Notes under the pieces: model-generated
The model's database searches: none
The model's input: the letters and a program-made list of their open reading frames with translations, nothing else
What the model was told of the DNA's origin: nothing
In this document: piece after piece, positions 1 through 64,000 of the stretch
Layout: each line of letters opens with the position of its first letter
How positions within the stretch are numbered: position 1 is the stretch's first letter
Position numbers and translations under genes: made by a program
NCBI RefSeq assembly: GCF_030644385.1
Contig: NZ_CP130060.1
Span: 1,736,001 to 1,800,000 of the forward strand
Length of the DNA: 64,000 bases
Origin: Stomatobaculum sp. F0698
Lineage (GTDB): Bacteria; Bacillota; Clostridia; Lachnospirales; Lachnospiraceae
Direction: 5' to 3'

Positions 1-1490
1 AGCGCATCGACGATACGCTCGATGACCGCTCCGACGAAAAGCAGGAGAACGGCAAGTACGCGTTGCAGGGCGCCGGTGTCATCATCGACAACGCGAGCAA
101 TGCCGTGGTCGCAATTGTCGGCGGTCGCGGCACGGACGATGCCTACAACCGCGGCTTCCTTGCGCGCCGTCAGCCGGGCTCCACGATTAAGCCCCTGCTC
201 GACTACGCGCCCGCCTTTGAGACCGGATACTTCTATCCTTCCTACGTCATTGAAGACCACGAGTTTGCGGGTGGCCCGAAGAATTCCGGCGGCGGCTACC
301 GCGGTTCCGTCACGCTGCGCGAGGCGCTGAACCGCTCACTCAATACGGTGGCTTGGCAGCTGCTCCAGAAGATTGATGTAAAAACCGGTCTCTCCTACCT
401 CGGCAAGATGGAGTTCTCCTCCCTCTCCTGGCAGGACAGCACCGCAGCCGCGGTCTCGATCGGCGGCTTCACCTACGGCACCCGCGTGGTCGATATGGCC
501 AAGGGCTTTTCGACCCTCGCGAACATGGGTGTCTACGACGACAAAACCTGCCTCCGCTCCGTGATTTACGAGCGAACCGAGCAGGAAGTGATTCCGATCA
601 CAACCAGGCAGACCCAGGTCTACACCGAGGGCACGGCCTACATGATCACGGATATCTTAAAGGGCACCATGGACAAGTCCTACGGCACCGGCCGCGGCCT
701 GGACATTGACGGACAGCAGGCAGCCGGTAAGACCGGTACCGCAAACGACTCAAAGGACACATGGTTCTGCGGCTACACCCGCTATTACACCGCCGCGGTC
801 TGGGTCGGCTACGATACGCCGCGCGCCATGCCCGGCATCTACGGCGCGACCGTCTCCGGAAGAATCTGGAAGAATGTCATGACCGACATCCACGAAGATC
901 TGCCGGAAAAGGATTGGGTTCGCCCGGATACAGTGGAACTTGCCTACTTCAAGAGTTCCACCGGCGAACGCGTCGACTACAACACCGGCGAGAAGGACCT
1001 CTTTAACACCGCGATTGACAGCAGCGCGCGGAGCGCCTATGAGAATGCACACGGCACCTCCGTGGCGGACCCGAACGCAAACCGCGTGATTGAGGACGAT
1101 GAACTCCCGAGCGAGACCAGCTCCGTCGAAGAGAGTTCGGAAGAAATCGAGAGTCTTGAGAACTACGAGACCTCCGCCCACGTCACGGCGGCCACCGGTG
1201 TGACCGGGGTAAACGGCGGTCCGGGTGTTAATCCCCGCGAATATACGCGCGAACATACCCGCGAAACCACGACGGCAAGCGAAAGCTCCCCGCAGGAGAC
1301 GACCGCTCGCCGCACGCACGCCGAGACCACGGTCGCGGAACCGGCACCTACCGTCAGTGCGCCGAACGCCAATGTAAACGGCCCCGGCGGACAGCTCCAC
1401 ACTTCCGCGGCCGAGACCAAGGGCCCCGGCGCCGGACTGGACAGTCCCGGCAGCGACGGCCAGGTAATTCCCCGCCCGGGTGTGCACTGA
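1..1490 (+). CDS. Class A penicillin-binding protein, C-terminal part (5' end outside window)
   Basis: The frame is open from the left edge, so only the transpeptidase half of a bifunctional glycosyltransferase/transpeptidase is visible. The three penicillin-binding motifs are present: SxxK as STIK (bases 180-191), SxN as SLN (336-344) and KTG as KTGTA (from 729). The enzyme would cross-link peptidoglycan on the outer face of the membrane. After the transpeptidase domain the last 130 or so residues are low complexity, rich in Ser, Thr, Glu, Gly and Pro, as in the disordered tails of Firmicutes PBP1A proteins. A TTG at 63 is only an internal codon because homologous sequence continues upstream. 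A strong hairpin terminator follows the stop. Confidence 0.93.
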   Translation, partial: RIDDTLDDRSDEKQENGKYALQGAGVIIDNASNAVVAIVGGRGTDDAYNRGFLARRQPGSTIKPLLDYAPAFETGYFYPSYVIEDHEFAGGPKNSGGGYRGSVTLREALNRSLNTVAWQLLQKIDVKTGLSYLGKMEFSSLSWQDSTAAAVSIGGFTYGTRVVDMAKGFSTLANMGVYDDKTCLRSVIYERTEQEVIPITTRQTQVYTEGTAYMITDILKGTMDKSYGTGRGLDIDGQQAAGKTGTANDSKDTWFCGYTRYYTAAVWVGYDTPRAMPGIYGATVSGRIWKNVMTDIHEDLPEKDWVRPDTVELAYFKSSTGERVDYNTGEKDLFNTAIDSSARSAYENAHGTSVADPNANRVIEDDELPSETSSVEESSEEIESLENYETSAHVTAATGVTGVNGGPGVNPREYTREHTRETTTASESSPQETTARRTHAETTVAEPAPTVSAPNANVNGPGGQLHTSAAETKGPGAGLDSPGSDGQVIPRPGVH

Positions 1491-1517
1491 CGGCTTTCAC
1501 CGCCGAATAGAAATCAG

Positions 1518-1559
1518 AAAAATCCCTGCTCTGCCGATTGCGGCAAAGCAGGGATTTTT
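1518..1559 (+). terminator. Intrinsic terminator after the PBP gene
   Basis: Arms 1518-1530 and 1547-1559 are fully complementary (13 bp, AAAAATCCCTGCT and its complement). A smaller inner pairing CTGCC/GGCAA narrows the loop. The 3' arm ends in five T. The A-run on the other side would let it act on the minus strand as well. Confidence 0.85.
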
Positions 1560-1590
1560 GTGTAGGTTCTTTTGTTTTTCGGCGCTGTCG

Positions 1591-1627
1591 CTGCTTTTCC
1601 TGCGCACCGCAAGCGCAGGGAAAGCAG
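1591..1627. repeat. Inverted repeat downstream of malQ
   Basis: A 15-bp inverted repeat with one mismatch (1591-1605 and 1613-1627, 7-base loop) lies just past the malQ stop. On the minus strand it is not followed by a clear T-run, so it may be a weak terminator or an mRNA-stabilising hairpin. Confidence 0.5.
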
Positions 1628-1639
1628 CTTTATGTAAAC

Positions 1640-3313
1640 TTAAGCTTCCGCGTTCGACGTATCGTTTTTCCCTCTGTCCGCTTCTCCCGCAGCTTCAAGG
1701 GATGCAGGCTCTTCGCTCTCCTTTGCCGCCTGTGTTTCGGCCGGCGCGGCTTCGAGCTCTGCCGGTACGGGAAGGGGCTCAGGCTCTCTGTCGTAAATCT
1801 CCGCGAGCATGCGGCAGTGCCAGATTAAGTGCTCGGTAAAACCGTTCTTCGGCATGCGCCACTGCCAGTTTCCGCCCGCCGTACTCGGCACATTGATGCG
1901 CGCCTCGTTGCCTAAGCCAAGGTAATCCCACATCGGGATGATGACCGTGTCCGCGACACTCGCGAGCACGGTGCGAATGCAGTCCCAGTAGAGATCGCTC
2001 TCCGGCGTGTGCTCCGAGCCCTGATAGCGCAGCATGCGGAGACGCACCGCCTCATTTTGCTTGCGTATCCAGCCCATGATCGGCTCGTTGTCGTGCGTTC
2101 CGGTGTAGGCGACGCAGTTTCTCTCATAGCGGTGCGGCAGGTAGAGATTTCGGCTGTCGGAATCATAGGCAAATTCCAGTACCTTCATGGGCGGGAAGCC
2201 GCTCTCCTTCACCATTTGAATGACACTCTCCGTCATGAAGCCCAAGTCCTCCGCAATGATGGGCAGGGGCTTTCCGAGCTCCTTTGCGATTGCCTTGAAG
2301 AGCCCGACACCGGGGCCCGGTTTCCAACTTCCATCCTTGGCCGGTTTGCCCGCCGGAATCGCAAAGTACTCGTCGAAGCCGCGGAAGTGATCCATACGGA
2401 TGCAGTCGTAAATCGAGAGACTGTATTCCATGCGCTGTGCCCACCAGGCATAGCCGCTTCTCTTGTGATAGTCCCAGTCATAGAGCGGATTTCCCCAGAG
2501 CTGTCCGTCCGGCGAGAAATAATCCGGCGGGCAGCCTGCCACCGCTTCCGGCTTGCCCTCTTCGTCGAGCTGAAAGAGCTCGGGATGCGCCCAGGCATCC
2601 GCGGAATCCGGCGCCACATAAATCGGGAGATCTCCGATTATCGTAATGCCGTGAGCGGCCGCATACTCTTTTAAACGGCTCCACTGCTCGTGGAACAAAA
2701 CCTGCGTCCAGGCGTAATAGTCAATCTCCGCCTCGTGGCTCGCCGTAAAGCTGCGGAGCGCAGCGCTGTCGCGTCCTTTAAGCGGCGCTTCCCACTCGAG
2801 ATAGCTCTTACCGCCCTGGGAGTCTTTGACGGCGCGATAGAGGCAGTATTCGCGTGTCTCCGGGTGCAAGGCCGCCACCGCCGCCTGATACGTTGCTCTG
2901 TCCTTGGTGCGACGCACGGCATCCTCGCCCACACTTTCGCTTCCGTTCAGGCTCTCGCGAAAACGCCGGTGCGCAAGGCGCAACAGCTTCTCACGCGACT
3001 CATAGATATGACCGTAGTCTATTTTCCCCTCGTCACCGCAGTGACGCTCGCCGGAAAGTTCCTCCTCGGTGAGCAGACCCAGCGCTTTGAGTTCCTCCAA
3101 ATCGATAAAATACGGATTGCCCGCAAAACTGGAGAAGGACTGATAGGGCGAATCGCCGTATCCGGTGGGCCCGAGCGGCAAAATCTGCCAATAGCTCTGT
3201 CCCGCCTCCTTCAGGCAGTCAATCCATCGGTAGGCTTCGATTGAGAAGGAACCGATTCCAAAGTCGCCCGGAAGACTGAATACCGGGAGCAAAATTCCGG
3301 CTGCACGTTTCAT
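1640..3313 (-). CDS. malQ: 4-alpha-glucanotransferase (amylomaltase)
   Basis: GH77 cytoplasmic enzyme that moves alpha-1,4-glucan segments between maltodextrins, working in glycogen and maltodextrin turnover. The catalytic motifs are intact: nucleophile region RMDHFRGF, acid/base region IIAEDLG and stabiliser region GTHDNEP. The N-terminal ILLPVFSLPGDFGIGSF is typical. The protein is about 557 residues because a 45-residue Ala/Glu-rich disordered tail follows the conserved end. Its ATG overlaps the stop of the upstream GlgB-like gene (ATGA at 3310-3313), so the two are translationally coupled. The partner has lost its active site, so MalQ is the only evident active glucan enzyme of the pair. 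Confidence 0.95.
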   Translation of the reverse strand: MKRAAGILLPVFSLPGDFGIGSFSIEAYRWIDCLKEAGQSYWQILPLGPTGYGDSPYQSFSSFAGNPYFIDLEELKALGLLTEEELSGERHCGDEGKIDYGHIYESREKLLRLAHRRFRESLNGSESVGEDAVRRTKDRATYQAAVAALHPETREYCLYRAVKDSQGGKSYLEWEAPLKGRDSAALRSFTASHEAEIDYYAWTQVLFHEQWSRLKEYAAAHGITIIGDLPIYVAPDSADAWAHPELFQLDEEGKPEAVAGCPPDYFSPDGQLWGNPLYDWDYHKRSGYAWWAQRMEYSLSIYDCIRMDHFRGFDEYFAIPAGKPAKDGSWKPGPGVGLFKAIAKELGKPLPIIAEDLGFMTESVIQMVKESGFPPMKVLEFAYDSDSRNLYLPHRYERNCVAYTGTHDNEPIMGWIRKQNEAVRLRMLRYQGSEHTPESDLYWDCIRTVLASVADTVIIPMWDYLGLGNEARINVPSTAGGNWQWRMPKNGFTEHLIWHCRMLAEIYDREPEPLPVPAELEAAPAETQAAKESEEPASLEAAGEADRGKNDTSNAEA

Positions 3314-5754
3314 TTTTTATTCTCCATTCCCATTGCGCGGTCAATCCGTTTCTTCGCTGCGCCCGCGACATCCGCAGCCTTTCCGGCAACGCCCGCGGCC
3401 TTTCTGCCGGCCGCATCCTTTGCCTTACCCGCCGCATTTTTTGCCTTGCCCGCAACGTCCGCGGCTTTTCCGGCGACACCCGCCGCCTTTTTCCCGGCAG
3501 CATCCGCCGCCTTCTCAAGAAGACTCTCGGGCTTCTGCTTTGCCTTGATTTCCTCGCTCTTTTCCGTTTCCGCACGCGGCGTCACTTTCTTCTCCGGCTC
3601 CCGCTTCTTGCAGGCAAAGAAGAGCGCACTGTATGCGGGCAAGCGAATGCCGATGCCAAGCTCCTTGTCATCGACCTCCATCGCGCGGGCCGGCAGCGCG
3701 CGCGGGTTCAAAAGTCCGCTGCCGCCGAAGCGCTCCTCATCGGTCGTGAAAATCTCCTTATAGCTGCCCGCATAGGGAACACCCAGATTGAAGCGCGGGT
3801 AGCTCGTGCCCGAGAAGTTGACGGCAACCAGGAGATCTTCGGAAGCCGCGCGCCGAAGGAATACCACCACGTTCTCCTCGTAGGAGTGGCAGTTTAAGAA
3901 GGTAAAGCCCTCGGTGTCTCCGTCTCCCTCGTAGAGCGCCGGATGCTCCAAATAAAACGCATTCAGCGCTTCGGAGCAGGCCGCGAGTTCCCGGTGCGAG
4001 GGGAAGTCAAGCAGCGAAAAGTCCAGCTCACCGCCGAGCTGTAGGGGCTCAAGCATGCCGAATTCCTGACCGGCAAAGAGTAACTTCTTCCCGGGGTGCG
4101 CCGTCACAAAGCCGAAGAAGGCGCGGAGCAGCGCAATTCTCTCCTCAAACGGCAGATAACCGAGCCGTCCCATGAGGGTGGGCTGCCGCTCGGAGAGCGC
4201 CGTGTGCGAGAGCGGCAGTACGTACTGCTCCGAGTACTGGTAGAGCTGCGCATAGGAGAGCTCGCCGTAGCGCTCGCTCTTTCCCGCCTCGTCCGCGCCG
4301 AGGTAAGAGAGCATGCCGTCCGCGAAGCCCTGGTTACAGCGGAAATCGAAGCCGAGACCGTCGTTCTTGACCGGCTCCGTGGTGCGCGGCCACTCGGCGC
4401 TGCCGTCCGCAATCAAAAGGAAGCCCGGCAGCTTTTTGTGCGCCATTAAGCTCAGACGACGCAGGAAGGACGCACCGTCCAGGTTCTCACCGCCGCCGTA
4501 GCAGTTCCGGTTCTCGTTTGCCCGATACCAGAGCGCCGAGGCCATGTCGATTACACGGACGCCGTCAATGTGAAATTCGTTTGCGAGGAAGCAGAGATTC
4601 GAGAAGAGGAAGGACTGCACCTCCGCACGACCGAAGCGGAACACCGCCGTATCTCCGCTGCCGTTCTCTTCGTAGAGTGTGCTTCCGTCAAAATAGTCGA
4701 GGCCCGCTTCTTCCCGCGGGAAGCGTACACAGCTCCAGTCCATGAGTACGCCGATGCCGGCACTGTGCAGCGCATTGACAAGCTTACGAAAGCCCGCGGC
4801 CGCGCCGAGCTTGGTGCTGAGCGTGAAATACGCGCTCGTCAAATAGCCGAGAGACGCCTCCTCCCGGGTCGCGAGCAGCGGCATGAGCAGCACATGTGTG
4901 TAGTGCATCTTGCCGAGGTAGGCGGGCAGGGACTCCGCGAGTTCCTCATAGGAAGCGCCCGCCGCAAAGCTCGCAAGATTCAGTTCATAGATGTTAATGG
5001 CCTGCTCGCCGGGGCGTTTTCCGAAGCGCAGGGCGCGCTCTTCCAGATAGGCCTCATCCTCCCAGGCAAAGGGCGTTTCCGCAGCCGCCACCGCGGAAGC
5101 ACTGCCGCCTTCCGACTCGACCGCACGCGCATAAGGATCCGCGCGGAGCAAAATTTCCCGCGCGTAGGTTTTGATCTCGTACTTATAAAGCGCACCGGCT
5201 TCCACACCCGGCAGGAAAATCGCAAAAATACCGCTGTCGCCCATGCGGCGCAGCTCGTGTACTCTGCCGTCCCAGTTGTTGAAGTCGCCGACCACCGAGA
5301 CGCGCATGGCATTCGGCGCAAAGACCGCGAAGCGAATGCCGGAAACACCGCCCATCTTCTTCTCGTGTGCGCCCAAAAAGCTCTGTGCCGCCGTGCTCTC
5401 ACCGGCCTTATATTTCCGGAGTTCCCCCTCCGGGAGTTCCGGCATAAAGCGGTAAGGATCCTCACACTCGAGCTCGCTTCCGTCTTCTTCCGTGAGTACA
5501 AAGCGATAGCGGGGTGCTTCCTTTTCCCCGGGAATCAGACAGGCAAAAAAGCCGCTCTCATCGACCTGTTCCATGGGAACTTTGGTCTTTCCGTATACCA
5601 GCGCTGCGCTCTCCCGTCCCGGGAAAAATGCCTGCACGAGAATTCCCTTGTCTGTCTTATGCGGTCCCAAAATGGCATGCGGGTCTTCGGACTCCGAGTA
5701 AACAATCTCCTCGACCGCTGCCCAGTCCATTACCTCGTAAAGCTCTCGTTCCAT
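3310..5754 (-). CDS. GlgB-like protein with degenerate active site and Lys/Ala/Gly-rich tail
   Basis: The architecture is that of a 1,4-alpha-glucan branching enzyme: an N-terminal N1/CBM48-like part (DPHAILGPH near residue 25, GDFNNWDG near 155), a GH13 barrel from YELNL and an all-beta C-domain. Every catalytic position appears changed. Region I is DWSCVRFP (residues 339-346) instead of DWVPxHFP. The nucleophile motif RVDAVAS is RVIDMAS (400-406). The acid/base motif AEEST is ADGSA (449-453). The stabiliser motif SHDEVVHGK is SHTALSERQ (from 516). The HQDW segment is missing. The last 80 or so residues are repeats such as GKAADVAGKAKNAAGKAKDA, resembling LEA or histone-H1-like tails. RBS AGGAGGGAG precedes the ATG. 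It is probably a non-catalytic glucan-binding or scaffold protein coupled to malQ. The homology is sure; the function is inferred. Confidence 0.85.
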   Translation of the reverse strand: MERELYEVMDWAAVEEIVYSESEDPHAILGPHKTDKGILVQAFFPGRESAALVYGKTKVPMEQVDESGFFACLIPGEKEAPRYRFVLTEEDGSELECEDPYRFMPELPEGELRKYKAGESTAAQSFLGAHEKKMGGVSGIRFAVFAPNAMRVSVVGDFNNWDGRVHELRRMGDSGIFAIFLPGVEAGALYKYEIKTYAREILLRADPYARAVESEGGSASAVAAAETPFAWEDEAYLEERALRFGKRPGEQAINIYELNLASFAAGASYEELAESLPAYLGKMHYTHVLLMPLLATREEASLGYLTSAYFTLSTKLGAAAGFRKLVNALHSAGIGVLMDWSCVRFPREEAGLDYFDGSTLYEENGSGDTAVFRFGRAEVQSFLFSNLCFLANEFHIDGVRVIDMASALWYRANENRNCYGGGENLDGASFLRRLSLMAHKKLPGFLLIADGSAEWPRTTEPVKNDGLGFDFRCNQGFADGMLSYLGADEAGKSERYGELSYAQLYQYSEQYVLPLSHTALSERQPTLMGRLGYLPFEERIALLRAFFGFVTAHPGKKLLFAGQEFGMLEPLQLGGELDFSLLDFPSHRELAACSEALNAFYLEHPALYEGDGDTEGFTFLNCHSYEENVVVFLRRAASEDLLVAVNFSGTSYPRFNLGVPYAGSYKEIFTTDEERFGGSGLLNPRALPARAMEVDDKELGIGIRLPAYSALFFACKKREPEKKVTPRAETEKSEEIKAKQKPESLLEKAADAAGKKAAGVAGKAADVAGKAKNAAGKAKDAAGRKAAGVAGKAADVAGAAKKRIDRAMGMENKK

Positions 5755-5844
5755 GCAGCTCCCTCCTGCTTGTCATTGATGTCCTTAGTTTATCACAGCA
5801 ACGCCTGCTTTTGCCACTGCGCGACGGCCGGAAACGAATATTCC

Positions 5845-5874
5845 TTGCACTCTCCGCCTTCTATAGACTATACT
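5845..5874 (+). promoter_or_regulatory. Sigma-A promoter of first signal peptidase gene
   Basis: TTGCAC (5845-5850), an 18-base spacer and TATACT (5869-5874). Transcription would start near 5881, leaving a leader of about 33 bases to the GTG start at 5914. Confidence 0.65.
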
Positions 5875-5913
5875 GTTCCCTGTTATGACCAAATGAAATC
5901 GGAGGTGAGTCAG

Positions 5914-6465
5914 GTGGCAAGATTCAGACGAAAGAAACAAGAGAATAATGCGCTCCGTGAACTGTTAAGCTGGGTTCAGATTATTGTGGTCGCGGCAGTC
6001 ATTGCCTTTATCCTCAACAACTTTTTGATTGCAAATTCCCGTGTTCCCACCGGGTCCATGGAAAATACCATCATGGCAGGCGACCGTGTCATCGGCTCCC
6101 GCCTCTCCTACCGCTTCGGTGAACCGAAGCGCGGCGATGTAATCATCTTCCGCTGGCCGGACGATGAAAAAGTGCTCTTTGTAAAGCGCATCATCGGCAT
6201 GCCGGGCGACAAGGTCACCGTGCGAGACGGCAAAGTCTATCTGAACGATTCCGAGACTCCGCTCGAAGAGAGCTATATCAAGGAACCCATGGTCGCGGAA
6301 TCCCCGAAGAGCTTCACTGTTCCGGAGGGCGCCTACTTCTGTATGGGCGATAACCGCAACGAGTCCATGGATGCGCGCTACTGGAAGAATCCCTATGTCT
6401 ACAAAAACAAAATACTTGCGAAAGTTCTGTTCCGCTACTGGCCGGGGATTAAAGGCATACACTAA
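5914..6465 (+). CDS. Signal peptidase I (first of two)
   Basis: Membrane-bound Ser/Lys protease that removes signal peptides from exported proteins. The 183-residue product has one N-terminal membrane span (about 20-41), the catalytic Ser48 in VPTGSM and Lys91 in VKRIIGMPGD, and the late box GDNRNES. I chose GTG 5914 because GGAGGTGA (5901-5908) sits 5 bases before it. An in-frame ATG at 5893 lacks a ribosome site and lies too close to the predicted transcription start. A terminator separates it from a second, very similar gene, so the pair is a tandem duplication with independently expressed copies. Confidence 0.95.
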   Translation: MARFRRKKQENNALRELLSWVQIIVVAAVIAFILNNFLIANSRVPTGSMENTIMAGDRVIGSRLSYRFGEPKRGDVIIFRWPDDEKVLFVKRIIGMPGDKVTVRDGKVYLNDSETPLEESYIKEPMVAESPKSFTVPEGAYFCMGDNRNESMDARYWKNPYVYKNKILAKVLFRYWPGIKGIH

Positions 6466-6475
6466 AGCACATGCA

Positions 6476-6512
6476 AACTGTGACGGCACCGACCGGTGCC
6501 GTCACAGTTTTT
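6476..6512 (+). terminator. Intrinsic terminator between the two signal peptidase genes
   Basis: A perfect 15-bp stem (6476-6490 with 6495-6509), loop GACC, then a run of T to 6512. Confidence 0.9.
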
Positions 6513-6531
6513 GCTTATGAAAGGAGTTACC

Positions 6532-7083
6532 ATGACAGAATCCGAACCGAAGCGGGAGGGCAAAAAGTCGCGCCCCGAGTGGCTTGATTGGCTCCAGATT
6601 ATTGTTGTCGCGGCCATCCTGGCCTTTGTGCTGAACAACTTTGTCATTGCCAACGCGCGCGTGCCCACCGGTTCCATGATTACAACCATCATGCCGGGCG
6701 ATCGCGTGATCGGCTCCCGCCTCGCCTATCGCTTCGAAGCACCGAAGCGCGGCGATATCATCATCTTTCACGCGCCCGATGAGCCGGAGACCCTCTATGT
6801 AAAGCGTATCATCGGCATGCCGGGCGACAAGGTCACGATTCGGGACGGCCAGGTCTACTTAAACGATTCCGAGACCCCGCTCGAGGAATCCTACATCAAA
6901 GAGCCCATGAAGCCTGCGGCTTTACAGGAGTTTCAGGTGCCCGAAGGCGCTTACTTCTGCATGGGCGATAACCGAAACGGCTCGGTGGACGCGCGCTACT
7001 GGAAAAATCACTATGTCTACAGCGATAAGATTGTCGCAAAGGTACTGTTCCGCTACTGGCCCGGCATCAAGCCGCTCAAATAA
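6532..7083 (+). CDS. Signal peptidase I (second of two)
   Basis: A 183-residue paralogue of the preceding gene and exactly the same length. It has the same single membrane span, VPTGSM catalytic serine, VKRIIGMPGDKVT catalytic lysine region and GDNRNGS box. Identity is very high from the VYLNDSETPLEESYIKEPM segment onward, while the N-terminal 20 residues differ. ATG 6532 follows AAGGAG with 6-base spacing; an earlier in-frame GTG (6496) lies inside the terminator stem and is rejected. No separate promoter is obvious between the terminator and the RBS, so expression may depend on read-through or a weak promoter. Confidence 0.95.
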   Translation: MTESEPKREGKKSRPEWLDWLQIIVVAAILAFVLNNFVIANARVPTGSMITTIMPGDRVIGSRLAYRFEAPKRGDIIIFHAPDEPETLYVKRIIGMPGDKVTIRDGQVYLNDSETPLEESYIKEPMKPAALQEFQVPEGAYFCMGDNRNGSVDARYWKNHYVYSDKIVAKVLFRYWPGIKPLK

Positions 7084-7104
7084 AAAGGACAAAGAAGCAA
7101 AGAA

Positions 7105-7140
7105 AGAGACACAATCCCCGGGGACTGTGTCTCTTTTTTT
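7105..7140 (+). terminator. Intrinsic terminator after second signal peptidase gene
   Basis: AGAGACACA pairs with TGTGTCTCT around a GC-rich core (TCCCCGGGGA) and runs into seven T ending at 7140. Confidence 0.88.
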
Positions 7141-7543
7141 GTTTCGGTGCTTTTTCGTTCCACGTTTTATCTCTTGTCTTTCTACTTTCGCCGTATTATC
7201 TTTCAACGCTTTCCCGTTCCGTGTTTTGTCTCTTGCACTTCACCTTTCGCGCTTCATTTCTCTGCGCTGTGTCGTTTGACGCCTTGCCTCTGCACTTTGC
7301 CTTTCGTGCTTTGCCTCCCCTGCGTTATCGGTCGACGCCGGATTCTTCATCACTTCGTCTCTTGCACTTCACCTTTCGCGCTTCATTTCTCTGTGCTGTG
7401 TCGTTTGGCGCCTTGTCTCTTACATTTCGTCTCTCAGTTTCTTACTTTCCATATTGCGCCGCGCGTAGGGCACTTTCCGAACCGCCCGTTTCTAAGCATC
7501 ATTGCTTTCGCTGCCGCGCATCTACCATGCCGCCTTTATAAAA
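7141..7543. other. Gene-free, pyrimidine-rich stretch
   Basis: About 400 bases without a convincing gene. The plus strand is strongly pyrimidine-biased (many TTTCG, CTTTC and CTTGC runs), so the overlapping open frames here are compositional artefacts. It contains the 59-bp direct repeat annotated separately. Confidence 0.6.
7228..7415. repeat. Pair of 59-bp direct repeats
   Basis: Copy 1 is 7228-7286 and copy 2 is 7357-7415, offset 129 bases, with two mismatches by eye. They begin GTCTCTTGCACTTCACC and end CGCCTTG. No gene or hairpin explains them. Confidence 0.8.
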
Positions 7544-8224
7544 TTATGTCAACCTTACATTGTGAAATCCGACTATGTCTCTTTCGCGCTTTTGATAGTC
7601 CTCCCGGATGCGCTCGCCCCAGTTCCGGTCAAGGGCCGATTTCTCTCTGAGCGTGAGTATGGCCTCTCCGACCGCCTCATAATTCAGCGCAATGCCCGCG
7701 CTGTCACAGTTGTAGCGAACCGCCCGGTCCGCGCCTATGCCGAAGCGGCTTGCCGCTGCCACAGCATCCATATTCGCACCGAGAAAGAGAAACTCCCAGC
7801 CGTACTTTTCCTTCTGCCGCTCAATGAGCCGCTTTACTTCCGCATAGCCGTAGCGGCGACTCGCGTTTTCCTGCCCGTCCGTGGTGATCACAAAGAGGGT
7901 GTGCGCCGGTCTCTCGTCTTCGCTTGCCCTGCGGTGTAGCTCTCCGATGTGCCGTATCGCACCGCCGATTGCATCGAGCAGCGCGGTACTGCCGCCGACA
8001 CGGTAGTCTTGAAGGCTGAGGGGCTCCACCCGCTTGATATCTTCACGGTCGTGCAGCACCTCCGTCTCGTTGCTGAATAAGAGAGTCGAGAGCAGAGCCT
8101 CGCCCTCCGCCTTTTTCTGCCGCTCCAGCATGGCATTGAAGCCCCCTATAGTATCTGTTTCCAAGCCTCCCATGGAGCCGCTGCGATCCAGAATAAATAC
8201 GATTTCGGTCAAACTTTCTTTCAT
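7544..8224 (-). CDS. VWA-domain protein
   Basis: A 226-residue protein that is almost entirely a von Willebrand factor A domain. The metal-binding MIDAS is complete: DRSGS at residues 13-17, the threonine in GGSTALLDA and the aspartate in TTDGQEN. It has no signal peptide or membrane segment, so it should be cytosolic and mediate metal-dependent protein binding. The start has a good ribosome site (GGGAGGAAAG). It lies 186 bases downstream of a macrodomain gene on the same strand, and VWA and macro proteins co-occur in bacterial stress and ADP-ribose-related gene neighbourhoods. The specific partner is unknown. Confidence 0.85.
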   Translation of the reverse strand: MKESLTEIVFILDRSGSMGGLETDTIGGFNAMLERQKKAEGEALLSTLLFSNETEVLHDREDIKRVEPLSLQDYRVGGSTALLDAIGGAIRHIGELHRRASEDERPAHTLFVITTDGQENASRRYGYAEVKRLIERQKEKYGWEFLFLGANMDAVAAASRFGIGADRAVRYNCDSAGIALNYEAVGEAILTLREKSALDRNWGERIREDYQKRERDIVGFHNVRLT

Positions 8225-8410
8225 TGCGCTTTCCTCCCGCCGTTTTCATTTGACTGCTCTGTTGCACGGAAACCGTTGCGTCCGCCAACGCAACCTCTAT
8301 ACCATATGCTTGTTTCACAGAGCCGATACACTTGTCTCACTGACAAGGAGAGCATAGCGCTTTTGACAGCGGGAGGGGTCGCCTCACAAGCGACATTTGA
8401 TTCGGCGTTC

Positions 8411-9406
8411 TCACGCCCCGATCGGATTCTCGTCAAAGGCAAAGAGAGCCTCGTTGATTTCAAAGACATTGTACTTACCCCGCGCGACAAAGTACTCCAC
8501 AATTAGGTCAAACTTGCTCGCGGGCGAGAGAGCAAAGCCCGCCTTTTCGAGGAGTTCTTCGAGTTCCGAAAGCGGCAGTTCCAGCGCGAGCGCAAAGGCA
8601 ATGGCCGTGGCTTTCGAGGGCTGATAGTGCTTATCGGAGCGTATCTTCGAAAAGAGTTTCCGGTCTATGTTTGCCTTTTTATAGCACTGTGCGTCCGTCA
8701 TACCGGCCTCGTCAATTTTCCGGAGCAGCATTTCCGAAAAGCTCTCGCCCATGCCCCGCAAGGTATCTTCCAACGAGAGCTCGCAGACAGATTTTGCCTC
8801 ACAGAGCGGCGCTTCCAAGGACGTTTCCCCATACAGCCGCTCCCGGCTTAAGCGTTGCTCTGCGCTTTCCGTATGGGCATCCACATAGTGCTCGTCGATA
8901 TAGACTGCAATCTCCGAGAAGCGCTCCGCGCCGATCTCATAGGACGCTCGGTCAAAAATAACCAGGTAGACCGTGAGCTCCGAATTCTCGAGAAAGGCGG
9001 CAATCGCCTCGACCGCAACGCGTAGCGCCTCCGCCTTCGGGTAGCCGTAAATCCCGGAGGAAATCAGCGGGAAGGCCACGCTCTCGCACCGATATTCCGC
9101 CGCAAGTTGCAGGGATGCCCGGTAGCAGGAACGCAGTTTTTCCTCTTCCCCCTGCGTTCCGCCCTGCCAGCGCGGCCCGACCGCGTGAATCACATACTTG
9201 CAGGGAAGCCGATAGCCCTCGGTAATCTTTGCCTGCCCCGTCTCGCAGCCGTGCAGCTTTTTACACGCCTGAAGGAGCTCGGGCCCCGCCGCGCGGTGGA
9301 TGCAGCCGTCCACCCCGCCCCCGCCGAGGAGAGAGCTGTTCGCGGCATTCACAACGGCATCCACCCGCATCTTCGTGATATCGTTTCTGACCAAGTGTAA
9401 GGGCAT
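8411..9406 (-). CDS. Macrodomain protein with C-terminal helical/HTH-like domain
   Basis: Residues 1-170 or so are a macrodomain related to O-acetyl-ADP-ribose deacetylases and ADP-ribosyl hydrolases: the substrate loop NAANSSLLGGGGVDG, CIHRAAG, VIHAVGP and the second loop SSGIYGYP. The C-terminal 110 residues (about 220-331) are helical and contain a lambda-repressor-like helix-turn-helix segment (KANIDRKLFSKIRSDKHYQP, then ATAIAFALALELPLSELEELL). The start at 9406 is fixed by GGAGGTGG just upstream; longer frames run into the 23-bp tandem repeats and are not coding. A DNA- or protein-binding ADP-ribose-sensing role is an inference. Confidence 0.9.
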   Translation of the reverse strand: MPLHLVRNDITKMRVDAVVNAANSSLLGGGGVDGCIHRAAGPELLQACKKLHGCETGQAKITEGYRLPCKYVIHAVGPRWQGGTQGEEEKLRSCYRASLQLAAEYRCESVAFPLISSGIYGYPKAEALRVAVEAIAAFLENSELTVYLVIFDRASYEIGAERFSEIAVYIDEHYVDAHTESAEQRLSRERLYGETSLEAPLCEAKSVCELSLEDTLRGMGESFSEMLLRKIDEAGMTDAQCYKKANIDRKLFSKIRSDKHYQPSKATAIAFALALELPLSELEELLEKAGFALSPASKFDLIVEYFVARGKYNVFEINEALFAFDENPIGA

Positions 9407-9493
9407 AAGCCACCTCCGATTCAAGCTTCTTTTCTGACAGCATGCCCGCTTTTCGCGGAATTTGCAAGTCCCGCTTCCGCGACCTTTTCGGTG

Positions 9494-9597
9494 ACTTGGC
9501 GGCATTTCGTTCGGAGTTTTGGCGGAATTCCGTTCGGCGTTTTGGCGGAATTCCGTTCGGCGTTTTGGCGGAATTTTGTTCGGCGTTTTGGCGAAAG
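9494..9597. repeat. 23-bp tandem repeat array
   Basis: Units start at 9494 (diverged), 9517, 9540 and 9563, with a partial unit from 9586. The consensus is TTTTGGCGGAATTCCGTTCG then GCG. The unit is not a multiple of three, so the array is not coding. It lies in the 5' region of the macrodomain gene and behind the aroC terminator. Confidence 0.9.
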
Positions 9598-9599
9598 AA

Positions 9600-9625
9600 A
9601 AGAGGTACCGTCCCGGTACCTCCCT
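9600..9625 (-). terminator. Intrinsic terminator of the lactonase-aroC pair
   Basis: On the minus strand GAGGTACC, a short GGGAC loop and GGTACCTC are followed by TTTTCTTTC. It lies 57 bases after the aroC stop. Confidence 0.7.
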
Positions 9626-9681
9626 CTTACGCAAGTTCTTTTGTAAGGCTTACGCCTTTCCTGCTTCCGTCCGCGTTTCCC

Positions 9682-10779
9682 TTAGGCGCGACCGGCGGCC
9701 CGCTTCAGTTTCTCGACCGTACTCACGCTGTTTCGAAGAAGCAGATCCGCGAGTACCAGATTCACCATAGACTCGACCACGACCGCAGCCCGCGGCATGA
9801 TGGTCGGGTCGTGCCGCCCCTGAATCTCGATGGTGACCGGCTCGCCGTTTTTATTTACGGTCTCCTGCGGAGATCCGATGGAGGGTGTCGCCTTCACGGC
9901 GGCCCTAAGCAGGATATCGCTGCCGTCCGAGATGCCGCCGAGCATACCGCCCGCGTGATTGCTCTTTTTTTCGATGCCTTCCCGCCCCGGGCAGAAGGCA
10001 TCGTTATCTTCGCTGCCGCGCCGGGTGCTCACCCCGAAGCCGTCGCCGAACTCAACGCCCTTCACCGCGCCTATACTCATGACAGCCTTCGCGAGCTCCG
10101 CGTCAAGTTTATCAAAGACCGGCTCACCGAGCCCCGGGAACATCCCGGTGACGCGGCAACTCACCGTGCCGCCGAGCGAATCTCTGTCTTGCATCACTTC
10201 TTTTAAGTAGGCAGCCGCCCGCGCCGCGGCTTCCGGATCCGGCATGCCGAGCGGATTTTCCGCACAGGCCGTAGGCTCAAAGCGCTCTGCCTCGATTTCA
10301 CCGACCGCGCTCACATAGGCAAAGGCGCGAATGCCGAACTCCGCGAGGAGCTTTGACGCAATTGCGCCGCCGATTACCCGGCCTATGGTCTCCCGCCCCG
10401 AGCTTCTGCCGCCGCCCCGCGGATCCCGAAAACCGAATTTTCGATCGAAGCCGAAGTCCGCGTGCCCCGGGCGATAGCAATCCCAAATGGCCTGATAGTC
10501 CGCCGAGTGCTGATCCTGATTGCGCACCAGAACCGCAATCGGTGTGCCGAGGGTTTTTCCCGCAAAAACTCCGGACAGAATTTCGCAGGCATCCGCCTCC
10601 TTACGGGGTGTCGTAAACGCGGACTGCCCGGGCTTTCTCCGGTTTAAATAGGCCTGAATCTCCTCCGCCGTGAGCGGAAGCCCCGCCGGGCAGCCGTCAA
10701 TCACCGCGCCGAGCGCCGTGCCGTGCGACTCTCCGAAGGTGCTCACGCGAAACAAGGTTCCGAATATACTTCCCGCCAT
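9682..10779 (-). CDS. aroC: Chorismate synthase
   Basis: Last step of the shikimate pathway: converts 5-enolpyruvylshikimate 3-phosphate to chorismate using reduced FMN. Full length at 365 residues. Family signatures include FGESHG near residue 15, RPGHAD, GRSSGRETIGRVIGGA and the C-terminal RHDPTIMPRA. The ATG directly follows the stop of the upstream lactonase-family gene (TAAATG), so the two are cotranscribed and probably coupled. A hairpin terminator closes the unit. Other aromatic genes are not adjacent; pheA is 42 kb away. Confidence 0.97.
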   Translation of the reverse strand: MAGSIFGTLFRVSTFGESHGTALGAVIDGCPAGLPLTAEEIQAYLNRRKPGQSAFTTPRKEADACEILSGVFAGKTLGTPIAVLVRNQDQHSADYQAIWDCYRPGHADFGFDRKFGFRDPRGGGRSSGRETIGRVIGGAIASKLLAEFGIRAFAYVSAVGEIEAERFEPTACAENPLGMPDPEAAARAAAYLKEVMQDRDSLGGTVSCRVTGMFPGLGEPVFDKLDAELAKAVMSIGAVKGVEFGDGFGVSTRRGSEDNDAFCPGREGIEKKSNHAGGMLGGISDGSDILLRAAVKATPSIGSPQETVNKNGEPVTIEIQGRHDPTIMPRAAVVVESMVNLVLADLLLRNSVSTVEKLKRAAGRA

Positions 10780-11847
10780 TTACCCTTCCTCTCCGACCGG
10801 TACCATGATGCAGCAGTTCGGCTGGCTCACCGAGATCTCGTTGGTACTCATGATGAGCAGCTTCTTCTCGTAATCCACCTTAAAGAAAGAGAGGGTTCCG
10901 CTCTCGTGGTTTACGCTCACAATGTGCTTCCCGTCCGGGAAGATTGCGATATCCTTCGGGTACTCGCCGCTGATCGGGAGGTTAAACTCGGCTGTCAGCA
11001 TACCGCTCTCCGCGTCGCGCGCAAAAAGGGTCACGCTGTTATCGCCCGCATTGCCCACAAAGATGTAGCGGTCGTCCACGGTAAAGGTCATGCAGGTCGC
11101 CGCATTCAGGGCGCCCGGCGTCACGTCTCCCGTGGTGCACACCGTCTGAAGCTTTGTGAACTCCGGCATGCCCCTGTCCTCGGAGACCGTATAGCTGTAT
11201 ACATCGATCGCATTCGTCATATCGTAGAGCAGATAGAGGAAGCGATTGTCCTTTGAAAAGGTAAAGAAGTAGGGCGAGGAACGCCGTGCGGTGCGAATCG
11301 CGTCTACCAAACGTATTTCACCCGGTCTGCCCGTAAAGCGGTAGATGCTCACCTGATCGATGCCGGGATCCGCAGACATCACAAAGCGCATGTCACGCGT
11401 GGGCTTCGAGCAGGTGATATGGGCTCTCGAGCCGCGCTCCGCAATGGAGCCGAGACCCTTATGGTAAACCTCGTCCACGATAGAACCTATGGTGCCGTCC
11501 GGTTCAAGGCGGAGTATGGTGAGCTTTCCGTCGTGATAACCCGAGGTATAGAGGTACTTGCTCTCCCGGTCCACGCAAATATGGTGCGGCCGCATGCCGT
11601 TCACCTTTCGGCTCGAAACACGCACCAAACCGCCGTCCGGCAGAATGCGGAACGCAACCACGCCGTAATCCTCCACGGCGTAGAGCATGCGCCCGTCACT
11701 CGATGCAATCACATCCGAGGCATTGTCCACCTCGACCTCTTGGCGCTTATGAAAGCTGCCGCGCTCCGTATCCACATCAAAAATTGTGATGCCTTTTGCC
11801 TTTCCCGTATAGGAGTAAGATCCCACATACGCCACGTATTTTTTCAT
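10780..11847 (-). CDS. Lactonase-family beta-propeller protein
   Basis: 355 residues, the size of the seven-bladed propeller family that includes bacterial 6-phosphogluconolactonase (YbhE type). Family segments are MRPHHICVDRESKYLYTSGYHDG, shown here only in part as RPHHICVD, then SRAHITCS, RFLYLLYD, GNAGDNSVTLF and YPKDIAIFPDGKH. There is no signal peptide. In the pentose phosphate pathway it would hydrolyse 6-phosphogluconolactone, but the family has other members and substrates. RBS GAGGAGAG precedes the ATG. The gene is immediately upstream of aroC without a gap. Confidence 0.85.
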   Translation of the reverse strand: MKKYVAYVGSYSYTGKAKGITIFDVDTERGSFHKRQEVEVDNASDVIASSDGRMLYAVEDYGVVAFRILPDGGLVRVSSRKVNGMRPHHICVDRESKYLYTSGYHDGKLTILRLEPDGTIGSIVDEVYHKGLGSIAERGSRAHITCSKPTRDMRFVMSADPGIDQVSIYRFTGRPGEIRLVDAIRTARRSSPYFFTFSKDNRFLYLLYDMTNAIDVYSYTVSEDRGMPEFTKLQTVCTTGDVTPGALNAATCMTFTVDDRYIFVGNAGDNSVTLFARDAESGMLTAEFNLPISGEYPKDIAIFPDGKHIVSVNHESGTLSFFKVDYEKKLLIMSTNEISVSQPNCCIMVPVGEEG

Positions 11848-11938
11848 GCTCTCTCCTCACTGCGCCCCGCGCAAAACCAAGGGATGCCCTGCTGTTTTTC
11901 TTCCTGCTCATTCTAGCACAAGGTCCTCAAAAATTCTA

Positions 11939-11966
11939 TTGACACCCCCTTCAAAAACTGTATAAT
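11939..11966 (+). promoter_or_regulatory. Sigma-A promoter of the pot operon
   Basis: TTGACA (11939-11944), a 16-base spacer and TATAAT (11961-11966): both hexamers match consensus. Confidence 0.82.
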
Positions 11967-11988
11967 CGTACCGGTGGTTTATTTTTAC

Positions 11989-12003
11989 TAAACTATAAGT
12001 TTA
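11989..12003 (+). promoter_or_regulatory. Palindrome between pot promoter and regulator start, possible operator
   Basis: TAAACT-ATA-AGTTTA is a perfect 6+6 inverted repeat with a 3-base centre. It lies just after the expected transcription start and touches the ribosome site. It is a plausible autoregulatory site for the XRE/cupin regulator that follows. Confidence 0.45.
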
Positions 12004-12015
12004 AGGAGGCTGTTC

Positions 12016-12549
12016 TTGGAGATCGGTGAAAAAATCAGGCGTCTGCGCATCCTGAACAATCTGACGCAGGAAGAACTGGCGGACCGCGCGGAGCTCTCCA
12101 AGGGCTTCATCTCCCAGCTGGAGCGCGATTTAACCTCTCCCTCCATCCTGACGCTGATGGACATTCTGCAGTGCCTCGGCACCACACCCGCGGACTTCTT
12201 CAGCGAAAAGGAACCGGAGCAGTTGATATTCCGGAAGGCAGACTACTTTGAAAAGCAGGACAGCGAGCTGAAAAACCATATTTGCTGGCTCATTCCGAAC
12301 GCGCAAAAAAATATGATGGAGCCCATACTGCTGACCCTCGAACCGGGCGGTCGTATGGCGGAAGATGCCCCCCACTCCGGCGAGGAGTTCGGCTACGTGC
12401 TGAGCGGCAGTCTGGAACTGCACCTCGGCAATGAGACCCGCCGCGTCAAAAAGGGCGAGAGCTTCTACTACCGCTCCGAAAAAAGTCACTATGTCAGCTC
12501 AAAGAGCGGCTGCACGCTACTCTACGTAAGCGCCCCGCCGTCCTTTTAA
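12016..12549 (+). CDS. XRE-family regulator with C-terminal cupin domain
   Basis: Residues 1-65 are an XRE helix-turn-helix (TQEELADRAELSKGFISQLE, SPSILTLMDILQCLG). Residues 105-175 are a cupin barrel (GEEFGYVLSGSLELHLG, KGESFYYRSEKSHYV). This arrangement is common in regulators of polyamine genes such as PuuR. The start is TTG at 12016, set by AAGGAGG (12003-12009) at 6-base spacing; no ATG competes. It is first in the pot operon, 21 bases before potA, so it most likely senses polyamine status and controls the operon. Confidence 0.9.
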   Translation: MEIGEKIRRLRILNNLTQEELADRAELSKGFISQLERDLTSPSILTLMDILQCLGTTPADFFSEKEPEQLIFRKADYFEKQDSELKNHICWLIPNAQKNMMEPILLTLEPGGRMAEDAPHSGEEFGYVLSGSLELHLGNETRRVKKGESFYYRSEKSHYVSSKSGCTLLYVSAPPSF

Positions 12550-12570
12550 GATAGAGAGGAGATTCAAACT

Positions 12571-13641
12571 ATGTCAACACTGGTGGATTTGCAGCACATC
12601 TCCAAGTCCTTCGACGGAGAAATGGTGCTGGACGATTTGAATCTGACCGTTCCGGAGAACTCCTTTGTGACCCTGCTCGGCCCCTCCGGTTGCGGCAAGA
12701 CCACGACGCTCCGCATCCTCGGCGGCTTCACGACCCCGGACAGCGGCAAGGTGATTTTTGACGGTCAGGATATCACAAGCCTTCCGCCGAACCGCCGCCA
12801 GCTGAACACGGTCTTCCAGAAGTATGCGCTCTTCCCGCATATGAGCATTGCGGAGAACATTGCCTTCGGCCTCAAAATCAAGGGCAAGAGCAAGGCCTAT
12901 ATCGATGACAAAATCCGATACGCCTTAAAGCTCGTGAACCTCTCCGGCTTTGAGAAGCGCGACGTGAATTCCCTCTCGGGCGGCCAGCAGCAGCGCATTG
13001 CGATTGCGCGTGCCATCGTGAATGAGCCGCGTCTTCTGCTCCTCGACGAGCCGCTCGGCGCACTCGACTTAAAGCTCCGCCAGGACATGCAGTACGAGCT
13101 GATACGCCTGAAAAAGGAACTCGGCATCACCTTTGTCTACGTGACCCACGACCAGGAAGAGGCTCTCACCATGTCCGACACCATCGTCGTCATGAACCAG
13201 GGCTATATCCAGCAGATGGGCACGCCGGAGCAGATTTACAACGAGCCGGAAAATGCCTTTGTCGCGGACTTCATCGGCGACTCCAACATCATCCCCGCCA
13301 TCATGGTGCACGATGAGCTCGTGAACATCTTCGGCGCAAACTTCCGCTGCGTGGACAAGGGCTTCGGCCAGAATCAGCCGGTCGACGTCGTGATACGCCC
13401 GGAGGATGTGGAACTCGTAAAGCCGGAGGACGGAACGCTCACCGGCCATGTGACCCACTCCATCTTTAAGGGCGTGCACTACGAGATGGAGGTGACGACC
13501 AAGGGCGGCTACGAGTGGCTCGTGCAGTCCACCCATATGTTTACCCTCGGGCAGGAGGTCGGCATTATGGTCGATCCCTTCAACATTCAGATCATGAATA
13601 AGCCCGCCTCCGAGGACGAGGAGGCAATTGTCAATGAGTAA
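12571..13641 (+). CDS. potA: Spermidine/putrescine ABC transporter, ATP-binding protein
   Basis: ATPase of the polyamine importer, 356 residues. Walker A GPSGCGKTT near residue 40, signature LSGGQQQR, Walker B LLLLDEPLGALD, switch histidine in VYVTHDQEEALTMSD. A C-terminal TOBE-like domain follows (VVIRPEDVEL near 280). The RBS GAGAGGAG lies before the ATG. Its last codons overlap the ATG of potB by 8 bases. Confidence 0.97.
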   Translation: MSTLVDLQHISKSFDGEMVLDDLNLTVPENSFVTLLGPSGCGKTTTLRILGGFTTPDSGKVIFDGQDITSLPPNRRQLNTVFQKYALFPHMSIAENIAFGLKIKGKSKAYIDDKIRYALKLVNLSGFEKRDVNSLSGGQQQRIAIARAIVNEPRLLLLDEPLGALDLKLRQDMQYELIRLKKELGITFVYVTHDQEEALTMSDTIVVMNQGYIQQMGTPEQIYNEPENAFVADFIGDSNIIPAIMVHDELVNIFGANFRCVDKGFGQNQPVDVVIRPEDVELVKPEDGTLTGHVTHSIFKGVHYEMEVTTKGGYEWLVQSTHMFTLGQEVGIMVDPFNIQIMNKPASEDEEAIVNE

Positions 13642-14452
13642 GAAGGCAAGACTCCTCTCTCTCCCCTATCTGGTCTGGATGATAGGCTTCATCGTGATTC
13701 CGCTCGCCCTGGTCTTTGTCTTCGGACTGACCGACCGGAGCGGCGCCTTCACCTTGGACAATGTGATTTCGATTGTAGAGCGCAATCACCTGAAGGCCTT
13801 AAAGCTCTCGGTGCTGCTCTCCTTTGTGAGCACCGTGATCTGCTTTCTGCTCGCCTTTCCGCTCGCGCTCATTCTGCGCGGCAAGAAGATAGGCCGCGCG
13901 AATTTTGTGGTCTTTATCTTCATCCTGCCGATGTGGATGAACTTCCTGCTCCGCACCCTCGCGTGGCAGACCCTGCTCGAGAAGAACGGCGTGATCAACG
14001 GTTTTCTCACGGCCCTGCACCTAAAGCCCATCAATATCATCAACACGCCCACTGCCATTGTGCTCGGCATGGTCTATAACTTTCTGCCCTTCATGGTGCT
14101 TCCGCTTTACAACACCATGTGTAAGATTGAGGACAGCATTGTCGAGGCCGCGCGGGATCTCGGAGCTTCGTCGCTCCAGACCCTATGGCGCATATGGCTT
14201 CCGCTCTCCGTGCCCGGCATTGTGAGCGGCGTCACGATGGTCTTTGTCCCGGCACTCACGACCTTTGTTATTTCCAACATTCTCGGCGGCAGCAAGATAC
14301 TGCTGATCGGAAATGTCATCGAGACCGAATTCACCAAGGCAAGCAACTGGAATCTGGGCAGCGGTCTCTCGATTGTCATGCTGCTCTTCATCCTGCTCAG
14401 CATGACGGTGCTGGCGCGCTACGATAAAAACGGAGAGGGGACGGCATTCTGA
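13634..14452 (+). CDS. potB: Spermidine/putrescine ABC transporter, permease PotB
   Basis: 272-residue integral membrane protein with about six spans. The EAA loop that docks to PotA is seen in VEAARDLGASSLQTLWRIWL. I start at ATG 13634, which overlaps the end of potA; a TTG two codons earlier is the alternative. It ends in TGATG, overlapping the start of potC, so translation of the operon is coupled. Confidence 0.95.
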   Translation: MSKKARLLSLPYLVWMIGFIVIPLALVFVFGLTDRSGAFTLDNVISIVERNHLKALKLSVLLSFVSTVICFLLAFPLALILRGKKIGRANFVVFIFILPMWMNFLLRTLAWQTLLEKNGVINGFLTALHLKPINIINTPTAIVLGMVYNFLPFMVLPLYNTMCKIEDSIVEAARDLGASSLQTLWRIWLPLSVPGIVSGVTMVFVPALTTFVISNILGGSKILLIGNVIETEFTKASNWNLGSGLSIVMLLFILLSMTVLARYDKNGEGTAF

Positions 14453-15243
14453 TGAACAGACGTATACGAAATATCATCGGCGACTTCTATCTCGTGATCA
14501 TGCTCCTCTTTCTCTACCTCCCCATCTTTACGATGATTGTGCTCTCTTTTAACGAGAGTAAATCAAGGACGCGCTGGGGCGGCTTTACCCTCAGGTGGTA
14601 CGGAGAGCTCTTCTCGAACGCGACCATCATGCAGGCTTTGCACAATACCTTGCTGATCGCCTTCCTGTCCGCGCTGATTGCGACCGTACTCGGCACCGCG
14701 GCGGCCATCGGCATCAATGCGATGAAGCCTACCGGCCGCAACCTGATGATAGGCTTAAACAACATTCCGATGCTGGATGCGGACATCGTGACCGGCATCT
14801 CCCTGATGCTCGCCTTCATCGCCTTCCGCTTCTCACTCGGTTTCCACACGGTGCTGATCAGCCATATCACCTTCAACGTGCCCTATGTGCTGCTCTCCGT
14901 GCTGCCGAAACTGAAGCAGACCAACCGCTCCGCTTACGAGGCAGCCATGGATCTCGGCGCGACACCGCGCCAGGCCTTTTTCTACACCATATTCCCGGAC
15001 ATTGTGCCCGGCGTGCTCTCCGGTTTTCTGCTCGCTTTCACGATGTCGCTCGATGATTTCATCATCACCCACTTCACCAAAGGAGCGGGCATTGACACCT
15101 TGTCCACGCTGATCTACTCACAGGTGCGGCGCGGCATTGTACCCAGCATGTATGCACTTTCGGCCATCATTTTTGCGGCAGTTCTTCTTCTGCTTCTCGT
15201 CGCAAATTTCATGCCGTCTGCAAAAAATTCAAAACAGGTTTAA
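14452..15243 (+). CDS. potC: Spermidine/putrescine ABC transporter, permease PotC
   Basis: 263-residue second permease subunit, about six spans, with the EAA motif in YEAAMDLGATPRQAFFYTIF and the PotC-typical SLDDFIITHFTKG segment. Its ATG shares bases with the potB stop. It pairs with PotB to form the channel. Confidence 0.95.
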   Translation: MNRRIRNIIGDFYLVIMLLFLYLPIFTMIVLSFNESKSRTRWGGFTLRWYGELFSNATIMQALHNTLLIAFLSALIATVLGTAAAIGINAMKPTGRNLMIGLNNIPMLDADIVTGISLMLAFIAFRFSLGFHTVLISHITFNVPYVLLSVLPKLKQTNRSAYEAAMDLGATPRQAFFYTIFPDIVPGVLSGFLLAFTMSLDDFIITHFTKGAGIDTLSTLIYSQVRRGIVPSMYALSAIIFAAVLLLLLVANFMPSAKNSKQV

Positions 15244-15256
15244 GGGGGATTACAGT

Positions 15257-16351
15257 ATGAAGAAAAGAAGCATTTTGACCCGCGCACTCTCTGCAGCGGT
15301 CCTCGCGGCGCTCGGCCTCGCAATCAGCGGTTGCGGTCAGAAGTCCGCAAAGGACGATAACACGCTCTATGTCTACAACTGGGGCGAGTACATCGGCGAA
15401 AATGTCGTGAAGGAATTCGAGAAAGAGACCGGCATCAAGGTGGTCTACGACACCTTCGAGACCAACGAGGAGATGCTCCCGATCATTGAGGCAGGCGCAG
15501 TCCAGTATGATGTGGTCTGCCCGTCCGATTACATCATCCAGAAGATGATTGAGAAGGACCTGATTCAGCCGATCGACTTCGATAAGGTTCCGAACTACAA
15601 GAATATCGACCCGAAGTACCTTGAAAAGTCCAAGGGCTTCGATCCGGAGAACAAGTACTCTGTCCCCTACTGCTGGGGTACGGTCGGCATCCTCTACAAC
15701 ACCTCCATGGTGCCGGAATCCGAGGCGCCGAAGAGCTGGAACGACCTCTGGAATACGAAGTACCAGAACAACATCCTCATGCAGGATTCCGTCCGCGACG
15801 CTTTCATGGTCGGCGAGAAGCTCCTGGGCTACGACATCAACACGACCGACAGAACCGAGCTCGAGGCAGTGAAGGATAAGCTGATTGAGCAGAAGCCGCT
15901 CGTGCAGGCCTATGTCATTGACCAGGTGCGCGACAAGATGATAGGCGGTGAGGCTGCACTCGCAGTCATCTACTCCGGCGAGATGCTCTATGTCCAGAAA
16001 GAAGTCAAGGCTTCCGGCGCGGATTACGAGCTCAAGTATGTGATTCCGGAGGAAGGCTCCAATGTCTGGATTGACAGCTGGGTCATCCCGAAGAACGCGC
16101 GCCACAAGGAGAACGCGGAAAAGTGGATCGACTTTATGTGCCGCGCGGAGATTGCGAAGGAGAACTTCGAGTTCATCACCTACCCGACCCCGAACAAGGC
16201 AGCGTTCGATCTCCTCGATCCGGAACTTCAGAACAACAAGGCGCTCTTCCCGGACGATGCGGACCTCGCGAAGTGCGAAGTGTTCCAGTACCTCGGCGAA
16301 GAGGGCGATGCGCTCTACGACGAGCTCTGGAAGGAAGTCAAGGCGCAGTAA
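15257..16351 (+). CDS. potD: Polyamine-binding lipoprotein PotD
   Basis: Extracellular substrate-binding protein of the importer, 364 residues. An N-terminal lipoprotein signal ends in the lipobox LAISGC near residue 27, so it should be lipid-anchored. Conserved ligand-site segments include YNWGEYIGE, the VCPSDYIIQKM region, PYCWGTVGILYN and WIDSWVIPKNA. ATG 15257 follows AAGGGGGAT; the frame is open further upstream inside potC but that is not coding. A bidirectional hairpin terminator ends the operon. Confidence 0.96.
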   Translation: MKKRSILTRALSAAVLAALGLAISGCGQKSAKDDNTLYVYNWGEYIGENVVKEFEKETGIKVVYDTFETNEEMLPIIEAGAVQYDVVCPSDYIIQKMIEKDLIQPIDFDKVPNYKNIDPKYLEKSKGFDPENKYSVPYCWGTVGILYNTSMVPESEAPKSWNDLWNTKYQNNILMQDSVRDAFMVGEKLLGYDINTTDRTELEAVKDKLIEQKPLVQAYVIDQVRDKMIGGEAALAVIYSGEMLYVQKEVKASGADYELKYVIPEEGSNVWIDSWVIPKNARHKENAEKWIDFMCRAEIAKENFEFITYPTPNKAAFDLLDPELQNNKALFPDDADLAKCEVFQYLGEEGDALYDELWKEVKAQ

Positions 16352-16365
16352 GCAAAGAGAAATGC

Positions 16366-16403
16366 GGAAACAAAAAAGAGCCGAGAGGCTCTTTTTTGTT
16401 TCC
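16366..16403. terminator. Bidirectional terminator between potD and the toxin-antitoxin remnants
   Basis: A perfect 17-bp stem (16366-16382 with 16387-16403), GAGA loop, A-run and T-run on both sides. It serves potD on plus and the RHH antitoxin on minus, whose stop codon touches it. Confidence 0.92.
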
Positions 16404-16624
16404 TATAAATCCAATTCTTTCCACAGTTCGGAAATGGGTCTACTCTTACGCCCACTTCTTTCGTACTCTGCATAAGCCTCGGCAGCCACAGCGATATCAT
16501 ATTCATCTTCAATTCGCTCAAAAAGCGCCTGCTTAAATGCCTCTTCAAGCGACATACTACGCATTTTCGCGTAAGACTCAGCAATCCTTTTCTCTTCCGC
16601 CAAAAGCCTGATTGAAAAGCACAT
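16403..16624 (-). CDS. Small RelB/RHH-type antitoxin without its own toxin
   Basis: 73 residues. The N-terminal half (CFSIRLLAEEKRIAESYAKM, then SMSLEEAFKQALFERIEDEYD) looks like a ribbon-helix-helix DNA-binding domain, and the C-terminal half ends GRKSRPISELWKELDL, an antitoxin-like toxin-binding segment. AAGGAG precedes the ATG. In intact loci of this family a RelE-type toxin follows, but here a terminator follows at once. It sits 15 bases behind the YafQ remnant and probably shares its transcript. Confidence 0.7.
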   Translation of the reverse strand: MCFSIRLLAEEKRIAESYAKMRSMSLEEAFKQALFERIEDEYDIAVAAEAYAEYERSGRKSRPISELWKELDL

Positions 16625-16639
16625 TTTCCTACTCCTTCG

Positions 16640-16894
16640 TCACTTCTTGAAAAGTTCCGAGTGCGTTCCCAAGCGATATAGCATAAGAATCAGCAACCTT
16701 TCTTTAATTTCATACATCAATAACCAGTCCGGCTCTATGTGACATTCTCTTACCCCTTTATAATTACCTGCCAGCTCATGATCTCGGTACTTTTCACCTA
16801 AAGTATTACCCTCTGCCAGATTATTGATAACTTCAAACAATTTATCCAAATTTCTGTTCTGTTTCTTCGCCTGTTTTAAATCACGTTTAAACTG
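16640..16894 (-). pseudogene. YafQ-family mRNA interferase toxin missing its start
   Basis: The frame from CAG 16894 reads QFKRDLKQAKKQNRNLDKLF and onward, clearly YafQ. All ribonuclease residues are in place: the histidine in RDHEL, the histidine and aspartate in CHIEPDW and the histidine in GTHSELF. But a stop codon directly precedes the glutamine and the first 8 or so residues with the initiator are gone. The remaining frame overlaps the end of dinJ out of phase. Any product would have to start at TTG 16849 and lack the first helix. It is most likely an inactivated toxin. Confidence 0.8.
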
Positions 16895-17112
16895 TCATCA
16901 GAGGCAATCCGTCTACCTTCGGCAATGGCAGCCGCTGTCAACTCATTCGGCGTTTCCAACTTTAAGGCAAAGGGAATCCCGTTCTCTCGTATAGTTGTTC
17001 TGAGAAACATATTGACAGCCGTACTCATATTAATTCCAAGTTCCGCAAAAATCTGCTCTGCCTGTTCCTTAACATCTTTATCGGTTCTAATATTAAGATT
17101 TGTACTTGCCAT
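16876..17112 (-). CDS. DinJ/RelB-family antitoxin, C-terminally truncated
   Basis: 78 residues. The N-terminal ribbon-helix-helix is intact (TNLNIRTDKDVKEQAEQIFA, MSTAVNMFLRTTIRENGIPF). Family members usually continue about 10-15 residues beyond RRIA with a toxin-binding tail; here the frame ends DDSLNVI by running into yafQ sequence. ATG 17112 has GGGGGTG six bases upstream; a GTG at 17121 is less likely. A consensus promoter precedes it. Dimerisation and operator binding may persist, toxin neutralisation probably not. Confidence 0.82.
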   Translation of the reverse strand: MASTNLNIRTDKDVKEQAEQIFAELGINMSTAVNMFLRTTIRENGIPFALKLETPNELTAAAIAEGRRIASDDSLNVI

Positions 17113-17139
17113 GTAATGCACCCCCGTTCTGTTAATGAC

Positions 17140-17168
17140 ATTATATTCACAACACCAAAAAAATGCAA
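17140..17168 (-). promoter_or_regulatory. Sigma-A promoter of the DinJ-YafQ locus
   Basis: On the minus strand TTGCAT (17163-17168), a 17-base spacer and TATAAT (17140-17145). Confidence 0.72.
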
Positions 17169-17203
17169 AGCATTGTAATTGTTTTGCTCGTTTATATTTT
17201 ATG

Positions 17204-17230
17204 TAAAAAAGAGCACCCTTTCGGGTGCTC
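17204..17230 (-). terminator. Intrinsic terminator of the tRNA operon
   Basis: GAGCACCC (17223-17230 side) pairs with GGGTGCTC around a GAAA loop, followed on the minus strand by six or more T (17204-17210). Confidence 0.85.
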
Positions 17231-17238
17231 TTTCATCG

Positions 17239-17313
17239 GGTGGGTACAGGGGCTCGAACCCTGGATCTCCAGATCCACAATCTGGCGCGCTAACCAACTG
17301 CGCCATACCCACC
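17239..17313 (-). tRNA. tRNA-His (GTG)
   Basis: A full cloverleaf on the minus strand with acceptor GGTGGGTA/TACCCACC (eight pairs, including the extra G-1 pair expected for tRNA-His), D-arm GGCGCAGTTGGTTAGCGCGCC, anticodon loop ATTGTGGATC giving GTG, and T-arm GGGTTCGAGCCC. CCA is not encoded. Confidence 0.95.
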
Positions 17314-17346
17314 ATATTCGTGTTTCGGGACTGTTTCGAATCCCAA

Positions 17347-17420
<74 letters not shown>

Positions 17421-17423
17421 AAG

Positions 17424-17494
17424 AGCAGGTGATGGGAATCGAACCCACGTATCCAGCTTGGAAGGCTGGTGTTCTACCATTGAACTACACCTGC
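17424..17494 (-). tRNA. tRNA-Gly (TCC)
   Basis: Acceptor GCAGGTG/CACCTGC with discriminator T, D-arm GTTCAATGGTAGAAC, anticodon arm CAGCCTTCCAAGCTG giving TCC, T-arm GTGGGTTCGATTCCC. It is the first gene of the three-tRNA unit. Confidence 0.95.
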
Positions 17495-17526
17495 GGACAG
17501 CGTGCTCTCTTAACACGTGCCCTAAT

Positions 17527-17555
17527 TTTATATCATACTTCTTTCGCTTGTGCAA
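17527..17555 (-). promoter_or_regulatory. Promoter of the tRNA operon, overlapping the 3' end of the MATE gene
   Basis: On the minus strand TTGCAC (17550-17555), a 17-base spacer and TATAAA (17527-17532) with an upstream TGA (extended -10). The -35 lies within the last codons of the MATE gene. Confidence 0.72.
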
Positions 17556-18945
17556 GCGTTTTTCCGGAATTCAACTCTGCTTTTTCTTGCTCCGCAGTCT
17601 TACGTCGCATCTCCCGAAGTATGCTCCTTGTGATGAAAAACGCAATCACCGCGGAAAAGACATCGCTGAGCGGCTGTGCCGCCTGAATGCCCCGCACGCC
17701 GAGCACGCGCGGCAAGACAAGAAGTATCGGAATCAGACATATGCCCTGACGGAGTAAGGCCACGACGGTCGCCCGGACGTTGTAGCCTGTGGTCTGCGAA
17801 AACATATTGGCCATAGTAATCTGCGCTGCAAGCGGTATGCTGAGGGACTGGAGCTGTAAGGCCAGCGTTCCGACCGCAAGGACATCCGGGTCCTTTCGGA
17901 AGAGCATCATCACACGCTCCGCATTGAAGAACACCAGCGCTCCCATGAGAAGCAGGGCGCCGAAGCAAACGCGAAGGCTGAAGTTATAGGCCTGCTCCAC
18001 GCGCTTATAGTTGCCCGCGCCATAGTTAAAGCCGCAGACCGGCTGGAAGCCCTGCCCAAAGCCTATGATGGCGGAGTTCATGAACATGGCAACCCGCGAC
18101 ACAATGGCAATCGCCGCAATCGCGGCATCGCCGTAGGGCTGTGCCGCAAAATTAATCACAATGACAGAGATACTCGCAATGCCCTGCCGCGCAAGGCTCG
18201 GGAGGCCGAAGCGCAGTATGTTCCGGTAGCGCTCAAGACTCGGCGAAAAGCGTCGCGGGCGTATGCTGAGACAGGCCTGCATGCAGTTGCACTGCCAGAC
18301 CAGAATGAAAAACGAAATAATCTGGCTGATCACGGTCGCGATTGCCGCGCCCGCAATTCCCATGTGAAACACGTAGATAAAGAGCGGATCCAAAAAGATA
18401 TTGAGCACACCGCCGGTCGCAATGCCGAGCATCGAATAAAACGAATTGCCCTGAAAACGGAGCATATTGTTCATGCCGAGCGAGCACATAAAGAAGGGCA
18501 CGCCGAGCAGGGCATAGCGCGTGTAGGACGCGGCATAGGGCGCTATGGTAGGCGTCGCACCGAGGCGGTAGACCAGCTGCCCCGAACATGCAATGCCAAG
18601 CACCGCGAGCAGCGTACCTACGAGTATCTCCGTACAGAATCCGGTCGCCACATAGCGCTCGGCCTCCTCAATCTCCTTCTGCCCGAGCAAACGCGCAATC
18701 TCATTTCCACAGCCCATGCCTATCATGAAGGCCACCGCCTGGATGCCCGTCATCAGCGAAAAGACCACGCCGACCGCCGCCGAGGGCGAGGTGCCGAGTT
18801 GCGACACAAAGTAGGTGTCCGCCATGTTGTAGACCGCGGTGACCAGCATGGATACGATGGTGGGAACGGCGAGACGCGGAATCAGCGTGTATACCGGTTC
18901 CTCCATCATCTGCCGGTAGCGCGCCTCCTGTGATACCTGTTTCAT
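17533..18945 (-). CDS. MATE-family efflux transporter
   Basis: A 470-residue polytopic membrane protein with about twelve spans in two homologous halves. The first half opens with LIPRLAVPTIVSMLVTAVYN and ADTYFVSQLG, typical of Na+- or H+-coupled multidrug/toxin exporters; the second half has GFGQGFQPVCGFNYGAGNYKRV, the standard MATE motif. GGGAGGC precedes ATG 18945. It is followed by tRNA genes and preceded, 32 bases away, by the end of rfbC. The substrate cannot be deduced. Confidence 0.95.
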   Translation of the reverse strand: MKQVSQEARYRQMMEEPVYTLIPRLAVPTIVSMLVTAVYNMADTYFVSQLGTSPSAAVGVVFSLMTGIQAVAFMIGMGCGNEIARLLGQKEIEEAERYVATGFCTEILVGTLLAVLGIACSGQLVYRLGATPTIAPYAASYTRYALLGVPFFMCSLGMNNMLRFQGNSFYSMLGIATGGVLNIFLDPLFIYVFHMGIAGAAIATVISQIISFFILVWQCNCMQACLSIRPRRFSPSLERYRNILRFGLPSLARQGIASISVIVINFAAQPYGDAAIAAIAIVSRVAMFMNSAIIGFGQGFQPVCGFNYGAGNYKRVEQAYNFSLRVCFGALLLMGALVFFNAERVMMLFRKDPDVLAVGTLALQLQSLSIPLAAQITMANMFSQTTGYNVRATVVALLRQGICLIPILLVLPRVLGVRGIQAAQPLSDVFSAVIAFFITRSILREMRRKTAEQEKAELNSGKTLAQAKEV

Positions 18946-18977
18946 GCGTGTGCCTCCCCCGGTCTAAATTGTCTTCT

Positions 18978-19580
18978 TCAGAAGTGATGCGTGTTTTTAA
19001 GCGTCTCCCAAGCCTGGTCCTTATCGCTCAGCGTGAGATGCGTGCCGTCCGATAGCGTATAGCCCGAAGCATCCGCAGAGCCCGGGTAAGCGCCCACCAG
19101 TTCCGGCCACCGAATGCCGATTTCCGGGTCGTTCCACGCGAGACCGCCCTCATCGCCCGGGTGATAGAAATCCGTCACCTTATAGCAGAACTCCGCATAA
19201 TCGGAGAGCACCAGAAAACCGTGCGCAAAGCCCTCGGAAATATAGAACTGCTTTTTGTTCTCCTCGGTGAGCTCTACGCCATACCACTGCCCAAAGGTCT
19301 TCGACTCCTTACGAAGATCCACCGCCACGTCAAAGACACGGCCGCGAATGGCGCGCACCAGCTTGCCCTGCGGAAATTCCTTCTGGAAGTGGAGGCCGCG
19401 CAGCACGCCCTTCTTAGACGCGGACTGGTTGTCCTGCACGAAATTCAGGTTGAGTCCCGCCTCTTCCATATCGCGGCGGTTATAGGTCTCCATAAAATAG
19501 CCGCGCGCATCGCCGTGCACCGCAGGCTCAATCACATAAAGTCCCTCAATCGGGCAAGTTGTCACTGTAATCTGTCCCAT
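18978..19580 (-). CDS. rfbC: dTDP-4-dehydrorhamnose 3,5-epimerase
   Basis: Cupin-fold enzyme that epimerises dTDP-4-dehydro-6-deoxyglucose at C3 and C5 for dTDP-L-rhamnose synthesis. 200 residues, full length. Family motifs: DARGYFMETYN, QDNQSASKKGVLRGLHFQ with the catalytic histidine, and ISEGFAHGFLVLSD. The other rhamnose genes (rfbA, rfbB, rfbD) are not in the window, so this is a stand-alone copy near the polysaccharide locus. A TATAAT (19605-19610) on the minus strand could be its -10; no good -35 is visible. Confidence 0.95.
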   Translation of the reverse strand: MGQITVTTCPIEGLYVIEPAVHGDARGYFMETYNRRDMEEAGLNLNFVQDNQSASKKGVLRGLHFQKEFPQGKLVRAIRGRVFDVAVDLRKESKTFGQWYGVELTEENKKQFYISEGFAHGFLVLSDYAEFCYKVTDFYHPGDEGGLAWNDPEIGIRWPELVGAYPGSADASGYTLSDGTHLTLSDKDQAWETLKNTHHF

Positions 19581-19616
19581 AAGTACCCCCTTTTTTCTAT
19601 GATTATTATACGACCA

Positions 19617-19645
19617 TTGTCAGAAAAAAATCCAGCCCTTATAAT
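19617..19645 (+). promoter_or_regulatory. Sigma-A promoter of the AI-2E-family gene
   Basis: TTGTCA (19617-19622), a 17-base spacer and TATAAT (19640-19645). The start would be about 30 bases before ATG 19681. Confidence 0.72.
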
Positions 19646-19680
19646 GAGGCAAAAGCACACAGACTTTCTGAGGTATTCCC

Positions 19681-20898
19681 ATGAATTGGAAAAAACTATT
19701 CAACTTTCGCTATATTCTGATTTCACTCTATGTTTTAATCACCGCTCTACTGCTCTACTGCGGCAGCCGCGCCATCGACCATATTCCGGAACTCTGGTCC
19801 GCTGTCACGGGCTTTTTCCGCTGGTTCCGGGTTGTCCTGCATCCCCTGATTACCGGCTTTGCGCTCTGCTATCTCTTGACTCCGGTCGTGAACTTTTTCG
19901 AGCAGCGCCTTGCGAGCTTTCGAACACTCTTGCCGCGCGCACGGCGCCGCCCCGCGAAGCAAGGCAAAGCGCGTTCCTTCCGGGGACTCGCCGTGCTCCT
20001 CACCTTTCTTTTGGTGCTGCTGGCTCTCACCCTGTTGCTCTCGCTCCTCATCTCGGCGCTCAGCAGCAGCGTGCAGCTTGCAAATTTAAGCGACCTCTGG
20101 CGCATGACCAAGGAGCTTAGCCTTGCAATCTCAAACTTCTATCAGGATGTCCTGAATAAGCTTGCCACCCTCCCGGTCGGCGGAAATGACTTTACCGCCT
20201 ACCTGCAGAGCGCGGTCTCGAACCTCATGAGTTTTGCGGAACGTTTCCTCGGCTCCATGCTGTCGAGCGTCAACAACATGGGCAGCTTCTTCTCGAACCT
20301 CCTCTTCTCGCTCATCTTCTGCGTCTATTTTCTGCTGGACGGCGAGAACATTCTGAATTACTGGAAGCGAGTCTCCAAGGTTCTGCTCGGGCAGCACATC
20401 AACCGGGCACTCTCTGTCTTCTTCTCGGATGCGGACCGCGCCTTCGCGGGCTATATCCGCGGACAGGTAATCGACGCGCTCATCATGACCCTCTTGGTCA
20501 GCATTTCGCTCAGTGTGCTCGGGGTTCGCTACGGGCTCATCATCGGCATTTTGACCGGCCTCGGCAACCTGATTCCCTATGTGGGGCCCTTTGTCGCCTA
20601 CGGCAGCACCGCCCTGGTCTGCATTCTCTACGGCGACTATGCAAGGCTCGTCTCGGCATTTATCGCGCTCTTTGTAATTCAGACGCTGGACGGCAACGTG
20701 ATTAACCCGCGGCTCTTAAGCTCCAGCATAGACATACACCCGCTGCTTGTGATTGCCTCCCTCTTGGTCGGCGGTGCCGTGGGCGGTATCCTCGGCATGC
20801 TGCTCGCCGTGCCGGTGGGTACGCTCGTGAAAATCCAGTTTGAGCGGATACTCGCATTGCGGGAAGCGATGCGCGCGGAACAAACAAGGGAAGTATAG
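19681..20898 (+). CDS. AI-2E-family (PerM-like) membrane transporter
   Basis: A 405-residue membrane protein with paired N-terminal hydrophobic spans, a long central region with weaker hydrophobicity (about 140-240), and the conserved C-terminal block GLIIGILTGLGNLIPYVGPF followed by QTLDGNVINPRLL and a Gly-rich last pair of spans. This is the PerM/YdbI/TqsA family, whose members export small molecules or ions; quorum-signal transport is proven only for some. GAGG sits 8 bases upstream of ATG. The gene stands alone between a consensus promoter and a hairpin. Confidence 0.92.
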   Translation: MNWKKLFNFRYILISLYVLITALLLYCGSRAIDHIPELWSAVTGFFRWFRVVLHPLITGFALCYLLTPVVNFFEQRLASFRTLLPRARRRPAKQGKARSFRGLAVLLTFLLVLLALTLLLSLLISALSSSVQLANLSDLWRMTKELSLAISNFYQDVLNKLATLPVGGNDFTAYLQSAVSNLMSFAERFLGSMLSSVNNMGSFFSNLLFSLIFCVYFLLDGENILNYWKRVSKVLLGQHINRALSVFFSDADRAFAGYIRGQVIDALIMTLLVSISLSVLGVRYGLIIGILTGLGNLIPYVGPFVAYGSTALVCILYGDYARLVSAFIALFVIQTLDGNVINPRLLSSSIDIHPLLVIASLLVGGAVGGILGMLLAVPVGTLVKIQFERILALREAMRAEQTREV

Positions 20899-20900
20899 AA

Positions 20901-20940
20901 AAGCGCCGCCCCAGCTGTTATCCTGTCCGGGGCGGCGCTT
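20901..20940. terminator. GC-rich hairpin between convergent genes
   Basis: AAGCGCCGCCCC (20901-20912) is perfectly complementary to GGGGCGGCGCTT (20929-20940). It lies between the AI-2E-family stop and the convergent end of the polysaccharide locus. T-runs are short, so it is a probable bidirectional terminator. Confidence 0.7.
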
Positions 20941-20948
20941 CTCTTATT

Positions 20949-22820
20949 TCACAATCCATCCTCCCTTGTGGCAAGCTGAACTGTCAGCTTCGGGTCAACT
21001 GGGTGGTCAATTGGGTGGTCAATTGGGTGGTCAATTGGGTGGTCAATTGGGTGGTCGATTGGGTGGTCACAGACCAAATCCCAGAAGAGCTTTAAATAAA
21101 CCAGCATGGCCCCGTAAGAGACGCTGTAGAGAAACGACTTCCACCAGAGCGCCTTGCCGCTCGCCTCGACCGCCCGCAAAACGCGGGTAAAGACAGGCGT
21201 TTTCCCGAAGAACCAGAGAGTCGCCGTGATATCGCCCTCCGGGCGCAGCAAAAACTGCGTGACCACGAGGAGAGAAAGAAGCGATTTCAGCACGCACTCA
21301 TAGCGATTCCGGCTCTGCCGCATAAGGAGCACAAAGGCCGGAAGTGAGACCAGATAAAAGGAGGGCGTGGATAAGGTAAGCGAGGAGAATGTAAACATAA
21401 TGACCGCCAACATGAGCACCGTCCTCAAAATCTGGATGGGCATAGCTGCCTTGGTATCCCAGTGAAGCACGCTCCAGAGGAAGGCAATCACCAGTCCCAC
21501 AATTGCCGCATAGGTTCTGATCTCCGTGCTGACCAAGGGGAAGGCAAGCCTCCAGAGACGCTTGGTCTGCGGCAAATCCCGGTAAGCTAGGTGCAGCGGT
21601 GTATGCAAGATGCGCGGTAACAACAGGAAGACAAAGAGCAAAAGCCCGAAGCCAAGACCAAACAGGAGCCAGTCCTTTCTCGCTTTCCTATCCCGCACAA
21701 ACAGCGTCAGCATGAGGAAGGCCATGCTCGGCAGCAGCATGAGGTAAGTCAGCTTGCAGGCCACACCGAAACCGAGAAAGAGCGCGGCGCTCCACTTGTT
21801 CTTTTGCACATCCGAGAGCAACAAGAGCCCAAGCAGGGTGCAGTAGACCGGCAGCATATCAAACTGAATGAAGATGATGGCAATCCAGAAGCAAAGCGGA
21901 TTAAAGACAGAGAAATAGTAGACTTCCCGTGCCCGCTCTTCTTTGAGTAATCCACGCTCCAAGAGGAAGCTGATCAGCGAGAGCACCGTGCCGTTCATCA
22001 GAAGCATGTTGAGCATTTTGTAGAGGAACGACTGTAACCAGTGATACGCGCCCGGCTGAAAGTCCCCGAGTGTCGGGTAGAGCAGGTAAGACGGCAGGCC
22101 GTAGCCTGCGAGCATCATGCCCTCGTACTGCCATAAGTAGAGTTCCACATTCTTATAGGGGTTGATGCAGGCAAAGAGCTGAAAAATATCGATGCCCTTT
22201 TGCCAGAGAATGATGCTGTCGGATATGACGATTAGATCGCAGCCGTAGAAAACAAGGGTGCTGACCGCACTGACCAAAAAAGAAAGCACAATGGGTTTCC
22301 GTCCGATTGCCCTGACGGCATGACTCGAGTAAACGAAAGCCTTAAAACCGCTCTTAGAGCGCAGGTTTTCACGGAACGCTAAGACACAGAGGCCGAAAAG
22401 CAGGAAAAACAAGGCTGCGGCGACAGGCAAACGCTTCGTCTCGTTTCCGCCGAGTGAAATACAATAGGTCCCGACATAGTACATGGAACTTGTATAGCGA
22501 CTCACCGCCTGTATCTGTTTCTCTTCCCCATCCACCGCACAGGAAAGCGGCACACCTTCTTTGATTGTCACGGTAAGCTGCTTGCTTTCTCCGCTGCTCC
22601 GAATTTCGCCCGTGTACTCATTCTCTCCGGCAGACAGTAATTCAACCGGTGCCTCGTCATAGACAAAGGCCATGACTTTCCCCTCGTTCAGGCGATCCGT
22701 GTCCAAAAACAGTTGCCGCGAAGGAACATAAAGCGATGCGAAGAAATTGGCAAGGTAGAGACTCAACAATGCCAAAACGACAATGACAATAGAAGTACGT
22801 AGGATTCCTTTTTCACTCAT
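20949..22820 (-). CDS. Polytopic membrane protein, probable GT-C glycosyltransferase, with HPID repeat tail
   Basis: About 623 residues. One N-terminal span (about 9-30) is followed by a 110-residue extracytoplasmic beta-rich region and then ten or so further spans. Segments such as DSIILWQKG and FIQFDMLPVYCTLLGLLLL resemble GT-C (GT87-like) polyprenyl-phosphate-sugar-dependent transferases. After the last span the chain ends in about five HPID units and one HPVD (from 12-bp DNA repeats) and a short polar end. I start at ATG 22820, six bases after GGGAG. It is the last gene of the locus, directly downstream of a phosphoribosyltransferase that could make its donor lipid. Confidence 0.75.
   Translation of the reverse strand: MSEKGILRTSIVIVVLALLSLYLANFFASLYVPSRQLFLDTDRLNEGKVMAFVYDEAPVELLSAGENEYTGEIRSSGESKQLTVTIKEGVPLSCAVDGEEKQIQAVSRYTSSMYYVGTYCISLGGNETKRLPVAAALFFLLFGLCVLAFRENLRSKSGFKAFVYSSHAVRAIGRKPIVLSFLVSAVSTLVFYGCDLIVISDSIILWQKGIDIFQLFACINPYKNVELYLWQYEGMMLAGYGLPSYLLYPTLGDFQPGAYHWLQSFLYKMLNMLLMNGTVLSLISFLLERGLLKEERAREVYYFSVFNPLCFWIAIIFIQFDMLPVYCTLLGLLLLSDVQKNKWSAALFLGFGVACKLTYLMLLPSMAFLMLTLFVRDRKARKDWLLFGLGFGLLLFVFLLLPRILHTPLHLAYRDLPQTKRLWRLAFPLVSTEIRTYAAIVGLVIAFLWSVLHWDTKAAMPIQILRTVLMLAVIMFTFSSLTLSTPSFYLVSLPAFVLLMRQSRNRYECVLKSLLSLLVVTQFLLRPEGDITATLWFFGKTPVFTRVLRAVEASGKALWWKSFLYSVSYGAMLVYLKLFWDLVCDHPIDHPIDHPIDHPIDHPIDHPVDPKLTVQLATREDGL
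20996..21068. repeat. 12-bp tandem repeats encoding HPID units
   Basis: Six consecutive 12-bp units, consensus CAATTGGGTGGT on the plus strand, with single-base variants in the first and last units. The unit is in frame, so copy-number change alters tail length without breaking the gene. Confidence 0.95.
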
Positions 22821-22872
22821 GTGCATCTCCCGCAGCAGTTGCCTAGGTGAATTCGCAATGTTCTTGCCCTCT

Positions 22873-23715
22873 TTATGCGTAAATGATATAGCCGAGATAC
22901 GCAACGAACGCAATGATGAGAAAAATCAGAGCTTTATCGTGCGTGATAACTTCAATCGGATCTCCGTCCGAATCCCCCTCAATATCCAGGCTGTACTTCA
23001 TGAGGAGTATCATCAAAATCGGCACAGACCAGATAAATAAGACACTCTCATGCTCTACCGCCCACATTGCATAAAAAACAATGGCTAGCGCAATGCAGAC
23101 GTACATATTTTTGTCCAGAAAGCTGTACGAATAATACTGCAACACTTTCCGCGTCTCTTTCATACCTCCCTGTCTTGCGATTTCATTTCTGCGTTTTCCC
23201 AGTCCCATATAGAAAGCGCCTGTCCATATGGTGAGGTAGAGCCAACCCGAGATTGGAATTTGGGTCAAGACAGCGCCGTAAATAACGCGGATGATAAATC
23301 CGGAGGCCAAAATAATAACATCAATCAAGGGCTGGTTCTTGAGCCCGAAACTGTATGAAACATTTAGCACAAAATACATCAAAATCAAAAGCAGCCCGGA
23401 TACACCTCCTGCAAGATACGATAGCGTCAACGACAGGAACAGGCAAAAGCCACCGATCACTCTGGCTTGTAAGATATGGATGCTTCCGTCGGCAATCGGA
23501 CGGAAGCGTTTTGTCGGGTGTAGACGATCCTTGGGTGCATCCTGTATATCATTTAAAATATAAACCGTCGAGGATATCAGGCACAACGAAAAAAAGCCGA
23601 TCAGCGCTATCGCAAACTTTTCGGTAAACAAAGTCTGATTGAAGAAGATCGGTGTGAATACCAGTATATTCTTGAGATAATGCTTAACTCGCAGTAAATC
23701 AAGGTATTTTTTCAT
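22873..23715 (-). CDS. UbiA-family decaprenyl-phosphate phosphoribosyltransferase-like protein
   Basis: A 280-residue membrane protein with eight or nine spans. It carries the two Asp-rich motifs of UbiA prenyltransferases: NDIQDAPKDRLHPTKRFRP near residue 55, the form typical of DPPR synthase (mycobacterial Rv3806c type), and YSFGLKNQPLIDVIILASGF near 115. DPPR synthase joins 5-phosphoribose diphosphate to a polyprenyl phosphate, giving the precursor of polyprenyl-phosphoryl ribose or arabinose. The epimerase genes (dprE1, dprE2) are not seen here, so the end product could be a ribofuranosyl donor. It lies between gtrA and the GT-C-like gene. Confidence 0.85.
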   Translation of the reverse strand: MKKYLDLLRVKHYLKNILVFTPIFFNQTLFTEKFAIALIGFFSLCLISSTVYILNDIQDAPKDRLHPTKRFRPIADGSIHILQARVIGGFCLFLSLTLSYLAGGVSGLLLILMYFVLNVSYSFGLKNQPLIDVIILASGFIIRVIYGAVLTQIPISGWLYLTIWTGAFYMGLGKRRNEIARQGGMKETRKVLQYYSYSFLDKNMYVCIALAIVFYAMWAVEHESVLFIWSVPILMILLMKYSLDIEGDSDGDPIEVITHDKALIFLIIAFVAYLGYIIYA

Positions 23716-23810
23716 GCTTTACCGTGCCTCTTTCCGAAGGATTGCTTATTCCCATACAAAGCTAACATCAGTCTTTGACACATATAATATATGCAAACGC
23801 TATCCGCATC

Positions 23811-24275
23811 TCATTTTTGCTTGAATACGAAGAACTTGCTAATCACATAATTCGAAACAATGACCACAATCTGTGCAATCAGCTTCACCAGAAGGCTGCT
23901 CCAGTGCAGACGGTCGATGAACACAAACAACATCAATTCTTCCACACCAAGGGTCAACAGGCGTCCGCTGAAGAAACCGGCCAGCTGTGCCCAGAAGCCC
24001 TTGGCCGTATCCGTTGTAGCATCGAAGACCCAGGTCTTGTTCGTAATAAACTGGAACAACACGCAGATAACCCAGTCCACAACGTTGGCAAAGAGCGCAC
24101 CCCAGCCAAAGCGCTTCGTGAAGAGAACAAATAGCGCCAAATTCAGAAAGACTGCCAGGCCCCCGAAGAAGAGATACAGGAGTACTTCCTTGTGTTTACT
24201 GTACCAGGGCTTTAAAATTCGCAGTCCCGGCAAGCCCATCATGCGATCAAAAATGTCTTCACGTGTGTTTTCCAT
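23811..24275 (-). CDS. GtrA-family membrane protein
   Basis: 154 residues with four spans, the size and layout of GtrA proteins thought to flip polyprenyl-phosphate-linked sugars (LLYLFFGGLAVFLNLALFVL, FQFITNKTWVF, then NYVISKFFVFKQK at the end). ATG 24275 has GGGAG six bases upstream; an ATG two codons earlier abuts the RBS. Together with the UbiA and GT-C proteins downstream it forms a plausible make-flip-transfer set. Local DNA is more AT-rich than the core locus. Confidence 0.9.
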   Translation of the reverse strand: MENTREDIFDRMMGLPGLRILKPWYSKHKEVLLYLFFGGLAVFLNLALFVLFTKRFGWGALFANVVDWVICVLFQFITNKTWVFDATTDTAKGFWAQLAGFFSGRLLTLGVEELMLFVFIDRLHWSSLLVKLIAQIVVIVSNYVISKFFVFKQK

Positions 24276-24493
24276 AATCATCTCCCAAATTCAATACCAA
24301 ACAGCAAAACCTCAGGTCATCTCGCTTTGCCGGGCACGGGACAGGCAATGCGAATCAAAACTCTGTTTTCCGGTACACATCAAATCTTGTCAACGCCGAA
24401 AATACGGAACTGCTCAGCGTACCCGATTTCTCAGAAGCGGAATCTTTTGCAATATCTTTGTCGTCAACAAACTACAGAGAAAATCAGGGTAAA

Positions 24494-24660
24494 ATTGTTG
24501 TGGTCAACGTTTTTTGTAACACCACTGCTTAATGGTACACTCCACTCTCTTTTCAAACTTTGAAGTCACAAATTGTGACCTCAAACAACCTCATCATTGT
24601 AGTGGTCAAAGTTTTTTGTTATACCACTGCTTAATAGTACACTCCGCTCCCTTTTCAAAC
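24494..24660. repeat. Pair of 65-bp direct repeats, possible transposase remnants
   Basis: Copy 1 is 24494-24558 and copy 2 is 24596-24660, offset 102, with about seven mismatches by eye. Read on the minus strand both encode nearly the same short peptide ending in a stop: FEKRVECTIKQWCYKKR and FEKGAECTIKQWYNKKL. Copy 2 is preceded in frame by SNSYNGYLTP. This could be the 3' end of a dead transposase or a small dispersed element. Confidence 0.7.
24559..24585. repeat. 27-base palindrome
   Basis: TTTGAAGTCACAA centred on A 24572 and its complement, 12 of 13 pairs matching. It directly abuts the end of direct-repeat copy 1. It could be a transposon end, a recombination site or an operator. Confidence 0.75.
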
Positions 24661-24798
24661 GGAGTCAGATATCCGTTATATGAGTTCGAGACTCAGTAAT
24701 TCCTTCTTTTGTACCGGCATGGTCTAATCCCCTTGACAAATCAACATTCTATCCCATCATGTCATAGAGGGATGGCCAACGTCCATCCCTCTACAAAC

Positions 24799-25881
24799 TT
24801 ACTTTACCGCAAGAAACAATCGAATCTGTTCTTCCGTCACCGCAGTCAAATCCTTGCCATCAGCCCAGGCCTGATACCAGCGCACGGTCTCACCGACCGC
24901 CCGATCCACATGCCAGATCGGTGCCCAGCCAAAGCGCTTCTTTAACTTTGCACAGTCAAGCTTCAGGAAACCGGCCTCGTGCGGCGCATTGGCTTCGGCC
25001 ACGTTCTTCCAGACAGCCGACTCACCCCAGTGTTTCACAAAGAGGTCTGCGAGCTCTCCGGTGCTCACGCAGTCGCAGTCATCCGGCCCGACATTATAGT
25101 ATCCGGCATACTTTGCTTCCTTTGCCTGCTGCATCACAATCATGAGATAGGCGTAGAGCGGCTCCAGCACATGCTGGTAAGGACGGGTCGAATAGGGATT
25201 TCGAAGCTCCACTGCCTTGCCCTGTACCGTTGCCCGCACACAGTCCGGGATAATTCTGTCCTTCGCGAAATCACCGCCGCCGATCACGTTGCCCGCGCGC
25301 GCGGTGGAAATGCGCATTGCACCGGGCTCCGAGAAAAAGGACTTTTGGTAGGAGTGGGTCACCAGCTCCGAGCAGCTCTTTGAGTTCGAGTAGGGATCGT
25401 AGCCGTCCAGCTTCTCATCCTCGGTAAAGCCGTGATTTGCCTCTTCCGGGTTCTCATATACCTTATCGGTCGTCACATTGAGGAAGCTCACCACGCCGCC
25501 GAGCTCCCGCACTGCCTCGAGGAGGTTCACGGTTCCCATCACATTGGTCTCATAGGTCTCACGCGGATAGCGATAGGACTCTCTGACCAGGGGCTGCGCC
25601 GCGAGGTGCAACACACAGTCCGGCCTTGCCTCCCGCACGGCCTCTTTGAGGCGGGCAAAATCGCGGATATCCGCAATGGTGGAGTGCATCTTCTTGTCAA
25701 GCTCCAGCAGAGTAAAGAGCGAGGGCTCGCTCTCCGGCGCAAGCGAATAGCCGTAGACTTCCGCGCCGAGCAGACGGAGCATAACTGAGAGCCAGCTTCC
25801 CTTAAAACCGGTGTGGCCGGTCAAAAATACGCGCTTCCCCGCGTAAAACTGCTTCATATCCTCTGTGTATTTCATCCTCAT
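24799..25881 (-). CDS. rfbG: CDP-glucose 4,6-dehydratase
   Basis: Extended short-chain dehydrogenase, 360 residues. NAD-binding VFLTGHTGFKGSWLSVML at the N-terminus, HLAAQPLVRESYRYP, and the catalytic Tyr/Lys in DPYSNSKSCSEL, followed by ARAGNVIGGGDFAKDRIIPD, all characteristic of RfbG rather than dTDP-glucose dehydratases. It makes CDP-4-dehydro-6-deoxyglucose, the entry to 3,6-dideoxyhexoses and related sugars. A canonical glucose-1-phosphate cytidylyltransferase (RfbF) is not in the window. Either the first ATG or one two codons later could be the start. Confidence 0.93.
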   Translation of the reverse strand: MRMKYTEDMKQFYAGKRVFLTGHTGFKGSWLSVMLRLLGAEVYGYSLAPESEPSLFTLLELDKKMHSTIADIRDFARLKEAVREARPDCVLHLAAQPLVRESYRYPRETYETNVMGTVNLLEAVRELGGVVSFLNVTTDKVYENPEEANHGFTEDEKLDGYDPYSNSKSCSELVTHSYQKSFFSEPGAMRISTARAGNVIGGGDFAKDRIIPDCVRATVQGKAVELRNPYSTRPYQHVLEPLYAYLMIVMQQAKEAKYAGYYNVGPDDCDCVSTGELADLFVKHWGESAVWKNVAEANAPHEAGFLKLDCAKLKKRFGWAPIWHVDRAVGETVRWYQAWADGKDLTAVTEEQIRLFLAVK

Positions 25882-25907
25882 CCCCTACTCTGCTTCATTC
25901 ACTCTGT

Positions 25908-26648
25908 TCAGTCCAAAGCTGCCTGCTCAAAAGCCTTCACTTCTTCCGGCGTACCGAGCACGTGTACAGCCTCCTTCGGTACGCGGGAGATGTACACTTC
26001 TCCGCCCTGTTCAATCAGATAGTTATACATGGGCGCAATGTATTTTTCACCCTTTTCAAGGTTGCCCTCATTCGCGTAGAACTCATCATACAGTCTCTCA
26101 TAGAGAGCGCAGCTCTTGAAGTAATAGGCTCCCAAGGTGCAGTTCTCCGAGATTCTCTTCTTTTCTCGCACCTCAACCGCTTTTCCGGTCTCATCAAGGC
26201 GCACAAAACTCCAGTGATCTCCCTCGCCGAGGAAGCAGGGAATAAAACCGTCACCCTTTAATTCCGCCGCATTCATTGCGCCCGGCACCACATAAGTATC
26301 AATGTTATAGACGAGCAGGCCATGCTCCGGATTCCAGTATTGGGAGGCCAGCTTTGCGGTTGTCGCCTGTCCGTCGGTCAGATAGTCGAGCAACAAAAGC
26401 TTATAATCCGAAATGCCGAGCGCAGCGCATTGCTGCTCAATAAAGCCCTCAACATCCGCACTTTCGTCGCGCATCGCAATGAAAATATAACGCGCCGCGC
26501 ATTCGGCATAGCCCTGCAGACTTAGAATAGACCACTCAAATAAAGTCTTTCCGCGCGTCTCAATCATGAACTTCGGAACCGTATAGCCGGCCTTCCGGAA
26601 ACGAGACCCAAGTCCTCCCATTGTGATCACAATGTCCAGATTCTTCAT
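25908..26648 (-). CDS. Sugar-phosphate/small-molecule nucleotidyltransferase
   Basis: 246 residues with the nucleotidyltransferase Rossmann-like fold: N-terminal TMGGLGSRFRKAGYTVPKFM (nucleotide-binding loop and lysine) and a metal-binding aspartate in VYNIDTYVV. The sequence is unlike RfbA or RfbF and closer to the short NTases found with HAD and kinase genes in capsule loci. It overlaps the upstream HAD gene by four bases (ATGA) and is 26 bases from rfbG. It presumably activates a phosphorylated sugar or polyol; the substrate is unknown. Confidence 0.8.
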   Translation of the reverse strand: MKNLDIVITMGGLGSRFRKAGYTVPKFMIETRGKTLFEWSILSLQGYAECAARYIFIAMRDESADVEGFIEQQCAALGISDYKLLLLDYLTDGQATTAKLASQYWNPEHGLLVYNIDTYVVPGAMNAAELKGDGFIPCFLGEGDHWSFVRLDETGKAVEVREKKRISENCTLGAYYFKSCALYERLYDEFYANEGNLEKGEKYIAPMYNYLIEQGGEVYISRVPKEAVHVLGTPEEVKAFEQAALD

Positions 26649-27052
26649 CTCTCCTCCCCCTTTACACGCGATGCCTCACAGCGTTCTTCCAGTTCTTCCG
26701 GCGTATAGCCCAAAAACTCATCCGGCCTAACGGAACGGTCATCCACATAAAAGCCCTTGTGTCCCGGCCAGGGCTTTCCGTAGAAAATCTCGTCATAGGG
26801 GATGTTCCACTTCTCAAGCCAGTCGGTCAACACACGCGCCGTATTCTTATTGATCAATCCCAGATTTCCCTGATACGAGTTCATGTTGCGCGAGGTGAAG
26901 AGAACAATCTTTGCCCCGGCCTCGTGGTAGACACGCATTTTTTCCACCACCTCGGCAAAGGGTACGAGATCCTCATACTTCTCGCCCTTTTTCTTGATGG
27001 GGCAAATCGTGCCGTCTATATCAAAGACGAACGAATACTCACTGTAGTTCAT
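26645..27052 (-). CDS. Small HAD-superfamily phosphatase
   Basis: 135 residues. HAD motif I is FDIDGT, motif II FTSRN, and motif III/IV region GKPWPGHKGFYVDDRSVRPDEF. It is a C0-type minimal HAD without a large cap, so it likely acts on a small phosphorylated metabolite or a nucleotide-activated one. Start at ATG 27052 with GGAGGAG upstream. The first 14 bases overlap the end of the kinase-like gene, and its last bases overlap the nucleotidyltransferase, so the three are coupled. Confidence 0.88.
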   Translation of the reverse strand: MNYSEYSFVFDIDGTICPIKKKGEKYEDLVPFAEVVEKMRVYHEAGAKIVLFTSRNMNSYQGNLGLINKNTARVLTDWLEKWNIPYDEIFYGKPWPGHKGFYVDDRSVRPDEFLGYTPEELEERCEASRVKGEER

Positions 27053-28496
27053 TCCGAATCTCCTCCAAAATGTTCCTCGCATTCAGGATAAAGCCGAAGA
27101 CCTTATGCGGGTTGTCGATGTGCAGCGGCAACATCGAGAGAAAGAGCGAAGCCTCATAGAGACGAATCAGCAGATAGTGATATCCGGACGCTTCCGCTTT
27201 TTCCCGGAACCATTTTTTATACTGTGCATTGTCAAAGCCGAGCTTCAACTCTGCCTGAAACGCACGGTTAATAGAAATCTCATAAAGCGCGTTGTTGAAA
27301 AAATCGTAATTGCCGCAAATCGAATGACTAAGCTTTGCGAGATCGTAATACGGATTGGTCCAGAGTTCCTCTTCCGTGAGCGCGCCCTTCGGATCGATGA
27401 ACTTGAGCATTCTGGTCGCCTTGTTGTACATCGCATTTGCGAAGCAGGGATCGCCGTGGCCGATTACACTGACCGGCTCCATTCGAACACGCGACTCCAC
27501 CTGCTGTTTCAGTGCAAAGTAGCGCGCCTTAATATCGTCAATGCTCTCACCGGTACCGGCCTGTAAGAGCGCCGCAATGTGCCCGTAACTCTCGAGTTTC
27601 TTCAGGTCTTCAATACGACTCTCTACCTTTTCGATGTAAAGGGAATCTGCCGTTTTCTGATATTCTTCTTGGCTGACCGCCTTCGCATGACGCTCTTTGA
27701 AGAAGTTAAAGTACATGTCAAGCAGACGTCGAAACTCCTCCTCGCCGATCGAGCCGTGCACCCACTTAATCGCGAGGTCTGTCATATAGAGGCGCTCCAT
27801 CGTATAAGAGGCACTCTTTTCATCTTCTTGGTAGTTAAAGGGCAGAACAAACCACCTCTTCATGTCATCCGGCAAGAGATGATAGAAACTGTACTCTGCC
27901 TTAATCTTCTTCTTATTGGTGGAACGCTTGGTCAGCGTATATTCCTTTTCTTCAAGCGAATTAAAATAGCGCGCGTCAAAATTTCCCGTGATGCAGCGGA
28001 TAAAGTTAAAGACATCGCCGATATTGACAAGTCCGTCCGCCGGGAACGAATTTGAAACCGTTCGTCCGGCTGTCGCCGAACTTCCCTCTTTGCAAACACG
28101 CTCCAGAAATGTCCGATACGACTTTGTATCCGCGAACATTAAGCCTGCAGCCTCATCCCGTACAGTCATCCGGTAATTCTCTGCAATAAAGGGCAGTTTC
28201 TGAAACGAGAGTTTTGCCCACTCCGCATCGCTGATAATATAATTCGCAAACATATGTAGAATGTGAACCGGCTCCGCCGTCTGCTCTTCGAACTGCTCTA
28301 ATAACGCATTAAACGCAAAGACAGAGCGCACCACCTGCCACTCCATCTCCGGAAAATATGCCAGAAGCTGCTGCCGGAAGCGCTCTCCGAGGCGCTGCCG
28401 CTTGACAACCACCTCCGAAAAGCCCTTCTCACCGATCACATCCTCTATGACCTCGCTCTTCCGGACTGTGTCATCAAAGATTACGATAAGCTTCAT
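27039..28496 (-). CDS. APH/choline-kinase-like phosphotransferase with extra N-terminal domain
   Basis: About 485 residues. The C-terminal half holds the kinase-like catalytic motifs: VIGHGDPCFANAMYN (Brenner motif HGDxxxxN) near residue 370 and LKFIDPKG for the metal-binding aspartate. The N-terminal 130 residues (KLIVIFDDTVRKSEVIEDVI onward) look like a separate alpha/beta domain, possibly nucleotidyltransferase-like in shape, but without motifs I recognise. It probably phosphorylates a sugar or alcohol used by the HAD and nucleotidyltransferase neighbours. ATG 28496 has AAAGGAAC upstream; an ATG or alternative start further out is less likely. Confidence 0.75.
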   Translation of the reverse strand: MKLIVIFDDTVRKSEVIEDVIGEKGFSEVVVKRQRLGERFRQQLLAYFPEMEWQVVRSVFAFNALLEQFEEQTAEPVHILHMFANYIISDAEWAKLSFQKLPFIAENYRMTVRDEAAGLMFADTKSYRTFLERVCKEGSSATAGRTVSNSFPADGLVNIGDVFNFIRCITGNFDARYFNSLEEKEYTLTKRSTNKKKIKAEYSFYHLLPDDMKRWFVLPFNYQEDEKSASYTMERLYMTDLAIKWVHGSIGEEEFRRLLDMYFNFFKERHAKAVSQEEYQKTADSLYIEKVESRIEDLKKLESYGHIAALLQAGTGESIDDIKARYFALKQQVESRVRMEPVSVIGHGDPCFANAMYNKATRMLKFIDPKGALTEEELWTNPYYDLAKLSHSICGNYDFFNNALYEISINRAFQAELKLGFDNAQYKKWFREKAEASGYHYLLIRLYEASLFLSMLPLHIDNPHKVFGFILNARNILEEIRNELQ

Positions 28497-29343
28497 CTGC
28501 CCGTTCCTTTCTTCCCACAAAAATCAGCGCACCGAGATAAAAGAGCAGCAAGGACACCGTTCCGATTAAGATAATGCCGCTCAGATAATCGGTCTTTCCG
28601 CCCCACATCGCACCGAGCAAATAGGCCGACATTGCCCGTCCCAAATCCGCGCGCAGTATGGATGCGGTGAGTGCCAGCCCTCCGATTTCAATAAGCCAAG
28701 CAGCCACCGACAGCATATAGCTGAGTAAAAACTTTCCCTGTACCACCCGGTGAATGTCCCGGTATGCTGCCTGCAAACGCGCTAAAACAGTCAATGCAAA
28801 CAGCTTCCGCTTGCTGCCTCTCCCCGCAATCAAATAACGATTCCAGTACTGGCAGAGCCCCGGAAGCGCAAAATAGATAAAACTCAACGCAAACAGCACT
28901 GCAAGCAAGACAAAAGAAACCGCCGGCATCGCATTGCCAAGCGGCAATACAAATAAAATCAGCACCGTCATCAATGCCGCCGTATCCACAAAGCGGTCAA
29001 GAAGAATCACTGCAATGCCATACATCCAGTCACCGATATAGTAGCCATAGCAATAGCAGCGGAACAAATCTCCTGCCTTTAACGGCAATATCATGCTGAC
29101 CGGCGTAATTTTACAGTACTGCCTGAGGAAGAGTCCAAAGGGCAGTTTCCGATCCAATAACTCCAGATAGAGGCGAAAGGCCTTAATGGCATGCACCAGC
29201 ACCGCAGTTCCCAGCATGATTACAAAAATCAGCGGGCTGTGCAAGGCAAAGGAAAAATTCCTGTGCAGCAAGGCTCTGCTGAGGAGCAGCACGGTGAGCA
29301 GCAACACCAGGATATTGAGAAGTTTATACGTTTTCTGCTTCAT
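28474..29343 (-). CDS. Flippase-like membrane protein (UPF0104/LPG-synthase transmembrane family)
   Basis: 289 residues and seven to eight spans, with family-like segments VSMILPLKAGDLFRCYCYGYYIG and DRFVDTAALMTVLILFVLPLGN. The family resembles the flippase half of MprF and occurs beside GT2 enzymes making polyprenyl-phosphate sugars. Start at ATG 29343, giving a 20-base overlap with the end of the GT2 gene; its end overlaps the kinase-like gene by 23 bases. It likely moves a lipid-linked product across the membrane. Confidence 0.8.
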   Translation of the reverse strand: MKQKTYKLLNILVLLLTVLLLSRALLHRNFSFALHSPLIFVIMLGTAVLVHAIKAFRLYLELLDRKLPFGLFLRQYCKITPVSMILPLKAGDLFRCYCYGYYIGDWMYGIAVILLDRFVDTAALMTVLILFVLPLGNAMPAVSFVLLAVLFALSFIYFALPGLCQYWNRYLIAGRGSKRKLFALTVLARLQAAYRDIHRVVQGKFLLSYMLSVAAWLIEIGGLALTASILRADLGRAMSAYLLGAMWGGKTDYLSGIILIGTVSLLLFYLGALIFVGRKERADEAYRNL

Positions 29344-30157
29344 GGTCGCCGTTCTCTTTGTCCTTCCGATTCGTGTAAACCGTTTTCGCGGTATACGCGC
29401 CAATCAGTTTGTCTCTATGCTCCGCAGCAATAAAGCCCTTGCGGTTCACGATATAGCTTCCCAGAAGCTTCAGCACGACAATGGCCTGATTGACCATCTT
29501 GACATTCGAGACCTGATCGTCTTCTCTCCAAAGTATCGGGAAGAAGCGCATGTTCTGGCGGTAATAGGAAGAACCGAGAATCATGCAGTAATTGAACATG
29601 AGGTTATCCTTGTACTTCTCATAGAAACGGCTTTTGAGGCTCGAAACCTTGTACATGTTTAAGCCGGAACCAAGGTCATAGATGCGTCTCCCGGTACCGA
29701 TTGAGAACAAGAGATTATAAACCCGGTTTCCGAAGGTTCTGAAGGCCGAGTAGCCTTGCAGCTTGGATCCGCGCATGAAGCGAGCGCCGAGGAAGCAATC
29801 GTACTTTCGGTATACCCGACTCTGTAAGTGCGGCAGAATATTCGCAATATCTCCCTGGTCATCACCGTGCAGCACAATCACATAGTCAAACTCATGCTCC
29901 ATGGCATATTCAAATGCGACCTTGTGGGAACCTCCCAAGCCATAGTTATCATCATTTCTGAGCAAGGATACCGGAATGGGCAACGGGTGCTCTTCCAGAT
30001 AACGCATGGCCGCTTCCTCACCGTTATCCGTGCTCCGATTGTTCACGACAATAACCTCTGTTAATTCCCGGCAAACCTCCGGCTTCAACTGCCCCAGAAC
30101 ACGGACAATCTGCTTCTCGCAGTTATACATCGGGATAAACAAAAGAATTCTATTCAT
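29324..30157 (-). CDS. Family 2 glycosyltransferase
   Basis: 277 residues, GT-A fold: LLFIPMYNCEKQI at the start, VVNNRSTDNGEE, and the DxD-like HGDDQGD with YDLGSGLNMYK further on. No membrane spans at the C-terminus, so it is soluble or membrane-associated like polyprenyl-phosphate-sugar synthases (DPM1-like, SGLNMYK replacing the usual GFR). It overlaps the flippase-like gene, which suggests that the two make and translocate one glycolipid. Confidence 0.9.
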   Translation of the reverse strand: MNRILLFIPMYNCEKQIVRVLGQLKPEVCRELTEVIVVNNRSTDNGEEAAMRYLEEHPLPIPVSLLRNDDNYGLGGSHKVAFEYAMEHEFDYVIVLHGDDQGDIANILPHLQSRVYRKYDCFLGARFMRGSKLQGYSAFRTFGNRVYNLLFSIGTGRRIYDLGSGLNMYKVSSLKSRFYEKYKDNLMFNYCMILGSSYYRQNMRFFPILWREDDQVSNVKMVNQAIVVLKLLGSYIVNRKGFIAAEHRDKLIGAYTAKTVYTNRKDKENGDHEAENV

Positions 30158-30180
30158 TATTTATCTTACCCCCCCCTCAT

Positions 30181-31830
30181 TTATAGACTATAATCCACTG
30201 AGTAATCTTTTTGCGCTTTTTCTCTGAGTTTCCATTTTAGGATACCAAACACCAACACAACGTATCCCAACAGATAAAAAGATAGGACATACATAATCCA
30301 GTACGATGGCTCCGTAAGAAAAATAATCGGAAGCTTTAGAAGGACGGTTGCAAAAATCCCCGCCAAATACCACCTTTTTCTAATACATATCCCAATCCAG
30401 TCACAGATAAGAATCAACTCGGGAATAATAGAGTTCCATATTACTCGCTTTAGCACAACGGCAAATATATTGGCTTCACTAGTAATTCCAAGGGTCTCAA
30501 TAAATCTCGCCCTGAACCCCTTGAACACTGGTAAGTTGGCAAACCAACCTTTATTTAACACAGCCCTAACTGCTTGCTCATCATTATCTGCGTCAAATAA
30601 TCTTGCTGCAAATCCTGCATTGATTAAACTGTCTCCCGTTATTCCTGATGCTCTGATAAATAAACTCCATCTTTCTTTTAAAACCACATTAGGATACTTC
30701 AGAGAGAGTGCTACGAAGGCCTTACGGAACTCTTGATAATCCTTCGAATTATAATCATCATTTGGATTGTCATTATGGTTCCTAATACATGCGGTATTCC
30801 AATACATAGTTTCACCGTTTACTCCGGGATTATCCATAATGATTTTAATATCAGCGACCTTATCTATCGCTTCCAATTCTTTCGCATCTCTCACCGTGTC
30901 CGCGTGACGTACCACCTCAACACAAGGTCTCATTAAACTAATCACTTCATAGCTGGAATCTCCCAGTGCCCAATTCTGAAATCGTGTGATTCCCAGAAAC
31001 CCCATAATAATCAGTGAAATACATATAACCTTCTTCTGCTTCGAGATAACATCTTTTCTTACAAATAAAAGTAAAACACATGTCGCTGGTACATAGATGA
31101 AAGATTCAGTTCTCCAAGTGGAAATAATGCTACAGATGACTGAAAAAAGTAATACCTTCTTCCACCCCCACTTACTCTTTGTTTTATTCAAGCCAATCAG
31201 AATCACAAGCATTACCAATTCTAAGTACACATATATTCCCATTCGATATCCTGAAAACTGATACATCAATATCGGAGGAAGAAGAAATGGTAATAACTTA
31301 ATAACAATATCCAAGACAGGATTAGAAATAGCGGGGATTCCAAACACTTTTTCAATCTTTACGACTGAGAACGCAACACAAAGAGAAATGATTGTGTTCT
31401 GCAAAAATATTATTCCTCCGGGAAAAGGTAATATTTGCAACAACACATCTTGATACGCTCCAGTCAATATATTTTGCCATGGGCACCACATGCCATATGA
31501 AGAAATATCTGTTAAAGTCAGCAAATCATCATAAGCCCATGTCCCAGGCCAGAGAATTAGTAGCATAATCATCAAAATCGTAAAATAGGGCAAGAAAATA
31601 CTTACACCTCTTTTCCAATCCTTGTCATTCTGCTTTACTTTCTCATGCACCTCAAATATAAAGCACCAGATCAGGATCAAAAACACCAAATATAATATCT
31701 TTGTGAGCACAAAATAAAGCGTCTCCTGATCGTATGTAAAAAATGCTCTGTCCACTTGAAGTATTGTCGTAATAAACCACTGAACAACCGCAATGACTAG
31801 CGGATACTTAATACGATAACAATTACTCAT
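30181..31830 (-). CDS. Large polytopic membrane protein, DUF6020-like/GT-C-like (copy L3)
   Basis: 549 residues with about twelve spans. Shared with the next two large proteins: LLILWPGTWAYDD in the first external loop, LPFLLPPILMYQFSGYRMG, a VRDAKELEAIDKVADI segment in a large external region, KYPNVVLKERW, and a C-terminal SYWIMYVLSFYLLGYVVL. An acidic pair after a Trp in the first loop is where GT-C glycosyltransferases keep their catalytic acid, so a lipid-linked sugar transferase role is plausible. ATG 31830 is preferred (GAGGAAGG upstream); the frame extends to a TTG at 31881. The DNA is markedly AT-rich. Confidence 0.7.
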   Translation of the reverse strand: MSNCYRIKYPLVIAVVQWFITTILQVDRAFFTYDQETLYFVLTKILYLVFLILIWCFIFEVHEKVKQNDKDWKRGVSIFLPYFTILMIMLLILWPGTWAYDDLLTLTDISSYGMWCPWQNILTGAYQDVLLQILPFPGGIIFLQNTIISLCVAFSVVKIEKVFGIPAISNPVLDIVIKLLPFLLPPILMYQFSGYRMGIYVYLELVMLVILIGLNKTKSKWGWKKVLLFSVICSIISTWRTESFIYVPATCVLLLFVRKDVISKQKKVICISLIIMGFLGITRFQNWALGDSSYEVISLMRPCVEVVRHADTVRDAKELEAIDKVADIKIIMDNPGVNGETMYWNTACIRNHNDNPNDDYNSKDYQEFRKAFVALSLKYPNVVLKERWSLFIRASGITGDSLINAGFAARLFDADNDEQAVRAVLNKGWFANLPVFKGFRARFIETLGITSEANIFAVVLKRVIWNSIIPELILICDWIGICIRKRWYLAGIFATVLLKLPIIFLTEPSYWIMYVLSFYLLGYVVLVFGILKWKLREKAQKDYSVDYSL

Positions 31831-31873
31831 TTCCTTCCTCAGCATGCTTGTTCTGTATGTGTTCCTTATAACA

Positions 31874-33502
31874 TTACACAATGTTCTTCATTGTTCTGCC
31901 CTTGTTAAGCAGCATGACTATTCCAGCAGAAAGAAGCATATAACCAACAACATATTGCGGGAGATAATACATAAACAGAGAACCTGACTCGGCAGCAAAT
32001 ATAATTACAGTCTTTGCTAAGAAAAACCCTGTAATCAAAAACATTATCCACTTTTTTCGCAGTATCGCAAACAAAAATGCGATAAGGATAAAAATCGTAG
32101 GAATTACACCATTCCAGAAGACATAAAACAAGGGTTCCGGTATCGTATCAGGTTTTTGCTGCCCCAACAGATAAATAAAGTTCTTACGAGTCTCCGGAAA
32201 CACAGGTCTTATACCCGAATGTTTTGTTGCTCTCCAGGCCTCGTACCACTCATTTTGTCCTATGTCCATAAGATGCACTGCATAGCTTATACTGGAGACC
32301 TGTACAGTAGAACCACGTAGTCCGATTGCTCCTGCAAATCTGTCTGAGCGTTCCTTCCAGAGAACATGCGGATACTTAAACGCTAACTGTACCATTCCAT
32401 CCATATAGTCATCATACATTTCTTTCGAGATATCTATCTCATAGATTCTCTCTTGATCCCACACATAATAACCATCCGCATTTGGATTCTCTTTTAGTAT
32501 CTCCGGATGAATGATTGGGGCCATCTTTCGGATTTCTTCTTGGTCGCGAACCGGATCTGCTGCTTTCATTAACTCAACCGCCGGAAGTATCGAGGAACGA
32601 ATCAAGTAATAATAGCTACTTCCCATATAGGCTTTTTCCACATGGTGAATTGAGCCAAAGACCATAATACAAAGCACGATTGCTACCATGCGCTCCGGTA
32701 TCGTGTTCTTAGTCAACGCGACAATTGCGATTATCCCGAGAATCATATAGATGATGTTCTCACTTCTCCATTCGGAGATCACTCCGATCATGATTGCAAA
32801 TGCAATCATGCCTGCTCGTTTGCATTGTCTTTGCTTCAAGAACTTCGCAACCAATACAACCGCCAAAACCTCCAAATATATCAACAATCCTGTTCGATAT
32901 CCACCGAATTGATAAATCACGACCGGAGGAAGCAAAAACGGGAAAAGTTTCACAACAATATCAGCGATTGGATTAGTAAGTCTCTTTAACCCAAGGTCTT
33001 CTTCTGCAATCACCAGTATGGTAGGGAGACAAAAAGCAATGATTACATTTTGTATGAAAATAATCCCCCCGGGAAACGGAAGAATATGTGCACAACAAAT
33101 ATAAAATAAACTCGTAAAAATATGCTGCCATGCATTTAAGCGATAAGCTTTTGTAAAAAGAAGCGTTGAAACATCATCCCAGGCCCAAGTTCCGGGCCAA
33201 AGAATAAGGAGCAATATCATCTGAATTGAAAAATACACTGCAAATATTTTTGCTCCTCTGATCCATCTCTTATCTCCGGATCTGATTTTCAGAACAGCAT
33301 GTGCCAGAAACGACCAAAACGCACACAGCATTCCAAGCGAGCAGAAGCGAGTCGCCCATACAATTCCTGCAGGCAGTTCCGGTGTTTCCGTAAAAAACAT
33401 CTTGTCTGCACCGCTCAGGGTTAAGAACAACCATTGAGCTACTCCTATCCCAGCGGCTAGCAGTAGCATCAAACCATCCTCTTGCTTACTTTTCATCTCC
33501 AT
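31874..33502 (-). CDS. Large polytopic membrane protein, DUF6020-like/GT-C-like (copy L2)
   Basis: 542 residues, paralogue of the neighbour below with the same layout: LLILWPGTWAWDDVSTLLFT, ILPFPGGIIFIQNVIIAF (nearly identical to L3), LPPVVIYQFGGYRTG, WRSENI, KAADPVRDQEEIRKM, KYPHVLWKERSD and FMYYLPQYVVGYMLL. GGGGGG lies upstream of ATG 33502. It is 55 bases downstream of a small secreted-protein gene. AT-rich. The glycosyltransferase function is inferred from topology and the loop motif only. Confidence 0.72.
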   Translation of the reverse strand: MEMKSKQEDGLMLLLAAGIGVAQWLFLTLSGADKMFFTETPELPAGIVWATRFCSLGMLCAFWSFLAHAVLKIRSGDKRWIRGAKIFAVYFSIQMILLLILWPGTWAWDDVSTLLFTKAYRLNAWQHIFTSLFYICCAHILPFPGGIIFIQNVIIAFCLPTILVIAEEDLGLKRLTNPIADIVVKLFPFLLPPVVIYQFGGYRTGLLIYLEVLAVVLVAKFLKQRQCKRAGMIAFAIMIGVISEWRSENIIYMILGIIAIVALTKNTIPERMVAIVLCIMVFGSIHHVEKAYMGSSYYYLIRSSILPAVELMKAADPVRDQEEIRKMAPIIHPEILKENPNADGYYVWDQERIYEIDISKEMYDDYMDGMVQLAFKYPHVLWKERSDRFAGAIGLRGSTVQVSSISYAVHLMDIGQNEWYEAWRATKHSGIRPVFPETRKNFIYLLGQQKPDTIPEPLFYVFWNGVIPTIFILIAFLFAILRKKWIMFLITGFFLAKTVIIFAAESGSLFMYYLPQYVVGYMLLSAGIVMLLNKGRTMKNIV

Positions 33503-33557
33503 GATTCTTACCCCCCTTTGTAGACACCCCTCGTAGGAAAGACACCATCTTTGCTAA

Positions 33558-33944
33558 TTAATCTTTCCTTCTAAAACGCATAAAACTCATCAAAATTGAG
33601 AATAGTACCGCTGCATATAACATTCCGTTAATCGGAGTAAATATCGCTCGCGTATCATCATGCTCACGGTATTCTTGGCCGTTCACAACAAATTTGCCAT
33701 TCACGTAAATTCCGCCGTACCTATCCACAACAACGGAGGCTTTCCCGGTCTCGTTTAAAATCTGCACCCCCCTACCGCTCTCGCCGGGAGTAATAACAAT
33801 CCACTCATCACCACTATCGTTTCCATCGGACTCTTGTTCGATTCGAACACTCCCCGCACTACCAAAGTCCTGCACAGTTGCGGCATGAGCCGGAGTTGCC
33901 ACAAGCATTCCAGCCAACAAGCCGATTACCAAACCTTTTTTCAT
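33558..33944 (-). CDS. Small secreted, C-terminally membrane-anchored protein (copy S2)
   Basis: 128 residues. Signal peptide with cleavage after AHA (residues 1-22 or so), an external domain of about 80 residues, one C-terminal span (MLYAAVLFSILMSFM) and a basic end FRRKD. It is clearly a paralogue of S1 1.7 kb upstream: WIVITPGESGRGVQI, VVVDRYGGIYVNGKF, VNGQEY and FTPINGMLYAAV. The short strand-rich GG/NG repeats suggest a small beta-fold. I do not recognise a known family. It precedes L2 as S1 precedes L1. Start at ATG 33944; longer frames have no signal-peptide logic. Confidence 0.8.
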   Translation of the reverse strand: MKKGLVIGLLAGMLVATPAHAATVQDFGSAGSVRIEQESDGNDSGDEWIVITPGESGRGVQILNETGKASVVVDRYGGIYVNGKFVVNGQEYREHDDTRAIFTPINGMLYAAVLFSILMSFMRFRRKD

Positions 33945-34030
33945 TGTTTGTCTTTCCTTCCAATTTTGTCTCAACTCTATAGTATCCGTTATTTTCATGC
34001 CTCATGGGTTTTCCTGTACTTAAAATAGAA

Positions 34031-35590
34031 TCACGGCAAGTCTGATTCGCTTCTTTTGGGAACGTGGCAATATAAATAGAGGAAGTACCATCCTCCCAAA
34101 TAATTTGCGAAATAGTACATCGCATATTTCACCGGCGCTGTTAAGATAATGCAGATAAGTTCAATTAACAAGACGAGGAGAACCAGCGAAAAATCGAAAC
34201 GTCGCTCCCATAGAGATACCAAGAATAACTCTGCGGTCAATACAATCGGAATCCATAATGCCCAAAACACAAAATTTATGTTTATTCCGAATACAGTGAA
34301 CTGTCCCCCCAGAAATTTCGATACTCTATTACGTAGCCCTGAATTCAATGTCTTAACCTTCAGCGGCGAAATGTCGACATCCCAGTCCTTCAAATTTTCC
34401 GCATTCACATTTTCTGTCGTCTGCAGATACCCTGCTTCGCTATCAAAGCCTACGGAAATCACAAATTCATTCCAACGGCAGCGCAAAAAATCTTGCGGGT
34501 AGCTCATGATCAGCTTTGTACTGCTCCGCAAAAACCGAGTCATGTCCCTCTCTGTATAGTTCGTTCTCGGTTTTACCAGCGTATAAGCCCGGTTTGTCTT
34601 GGTCATGATATCTTCTATCGCATAGACCTTATCGATTGCCTCCACTTCCTCCCGATGTTCTTCCCAGTTAAACTTCGGATCCTGAAATATAGTATAAATC
34701 GGCATAATGAAACTGAGGGCAACCGGCGAATCTCCTCCTGCAAAGCTTCTCTCGCAGACTGAATAACCCGTAATGCTCAACAGCATAATCATCATTGCCG
34801 TCAGTACAGGCTTTACAAACGTACGCTTTCTCTTCAACAAGAGAGCAGCCAACATGAACGGATAAAAAACAAGCAAGAATTTAATCTCCGTTCGTATACA
34901 CACAAGTCCACTGACCAACAAATTAAGCCACAGAATCTCTCGTCGAAATTCTATCTTTTCCCCACAATTCCAAAGTACCAGATAACGCTGGAGAAACAGG
35001 ATAAGCAGAATTCCAAAAAGGAAAGTCCTCATAGGCTGGTACAGATAGTACAATGAAACCGGACTAAACAGCAGTACTGATATAAAACGAGCTTTTCTGC
35101 CTGTTATGACTCTACATTGCTGAATCAAATCTGCATAAATCCATGAGGCCAGCGCACATTGAAATAACACAATCGAACCTCGATGGAAGAAAAACATCAG
35201 TGCCACAATATGGATAGCAGTTGCAAACAGTCCTTGATTGTAATGAACTTTTAAAACAAGTGCAGAGTGCTTCAAAATACTGAATTCGTCGACTTCCACC
35301 CAATTACCGGGCCAAAGCAGAAGCAGCCCCACAAGAAGTACCGCGAAAATCAACAATGCCAAGCGAAACTTATCTTCTATTCGCTTCTTCCGCAAAGCAG
35401 TTATTGCCTGTCCCAAAAATAGGTACAGCAAAAAAAGCTGCACTAATTTACACACTGCATATAACAGGTATGAACTTCTCTCCGAAAAGTTAAAATGCTG
35501 CCAATCGAAATATAGCGAGAAAGGCAAATAAACCAACAGAACCGCTAAACGAACAAGATCTGTTTTTGAAAGCCTCTTCCATCCCATCAT
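34031..35590 (-). CDS. Large polytopic membrane protein, DUF6020-like/GT-C-like (copy L1)
   Basis: 519 residues, about twelve spans. It is the most diverged of the three but keeps LLLLWPGNWVEVDEFSIL, YQPMRTFLFGIL, the charged EEVEAIDKVYAIEDI segment that aligns with EAIDKVADIKII of L3, SYPQDFLRCRWNEF and the C-terminal YAMYYFANYLGGWYFL. It lies 25 bases downstream of the small secreted protein S1. AT-rich compared with the HAD gene upstream. Probably an extracytoplasmic glycosyl- or other group-transferase. Confidence 0.7.
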   Translation of the reverse strand: MMGWKRLSKTDLVRLAVLLVYLPFSLYFDWQHFNFSERSSYLLYAVCKLVQLFLLYLFLGQAITALRKKRIEDKFRLALLIFAVLLVGLLLLWPGNWVEVDEFSILKHSALVLKVHYNQGLFATAIHIVALMFFFHRGSIVLFQCALASWIYADLIQQCRVITGRKARFISVLLFSPVSLYYLYQPMRTFLFGILLILFLQRYLVLWNCGEKIEFRREILWLNLLVSGLVCIRTEIKFLLVFYPFMLAALLLKRKRTFVKPVLTAMMIMLLSITGYSVCERSFAGGDSPVALSFIMPIYTIFQDPKFNWEEHREEVEAIDKVYAIEDIMTKTNRAYTLVKPRTNYTERDMTRFLRSSTKLIMSYPQDFLRCRWNEFVISVGFDSEAGYLQTTENVNAENLKDWDVDISPLKVKTLNSGLRNRVSKFLGGQFTVFGININFVFWALWIPIVLTAELFLVSLWERRFDFSLVLLVLLIELICIILTAPVKYAMYYFANYLGGWYFLYLYCHVPKRSESDLP

Positions 35591-35615
35591 TCCCCACCGA
35601 AAGACAAAAATTCTG

Positions 35616-36002
35616 TCATCCTTTCTTTGAGAACCGAATCAGATTCAGCAAAAGAGAAAATATCACCGCCGCATACAGAAAGCCGTTAATCGGCGTAAAA
35701 ACAGCCTTCATGCTGTCATCTTCCTTGTACTCTTTGCCGTTCACATAGAGCTTGCCGTCCACGTAGACACCGCCGTAGCGGTCCACGGAGACCACAGCCT
35801 TGCCGTTCTCATCGACAATCTTGACGCCTCTGCCGCTCTCGCCCGGGCTCACGACAATCCAGTCATCGCTCCCGCCGTTGTCATTCGGCTGCTGCTGCAC
35901 GCTGACATTTCCCGCCGTGCCGAAATCCTGTACTTCCGCTGCGTATGCAGGCGTCGCCGCGAGCGTCGCCAGCAAGAATGCCATTGCTATTTTCTTCTTC
36001 AT
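35616..36002 (-). CDS. Small secreted, C-terminally membrane-anchored protein (copy S1)
   Basis: 128 residues, the same length as S2. Signal peptide cleaved after AYA (about residue 22), external domain with WIVVSPGESGRGVKI, VVSVDRYGGVYVDGKLYVNG and FTPINGFLYAAV running into the anchor span, then basic RFSKKG. GAGGGAGAG precedes the ATG. It begins 9 bases after the HAD gene and 25 bases before L1. Its DNA is GC-rich like the core locus, unlike S2, so S2 may have drifted or arrived separately. Function unknown. Confidence 0.8.
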   Translation of the reverse strand: MKKKIAMAFLLATLAATPAYAAEVQDFGTAGNVSVQQQPNDNGGSDDWIVVSPGESGRGVKIVDENGKAVVSVDRYGGVYVDGKLYVNGKEYKEDDSMKAVFTPINGFLYAAVIFSLLLNLIRFSKKG

Positions 36003-36011
36003 AGCTCTCCC

Positions 36012-37952
36012 TCAGTAATATTGTTCCAAAATGCGGTTGTACATACCGATCAGCGGATACAGCCGGTACTTGGTGAGATAGCCCTGCGGCCAGGTTGTGT
36101 CGCGGAGAAAGTCCTTGAATTCCTGCCGCTTCTTTTTACTGACCAGCGCAAGCGCCATTAAGACCGGGCGGAAGCGTGTGCTCCGGTCCACATAGCTGCC
36201 AACACCGAACTCCTCGTTGTGGCGCAGCGCAAAGTAGGCATTCACGGTCTCCCGCTTCGGCTCGTAGATGAAGCGCTTTAAAGACTCCCAGGCGAGCGGA
36301 CGGAGTTCAAACTCGGTCACAAGCTGATTTTCGCAGTAAATGCACAGCGCCGCGCAGGTTTCGATAATGTGTTTTTGCAGTGCTTTTGTGTAAGAGAAGA
36401 AGATGGCATCCTCCTCCTGCTCGCAGTTTCGAAGTGCCACGATTTTCCCATCCTTCGCGCTATAGCCGACGGTGCTGCCGTTCGGCGAATTGCATATCAT
36501 CTCAAAGGGCGTGGAAACCGTCATGAGTGCCCGTGCCGAGCGGAAGGCGTCAATGTAACCGCGCTTTTCCGCGTTCTCGGGCTGCTCGTTCAGGAAGGGA
36601 ATCAAGCCGATATAGAAGCCCAGCATCTTGGTCTTCGGGAAGAGGTGACAGAGGTTATCCTGAATGGTGCCCCTCCAGCCGATGTCCACAATCGCAATTT
36701 CCTCTTCCGCGCCGCATAAATCCCGCTCCGCGCAGTAGGAAAGCAGAAGCGCACGCTTTTCGTCCCGCTCCGCTTCCATGCACTCTAAAAAAGCCTGATC
36801 CGCAAAGAGCGCCTGTACTCTTTCATCCTGCCAGGGATAGGTGATCACCTCTTCCGCCGGAATTTCATGCTTTTGAAGGAACTCCCGCACAGACTCCAAA
36901 TCCACGCCGAGCGAGGTGAAGAGCGCCTGCATGGACTGCACGGAATACTGGTTCCAGAGCCGCATGAGTTCCTTTGTGCTGATTTCGCGGAGTGAGGGCA
37001 TGAAGGTCGCAAGGCGGCTCACCTCAAGGAGATAGGACTTCGGGTAGGCGCGCTTTGAGACTGCGGCCATCGCGTCGTAAATCTCCTTGTAGAACTCGCC
37101 CTCGCGCGTAAAGAAGTAAATTTTCTTGATGTCCCTTGCCCTTACCTCTTCCGCGAGGTTCCGGACAAAGCCGTAGAAGAAGAGGCTCACATCATCGCTG
37201 CCGCTGAGCGGCGCGCCCGGGTACTGCAGCGGCTTTTTCGTGTCTCCGACAAAGTTCCGCTCCCGCTCCTCTCTTCTTTTGTGCTCCTCCGCGGGCAGAT
37301 AGCGCTCTGCCGCAATGCCGAGCCGCTTCGGGACTTCCGCATCGCTGTAGGCATTGTCTCCGAGGTGCATGTGCTCCGCCGGTGTGACGCCGAGCAGCTT
37401 CTCTGCCTCCTCAAAAAGGCGTCCCGAGCGCTTATTGACGCGAAAATCGCAGGACACCAGCACCCGCTCCAAGGGCTTCGAAAAACCCGCCGCCTCAATT
37501 AACTCCCGAAGGAATGCTTCGCCCGCATAAAAATCCGAAATACAGACCAGTCTCTTGTGGGGAATGCTGTCAATCTTTGCCTCAATGCCGGGATCCAGGT
37601 AGATGTGCCGCTTCTCTGCGGCGAGTTCCTCCGCCACGAGGCGCTCGGTCAGCGCGCTCAGTTCTTCCTCGGGATGGGTCTCAAGAAACGCGCGCACCAA
37701 TACTTCGCGGAAAACCGCGTGAATCTCGTACTCATCGTCAAAGCCCTGCGCAGTGCTCTGCTGCCCCAAATCACGCTCTACCGTCTGGCGCAGACGAAAC
37801 AGCGCCCTTGCACTCCGGTACTCCTCCTTGAGTAAGTCCCCGCGCTGCTCCAAAAGTGCGGCCGCGGTCTCCACCTTGATGGCATCCGGATGGCAATCTC
37901 TCCGCAAGATGGTATCCCAGATATCCAGTGATATGAGCTCATAGCTTTGCAT
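36012..37952 (-). CDS. HAD-like hydrolase with large C-terminal domain
   Basis: 646 residues. The N-terminal 230 residues form a HAD domain: motif I SLDIWDTIL, motif II VCISDFYAG, motif III lysine in RVNKRSG and motif IV LGDNAYSDAEVP. The remaining 400 residues (GFVRNLAEEV, KIYFFTREGEFYKEIYDAM, then AIVDIGWRGTIQDNL) are a conserved unit often fused to HAD in surface polysaccharide loci, whose activity is not known to me. No signal or spans, so cytosolic. The downstream S1 gene follows after 9 bases. Confidence 0.8.
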   Translation of the reverse strand: MQSYELISLDIWDTILRRDCHPDAIKVETAAALLEQRGDLLKEEYRSARALFRLRQTVERDLGQQSTAQGFDDEYEIHAVFREVLVRAFLETHPEEELSALTERLVAEELAAEKRHIYLDPGIEAKIDSIPHKRLVCISDFYAGEAFLRELIEAAGFSKPLERVLVSCDFRVNKRSGRLFEEAEKLLGVTPAEHMHLGDNAYSDAEVPKRLGIAAERYLPAEEHKRREERERNFVGDTKKPLQYPGAPLSGSDDVSLFFYGFVRNLAEEVRARDIKKIYFFTREGEFYKEIYDAMAAVSKRAYPKSYLLEVSRLATFMPSLREISTKELMRLWNQYSVQSMQALFTSLGVDLESVREFLQKHEIPAEEVITYPWQDERVQALFADQAFLECMEAERDEKRALLLSYCAERDLCGAEEEIAIVDIGWRGTIQDNLCHLFPKTKMLGFYIGLIPFLNEQPENAEKRGYIDAFRSARALMTVSTPFEMICNSPNGSTVGYSAKDGKIVALRNCEQEEDAIFFSYTKALQKHIIETCAALCIYCENQLVTEFELRPLAWESLKRFIYEPKRETVNAYFALRHNEEFGVGSYVDRSTRFRPVLMALALVSKKKRQEFKDFLRDTTWPQGYLTKYRLYPLIGMYNRILEQYY

Positions 37953-37975
37953 TTGCGCGAAGCTCCTTTCCTTGT

Positions 37976-39193
37976 TTACAGTCCCCGCAGCTTATACCAG
38001 AGCTTGCGGAGCAGTTTGCTCTTACGAATAAAGCCGACCCGCTTGAGGCGCCCGAAGAGCGAATTATCAACGATGACCGGCGGTGCATAGCTCTGCTCCG
38101 CAAGTTTCTCGTCCATGACCACATCCGCCGAGACGGCAGGGCGCGTATAGCTTCTGTCGTAAACCGCGGGCTCTGCCGGTTCCCGGCGCGCCGCCATGTC
38201 GCTGACCGCCGCATAGAACTGCTCAAAGCCGTACTCCAGATCCTTATCCGCCATGTAGCGCTTGCCCGCCTCGGACATTTGGGCCGCTTGTTCCGGGTGA
38301 TCTAAAATCTCAATCAAAGCCTGGGCAATCGACTCCGGCGTGGTGTGCGCGAGGCGCACGCCCTCGTTCGGCATGTCGAAGAAGTTATTTTCCATGTAGA
38401 GATCCACGACCGGCAGACCGGCCGCCATCATCTCAAAGGGAATGCGCGAGGGGTTCGAAGAGCTGATGCAGAGTCCCACCTCGCACTTATTGTAAAGCGC
38501 ATTGCACTTTTCAAGCGGGATGATGCCCAGGTTCTCGTGTTCAAACCAGACATTCCCCTTGATGTTCGAGCCGTAGAGATAGATTTTCACATCCGGGCGC
38601 AGGAACTTCACAATGCCGAGCGCCTCAATGCCGAGCACACTGCAGCGGCGCGGCTTATCGGGCTGATAGACAAAGCAGATGGCGTGTTCCTTCTTTGCTT
38701 CCGGCAGCGGACGGTAGATGCGCCGGTCGGCGCAGAAATCGAAATAGCGGGAAGGCGTGTGGTACTCTGTCTGCATCTTGTGCGAAAGCCAACGGCCTAT
38801 GGTGACCGGTTTTAAGCCGTAGCCGTAGGAATTGCAGGCGAGAATGTAGCCGTCGCCCATGGGGTTAAAGAGCGCCTCAAAGTCCTGAATGAAGTAGGCT
38901 TTTACAGCCTTACTGTTGCAGTCCCGCACCACCTTGGCCGTAAACCAGGCAGTCGCGAAGATGATGTCGTACTCTCCCTGAATGTCGTAGCCCAGAATAA
39001 AGCGGCAGTCGTGCTTTCCGAAGAGGGTCTCTGCCTGGCGGCGGAGTTCCTCGGAATTCTTGACTTCTCCCTTATCTTCCACATAGACATCGCACTCATA
39101 ACCCTTGCGAATCAAGTATTGCACGTTCTGGAGTATGGTTCTGTGTCCCCCGGAGCCCTCGATCAGCGACGGCAGTACCCACGCAGCTCTCAT
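37976..39193 (-). CDS. WsaF-like glycosyltransferase (rhamnosyltransferase type)
   Basis: 405 residues, GT-B fold. The N-terminal LPSLIEGSGGHRTI and KAYFIQDFEALFNPMGD, and the C-terminal nucleotide-binding region GLCISSSNPSRIPFEMMAAG LPVVDLY (given in two parts), resemble WsaF, a dTDP-rhamnose beta-1,2-rhamnosyltransferase. This fits with rfbC at 19 kb. Its ATG overlaps the stop of the methyltransferase gene by four bases. A 70-residue polar region follows the conserved end. Confidence 0.85.
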   Translation of the reverse strand: MRAAWVLPSLIEGSGGHRTILQNVQYLIRKGYECDVYVEDKGEVKNSEELRRQAETLFGKHDCRFILGYDIQGEYDIIFATAWFTAKVVRDCNSKAVKAYFIQDFEALFNPMGDGYILACNSYGYGLKPVTIGRWLSHKMQTEYHTPSRYFDFCADRRIYRPLPEAKKEHAICFVYQPDKPRRCSVLGIEALGIVKFLRPDVKIYLYGSNIKGNVWFEHENLGIIPLEKCNALYNKCEVGLCISSSNPSRIPFEMMAAGLPVVDLYMENNFFDMPNEGVRLAHTTPESIAQALIEILDHPEQAAQMSEAGKRYMADKDLEYGFEQFYAAVSDMAARREPAEPAVYDRSYTRPAVSADVVMDEKLAEQSYAPPVIVDNSLFGRLKRVGFIRKSKLLRKLWYKLRGL

Positions 39194-40437
39194 TTTTTCT
39201 CCCCGTACTTTCTCCGAAACTCAAGACGCGACATCCAATGCCGCTTGATCATTGCCTCATACTCCGCATTCTGCTGCTGCAGGGTAAGAATGATATTGCC
39301 CTGCTGCTGCACAATGCCGAGTCTCTCCTCCGCAATCTTGTGTGCCTCGTTTAAGCTGCGGTCGCGCTCGTCGATTAGCTTTGCCTGCGCCTCAATGGCC
39401 GCATCCTTTTCAGCGACCAATTTTTCGTCCGCCGCAATCCGCGCATCTCGCTCGTCTATCATCTTAGATTGATTTGCAATCGCCGCATCCTTCTCGGCGA
39501 CCAGCTTCTCATCCGCCGCAATCCGCGCATCCCGCTCATCGATCATCTTGGTCTGGCTCGCAATGGTTGCATCGCGCTCCTCAATGAGCTTGGTCTGGCT
39601 TGCAATCGCTGCATCCTTCTCGGCGACCAATCTTTCATCCGCCGCAATCCGCGCATCCCGCTCATCAATCATCTTCGACTGCTGCTCAATCGCGCGGTAG
39701 CGTTCCTCGTAAAGGCCCTTCAACTCGTCAAAGCGCGCCTGCGTGTACTTGTACTTGGAGCGGTAGAAGTAGAGGTCCTTATAGTACTTGAAAAAGCCCG
39801 CTGCCTCGAGTCTGTCATACCAGTAGCGTCCCTTCGGGAAGAGGATGCCGAGGCCGCAGCTGTGCGTAAAGTCAAAGTAGCAGTCGTACTCCTTCTTGGT
39901 CTTTTCCCAGTGGTCGCAGGAGCCCTGGTCGATCGGGCTGTACACATCGTGGAAGAGGACGATGCCGTTCTCCTTTAGCTTGGGCAGCCAGGTCGTAAAG
40001 TCGTGCTCCACGTCCTCAAAGGTGTGTCCGCCGTCGATGTGCAGAATGTCGATTGAATTGTCCGCAAAGTTCGGGCGCGCATCGTCAAAGCACATCTGGA
40101 AGAGGTGCAGGTTTACCTCCGGATAATAGGTCGCGGCGGTCTTCTGCACGAGTGCATAGACTTCCTCGCCGGTAATTTCCGCGCCGATATCGCCGCTCCA
40201 CATATCCACTGCATTGATTTCGGTATTCAGCTTAAAATCTCGCACGGCCTGACAGAAGCTAAAGAGCGAGCAGCCGTACTGACTGCCGAGTTCCACCAGA
40301 CGCTCCGGCCGCACAAACTGCAATAAATCATAGGCAAAATCCCGATGCCCTTCCCAGTAGGCAAATTTAAGCTTCGGGTTTAACTGATCTGCGTCATATC
40401 GCGGGTCTGAGACGACCCAGTCGGTTTCATGGTTCAT
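39190..40437 (-). CDS. SAM-dependent methyltransferase with long repeat-built coiled coil
   Basis: 415 residues. Residues 1-230 are a class I methyltransferase: RLVELGSQYGCSLFSF (SAM-binding glycine loop), INAVDMWSGD, ILHIDGGHTFEDVEHDF and GIVLFHDVYSP. Residues 240-400 are a continuous heptad coiled coil made of 28-residue units beginning MIDERDARIAADE at residues 256, 298 and 326, with a 14-residue half unit between the first two. It overlaps wzt by 11 bases and the WsaF-like gene by four. In E. coli O9a, WbdD joins a terminating methyltransferase to a coiled-coil ruler that sets chain length; this protein has that layout without the WbdD kinase. The analogy is inference. Confidence 0.85.
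   Translation of the reverse strand: MNHETDWVVSDPRYDADQLNPKLKFAYWEGHRDFAYDLLQFVRPERLVELGSQYGCSLFSFCQAVRDFKLNTEINAVDMWSGDIGAEITGEEVYALVQKTAATYYPEVNLHLFQMCFDDARPNFADNSIDILHIDGGHTFEDVEHDFTTWLPKLKENGIVLFHDVYSPIDQGSCDHWEKTKKEYDCYFDFTHSCGLGILFPKGRYWYDRLEAAGFFKYYKDLYFYRSKYKYTQARFDELKGLYEERYRAIEQQSKMIDERDARIAADERLVAEKDAAIASQTKLIEERDATIASQTKMIDERDARIAADEKLVAEKDAAIANQSKMIDERDARIAADEKLVAEKDAAIEAQAKLIDERDRSLNEAHKIAEERLGIVQQQGNIILTLQQQNAEYEAMIKRHWMSRLEFRRKYGEKK
39381..39680. repeat. 84-bp in-frame repeats encoding coiled-coil units
   Basis: Three imperfect 84-bp units and a 42-bp half unit within the methyltransferase gene. Shared plus-strand blocks include GCCGCAATCCGCGCATC and GCATCCTTCTCGGCGACCA. All are multiples of 21 bases, so copy-number change keeps the heptad register. 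Confidence 0.85.
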
Positions 40438-41770
40438 GCTCTATCCTCTCGATTTTGAATTCTTCAATCACGTGGTTGATGATGCCGTGCATGGGCTTTA
40501 AGGCGATTGCCTGCACGTGCAACACGCTGTGCACCCAACACTGCACGGTATGCACCATCTGGTCATAACCCTCGCCTATGCCGAGGGTCAGGAAATAATC
40601 GCCCTCCTTGACTTCAGGCCAATGGAAGGAAAGAGAAGCTTTTCTCACTTCACCCTGCTTTACACCCTCTATCATAATATTCTCGCCGAGGGTGCTCTGC
40701 GCAAAAATACTGTTTCCGTACTTATCCTTAAAAGTATAGCCGATTATGATATTGTCTGCATCTTTTTTCGCGTGCAGTAAAAGCTCGATCCGCACCGCAT
40801 CGCCCGGCTTTACAACATCCACCGCCTCGCCGTTAATCAGCATGCGACAGCGATCGATTAAAATATCCTGCGCACCGCCTATGCTCTCCTTCGGCGCATC
40901 GACCCAGCCGATTTCCGCCTTTTCTTTTTCGCGGGCCGCGGCCTCCAAAGCGAGTGCTTCCGCCTCTGCCTCTGTGGCAGCGTTTAAGCGCGCATCCTCA
41001 TCCTTCGCGGCAGCCTCCTCGCTCTGAAATACGCTCGTGTGGAGCAGCTTTAAATAATCCTCAATGACCTCGAGCGGCTTACCCTCGCGGATTATTTTTC
41101 CGCGATCGATTAAAATCACGCGATCCGCCATATTCGCGATGCTGTTCATGTCGTGGGTCACAAGGAGCTTGGTGACGCCCTTCATCTCCTCCTTCATGAA
41201 GGTATTGCACTTCTGCTGGAAGAAGATATCGCCGACCGAAAGCGCCTCATCGACAATCAGAATTTCCGGTTTGAAGCTAATCATGACCGCAAAGGCGAGA
41301 CGGGCAAACATACCGCTCGAATAGGTCTTGACCGGCTGTCCCATGTACTCGCCGATGTCCGCGAAGTCCACGATTTCCTTGACTTTCTCCTGCATCTCCT
41401 CGTCGGAGAAGCCGCGCATGGAGCCGTTCAGGAAGATGTTCTCATAGCCCGTGTACTCCGGATTAAAACCGGTGCCGAGCTCGAGCAGAGCGGAAATTTC
41501 GCCATGTGTCTCTATGCTGCCCTCGCTCGGCGTGATGACACCGGTGATGAGCTTTAAGAGCGTCGACTTGCCCGCACCGTTCCGCCCGATGATACCCAGG
41601 GTCTCTCCCTTCTTCACCGTGAAGGAAACCTGATCCAAGGCTTTATAGAGCGTGTGATATTTTTTCTTGGTGAGCGAGAACAGTTCCTTGACCCTGTCCT
41701 GCGGTCTCTCGTAGAGGTTATAGAACTTGCTTACGCCTCTCACTTCAATGGCATTTTCGTTTTGATTCAT
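40427..41770 (-). CDS. wzt: Polysaccharide ABC exporter, ATP-binding protein with carbohydrate-binding C-domain
   Basis: 447 residues. Residues 1-245 are the ATPase: Walker A IIGRNGAGKSTLL, signature TYSSGMFARLAFA, Walker B ILIVDEALSVGD and LVTHDM. An Ala/Glu-rich linker (about 255-290) leads to a beta-sandwich of the Wzt C-terminal type (QDILIDRCRML, GDAVRIELLL, GYTFKDKYGNSIF, GDYFLTLGIG). In the O9a system that domain recognises the capped chain end, coupling termination to export. It follows wzm by 9 bases and overlaps the methyltransferase gene. Confidence 0.95.
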   Translation of the reverse strand: MNQNENAIEVRGVSKFYNLYERPQDRVKELFSLTKKKYHTLYKALDQVSFTVKKGETLGIIGRNGAGKSTLLKLITGVITPSEGSIETHGEISALLELGTGFNPEYTGYENIFLNGSMRGFSDEEMQEKVKEIVDFADIGEYMGQPVKTYSSGMFARLAFAVMISFKPEILIVDEALSVGDIFFQQKCNTFMKEEMKGVTKLLVTHDMNSIANMADRVILIDRGKIIREGKPLEVIEDYLKLLHTSVFQSEEAAAKDEDARLNAATEAEAEALALEAAAREKEKAEIGWVDAPKESIGGAQDILIDRCRMLINGEAVDVVKPGDAVRIELLLHAKKDADNIIIGYTFKDKYGNSIFAQSTLGENIMIEGVKQGEVRKASLSFHWPEVKEGDYFLTLGIGEGYDQMVHTVQCWVHSVLHVQAIALKPMHGIINHVIEEFKIERIEHEP

Positions 41771-41779
41771 CGCTTATCC

Positions 41780-42574
41780 TCAGAGCACGTCTGCAAAGTA
41801 CGGTTTTAATTTCCGGAAGGTGTACATACCGAGCGCAAAAATCGCGCCTGTGACCGCCCAGAAGTAGAGCGTATAAAGGGGCTTGGTCCAGAAGGGGATG
41901 TGCGCATAGAGCGAATCCCGGTAGCCCTCAACCAGGTAATAAACCGGGTTCAGCTGAAAAATAAGACGCAGCTTGCCGCTCAGCACCTCCGGGCCCCATA
42001 CAATCGGAATGGCCCAGAAACCGATCTGGATGAAGATGCCCACCAGCTGACTAGCATCCCGCATGTAGACCGTGACCGAAGAAGTAAAGAGCACCACGGC
42101 GAAGACCAGCATGAAGTTACAGAAAATATAATAGGCGAGTTGCAAATAGTACCAGTCCGCCGTAAAGCCCGAAAAGTTCAGGATGACGGTCACAATGCCG
42201 AGAAAGATGCCGTGAATGATCAGCGAGGTGCCTACCTTCACGAGCGGAATGAGCCCCACGTTGAAGTTCAGTTTTTTCACGAGATAGGAGTACTCGAGAA
42301 AGGCATTGGTGCCCGCGCCGAGCGCATCCGAAAAGAAAAACCAGGCCACAATACCGGATATCATCCAGATGATATAGGGGGTGCCGTCCGGGCGCTCGCC
42401 GTTCCGCAAGCCGACGGTAAAGACAAACCAGTAAATGAGTACCGTGATGAGCGGCTGCACAATGCCCCAGACCACGCCGAGGTAGGAGCCGCTGTACCGC
42501 GCCTTGAAGTCGTTCTTTATGAGCTTCCCGATCATCTTTTTATCTTTTTGAAAAAAAACGCGAAGTCTGTTCAT
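41780..42574 (-). CDS. wzm: Polysaccharide ABC exporter, permease
   Basis: 264 residues, six spans, ABC-2 type. The N-terminal LIKNDFKARYSGSYLGVVWG is the conserved amphipathic coupling region of Wzm/TagG proteins, and VYMRDASQLVGIFIQIGFWA and PVYYLVEGYRDSLY are typical of the C-terminal half. It overlaps the upstream glycosyltransferase by four bases. With Wzt it would export an undecaprenyl-diphosphate-linked polymer. Confidence 0.95.
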   Translation of the reverse strand: MNRLRVFFQKDKKMIGKLIKNDFKARYSGSYLGVVWGIVQPLITVLIYWFVFTVGLRNGERPDGTPYIIWMISGIVAWFFFSDALGAGTNAFLEYSYLVKKLNFNVGLIPLVKVGTSLIIHGIFLGIVTVILNFSGFTADWYYLQLAYYIFCNFMLVFAVVLFTSSVTVYMRDASQLVGIFIQIGFWAIPIVWGPEVLSGKLRLIFQLNPVYYLVEGYRDSLYAHIPFWTKPLYTLYFWAVTGAIFALGMYTFRKLKPYFADVL

Positions 42575-43683
42575 TCACTCTCCCCAATTGCCCGATTCCA
42601 AAATGCCTGTATCTCTTCCGGCGAAAAGCAGCTGTCAAAGCGCTCTCTTGCCGCGCGCGCCATGGTTTTAAGCCGCGCGGGATTCGCCGCGAGTTCCGCA
42701 ATGCGCGCCGCAAACGCGCCGCTATCCGCGGCAAAACAGCCGCTCACGCCGTCTTCTATCACGGTTTTATTATAGCCCACCGGAGAGAGAATCGGAACAA
42801 CTCCGGCCGACATATATTGAATTGCCTTAAAGCCGCCCTTGCCGAGCGTGTAGGCGCTCTCCGCGAGCGGCATGAGTCCTATCTCCGCTTCGCGGAGGGC
42901 TGCTATGCCGCGCTCGCGGCTCCAGGGTACGTTTCGCAGTTTAAGCTGCTTGGTCTCCTCGGTAAGCGGTGCATTTGAGACCACCTGTAACTCCGGGCGC
43001 TTTCCTGTATCCCGCACAATCGTTTCGGCGGCTTGCTCCAGTGCCGGAATGAGTGCTTCGAGATACTTTAGGTTATCGCGGGTGCCGAGCCAGAGTAGTT
43101 TTAACGCTGCACCGTCACTTCCCTTGCTTGCAAGGAGACTCTCTGTCTCCTCGCGCCGAAAGGCGAGGTCCGTGGTAGGAAGCAGCTCTACCTTCTCTCG
43201 CGCGGTTTCGCTTACGGTTTCCCTAAGGTAATCGCCGGTCACGGTGATTTTGCGTGCCGCTTCTTCGAGCACTGCCTTCTCGGCCCGAGAGAGTTCGCCG
43301 TCCAGCGCAATATTATCGTCAAAGTCCCAGTAGAATTTCTTACCGCGGAGATAGCGTTTTAAAAGTCCCGCGAGAAGAGGCGGACAGGCACGCGGAAAAA
43401 AGCGCCGGTTTAAAATCACAACCTCCGACTTCCAAACAAGGGCATCCAGCGCCATTGCGCCGAGCGTCGTGCCGAAGGTGATGCCTCCCATGAAGAGCTT
43501 TAGCGCAAGCTTCATTGCCTTGCCGTAACGCCGCCCGTAAAAGAGGCGGTACACCCACCGCGGCGTCATATTGACCATACGACAGGGTTTATCCGCAAGG
43601 TATTGGTAAAGGCGGTAATAGGAAGAGCCGTCCTCCTCGCACTTCAGAAACACCAGAGCTTTATGCTCAGTCGTAGCGCGCAT
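42571..43683 (-). CDS. Glycosyltransferase (GT-B fold, GT4-like)
   Basis: 370 residues. Recognisable C-terminal donor-binding region: ALKLLWLGTRDNLKYLE, VPWSRERGIAALREAEIGLM and GGFKAIQYMSAGVVPILSPV followed by GVSGCFA. The FYWDFDDNIALD segment in the N-terminal half is common in capsule GTs of this type. No membrane spans. Overlaps both neighbours (17 bases upstream, four downstream). Specific sugar unknown. Confidence 0.87.
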   Translation of the reverse strand: MRATTEHKALVFLKCEEDGSSYYRLYQYLADKPCRMVNMTPRWVYRLFYGRRYGKAMKLALKLFMGGITFGTTLGAMALDALVWKSEVVILNRRFFPRACPPLLAGLLKRYLRGKKFYWDFDDNIALDGELSRAEKAVLEEAARKITVTGDYLRETVSETAREKVELLPTTDLAFRREETESLLASKGSDGAALKLLWLGTRDNLKYLEALIPALEQAAETIVRDTGKRPELQVVSNAPLTEETKQLKLRNVPWSRERGIAALREAEIGLMPLAESAYTLGKGGFKAIQYMSAGVVPILSPVGYNKTVIEDGVSGCFAADSGAFAARIAELAANPARLKTMARAARERFDSCFSPEEIQAFWNRAIGESE

Positions 43684-44800
43684 AAATTTCCCTCATTTTC
43701 TTTTCGTTTTCTTCGCGGGAAAACGCGCCGATCCGCAGTCTATTATACTGTCCGTAGGCCTCCCGTTTCTTACAATCCCGAAGCAAAATGCTTACGTTTT
43801 TCTCCCAGGCTTCCGCAGCGTGCGGCGGCAGTAATTCGCCGCCCTCACCGGGCAGTATTAAATCCCGGTTTCCGCGCACAGCGGAGGCAAGAACCGGCAG
43901 TCCTGCCGCCATCGCCTCCATGACCGCAACCGGCAGCCCCTCCTGCAACGAGGGGAATAGGAATAAATCCGCTATTCCGTAGAAGCGGAACACATCCGTG
44001 CGGTAGCCCGGAAATATCACCTGCGCTTCCACGCCGAGCGCCTTGGCTTTCGCCTTTAATTCATCCTGCAATTTTCCGTGTCCCAGGATGACCAGCGATA
44101 ACGTTGTATCGTTAAGGCGCCGCAAGACTTCGAGGAGCAGCACCTGGTTTTTTCGCGGTATCATCTCCCCGGCTGTCAGCAGCACGCGCTGCGTCCGCAG
44201 AATGCCGAGTTCCTCCCGGAGCCCTGCGCTTTCCGCACTGCCGCGCTGTACGGCCTCTATGTCGATGCCGACGCCCGGCAGGAGATCTGTGTGGCGGGCA
44301 GAGAACTTTTTCTTGGCGCGCACATAGTCCTCGCGATTAATTAAGAGCAGGCTGTCCGTGTAGCGCGACAAAAATTTTTCGACCGGATAGTAGATGAGCC
44401 AGTTTTTCTTCGGCGCGCCGTCAAAAAAATGAAAGCCGTGCGCCGTATAAATCACGTTATGTAAACTCGCTCGTGCGGCCGCAATCCGCGCACAGGCGGC
44501 TCCCATAGGGGTGTGACAGTGGAGTAAGTGAACCCCCTCACGGCGAATGAGCGCCGTGAGTTCTCGCACGGCGCTCATATTCTTTCGGTTCCAGGGCTCC
44601 CGCGCAAACGCAATCTGGTGACAGCGTATGCCGGTGCCCTTTAACCTGTCGTTATTGTCCCCGTAGGAGGGCATGTCAAAATTGGAGGCGTAATGTACTT
44701 CGTAACCTCTTTCCTGCAGGAGGCGCACATTGTTCATCTCAAACTGCGGCACAAAACCGCTCACGGTTGTGACCAGCAGCGCCTTTTTGCTCCCGCTCAT
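43667..44800 (-). CDS. Family 4 glycosyltransferase
   Basis: 377 residues. Motifs of GT4: HCHTPMGAACARIAAA and YTAHGFHFFDGAPKKN in the acceptor half, LLTAGEMIPRKNQVLLLEV, and the EX7E region FPSLQEGLPVAVMEAMAAGLP in the donor half. Sequence resembles the EpsF/CapJ-like enzymes that often follow the initiating sugar transferase, so it probably adds the second or third sugar. Followed by the next GT with a 17-base overlap. Confidence 0.93.
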   Translation of the reverse strand: MSGSKKALLVTTVSGFVPQFEMNNVRLLQERGYEVHYASNFDMPSYGDNNDRLKGTGIRCHQIAFAREPWNRKNMSAVRELTALIRREGVHLLHCHTPMGAACARIAAARASLHNVIYTAHGFHFFDGAPKKNWLIYYPVEKFLSRYTDSLLLINREDYVRAKKKFSARHTDLLPGVGIDIEAVQRGSAESAGLREELGILRTQRVLLTAGEMIPRKNQVLLLEVLRRLNDTTLSLVILGHGKLQDELKAKAKALGVEAQVIFPGYRTDVFRFYGIADLFLFPSLQEGLPVAVMEAMAAGLPVLASAVRGNRDLILPGEGGELLPPHAAEAWEKNVSILLRDCKKREAYGQYNRLRIGAFSREENEKKMREIYARYD

Positions 44801-44835
44801 CTCTTTCCCTCCTCTTTTCGCAGTTCACGCTTCGC

Positions 44836-46224
44836 TCAGAGTTTGAGCTCGCCGCTCAAATCCTCCGTCTGTTGCACCGCTGTAAGCTGCCCCTCCGCAA
44901 CGCCCTCGGTCTTCTCTTTCATGAAGAGGATTTTCGGCGTCATGAAAATGAGCTTTAAATCCAGAAAGATCGAATAGTTGCGAATATAAATCAAATCGAG
45001 CTTCAGCTTGTCATAGGGCGTCGTATTGTAGACGCCGTAAATCTGCGCGTAGCCGGTGAGTCCCGCCTTTAGCTTGAGACGGTAATCAAACTCCGGAATT
45101 TCCTTCTTGTACTCGGCCGCAATTTCCGGGCGCTCCGGCCGCGGGCCTACCATGCTCATCTCCCCTTTCAGGATATTGAGGACCTGCGGGAGCTCATCGA
45201 GTCTGGTTGCACGCAGTAGGTTGCCCACTCTCGTAATGCGGTTATCGCCCTGCGCGGCGAGCCGGGCAACGCCGTCTGCCTCCGCGTTGACCCGCATGGT
45301 GCGGAACTTCAAGATATCAAAAGTCTTTCCGCCCTTTGTCAGGCGACACTGCTTATAGAAGACCGGACCGCCGTCCTCAAGCTTAATCGCGACTGCGATA
45401 AAGAGGAAAAATGGCAGGCTGACGAGCAAGAGCGCACCCGCGCTCATTATGTCCAGCACGCGCTTACAGAAGAGCTGATCCACCTGCAGGCCGTCGTTCC
45501 TTGAGAGCAAGAGCACGGTGTCAAAGAGCTTTAGCTCATCCGAGCTCCTAACCAGCACATCGCTGATCTTCGGAATCATGTAGACGCGCTTATCCATGTC
45601 ATAACAGCGCTTGAAGATCAGATTGCGATCATGGCTTCCGAGGTCGCCTATAATCACACCGCCGTACTTCGGCACTTCCTTCATGATGCGCTCTACGCCC
45701 TCGCTGATATGGATGGCCGCGGTGAGCACGTATTTATCGTCCCGCGAGTTCATCTTCTCAAGCACGTGCGCAACCGAGCGCTTCCCGTAGATTAAAAGGA
45801 GCTGCCGCGGCGGAAAGAGCAGGTTATAGGTCCACTGGAAGAGGGTGGCCCAGAAGAAGACCAGCACCATATCCACTGCGGTCAGAATGGCAAAGGGCAG
45901 CGGCACGTACCAGTGGCGTTCCACCAGTGCGAGCAAGAGGTAGCCGAATACATTGGTCGCGAGTATCGCAAGGAACTGCGAGTAGATGATGTTGTTCTTC
46001 CGGAAGAAGCCTATCTTCAAGCCGCCGTAGAGGTTGTGAAAGACAAACAGCATGATTGCGTAGAGACCGGTCATAAACCAGTTGCCGCGGCGCCAGAAGG
46101 GCATCGTGATGATGCGGTTATAGTAGTGCGTCCAAAGGACGTAGTAGAGCCCGATTTCCACGGCGAGGATAACTGCCGCCGCCGCGAATTTAATCAGGCG
46201 TTTATAGCGTTCCATCTGTTCCAT
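44836..46224 (-). CDS. Initiating polyprenyl-phosphate sugar-phosphate transferase
   Basis: 462 residues, full-length WbaP/CpsE architecture: N-terminal four to five spans (about 8-125), a central nucleotide-fold domain (LLIYGKRSVAHVLEKM) and the catalytic C-terminal domain from KRVLDIMSAGALLL with KFRTMRVNAE, RATRLDELPQVLNIL, GEMSMVGPRPERPE and AGLTGYAQIYG. It transfers a sugar 1-phosphate, often glucose or galactose, to undecaprenyl phosphate and begins the repeat unit. Its ATG is three bases past the stop of the ligase/polymerase gene. Confidence 0.96.
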   Translation of the reverse strand: MEQMERYKRLIKFAAAAVILAVEIGLYYVLWTHYYNRIITMPFWRRGNWFMTGLYAIMLFVFHNLYGGLKIGFFRKNNIIYSQFLAILATNVFGYLLLALVERHWYVPLPFAILTAVDMVLVFFWATLFQWTYNLLFPPRQLLLIYGKRSVAHVLEKMNSRDDKYVLTAAIHISEGVERIMKEVPKYGGVIIGDLGSHDRNLIFKRCYDMDKRVYMIPKISDVLVRSSDELKLFDTVLLLSRNDGLQVDQLFCKRVLDIMSAGALLLVSLPFFLFIAVAIKLEDGGPVFYKQCRLTKGGKTFDILKFRTMRVNAEADGVARLAAQGDNRITRVGNLLRATRLDELPQVLNILKGEMSMVGPRPERPEIAAEYKKEIPEFDYRLKLKAGLTGYAQIYGVYNTTPYDKLKLDLIYIRNYSIFLDLKLIFMTPKILFMKEKTEGVAEGQLTAVQQTEDLSGELKL

Positions 46225-46227
46225 ACA

Positions 46228-47877
46228 TCACTCCGCCGCTCGTCCGAGTGCAATGAGGCCCCAGAATACCGGTGCCGCAACCGGGACATTGATGTTGACA
46301 AACGCCTGGCAGGCATAGCAGACAATGGCAACACCGATTGCATAGAGATAGGCGCTGTTCGCGCGCGGCAGGCTGCCGTCCCGCTTTTCATTCAGCGCTC
46401 TCGCCTTTTGAAAGGCTGCCTTCACGCTGAACACGAGGATGCTAAGGTGCGCAAGCAGACCGAAGGGGCCAACGGTAAAGAGATACTGAATGTACTCGTT
46501 GTGGGCCGAATCATAGTACTGCCCCGCAATGTAGTTCATCTCGTTCCAGCGGTGCGTGACCATGTAACTCACAAAGGTATCGGGCCCGCTGCCGAAGATG
46601 CGGTTTAAAATCGGGAGATGCAGGTACTCGTCGATACCTGCGCGCCACACGTAGCCGCGGAAAGTCCCCCACTCGTCGCGGAATTTTAAATAGTCCGCGA
46701 GACCGCCGAACTTCTCTTTGACCGTCTCATAGGGCAGGCTGTTCGCATAGGCGAAGACTGCGATGAACGCGAGCAGCGAAAGGCAGAGCACGGCGATATA
46801 GCCGCGAATCCAGCGTTTTGCGTGTGCGCTCTCCGTGATTTCTTTGTTCCGCTCCCGGTAGAGAAGGGCAAGCGAAACAATGCAGAGCACCGCGCCGAGA
46901 TAAGGAAGCGGGCGTATGCCGCCGAGCACGCGAAACAGACCGTAGAGCGGAAGCACCTTGCCCGCCATGGATACGCTGACACCCGCAATGTAGCAGATTG
47001 CGAGGATGAGGGTCGAGAGCAGCAGGAAGTAGCGCGCTCTTCCCTTTCTGCTTCGGAAGGCAGCGAACGGCAGTGCGCCGAAGAGGCCCGCAAGGCTTAA
47101 ATAGGCGTTGTCCGAAGCGCCGGTAATCAGCGCAAGGGTCGATACCAAATAGACCAGGTAGTAAAAGCCGATGCGCCCTGTCTTCTCCTCACTCAGCGCA
47201 AAGAGGGTGCCCGAAACCGCGACCACCAACGCCACATAGACCGTGTAGGTGTTGATGTTGCCGAAGGTTGACATAAACATACCGTACTGTTCCGGCAGCA
47301 TCTCCGCCCGGAAGTTCAGGAGATCCAGATTGTAGAAATCGCTGTAGCCGAGGAGGCAGACCGCGAGACCCACCGCGAGAAAGATCGTCAGGTACTTTTT
47401 CGAATATTCAAGATTTCGCGACACCAGAAAATACACCAGCGTGATTAACACAATGTAAAGAAAGCCCACATAGCGCCCATCAATGCCGGTCAGTGCCTGG
47501 TACATGAACTTCCCGGAGAGCAGGGTCGCAAGCAACGAAAAGCCGAAAAAGGCAAGTACCGCCCAATCGGCACGGTTCATATCGCTCCGATCTCCGAAAG
47601 GCTTAAACTGCCGTCCGCCGTCCAAGTACACCACGCCCATGCAGAGCAAGAGGAGCAGGGACACCGTGACAAAGGTGACCAGCTTGGTTTCCAGCATATT
47701 AAAATAGCGATCCGTAAAAATCAGCGGGAAGAGTCCGAATATGAGCATGAGCCATGCACCCGCAAGCCATGCGGGGCGCGTGTCGCTCTGCATCTTCCGC
47801 GCACTTGTGTTTGCAACCGCGTTCTCCTGCTTCTTCGGCGCCTCGGCGCTTCCTGTTATCTTCTTTTTCTTAGCCAT
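46228..47877 (-). CDS. O-antigen ligase/polymerase-like membrane protein (WaaL/Wzy superfamily)
   Basis: 549 residues with about twelve spans. The large external loop near the C-terminus contains WRAGIDEYLHLPILNRIFGSG PD and AHNEYIQYLFTVGPFGLLA (each given within limits), the typical pattern of O-antigen ligase and polymerase proteins with the conserved H-N-E-Y. It could ligate the exported chain to a wall or lipid acceptor, or polymerise repeat units. ATG 47877 follows AAGGGGGAAC; the frame is open further upstream but without a start signal. 16 bases separate it from ppk. Confidence 0.85.
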   Translation of the reverse strand: MAKKKKITGSAEAPKKQENAVANTSARKMQSDTRPAWLAGAWLMLIFGLFPLIFTDRYFNMLETKLVTFVTVSLLLLLCMGVVYLDGGRQFKPFGDRSDMNRADWAVLAFFGFSLLATLLSGKFMYQALTGIDGRYVGFLYIVLITLVYFLVSRNLEYSKKYLTIFLAVGLAVCLLGYSDFYNLDLLNFRAEMLPEQYGMFMSTFGNINTYTVYVALVVAVSGTLFALSEEKTGRIGFYYLVYLVSTLALITGASDNAYLSLAGLFGALPFAAFRSRKGRARYFLLLSTLILAICYIAGVSVSMAGKVLPLYGLFRVLGGIRPLPYLGAVLCIVSLALLYRERNKEITESAHAKRWIRGYIAVLCLSLLAFIAVFAYANSLPYETVKEKFGGLADYLKFRDEWGTFRGYVWRAGIDEYLHLPILNRIFGSGPDTFVSYMVTHRWNEMNYIAGQYYDSAHNEYIQYLFTVGPFGLLAHLSILVFSVKAAFQKARALNEKRDGSLPRANSAYLYAIGVAIVCYACQAFVNINVPVAAPVFWGLIALGRAAE

Positions 47878-47893
47878 GTTCCCCCTTATGCGC

Positions 47894-50167
47894 TCAGAGT
47901 AAGGGCGTAAAGCCCCGCTCCTCCTGCTGTCCGCGGCGTTTTTCCGCAAGCTGCGCCGCTTCTGCCGCCTTGACCGCCTCTTCCGCAAAGACCTCCTGCG
48001 AGTTGAACGCAAGCTTTCCGCGGCGGTCTTCCTTCTCGTAGCTGCCGTCCGGGCAATAGATGCTCGCCTTTACATTGTCCCGGAGCTCGATATCGAGATA
48101 ATGCTGCACTTCCGCGCGTATTTCGCTGTCCACAATCGGGAATACAATCTCGACGCGGTTGTCCAGATTTCTTGTCATCCAGTCGGCGGAGCCGAGGTAG
48201 AGGCTCTCTTCGCCGTCCGCATGGAAGCGGAAAATGCGCGCGTGCTCTAAGAAGTTGCCGACAATGGAGCGCACACGAATGTTCTCCGAAACGCCCGGGA
48301 TGCCGACCCGAAGGCAGCAGATGCCGCGGATGATAAGGTCTATCTGAACGCCGTCCATGCTCGCGCGGTACAGTTCCCGTATCATGCCGGGATCCGAGAG
48401 CGAATTCATCTTCGCCATGATGAAGGCGGGCTTACCGGCGCGCGCCGCCGCACGCACCTTTTCGATTTCGCGAACAAACTTATCGCGCATCCAGAGCGGT
48501 GCCACAACGAGGCGGTTCCAGAAGAGCGGCTCGGAATAACCCGAGAGCATGTTAAAGACTGCGGTCGCATCCTCGCCGAATTCACGCCTGCAGGTCAGCA
48601 GTCCCAAATCCGTATAGAGCTTTGCGGTCGAGTCGTTATAGTTACCCGTGCCGAGATGCACGTAGCGGCGTATGCCGTCCTCCTCGGAGCGCACCACAAG
48701 CGTAATCTTCGAGTGGGTCTTTAAGCCGAGCAGGCCGTAAATCACGTGGCAGCCCGCTTTCTCAAGCATCTTTGCCCAGACAATGTTGTTTTCCTCGTCA
48801 AAGCGCGCCTTTAGCTCGACCAGCACCGTGACCTGCTTGCCGTTATCCGCCGCCTTGGCGAGCGCCTGAACAATGGGCGAGTTGCCGCTCACGCGGTACA
48901 GGGTCTGCTTGATGGCGAGCACATCAGGATCCTTTGCCGCTTCCTGAATGAAGTTCACGACCGGGTCAAAGGACTGATAGGGGTGACTTAGGAGAATATC
49001 GCCCTCGCGGATGTTCGCGAATATGCTCTTCTCGTTCACAAGCGCCGGAACCGGCTGCGGCACGTGTTTCGGAAGCTTTAAGCGCTCAAAGCCGCTCACG
49101 CCGTAGAGCTTCATGAGTACGGTTAAGTCGAGCGGACCGTTGATCAGGAAGAGATCGTCCGGCTCGATTTCCAGTTCGCTCTGCAGAATCTGTAAGAGCT
49201 CTTCGTCCATGCCCTCTTCGACTTCCAGACGAATGGCCTCGCCCCACTGGCGGCGCTTTAACTTTTTCTGGATTTCAACCAGAAGGTCTGCCGCCTCCTC
49301 TTCATCCAGCTCAAACTCCGCGTTTCGCATGATGCGGAAGGGATGTGCCGCGAGGATGTCGTAGTTTAAGAAGAGGGAGCTGATGTTCCGCTCAATGATT
49401 TCCTCGAGCAGAATAAAGCTCTTCTCCTCCGCGGGCCGCCCAGTGACCTCGGGCGGAAGTTCCACGAGGCGCGGCAGCACCGAGGGCACCTGCACAATCG
49501 CAAAGTCCGGGCGCAGGCCGCCCTTTTTCTTCTTCTCTTCGATGCGGATAAGCGGCTTTGCATGCTCCTTTTTCCGTATCAGCGCCGCGATATTCAAAGT
49601 CTTATTCCGAATAAGCGGGAAGGGCCGCGAGGAATCCACCGCCATCGGTGTGAGCACCGGGTAAATGGTGTCCTTAAAATAGCGGTCCACAAAGTTTTGC
49701 TCTTTTTCCGAGAGTTCCTCGTGGCTCGAAATGAGGTGTAATCCCTCCTTTTCGAGCGAGGGAATCACGCTGCGCTTTAAGCTGCGGTACTGGAGGGAGA
49801 CCATCTCGTGGGTCTCCTCGGAGATCTTCTTTAACTGTTCCGCCGCCGTTAAGCCCGCAATGTCGCGCCGCGTAAAGTCCGCGAGCACCTGCTCCTTTAG
49901 AGAGGCCACGCGCACCATGAAGAATTCATCCAGATTCGAACTCACGATGCTAAGGAACTTGAGGCGCTCAAAGAGCGGAATGTTCTTATCGCGCGCCTCG
50001 TTTAAAACACGCAGGTTAAACTGAAGCCAGGAGAGTTCGCGGCACACGTAGTAGGCCGGATTGGCAAGGTCCGGAGACGCTGCCGCACTGTTTCCGCGGT
50101 TCCGCTCCGCACGCTTCTCCCGGTTCTTTTCCTGTTTCTTGGTCTTCTTCTCGTTGTCTTTTTTCAT
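47894..50167 (-). CDS. ppk: Polyphosphate kinase 1
   Basis: 757 residues, near E. coli PPK1 plus a 40-residue Lys/Glu-rich N-terminal extension. Motifs: ELSWLQFNLRVLNEA at the N-domain, KARFDEENNIVWA, the autophosphorylated histidine region GLKTHSKITLVVR and YVHLGTGNYNDSTAKLYTD. It makes polyphosphate from ATP reversibly. Start at ATG 50167, which overlaps the ppx stop by ATGA. It lies directly upstream of the polysaccharide genes in the same direction. Confidence 0.95.
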   Translation of the reverse strand: MKKDNEKKTKKQEKNREKRAERNRGNSAAASPDLANPAYYVCRELSWLQFNLRVLNEARDKNIPLFERLKFLSIVSSNLDEFFMVRVASLKEQVLADFTRRDIAGLTAAEQLKKISEETHEMVSLQYRSLKRSVIPSLEKEGLHLISSHEELSEKEQNFVDRYFKDTIYPVLTPMAVDSSRPFPLIRNKTLNIAALIRKKEHAKPLIRIEEKKKKGGLRPDFAIVQVPSVLPRLVELPPEVTGRPAEEKSFILLEEIIERNISSLFLNYDILAAHPFRIMRNAEFELDEEEAADLLVEIQKKLKRRQWGEAIRLEVEEGMDEELLQILQSELEIEPDDLFLINGPLDLTVLMKLYGVSGFERLKLPKHVPQPVPALVNEKSIFANIREGDILLSHPYQSFDPVVNFIQEAAKDPDVLAIKQTLYRVSGNSPIVQALAKAADNGKQVTVLVELKARFDEENNIVWAKMLEKAGCHVIYGLLGLKTHSKITLVVRSEEDGIRRYVHLGTGNYNDSTAKLYTDLGLLTCRREFGEDATAVFNMLSGYSEPLFWNRLVVAPLWMRDKFVREIEKVRAAARAGKPAFIMAKMNSLSDPGMIRELYRASMDGVQIDLIIRGICCLRVGIPGVSENIRVRSIVGNFLEHARIFRFHADGEESLYLGSADWMTRNLDNRVEIVFPIVDSEIRAEVQHYLDIELRDNVKASIYCPDGSYEKEDRRGKLAFNSQEVFAEEAVKAAEAAQLAEKRRGQQEERGFTPLL

Positions 50168-51705
50168 ACGACGCCGCTCCCAAGGCTTCTTCTCTGCCGA
50201 AACTCCGGACGAATGCCGAATACATTGCTGAACGAGGGGGTACACTGAAGGAAGCTGAGGCGCTCCAAGGTCATGTCACCGCCGTAGGCCGTTGTGAAGA
50301 GAAGGGTTCCGTCTTCCTTGAGCCGCACGCGGAATTCGCCCGCTTTCTGCTTGGCCGAACGGTCCAGCGCACTCGCAAGCCGTATCATCGCAGCAAACTT
50401 AGCCGCCTTAAGCGGCACCTCTCTGCGCTCGAAGACCTCTTCTTCGTTCCGTAAAATCTGTACAATCAGCGCGTGCTCCGCCTTCGAGAGCCCCACAATC
50501 TCGGTCGCGCGGATGATATCCGCACTCGAACCGCTCGCATTTCCCATGTTGAGATAGCGGCCGCAGTGGTGCAGGGTCGCGCCGATTTCGAGGAGAATGC
50601 GGTCCCGCGCCGTAAAGCCCTGCGCTTTTTTGAGCGCATCGAAAATCTGAAGCGCGATCTTCACGGTGCAGGCGCGGTGCACCGTGCCCTCGCCGTAGCG
50701 CGCCGCAATTTCCTGTACGGCGGCCAGGATGTCCGCATCAAAATCGTGTCCGCGGTGCATGAGGGAATTCGCGACCGCATACTCCGCGGCGAGGCCGTCA
50801 ATGAGCCGGGTTCCCGGGAACCAGACCATTTCCGCACCGACGGTTTCCGCCATGCGCTGATAGAGTACCGCCGCCGGGAGCAACACCCCCGTTGCCGCGG
50901 GGTTAATGTCCAGGGTCTCCTCGAGCTCCGCATCGGTGCGTTCCACCACATAGCGGTACAGTTCTTCCACCCGCTGTTTGTCCGCGAAATCCTCGGCCTC
51001 CGGGTCCCTGTTCCGCGCCCGCATGATTTTGTCGTAGAGCACGCGAATCGGATCGCCGATTGCAATCATATTTTTGACCTTGCGCCCCAAAAGGTGCAGG
51101 TTTTCGTAAATCTCCAACTCGTGCGCAACGGTCTCCTGCAAAATGCACTCTCTGTCATCCCGCGCGGAATTGAGCTGCTGCAGGGTGTCGCGAAGCCTGA
51201 GCGCGCCGAGACGCAGGTTCTGGGTGCTGCGCATCTTTCCCGCCTCATAGAGGCTCACCTGCATGGAGCCGAAGCCCACTTCGACGACCGCCGCGCCCTC
51301 CTGTACCAGGGTCTCAAAGCGTTCGCCGCAGGCCGCCAGTGCCTTTAAGACCAGCATGCGCTGCTCCGCGTTCGAAAGTATCTGCACGTCGAGACCGGTG
51401 CGGGTCTTAATCTGATCCAGCACAATGGCGCTGTTGGTGGCCTCTCGGAGCGCGGAGGTCGCAATCGCACGGTAGTCCGTGCAGCGATACTCCGCAATGA
51501 CGCGCGTAAAATCCTTTAAGACCGCAATCAGCTCCTGTACGAGCGGAAAGCTGATTTCGCCGTCCCGGTAGCTGTCGGAGCCGAGCGCAATCACGTGGCG
51601 GAGGTTGTCCACCAAGCGTATACCGCCCCCGGCGCCGAGTTCGTAAATCCCGAGTTCGATTTCAAATGAACCCACATCGATTGAAGCAAAGCGTTTTAAC
51701 GCCAT
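50164..51705 (-). CDS. ppx: Exopolyphosphatase/guanosine pentaphosphatase family protein
   Basis: 513 residues. The N-terminal ASKHA fold is recognisable (ASIDVGSFEIELGIYEL, AIATSALREATNSAIV, AAVVEVGFGSMQVSLYEAG) and the C-terminal HD-type helical domain (HHCGRYLNM, LSKAEHALIVQILRNEEEV). It removes terminal phosphate from polyphosphate and opposes Ppk, with which it is translationally coupled. AGGAGG precedes ATG 51705. The usual GGGS of the second loop is GFGS. Confidence 0.92.
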   Translation of the reverse strand: MALKRFASIDVGSFEIELGIYELGAGGGIRLVDNLRHVIALGSDSYRDGEISFPLVQELIAVLKDFTRVIAEYRCTDYRAIATSALREATNSAIVLDQIKTRTGLDVQILSNAEQRMLVLKALAACGERFETLVQEGAAVVEVGFGSMQVSLYEAGKMRSTQNLRLGALRLRDTLQQLNSARDDRECILQETVAHELEIYENLHLLGRKVKNMIAIGDPIRVLYDKIMRARNRDPEAEDFADKQRVEELYRYVVERTDAELEETLDINPAATGVLLPAAVLYQRMAETVGAEMVWFPGTRLIDGLAAEYAVANSLMHRGHDFDADILAAVQEIAARYGEGTVHRACTVKIALQIFDALKKAQGFTARDRILLEIGATLHHCGRYLNMGNASGSSADIIRATEIVGLSKAEHALIVQILRNEEEVFERREVPLKAAKFAAMIRLASALDRSAKQKAGEFRVRLKEDGTLLFTTAYGGDMTLERLSFLQCTPSFSNVFGIRPEFRQRRSLGSGVV

Positions 51706-51713
51706 AGTTCCTC

Positions 51714-52574
51714 CTAGAAGCAACCCAGAATGCGAAGGTTCGTGCTGAGGCGCTCCACTTCCCGAAGCGCCCGCTGTACGGCCACATCTTCGAGACTGCC
51801 GGCGCAATCCAAGAAGAAGCGGTAGGCCCAGCTGATTTCCGGCACGGGGCGCGCCGCGAGGCGGAGCAGGTTAATGCCCTCCCCGTAAAGAGCGCCGAGC
51901 ACATGATAGAGCGCGCCGGCCTCATGCTTGGTCTCCATCATGAGACTCACGGTCTTTGCGCCTTCCAAATACAGTTTTTCCTTCCCGATGACCAAGAAGC
52001 GGGTCGTATTCTCCGCGCGGTAATTGAGCGCCGGAATCAACACCTTGAGGCCGTAAATCTGTCCCGCGTACGCGGAGGCAATGGCTGCTGTATCCCGCTT
52101 TCCCATGGCCTGCACAAGCTGGGCCGCTACCGCGGTGTTTGAGACCGCGACGGCCTCGATCTCCGGGTGTTCCTCGAAAAACTGCGCGCATTGCTTTAGC
52201 CCCTGCGGATGCGAGTAAACGGTCCTGATCTCCGAGAGTTCCGTGCCCGCCGCGGCGAGGAGCGCGTGTTTCACCGGCAAGAGATACTCCCCGACCACAG
52301 AGACCTCGCGCTTTGCGAGCGCATCGTAACTGTCCGCCACGCTGCCCGCCGTCGAATTTTCAATCGGGATTACGGCATAGTCGCCCGTGCCCTCATCGAC
52401 CGCGCGTACCGCCGCGTCAAAGCTCTTGACATGCGAAAAGCTCGCCTCCTCATAGTCCCGAAAGATCTGTACGGCGGCGAGGTTGCTGTAAGCGCCCTCC
52501 AGGCCCTGGTATACAATGCGTGCCGCGTGCGGAAGCCGCTTCTCGCGTCGGTGCCCGAATGTTTCCCCGCTCAT
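51714..52574 (-). CDS. pheA: Prephenate dehydratase
   Basis: 286 residues, monofunctional (no chorismate mutase domain). The dehydratase domain has YQGLEGAYSNLAAVQIF, VIPIENSTAGSVADSYD and the catalytic TTRFLVIG. The ACT domain follows (KHEAGALYHVLGALYGEGIN) but the phenylalanine-binding ESRP motif reads AARP. It forms phenylpyruvate for phenylalanine synthesis. The start overlaps plsC by four bases and ppx starts 8 bases after its stop, so it sits inside a mixed operon. Confidence 0.95.
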   Translation of the reverse strand: MSGETFGHRREKRLPHAARIVYQGLEGAYSNLAAVQIFRDYEEASFSHVKSFDAAVRAVDEGTGDYAVIPIENSTAGSVADSYDALAKREVSVVGEYLLPVKHALLAAAGTELSEIRTVYSHPQGLKQCAQFFEEHPEIEAVAVSNTAVAAQLVQAMGKRDTAAIASAYAGQIYGLKVLIPALNYRAENTTRFLVIGKEKLYLEGAKTVSLMMETKHEAGALYHVLGALYGEGINLLRLAARPVPEISWAYRFFLDCAGSLEDVAVQRALREVERLSTNLRILGCF

Positions 52575-53320
52575 GCGCGCCGCTGCTCCTCTTCCCGAAG
52601 CATGGCCCGAATGCGCTCTGCGGTGTAGACACCGGTCTTTTTCTTCATCTCCGGCGGCAGCTCGGATGCGCGGAAGGGCTTTCCGAACGCAATCGTGACA
52701 TCGCTCGGGTGCACGGCCGGAAAGTGGTTCTCAAGCACATCATCCGCGCCGTAGATCGCAACCGGAACAATGTAGGCGTTCGCGCGCTCCGCAATCTTGA
52801 AACTGCCCTCGTGGAAGGGGCGCATTGCGGTCCGGTCCGGATCTTTCGTGCGGCTGCCCTCCGGGAATACCCAAATCGAAGTGCCGTTTTTCACGAGTTC
52901 CGTGCAGGTCTTAATGGTCTCCATGCCCTTACGGATGTCTTTCCGATCCAGGAACTGGCAGTTCAGAAGCTGCATCCAGCGGCGAAGCGAGGGCACGCGG
53001 TACAGGCCGTCCTTTGCGAGGAAACCCGTCTGCACCGGGAGTATCGGATAGGAGCAGATGATATCAAAATAGCTTCTGTGGTTGCCGATGAACAGAACAC
53101 CTTCGTCCCGGGGTATATTCTCCAGTCCCAGCACCGTCAGTTTATGATTGCCCAGCGCGGTTTTCGTGATGACACCGAGTATCCAGCCCCCGTAGCGCTG
53201 TCCCAGTTCCGCGGCGCGCTTCGGGTCTATCATTTTATAAATCCAGAGTACCAGCAGCACCGGAAGTCCCAGCACCAAAAACAGAAAAATTTCAAGAAGG
53301 CAAACGCCTGTCCGTATCAT
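52571..53320 (-). CDS. plsC: 1-acyl-sn-glycerol-3-phosphate acyltransferase
   Basis: 249 residues. One N-terminal span or hairpin (about 5-27), then the acyltransferase motifs NHRSYFDIIC (NHxxxxD), FPEGSRTKD (block III) and VPVAIYGADD. It makes phosphatidic acid at the membrane. ATG 53320 follows AAGGAG at 7 bases; the longer frame passes through the clpB terminator and is not used. It is the first gene after that terminator and probably heads the long minus-strand transcript. Confidence 0.94.
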   Translation of the reverse strand: MIRTGVCLLEIFLFLVLGLPVLLVLWIYKMIDPKRAAELGQRYGGWILGVITKTALGNHKLTVLGLENIPRDEGVLFIGNHRSYFDIICSYPILPVQTGFLAKDGLYRVPSLRRWMQLLNCQFLDRKDIRKGMETIKTCTELVKNGTSIWVFPEGSRTKDPDRTAMRPFHEGSFKIAERANAYIVPVAIYGADDVLENHFPAVHPSDVTIAFGKPFRASELPPEMKKKTGVYTAERIRAMLREEEQRRA

Positions 53321-53357
53321 ACCGTAACTCCTTCCCTCAATGGGTAATCTTGTGTTC

Positions 53358-53386
53358 ATTTTACCACATTGTGCGTGAATTGACGA
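53358..53386 (-). promoter_or_regulatory. Likely promoter of plsC and the long downstream operon
   Basis: On the minus strand TCGTCA (53381-53386), a 17-base spacer and TAAAAT (53358-53363) with an extended TGG. It is a weak match, but a promoter is expected between the clpB terminator and plsC. Confidence 0.45.
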
Positions 53387-53400
53387 TACGGAGCCCCCCG

Positions 53401-53447
53401 GCACAAAAAAAGAAGCGGCAGCCAAGCTGCCGCTTCTTTTTTTGTGC
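53401..53447 (-). terminator. Strong terminator after clpB
   Basis: A perfect 22-bp inverted repeat (53401-53422 with 53426-53447), three-base loop, GC-rich core AAGCGGCAGC and seven T on either strand. It lies 24 bases past the clpB stop. Confidence 0.93.
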
Positions 53448-53470
53448 CGCTGCGGTGCGAATCACAGCGC

Positions 53471-56068
53471 TCAGGCCTTGACTTCCGCCTTTAAGCCGCC
53501 CTCTTTTTCGTCGAAGTCCATGCGAATCACAGAGCCCTTGCGAAGACCGCTGTCGCTGCTCAAAATGAGCTTTGCAGCCTGCGTCTCGACATGCTTCTGC
53601 AGGAAACGCTTTAGAGGTCTCGCACCGAAAGCGGGGTCGTAACCCTCGTCCGCGATGTACTGCTTTGCCGCCGGCGTGAGCTCAATGGAGAGCTCCTGAT
53701 CCGCGAGGCGACGGTTGGTCTCCTCGAGCAGAAGGTCCACGATGCCGCCGATGTTCTGCCGGGTCAGCGGCTTGAACATGATGATTTCATCCAGTCGATT
53801 CAGGAACTCGGGGCGGAAGTGCGCCCGAACTTCCGCATCGACCGCAGCCGCCGCTTCGGGCTTAACTTCGCCCTGCTCGTCGATGCCGTCCAGGAGATAC
53901 TGAGAGCCCAGGTTGCTCGTCATGATGATAATGGTGTTCTTAAAGTCCACGGTCTTTCCGAGCGAGTCGGTGATACGGCCGTCGTCCAGCACCTGAAGGA
54001 GCACGTTAAACACATCCGGATGTGCCTTCTCGACCTCGTCAAAGAGCACCACGGAATAGGGCTTTCTTCTGACTGCCTCGGTCAGCTGACCGCCCTCGTC
54101 GTAGCCCACATAGCCCGGAGGCGCTCCGATTAAGCGCGACACGGAGAACTTCTCCATGTACTCCGACATGTCGAGCCGCACCATGGCGCTCTCATCGTCA
54201 AAGAGCGCCGCCGCGAGGCTCTTCGCGAGCTCGGTCTTACCGACACCGGTCGGTCCGAGGAAGAGGAAGGAGCCGATGGGCTTCGAGGGATCCTTGATGC
54301 CCGCCTTGCTTCTCTGAATGGCCTCCGCGACCTTCTGCACGGCCTCATCCTGACCCACGACCCGCTGATGCAGGGTGTCGTCCAGGTGGAGAGTCTTATT
54401 CTTCTCCGACTCGGTGAGCTTAGTCACCGGGATATTGGTCCAGCGGGAGATGATCTTTGCAATCTCGTTCTCCGTGACTGCCTCATGCACAAGCGTAAAT
54501 TCCTGCCCCTGCACCTTGGCCTCCTCCTCTTCGAGCTGCTTTTTAAGCTCCGGGAGCTTGCCGTACTGGAGCTCGGCCGCCTTATTGAGGTCATAGCTCT
54601 GCTGTGCGCTCTGAATCTCGCGGTTCGTGTCCTCGATCTGCTGACGGATTTCCGCGAGTCTCGAGACACTCGCCTTCTCGTTCTCCCACTTTGCCTTCGC
54701 CTCGGCAAAGGCTTCCTTCTTCTCCGCAAGCTCCTTCTCGATGGCCGCAAGTCTCTCCTTCGAGAGATTGTCGGTCTCCTTCCTGAGTGCCGTCGCCTCG
54801 ATTTCAAGCTGCATGCGGCGGCGGTTCATCTCATCCAGCTCCGCCGGAAGGGAGTCGAGCTCGGTCTTAATCATTGCGCAGGCTTCATCGACCAGGTCGA
54901 TTGCCTTGTCGGGCAGGAAGCGGTCGGTGATATAGCGGTCCGAAAGCACGGCCGCGCTGACCAGTGCGCCGTCCTGAATTTTCACGTGGTGGTAGTTCTC
55001 GTAGCGCTCCTTTAAACCGCGGAGGATTGAAATCGTATCTTCCACGGTCGGCTGGTCCACGAGGATAGGCTGAAAACGCCGCTCAAGCGCCGGGTCCTTC
55101 TCGATGTACTTCCGGTACTCGTCGAGGGTCGTCGCGCCGATGCAGTGCAGCTCGCCGCGTGCCAGCATGGGCTTTAACATATTGCCGGCGTCCATGCTGC
55201 CCTCGGAAGCGCCCGCGCCCACAATGGTGTGGAGCTCATCGATGAAGAGGATCACCTCGCCCTCGCTCTTCTTGACTTCCTCGAGCACGGCCTTCAATCT
55301 CTCCTCAAACTCGCCGCGGTACTTGGCACCCGCGACCAGAGAGCCCATGTCGAGCGCAAAGAGACGCTTGTCCTTGAGTCCCTCGGGCACGTCGCCGCGC
55401 ACAATGCGCTGTGCAAGCCCCTCGACGACCGCCGTCTTACCGACGCCGGGTTCACCGATCAAAACCGGGTTATTCTTGGTCTTACGGCTCAGGATGCGAA
55501 CCGCGTTCCGAATCTCCTCGTCGCGGCCGATGACGGGATCGAGTTTCTGATCCCGCGCGCGCTCCACAAGGTCGTAACCGTACTTATTCAGTGTGTCGTA
55601 GGTTGCCTCGGGGTTATCCGAGGTGACACGCTGGTTGCCGCGCACCGTGGAGAGCGCCTGCAAGAACTTCTCGCGGCTTATGCCGTACGCCCGGAAGAGT
55701 TCCTTGATGGCGCGGTTCGGATGCGCGAGCATACTGAGGAAGAGATGCTCCACGGAGACATAGTCGTCTCCCATGGCCTTTGCCTCATCTTCCGCACCGT
55801 TTAAGGCGCGGTTTAAATCCGCACTCACATATTCCTGTCCGCCGCTCACCTTCGGGAGTTTCTGAATGAGACCCTCTGCCTCATTGACAAATGCTTCCTT
55901 CTGTATCCCCATCTTTGCGACGAGGCTTGCAATCAGGGAGTCCGAAATGTTAAGCAGCGCAACGAGGAGATGCTCCTCATCGATCTGCTGGTTGCCGTTC
56001 TGTACCGCCAGCTTCTCCGCCGCAGCAATCGCTTCCTGAGACTTTTGTGTAAACTTGCTGATCTTCAT
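53471..56068 (-). CDS. clpB: ClpB disaggregase
   Basis: 865 residues, full-length class 1 AAA+ chaperone. N-domain ([17 protein letters not shown]), NBD1 Walker [16 protein letters not shown] with [15 protein letters not shown], a middle coiled-coil domain (about 400-530), NBD2 Walker [21 protein letters not shown] with [20 protein letters not shown]. With DnaK it rescues aggregated proteins. ATG 56068 has AGGTG upstream; a frame 7 codons longer is not used. Expression should be heat-induced through the CIRCE/HrcA site upstream. It is monocistronic, ending at a strong terminator. Confidence 0.98.
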
Positions 56069-56129
56069 GCACTTCACCTCGCTTTGCAAGATTGCTATAC
56101 TTGATATATAACACTCTTAATATGCTCCC

Positions 56130-56172
56130 AGTATATCAGCCGTTATTAGCACTGTCAATAGATGAGTGCTAA
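56130..56172 (-). promoter_or_regulatory. clpB promoter with CIRCE operator
   Basis: CIRCE half-sites lie at 56146-56154 (TTAGCACTG, one mismatch from TTAGCACTC) and 56164-56172 (GAGTGCTAA) with the standard 9-base spacer. On the minus strand the -35 TTGACA (56153-56158) falls in the spacer and half-site; a 17-base spacer leads to TATACT (56130-56135). HrcA binding would block the promoter. No CtsR direct repeat (GGTCAAA type) is seen. Confidence 0.92.
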
Positions 56173-56177
56173 TTTTT

Positions 56178-58490
56178 TCACTTTCTTTCACCTTCTTTTA
56201 AAGCCTTGTTTCGCCCGGCAGTGTGCAGCTCCACCGAGAGCGCTCCCTCGTTTGCCGTGCTGTGAACCTGTCCGGCATGGCGGTGAAGCCGCTCCATGGC
56301 CTCGGCGTGCGGATGTCCGTAGGAATTCCCCCGGCCGCAGGAAATGAGCGCGCACTCCGGCGAGAGAAGTTCTAAGAAATCCTCGCTGCTCGCGCTGCGG
56401 GAACCGTGGTGCCCGACTTTCAGCAAATAAATCTCGGAAAGAGCCGCCCGTTCCGTCTCATGTCCGGGCGCGTTGAGTTCCGAAAGCAGCTTCTCTTCGC
56501 TCTCCGTTCCGGCGTCTCCGGTGAAAAGACAGCGTTTCCCGTTCGCATGAAAGAGGAGAATCAGGGACTGCTCGTTGACTTCCTCCGGCAGCGCTTCCCG
56601 CGACGGCCAGAGACAGTGAAAATTCCCGTAGACATCGCCCGCGCCCATAAAACAGAGTTCTGTCTCCGGATTCTCTCTGAGCGCAGCCATCAATTTCGCA
56701 TAATGCGCATCGGTCTCCGCCGCCGGATTCAAAATGACGCGCTTCACCAATATCCCCGAGCCCTTGCTTGCAAGGTAGCTTAGTCCGTTCGTGTGATCCA
56801 GATCCGCATGGGTCAGAAAGGCCGCATCCACCGTGCCGAGCGCACGGCTCTCGAGAAAGGGCTCCAGGATACGCTTCCCGCAGTCGGGCCGCGAGGTACT
56901 GCCGCCGTCTATCGTAATGCAGCGGCTGCCCTGCTCGATGACGATGGCGTCTCCCTGTCCGATGTCGAGTAGCCAGATGCGTGGTACCCGACTTCGAAGC
57001 GGCAAAAGACTCAGCGCCGCGGCAAACGCGGCACCGAGTGTCAGCGCCCGTCGAAACTGTTTTTCGCTAACCTTCCCGCGCCTCGGAACCTTGTCGAGTA
57101 GGAGGCCGAAGCAGAGGCAGAGAAAGAGGCTGTAGAGAAGGAGCTGCCAAAGTCGCGGCCGCCCGATGAGCAGGCGGTGAAAGGGGAGGCACTCCGCAAG
57201 CGCACAGAGCGCGTTCTGAAGCGCGAGTCCGCATTCCAGAAAAAGGGCCGGCAGCGCGGCAAGCGGCGGAACAAGACTTGCCGCAGCGAGCGTCAACAGC
57301 CCGAGGAAAAGCATGAAGCCTGTCATCGGAATCAGCGCTAAATTGAGAAGTATGCCGTAGGGCGGAAGGGAAAAGAACCAGTAGGCTATGACGGGAAGGG
57401 TTACCAAAAAGACCGTGAGACTCTGAAGAAGGGCTGCGAGAAGCTTTCGTTTGGCGGCATAGCGCCGAACGAGCGCTTGTCCCGGACCGCCGATCGCAAA
57501 AACCGCGAGAAAGGAAAGTTGAAAGCCGCACTGAAAGAGTTGTAAGGGCGAGCGCAGCAATAAGAGGAAGAGAGCCAACGAGGCCGCGCTCCGAAGGTCA
57601 TAGCTCCTGCCGAGGCATAGCGCCAGAAAGCCGAGCCCCAGCATGAGACCGCTCCGAAGGACACCCGTATCCGCTCCGGTGAGCAGGGCGTAAAACCCAA
57701 GGAAGAAAGCCGCCGACAGGGCGCTTGCCCAAAGTCCCGCCCCCATGCGGCGCAGCAGGCGGTAGAGCGCAAGCCCGAGGAAGCCCGTATGGAGGCCGCT
57801 GATCGCAAGCAGGTGTGCGAGACCGTTTCTTCGGTAGCGGGCGTAAAAGTCCTCGCTTAAGCCCTGTTTGTCGCCGAGTAAAAGGGCGCCGAGATACGCG
57901 GACACCTCTGCGGGACAGTTCTGTTGCAAACGTTCCGCCGCCCTTATTCGCAGCTCTCTCAGCCCTTCGCCGAGCGGATCCGCTCTGCCCTCCGCCCGGT
58001 ACGTTCGCACCTGCATGCGGTGGGTCACGCCGCGCGCCCGGCAGTACGAACGGTAATCGAACTCACCCGGGTTCGTGGGGGCTTTGATTTCCTGCAGGGT
58101 ACCGCTCGCAACTATGGTTTGACCGACTGCAAGCGGCACGCCGCCCTCCTCGGCGATGCTCAGATAGAGCCCGCCGCTCCGCACGCGAACGCCCCCGCCG
58201 CGCGCTTCGATCGCATCGATGCGCCCGCGGTATTCGGCAAAAGCCCCCGCAAGCCGCTCAAGTTTTTGCTCCTCTCTTCCGGGCAGCACGGCGACATGCA
58301 AACAAAGTGCGCCGAGAAGCGCGCCCGTAAGCATGGTTAAGATTACGCGCCGCTGTCCCGCCCGCCGCTTCCAAAGGAAGAAAAGCAGGGGACAGCAGAG
58401 CACAACGAGAAAGAATCCGCGGAAACCGGCAAGCCGAAACAGCTCTCCAAGCACAAACCCGACCGCAAGTACTTCCAACGGACGTTTCAT
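56178..58490 (-). CDS. comEC: DNA internalisation-related competence protein ComEC/Rec2
   Basis: 770 residues in three domains: N-terminal OB-fold-like external region (VASGTLQEIKAPTNPGEFDYRSYCRARGV, partly: IKAPTNPGEFDYRSY), the Competence domain with about nine spans (HLLAISGLHTGFLGLALYRLL) and a C-terminal metallo-beta-lactamase-like domain (LLDIGQGDAIVIEQ, FLTHADLDHTNGL, LKVGHHGSRSAS). It forms the DNA uptake channel; the last domain may degrade one strand. The stop is only 5 bases from the clpB CIRCE. No other competence gene is in the window. Confidence 0.95.
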   Translation of the reverse strand: MKRPLEVLAVGFVLGELFRLAGFRGFFLVVLCCPLLFFLWKRRAGQRRVILTMLTGALLGALCLHVAVLPGREEQKLERLAGAFAEYRGRIDAIEARGGGVRVRSGGLYLSIAEEGGVPLAVGQTIVASGTLQEIKAPTNPGEFDYRSYCRARGVTHRMQVRTYRAEGRADPLGEGLRELRIRAAERLQQNCPAEVSAYLGALLLGDKQGLSEDFYARYRRNGLAHLLAISGLHTGFLGLALYRLLRRMGAGLWASALSAAFFLGFYALLTGADTGVLRSGLMLGLGFLALCLGRSYDLRSAASLALFLLLLRSPLQLFQCGFQLSFLAVFAIGGPGQALVRRYAAKRKLLAALLQSLTVFLVTLPVIAYWFFSLPPYGILLNLALIPMTGFMLFLGLLTLAAASLVPPLAALPALFLECGLALQNALCALAECLPFHRLLIGRPRLWQLLLYSLFLCLCFGLLLDKVPRRGKVSEKQFRRALTLGAAFAAALSLLPLRSRVPRIWLLDIGQGDAIVIEQGSRCITIDGGSTSRPDCGKRILEPFLESRALGTVDAAFLTHADLDHTNGLSYLASKGSGILVKRVILNPAAETDAHYAKLMAALRENPETELCFMGAGDVYGNFHCLWPSREALPEEVNEQSLILLFHANGKRCLFTGDAGTESEEKLLSELNAPGHETERAALSEIYLLKVGHHGSRSASSEDFLELLSPECALISCGRGNSYGHPHAEAMERLHRHAGQVHSTANEGALSVELHTAGRNKALKEGERK

Positions 58491-58598
58491 ATTCGATTTT
58501 CTCCAAATAACACAGTTGTACCGATGACACAGATGTTACGACCGAAACTTGCGCTTCCCTTCGCTGCGCGAGGCTCTCTTTTGCAAGCAAAGCGCCTC

Positions 58599-59564
58599 TC
58601 AGTTCTCAGCGCTGCTCTCTTCGCTCTCCGACAGGGACGCCGCAGTCTTCCCGACATAATCCAAGTTCTGTTCAAACAGGGCATCGAGCGAAACGGTATC
58701 CCGGAAGAGCACGGTCTGCGATCCCTCGACCGAAATACGCACGCGCTGCACGGTTTTGAGGCCCGTGAGCGTGTCCACAAGGGCGTAGATACTCACATCG
58801 GGGCTCACCCCGCTCACCGGATTCAAAAACTCCTTGCTGAAATTCAGATAACAGATGTTTTCGTTCACCGAGACCGAGAGTATCTTGGTCTCCGGCGGAA
58901 GGACAGCGCGCCCGCCGTTTCTGGGCCCCGCAATCAGTTGTTCCACGGCGACCTGCTCAAGCAGGGTGTCCGCGCGATAGGTCACATTCCGCATCTCCTC
59001 CGAAAACTTCTTCCCGTCATCGCTCGCAAAGTAGAGCGTTAAATCCACCGTCTCATAGCTGTTCACATCCGAGACGCTGTTGATGAAGTCGTTTGCGCTG
59101 AAGGGGCCTAGCAGGCTCCCGTCCGCTCCCGCAAGCGGTTTCCCGCCGCTGTATATGCCGACATGGTCCACGCCCGGAATCTGCGCGAGGGTCTCGGTCA
59201 GGGCTGCCGAGCAAAGCGTCTTCCGATCTATCTTTAATTCGCGATAGCCGTCGTCAAAGTACAGGTAGAGCACTTGATCGTCAAAGCTGAAGGACTCGTA
59301 GCGCGTTCGGTCTCCGGTCGGCGTAATCAAATCTTCCTCGCTCGGCACATGCAAAAGCTGCTGCATGAGCTCTGCGACCAGTCGGTTCTTGTCCGTGGTC
59401 TGGGTCTCATAGATGAGCGGTGTCAGTTTGGTCGCGGTCTTATCGAGATAGTAGATCGCATAGCGCCCCGCCGAAGGATCCGCTGTCTTCGTCTCCGCGC
59501 GACAAGCACCGAAAAAGAGAACACAGAGGGCAAACAGGAGCATGCGACGCAGCTTATTTTGCAC
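58599..59564 (-). CDS. GerMN-domain lipoprotein
   Basis: 321 residues. Lipoprotein signal ending LFFGAC near residue 21, then two GerMN-like repeats: residues 60-160 or so (YLYFDDGYREL, CSAALTETLAQIPGVDHVGIY) and 175-290 (DLTLYFASDDGKKF, YRADTLLEQVAVEQLIAGP, ICYLNFSKEFLNP). It should be anchored outside the cell membrane; GerMN proteins act in germination or in envelope regulation. It overlaps the end of the histidine kinase gene by 11 bases, so the two form a unit and may sense together. The C-terminus is a short Ser/Glu tail. Confidence 0.88.
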   Translation of the reverse strand: MQNKLRRMLLFALCVLFFGACRAETKTADPSAGRYAIYYLDKTATKLTPLIYETQTTDKNRLVAELMQQLLHVPSEEDLITPTGDRTRYESFSFDDQVLYLYFDDGYRELKIDRKTLCSAALTETLAQIPGVDHVGIYSGGKPLAGADGSLLGPFSANDFINSVSDVNSYETVDLTLYFASDDGKKFSEEMRNVTYRADTLLEQVAVEQLIAGPRNGGRAVLPPETKILSVSVNENICYLNFSKEFLNPVSGVSPDVSIYALVDTLTGLKTVQRVRISVEGSQTVLFRDTVSLDALFEQNLDYVGKTAASLSESEESSAEN

Positions 59565-61128
59565 GTTTCTCTCCCCCTTTCTTCTCCTTCCGGTTTTTCT
59601 CTTCTTTCCGGTTTTCTTCTTTCCGGTTCTTTTCTTTCTGAGAGGCCGCCTGCGCCGGCGTACTGCTCTCGATATACTTGAGCGGAATGCGCACCTGGAA
59701 GGTAGTCCCCTTCCCCTCTTCGCTGCTCAGGCGTATCATGCCCTGGTGCAACAGTATAATTTCCTTGGTGATGGCAAGTCCGAGGCCCGTGCCGCCGGTC
59801 TCGCGGGAGCGCGCCTTGTCCACGCGGTGAAAGCGCTCAAAGACCAGTTCCTGCTGATCCTCCGGGATGCCGATGCCGTTGTCCTCAACGCGAATGTAGC
59901 AGAACTGGTGGTCCGCATCCAGCGAGACTTGCACATAGCCGTCCTTCTGCTTGCCGTTGTACTTAATGCCGTTTTCGACTAAGTTCATAATGGCGAGCGA
60001 GAACTTCACCTCATCCACATCCGCCGAGACTTCCCGCACCGTGTGCAGGGTGAGCTCTATCTGATTCACCTTGGCGAGCGGGCGGAGGCGCTTCAAAATC
60101 TGCTCGAGCATCTCGTGCATATTGGTCTCTTTCCGGCTCAGGACTGTCGCGGCGCGATCCATACGGACCAGACTGAGAAGATCGTCAATGATCTTTGCCT
60201 CTCGGTCAATCTCCTTCGAGATGTCGCTCATAAACTCTTTATAGAGTTCCAGCGGTGCATCTCCCATGCCGATCAGCGAATCCGCGAGCACACGCATCGA
60301 AGTAATCGGCGTCTTCAGCTCGTGCGAGACATTCGAGACAAATTCTTCGCGCGACTCATTCAAGGTGCGAAGCTTTCTCAGCGTTGTATTCACATCCTCG
60401 CTGATCTGCGAGGTCACAAGATAGCTGTGCTGCTCGACCGTCTGGTTTAGGTCTCCGGCAGACACCTTGCGAAGCGCCGTGCGGAGTTCCGCAAACGGAC
60501 GCATGATCATCGAGGTGAGCAGGATACTGAGTAGCGCGAGCAGGACCGCCACAACGACCATGAAAATGCGGAGGGTCTCTTTTGCGCTCTGCAATTCCGA
60601 GCGCTGCGGCTCCGTCGAAGACATAAAGAGCAATACGCCTTCTACCTGTCTGTCGTCCGCCTTGGCATCGAGGTTATTGTAAATCGGCGTGGTCTGTATC
60701 ATATAGTACTTGTCCGCATTGTAGCTTGTGCCGTTTTCGCCGCGAAAACCGCGCACCACCTCGGGCGCCACATGGTAACGCCCCTCCGTGAGGTGAAAAC
60801 TGTCCGCAATGATGCGGTAGTTCTGGTCGACCACGATAACACGGCCGCGGAGATTTTGGGCAATGGCCTCGATTTCCGTATTGAGATTGCTGTCTTTCTT
60901 GTCCCGACTCCTCAAATACCCCGTGCGCGTCAACTTGGTCGCAAGTATGCCGCTCCTCTCCTGCATCTCTGCCTTGTGGGCATCCAGTATGCTCTGCCGA
61001 AAGCTGTTCGTTGCCACGAGGTTTGCAAACAAGAGCGGCAAAATCCCAAAGAGCAGAAAGAGGACGACGAGCATGTTTTTGAGCCGCAACGGCGGCATTT
61101 TTTTCATAAACGGCGGACGGGGCGGCAT
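59554..61128 (-). CDS. Membrane sensor histidine kinase (no adjacent response regulator)
   Basis: About 524 residues. TM1 (about 18-40), a 125-residue external sensor domain, TM2 (near 180-200), HAMP, HisKA with FVSNVSHELKTPITSMR, and HATPase with NLVENGIKYN, VEDNGIGIP, ERFHRVDKARSRETGGTGLG. The layout is WalK-like without an intracellular PAS. The C-terminus carries a 40-residue Lys/Arg/Glu tail made of RKEENRKEEKNRKEKK-like repeats. ATG 61128 has GGAGAA upstream; ATG 61182 is the alternative. The gene upstream is divergent, so the partner regulator must be elsewhere. Confidence 0.93.
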   Translation of the reverse strand: MPPRPPFMKKMPPLRLKNMLVVLFLLFGILPLLFANLVATNSFRQSILDAHKAEMQERSGILATKLTRTGYLRSRDKKDSNLNTEIEAIAQNLRGRVIVVDQNYRIIADSFHLTEGRYHVAPEVVRGFRGENGTSYNADKYYMIQTTPIYNNLDAKADDRQVEGVLLFMSSTEPQRSELQSAKETLRIFMVVVAVLLALLSILLTSMIMRPFAELRTALRKVSAGDLNQTVEQHSYLVTSQISEDVNTTLRKLRTLNESREEFVSNVSHELKTPITSMRVLADSLIGMGDAPLELYKEFMSDISKEIDREAKIIDDLLSLVRMDRAATVLSRKETNMHEMLEQILKRLRPLAKVNQIELTLHTVREVSADVDEVKFSLAIMNLVENGIKYNGKQKDGYVQVSLDADHQFCYIRVEDNGIGIPEDQQELVFERFHRVDKARSRETGGTGLGLAITKEIILLHQGMIRLSSEEGKGTTFQVRIPLKYIESSTPAQAASQKEKNRKEENRKEEKNRKEKKGGEKRAK

Positions 61129-61224
61129 CTCGGCTTCTCCTTTCTCCGGCGCTCTGCGCAGCGGAGGACATCTTTCTTTCATTGTACACAGCTTCCGGAA
61201 AAAAGGAAAGCTGCACAGGGAGCG

Positions 61225-61253
61225 GCGACAAAAAGCGCTTTTTGTAGTATACT
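61225..61253 (+). promoter_or_regulatory. Promoter of the divergent membrane-protein gene
   Basis: GCGACA (61225-61230), 17 bases, TATACT (61248-61253). The -10 is good, the -35 partial. Confidence 0.5.
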
Positions 61254-61298
61254 TTTGAAAAACAACGGCTGTCGTATGCCGTGCGAAAGGATGAAGCC

Positions 61299-62270
61299 AT
61301 GCCTTTAAACGAACCCAAGACCGGCGATTCCGTTCGGGAAACGCCGCGCATTTATGTGCGCCAGGAAGACCGCTATGAGGATTTACAGTCTTCCGCCTCC
61401 GCTTTTATGATTGTCTGTGTTGTGATGTCCCTGCTTTCGCTCTTCAGTTTCGGAAGCAGCCTGCACCTGCCGTTCTCGATTCCCGCGACACCCATGATGC
61501 GTTTCTTTTTCATCTTCTTTGCGATCGGCTCCTTTGTCATCTACATTAAGACCCGCCGCGAGGCCGCAAAGACCTACGCTCGTATCGAAGAAGAACAGCG
61601 CATCACCGAAGAACTGGAAGCCTGGTTTCTCTCTTCTTATACGCCGGGACAGATCGATCTTCAGATTTTCGGCGCAAACCGCCGCCCGCTGCGCCCCGAA
61701 GCCCTGGCCCTAAAGCGCTTTGACTTTATCCAGGACTGCTTCCTGAAGCGCTATGAGGGCATGGACGAAGGCTATATCGAAGCGCTCTCCGAGGAGCTCT
61801 ACAAGAAATTATTCGAGAGCGGCATGAACCCCGTCAACACAGCGACGCCTGAGGAGGCAGCGGACAACGCAGAGACCCTGCCCGATGCTTCCGCCCACGC
61901 CGCTTGTGCGACGGCAGCGGCCCCCGCGGAGTCGGGGGACGCTGCCGGATTTCAAGAAAGCGACGAAGCGGAAGCTGAGACAAGCACAGTCTCGGAGCCC
62001 GATTCCGCCGACAAAGAGGAAATCGGCGAAAAGTCCGAAGCAGAGCTTCGCGCCGCAGAAGAAGCCGAAGCAAAAGCCACCCGGAATGCCGAAAGCGACG
62101 TAAAGTCGGCAAGTGAAGCAGAAGGCAACGAAGCGGTCAGCGAAATGCCCGAGCGCGCGGCAGACACGACACCCACGCCCGAAGCGGATGCCGGTCAAGA
62201 AGCCGAGATAGTCCCCGCTGCGGACAGTGAAACGAAAACAGGCGCGCCGGAAACGCCTGCGAACGCATGA
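61299..62270 (+). CDS. Membrane protein of unknown function with long acidic tail
   Basis: 323 residues. Two adjacent spans near residues 33-55 and 65-83 (AFMIVCVVMSLLSLFSFG, MRFFFIFFAIGSFVIYIK), a cytoplasmic region of about 100 residues with a helical segment (TYARIEEEQRITEELEAWFL, FDFIQDCFLKRYEGMDEGYI), then 150 residues of Ala/Glu/Asp/Ser-rich disordered sequence. The conserved part may be a small cytosolic domain; the tail is likely fast-evolving. ATG 61299 is chosen over GTG 61281 by AAAGGAT. It is divergent from the histidine kinase and ends at a terminator. Confidence 0.75.
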   Translation: MPLNEPKTGDSVRETPRIYVRQEDRYEDLQSSASAFMIVCVVMSLLSLFSFGSSLHLPFSIPATPMMRFFFIFFAIGSFVIYIKTRREAAKTYARIEEEQRITEELEAWFLSSYTPGQIDLQIFGANRRPLRPEALALKRFDFIQDCFLKRYEGMDEGYIEALSEELYKKLFESGMNPVNTATPEEAADNAETLPDASAHAACATAAAPAESGDAAGFQESDEAEAETSTVSEPDSADKEEIGEKSEAELRAAEEAEAKATRNAESDVKSASEAEGNEAVSEMPERAADTTPTPEADAGQEAEIVPAADSETKTGAPETPANA

Positions 62271-62306
62271 GGCCTTTCAAAACGCAGGATACGAAGTGCA
62301 CAAACA

Positions 62307-62340
62307 AAAAAGTGTCAGGTCGAAGGACCTGACACTTTTT
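62307..62340. terminator. Bidirectional terminator between convergent genes
   Basis: AGTGTCAGGTC (62311-62321) and GACCTGACACT (62326-62336) form a perfect stem with a GAAG loop and A/T runs on both sides. It serves the plus-strand membrane protein gene and the minus-strand ABC permease gene. Confidence 0.92.
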
Positions 62341-62341
62341 G

Positions 62342-63529
62342 TTATTCACTCCGCAGCGCATCGATCGGGTTTAAGGATGCCGCGCGCTTTGCCGGCATGT
62401 AACCGAAAATCAGACCGATGGCGACCGAAACCGTAAACGAGATGAACACGGCATTCGGTGTCGCCGCAACGCTGTAGCCCACAAACATCGTGACGATGTT
62501 CAGGATACCGCTGCCGATCCCGATACCGATCAGTCCGCCGAGCACCGAGGTGGTAATCGCCTCGAGCACGAACTGCTGCAGGATAACACCCGGGCGCGCG
62601 CCGAGTGCCTTACGAATACCGATTTCCCGCGTTCGCTCCGTGACCGAGACCAGCATGATGTTCATGACGCCGACACCCGCGACAAAGAGCGAGATACCCG
62701 CAATGCCGCCGATCAGGACCGACATCTGCGCCATCATCCGGTTAATCTGGTCGAGCATTTCGGCCATGGCCATCAAATTGTAATTTTTCTTATTGCGGAA
62801 TACCGAGTAGAGATATTCCTGCAGACTCTTCTTCGCACTCAGCACGGCTGCCTTGTCCGTGCTCTTGGAGGCAAAGAGATAGGCGGAAGGCTGTGCCGTG
62901 TGCGCCATCTTGAGCGCTGTGGAATACGGGAGCAGGAGGACATCATCCGTTCCGCTCTCTTCCATCTTGCCCTTGCTCTTCTGCTCTAAAACACCGACCA
63001 CCGTCAAGTTCACACCGGCGAAACTTACCTTCTCGCCGAGTGCCGCACCGCCCGAACCAAAGAGTCTCTGCGCCGTATAAGCGCCGAGCACGCAGACCTC
63101 CTGCTTCGAGGCGACATCCGCATAGCTTAAAAAGCGGCCCTTTGCAATCTTCTTGTCGACCAGATCCGCATAACTCTCGCTGACACCGGTGAGCCCGGTA
63201 TTCTCGAGCTTCTTGCTGCCCACCTTAATGGTTCCGCCGCCCGGCGTGACCGTGGGGCTCATGCCCGCAAACAAGTCCTTGTGCTCATCGAGATAAGCAT
63301 ACATCTCGTCCATCGTGACCGAACGGCTCGGCTGATTGATGACCGACACGTTGATATTGTTCGCGCCGAGATCCCCCCACTGGGAAATCTGGCTGTTCAG
63401 GTAACCGTTCATCAGACTGACCAGAATGATGACGGAAGAGACACCGATGATGATGCCGAACATCGTGAGGGCCGAGCGCACTTTGTTGCTCCAAATGCTC
63501 TTTAAGGCGAGCTTAAATGATTGCAGCAT
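62342..63529 (-). CDS. MacB-type ABC transporter permease
   Basis: 395 residues with the MacB topology: one N-terminal span (RSALTMFGIIIGVSSVIILV), a large external domain (about 45-270) and three C-terminal spans (IGGIAGISLFVAGVGVMNIMLVSVTERTREIGIRKALGA in outline, GLIGIGIGSGI, VAIGLIFGYMPAKRAA). MacB exporters push peptides, antibiotics or lipoproteins outward rather than through the membrane core. ATG 63529 has GGAGGACT; its first bases overlap the end of the ATPase gene. Usually an HlyD-like partner follows upstream, outside the window. Confidence 0.94.
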   Translation of the reverse strand: MLQSFKLALKSIWSNKVRSALTMFGIIIGVSSVIILVSLMNGYLNSQISQWGDLGANNINVSVINQPSRSVTMDEMYAYLDEHKDLFAGMSPTVTPGGGTIKVGSKKLENTGLTGVSESYADLVDKKIAKGRFLSYADVASKQEVCVLGAYTAQRLFGSGGAALGEKVSFAGVNLTVVGVLEQKSKGKMEESGTDDVLLLPYSTALKMAHTAQPSAYLFASKSTDKAAVLSAKKSLQEYLYSVFRNKKNYNLMAMAEMLDQINRMMAQMSVLIGGIAGISLFVAGVGVMNIMLVSVTERTREIGIRKALGARPGVILQQFVLEAITTSVLGGLIGIGIGSGILNIVTMFVGYSVAATPNAVFISFTVSVAIGLIFGYMPAKRAASLNPIDALRSE

Positions 63530-64000
63530 AGTCCTCCGCCTTCCCGTCAAAGTTGATTTGTCCGTCCTGTATCCGCACGACCCGCTTTGCCTTCACCGCA
63601 ATCGAATTGTCGTGCGTAATCATGACAATCGTGTTGCCCTCCTTGTGGAGTTCCTGAAAAAAGTCCAGAATCTGGCGGCTGGTCTTCGAGTCCAGTGCGC
63701 CGGTCGGCTCATCGGCAAGCAAAAGGGAGGGATTGCCGGCGAGCGCACGCGCAATCGAGACACGCTGCTGCTGACCGCCCGAGAGCTGATTCGGCATGTT
63801 CTTCGCCTTGTCCTTTAAGCCGACGCGCTCCAATTGTCTAAGGGCGCGCTCCTTTCTCTCCTCGCCCGAAACATGGGCATAGAGCAGCGGGAGCTCCACA
63901 TTTTCCAAAATATTGAGTTTCGGCAATAGGTTGTACTGCTGGAAGATAAAGCCTATCATGCGGTTTCGGATGTCCGCGAGTTCGTTCTGCGTCATATCGC
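63513..64000 (-). CDS. MacB-type ABC transporter ATP-binding protein (5' end outside window)
   Basis: The visible part starts after Walker A. It has the Q-loop GFIFQQYNLLPKL, signature LSGGQQQRVSIARAL, Walker B LLLADEPTGALD and H-loop VMITHDN, closest to the LolD/MacB ATPases. The frame continues through the right edge; the ATG at 63995 is internal. It overlaps the permease by 17 bases. Confidence 0.95.
   Translation of the reverse strand, partial: DMTQNELADIRNRMIGFIFQQYNLLPKLNILENVELPLLYAHVSGEERKERALRQLERVGLKDKAKNMPNQLSGGQQQRVSIARALAGNPSLLLADEPTGALDSKTSRQILDFFQELHKEGNTIVMITHDNSIAVKAKRVVRIQDGQINFDGKAEDYAAII

Follow-up and report, generated by a model that had tools for sequence, protein, structure and literature searches.

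A surface polysaccharide locus within the 64,000-nucleotide stretch of Stomatobaculum sp. F0698 DNA analysed here (the window) encodes two copies of a small protein, S, and three large polytopic proteins, L, in the order S1-L1-S2-L2-L3. The L proteins are of a GT-C type that is already known, and L1-L3 probably add sugars to an exported surface polysaccharide; S may hold that polymer for decorating enzymes and is not tied to L alone. We give about even credence to the whole of our best explanation, in which exchangeable decorators act on an exported polymer with a polyprenyl-phosphate sugar as donor and S as an accessory.

The L proteins and their relatives

All five open reading frames were found where the preliminary description had placed them, on the minus strand and in its order S-L, S-L-L (Table 1). 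The intergenic gaps are 25, 86, 55 and 43 nt, and a scan of the window found no terminator-like sites in these four gaps. Searches of S1, S2, L1, L2 and L3 against Pfam and NCBIfam returned no significant family. S1 and S2 (BLASTP E 2e-60) do share PGESGRGV, VDRYGG, VNG and FTPING.LYAAV, and the LWPGxW loop with its acid is present in all three L; the MYxxxxY.xGY end described for the L proteins occurs in L2 and L3, but L1 has MYYFANYLGGW, not GY. The locus also contains an ABC-2 permease, Wzt with a Wzt_C domain, glycosyltransferases and sugar-nucleotide genes, and its designation as a surface polysaccharide locus is therefore correct. Thus the earlier observations were confirmed overall, and the interpretation placed on them held in part: the GT-C reading of L stood, whereas the dedication of S to L was not supported.

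Table 1. Genes of the S-L row and its surroundings in the window, listed from the export genes downstream.
Feature	Position	Strand	Family evidence
Wzm: ABC-2 permease	41780..42574	-	
Wzt: ABC ATPase with Wzt_C domain	40427..41770	-	
Methyltransferase with repeat-rich tail	39190..40437	-	
WsaF-like glycosyltransferase	37976..39193	-	
HAD-like protein of 646 aa, lying 9 nt upstream of S1	36012..37952	-	matches below cut-offs
S1: 128 aa with a signal-peptide-like start, an external domain of ~75 residues and a C-terminal TM anchor with short basic tail	35616..36002	-	
L1: GT-C-type polytopic protein of 519 aa with WPGNWVEVDE loop	34031..35590	-	
S2: second S (also 128 aa), 58% identical to S1	33558..33944	-	
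L2: 542 aa GT-C-fold protein (modelled), WPGTWAWDD loop	31874..33502	-	
L3: GT-C-type protein of 549 aa, or 566 aa with the alternative TTG start at 31881	30181..31830	-	
GT2 resembling polyprenyl-phosphate-sugar synthases; candidate donor maker	29324..30157	-	PF00535 above cut-off
Polytopic LPG_synthase_TM-type protein; candidate donor flippase	28474..29343	-	PF03706 in 9 of 11 aligned family members, not in this one
APH-like phosphotransferase, recurrent L neighbour	27039..28520	-	weak, below cut-off
HAD phosphatase, EcbF/BcbF-like	26645..27082	-	128 bits, cut-off 162
Nucleotidyltransferase-like (weak)	25908..26648	-	

L2 and L3 are 34% identical (E 4e-94), L1 and L2 only 19% (E 1e-6), and a single family tree puts L1 in a different clade from L2/L3. 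The predicted structure of L2 has the GT-C fold that the preliminary description had anticipated for L; it spans residues ~70-541, and the model is without a strand-rich domain. D109 is an invariant acid (41 of 41 L sequences) that sits between model helices 78-101 and 108-118, and we infer that it is external and catalytic. The model thus supports the GT-C reading for L2, and the invariant acid supports it across the family. L2 resembles the GT-C enzymes PMT, ALG12, Emb, ArnT and STT3 in this fold and in having the acid in the first external loop of the domain; it differs in two extra N-terminal helices of the model, and L1-L3 belong to no Pfam or NCBIfam family. For the L2 model, the best-ranked entry is a PMT, with ALG12 within 1 Z unit and Emb and ArnT within about 3. 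Foldseek by itself did not settle the L fold, a search of the L profile against PDB sequences gave 0 matches, and Pfam matches among 22 L were scattered and weak, with DUF2142 in 2.

Relatives of L, the window's own genome included in each count, were found in 2 of 7 genomes of the genus (L1 query), 17 of 299 of the family (L2 query) and at least 24 of 392 of the order (A2 query), the last a lower bound with mostly three candidates scored per genome; L is therefore a recurrent GT-C group. Thirty-five L loci with 38 L open reading frames were assembled, comprising 20 regions from 34 family matches, 14 from 35 order matches, and L008. These were mainly the stronger matches: family matches with E of 4.3e-7 or weaker (other than G271 and G222, which were kept) and order matches from 1.3e-12 on were left out. 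L3 has its nearest relatives in L039 (51% identity), L102 and L103 and shares 51% identity with an L from genome G115; S is absent from all of these fetched stretches. At two loci, L is fused with what by eye is a GT2-like domain in a single polypeptide of more than 1,000 residues (L041 5654-8869 and L049 5972-9100). One L clade (L047, L051, L054 and L055, from four genomes) lies opposite a row recognised by eye as rpmF-plsX-acpP-rnc-smc, a setting unlike polysaccharide loci.

Occurrence of S and probable exchange at the locus

Topology reading gives S1 and S2 one C-terminal TM each, and a hydropathy rule places a hydrophobic N-terminal start in S1, S2 and the S of genome G312; the term signal peptide for this start reflects sequence reading and that rule rather than a dedicated predictor. 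By our reading, the S domain is located outside the membrane on one anchor. Conservation among the four aligned S is strongest in VDxYGGxYxxGxxxVNGxEY and at the anchor start, FxPxNGxLY. LPXTG is absent before the C-terminal hydrophobic stretch in all four, where F(T/S)P(I/E)NG is found, which sets S apart from LPXTG sortase substrates. A check for CBM and lectin families gave a RicinB_lectin_2 match in one of the four, below the cut-off (E 0.049). The pN of 0.24 against a pS of 0.80 for S1/S2 argues for selection on S over the joint history of both; synonymous sites are saturated, and a recent decay of S2 would be invisible to this measure. At the level of titles and abstract starts, the literature searched holds no description of S.

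S is rare within the searchable genomes. It was found in the window's genome and one other among 61, and a three-row S profile added a third genome, G312 (E 5.7e-19), whose genus comprises one genome. With S1 as the sole query, 5 of 391 genomes in the class had a match at E <= 1e-3, namely its own and four weak matches (2.9e-5 to 8.2e-4) judged to be chance: one is an antisense frame inside a longer gene, and the other three are longer proteins (188 to 479 residues) that lack the PGE/VDxYGG/VNG motifs. Profile searching across the family picked out 22 of 299 genomes at E <= 0.1, with G000, G005 and G312 clear; G120 (2.3e-4), G099 and G162 were dropped after inspection, and the other 16, all at E >= 0.01, were left out of the S set. 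A four-row profile searched against 279 genomes of the order matched the window's genome alone, and no S was found in plasmids, phages or viral contigs. A scan of genome contigs yielded one locus, L008, from a sister species, which is also where the four-row profile placed the only S among the 35 L loci. A hydropathy scan of the same loci for S look-alikes, covering small co-directional reading frames within 3 kb of L, returned the L008 S and a candidate at L054 that was rejected, as it overlaps a gene on the opposite strand. In L039, L040, L103 and L106, proteins with one TM segment stand upstream of L; these were likewise rejected as S analogues, being 210 to 401 residues long and missed by the S profile.

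L008 belongs to strain ACC2, which we take to be Stomatobaculum longum, and is arranged as S-L1-acyltransferase-L2 followed by the same GT2 as in the window. Ten flanking genes are 87-98% identical at the protein level between window and ACC2, with GC3 of 0.58-0.76 in both. S1 is 95% identical to its ACC2 counterpart (GC3 0.69), L1 70% (0.47) and L2 40% (0.42); S2 (0.45) and L3 (0.39) have no direct ACC2 counterpart, and the ACC2 acyltransferase is likewise low (0.38). Since S1 is like the flanks in identity and GC3, and S2 has low GC3 and lacks an ACC2 counterpart, S1 looks backbone-like and S2 like part of an exchanged island. A contrary sign is that the G312 S has a GC of 0.35, nearer the acyltransferase (0.38) than the HAD gene (0.42). 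G312 keeps the order Wzm-Wzt-methyltransferase-WsaF-HAD protein-S, after which come an acyltransferase, 42% identical to that of ACC2, and a protein whose sulfatase match falls slightly short of the cut-off. We infer exchange between lineages as the cause of the island's divergence. The genes after the conserved export block would then form a slot in which decorators (GT-C, acyltransferase, sulfatase-like enzyme) are swapped between lineages, and S would be, as a guess at its function, the slot's small membrane-tethered accessory.

Possible roles of S

The preliminary description had cast S as a dedicated partner, adaptor or acceptor of L, and the profile searches for adjacency gave this no support: outside the window, S stands beside L in one of the 35 L loci, and G312, one of the three genomes with S, has no detected L. 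That genome is 95% complete, so the absence is not proof; the only control is that the same L query matched G000. Because L loci without S are common and the G312 S stands without a detected L, neither protein seems to require the other. A two-component S-L system could still be argued from the three of four S copies that are directly followed by an L and from the likeness of S2 and L2 in island composition, as if moved together, but L without S is the rule and the L proteins encoded after S belong to two distant clades, and we consider such a system improbable. A tentative alternative is that S belongs to the export or backbone block (Wzm, Wzt, methyltransferase, WsaF and HAD-like protein) bordering the decorators, with S2 a passenger on foreign DNA that entered by recombination at the S gene. 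The agreement of S1 with the backbone in GC3 and identity and the conserved order in G312, with quite different genes thereafter, would be expected; however, S2 is open and has diverged from S1 with low pN/pS although S1 is present, and stretches with WsaF and HAD relatives (G201) or a HAD relative (G271) contain no S. A PMT-like reading in which L glycosylates S, making the secreted protein the acceptor, seems very unlikely: the top rank of PMT for the L2 model is what it would predict, but ALG12, Emb and ArnT follow too closely, the external domain is not Ser/Thr-rich, and an N-V-S site seen by eye in S1 is missing in S2. Least credible is an activator of the GT2, like GacJ for GacI or WpsB for WpsA, GacJ and WpsB being small membrane proteins of a similar pathway that act together with the donor-making GT2 (PMC8035078, PMC10821137). 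PMC8035078 gives GacJ three TM helices, a topology that S1 and S2, with one C-terminal TM and a hydrophobic start, do not share, and by our reading the S domain is outside whereas the GT2, which has no TM segment, should be inside.

Our first guess, held only tentatively and level with the export-block reading, is that S is a tethered acceptor-holder. ORF12, EmbA-C and AftD are described in PMC11127046 as GT-C enzymes with polymer-binding domains of their own, the L2 model is without a strand-rich domain, and PMC8035078 supposes, while listing the point as open, that small GT-C enzymes may need a separate protein for recognising and binding the acceptor polymer; it is therefore that we place the acceptor-holder first. 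The ORF12/GT136 pentofuranose system (PMC11127046) likewise has a GT-C that decorates an exported glycan after polymerisation; its CBM is built into the enzyme, whereas S would act in trans. As a guess, S would most likely hold the exported polymer or present it, or else seat several classes of decorator alongside. A bolder version, which we think rather unlikely, is that S is the first of a family of free-standing, membrane-tethered subunits for acceptor recognition that serve several unrelated decorators (GT-C enzymes, acyltransferase-3 and a sulfatase-fold transferase), and is the second protein supposed by Rismondo et al. 2021. S would in any case be a concrete, small and genetically simple candidate for such an acceptor-binding protein, adjoining GT-C enzymes, and because S is also linked with decorators of other classes, the question of acceptor recognition can be put to the test.

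Candidate donor supply and neighbouring genes

The gene neighbourhood suggests a polyprenyl-phosphate sugar as the L donor, most likely made by the GT2, which matches ArnC (E 3e-4) and DPMS 5mlz (E 1.5e-3). The donor would cross the membrane via the LPG_synthase_TM-type protein or a GtrA-type protein at 23811-24281, either being a putative flippase, and L would move the sugar from polyprenyl phosphate to the exported polymer. PF03706 is matched at E <= 0.1 by 9 of 11 aligned members of the LPG_synthase_TM-type family, the window's own member not among them; a title- and abstract-level literature search gave nothing on such proteins as donor flippases. By raw count, 9 of the 35 L loci (L008, L041-L045, L048, L104 and L105) carry at least four of five window neighbours, namely GT2, LPG-type, APH, HAD and nucleotidyltransferase.

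This neighbour set agrees with passages of PMC8035078 that set out a GT-A donor maker, a flippase and a GT-C as one scheme, and where GtlA-GtcA-GtlB and GacI-GacK-GacL are multi-component transmembrane glycosylation systems of Gram-positive cell-wall polymers. The window resembles them in its candidate donor-making GT2, candidate flippase, ABC-exported polymer and GT-C transferase, a component that the modelled fold of L2 would supply. It differs in the LPG_synthase_TM-type candidate flippase, in its three L genes and in the additional S, which has no counterpart in those passages.

Other features of these loci were also seen. The methyltransferase has a coil-like tail with 42/84-nt repeats, adjoins Wzt with its Wzt_C domain and varies in length (415 aa in the window, 457 aa in L008, 528 aa in L145); it recalls WbdD, a chain-length ruler. 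At 20949-24281 the window encodes a polytopic protein of 654 aa that has no family, a UbiA protein near decaprenyl-phosphate phosphoribosyltransferase (198.9 bits, cut-off 207) and the GtrA protein, possibly a second decoration system of pentofuranose type. A 12-nt repeat present in 6.4 copies (20993-21069) encodes a (DHPI)n-type stretch close to the C-terminal end of the 654 aa protein. Finally, L145 encodes an odd fusion at 12855-14996, a single 713 aa protein with matches to 60KD_IMP (YidC-like insertase, E 1.2e-34) and to CDP-glycerol glycerophosphotransferase (E 3.8e-6).
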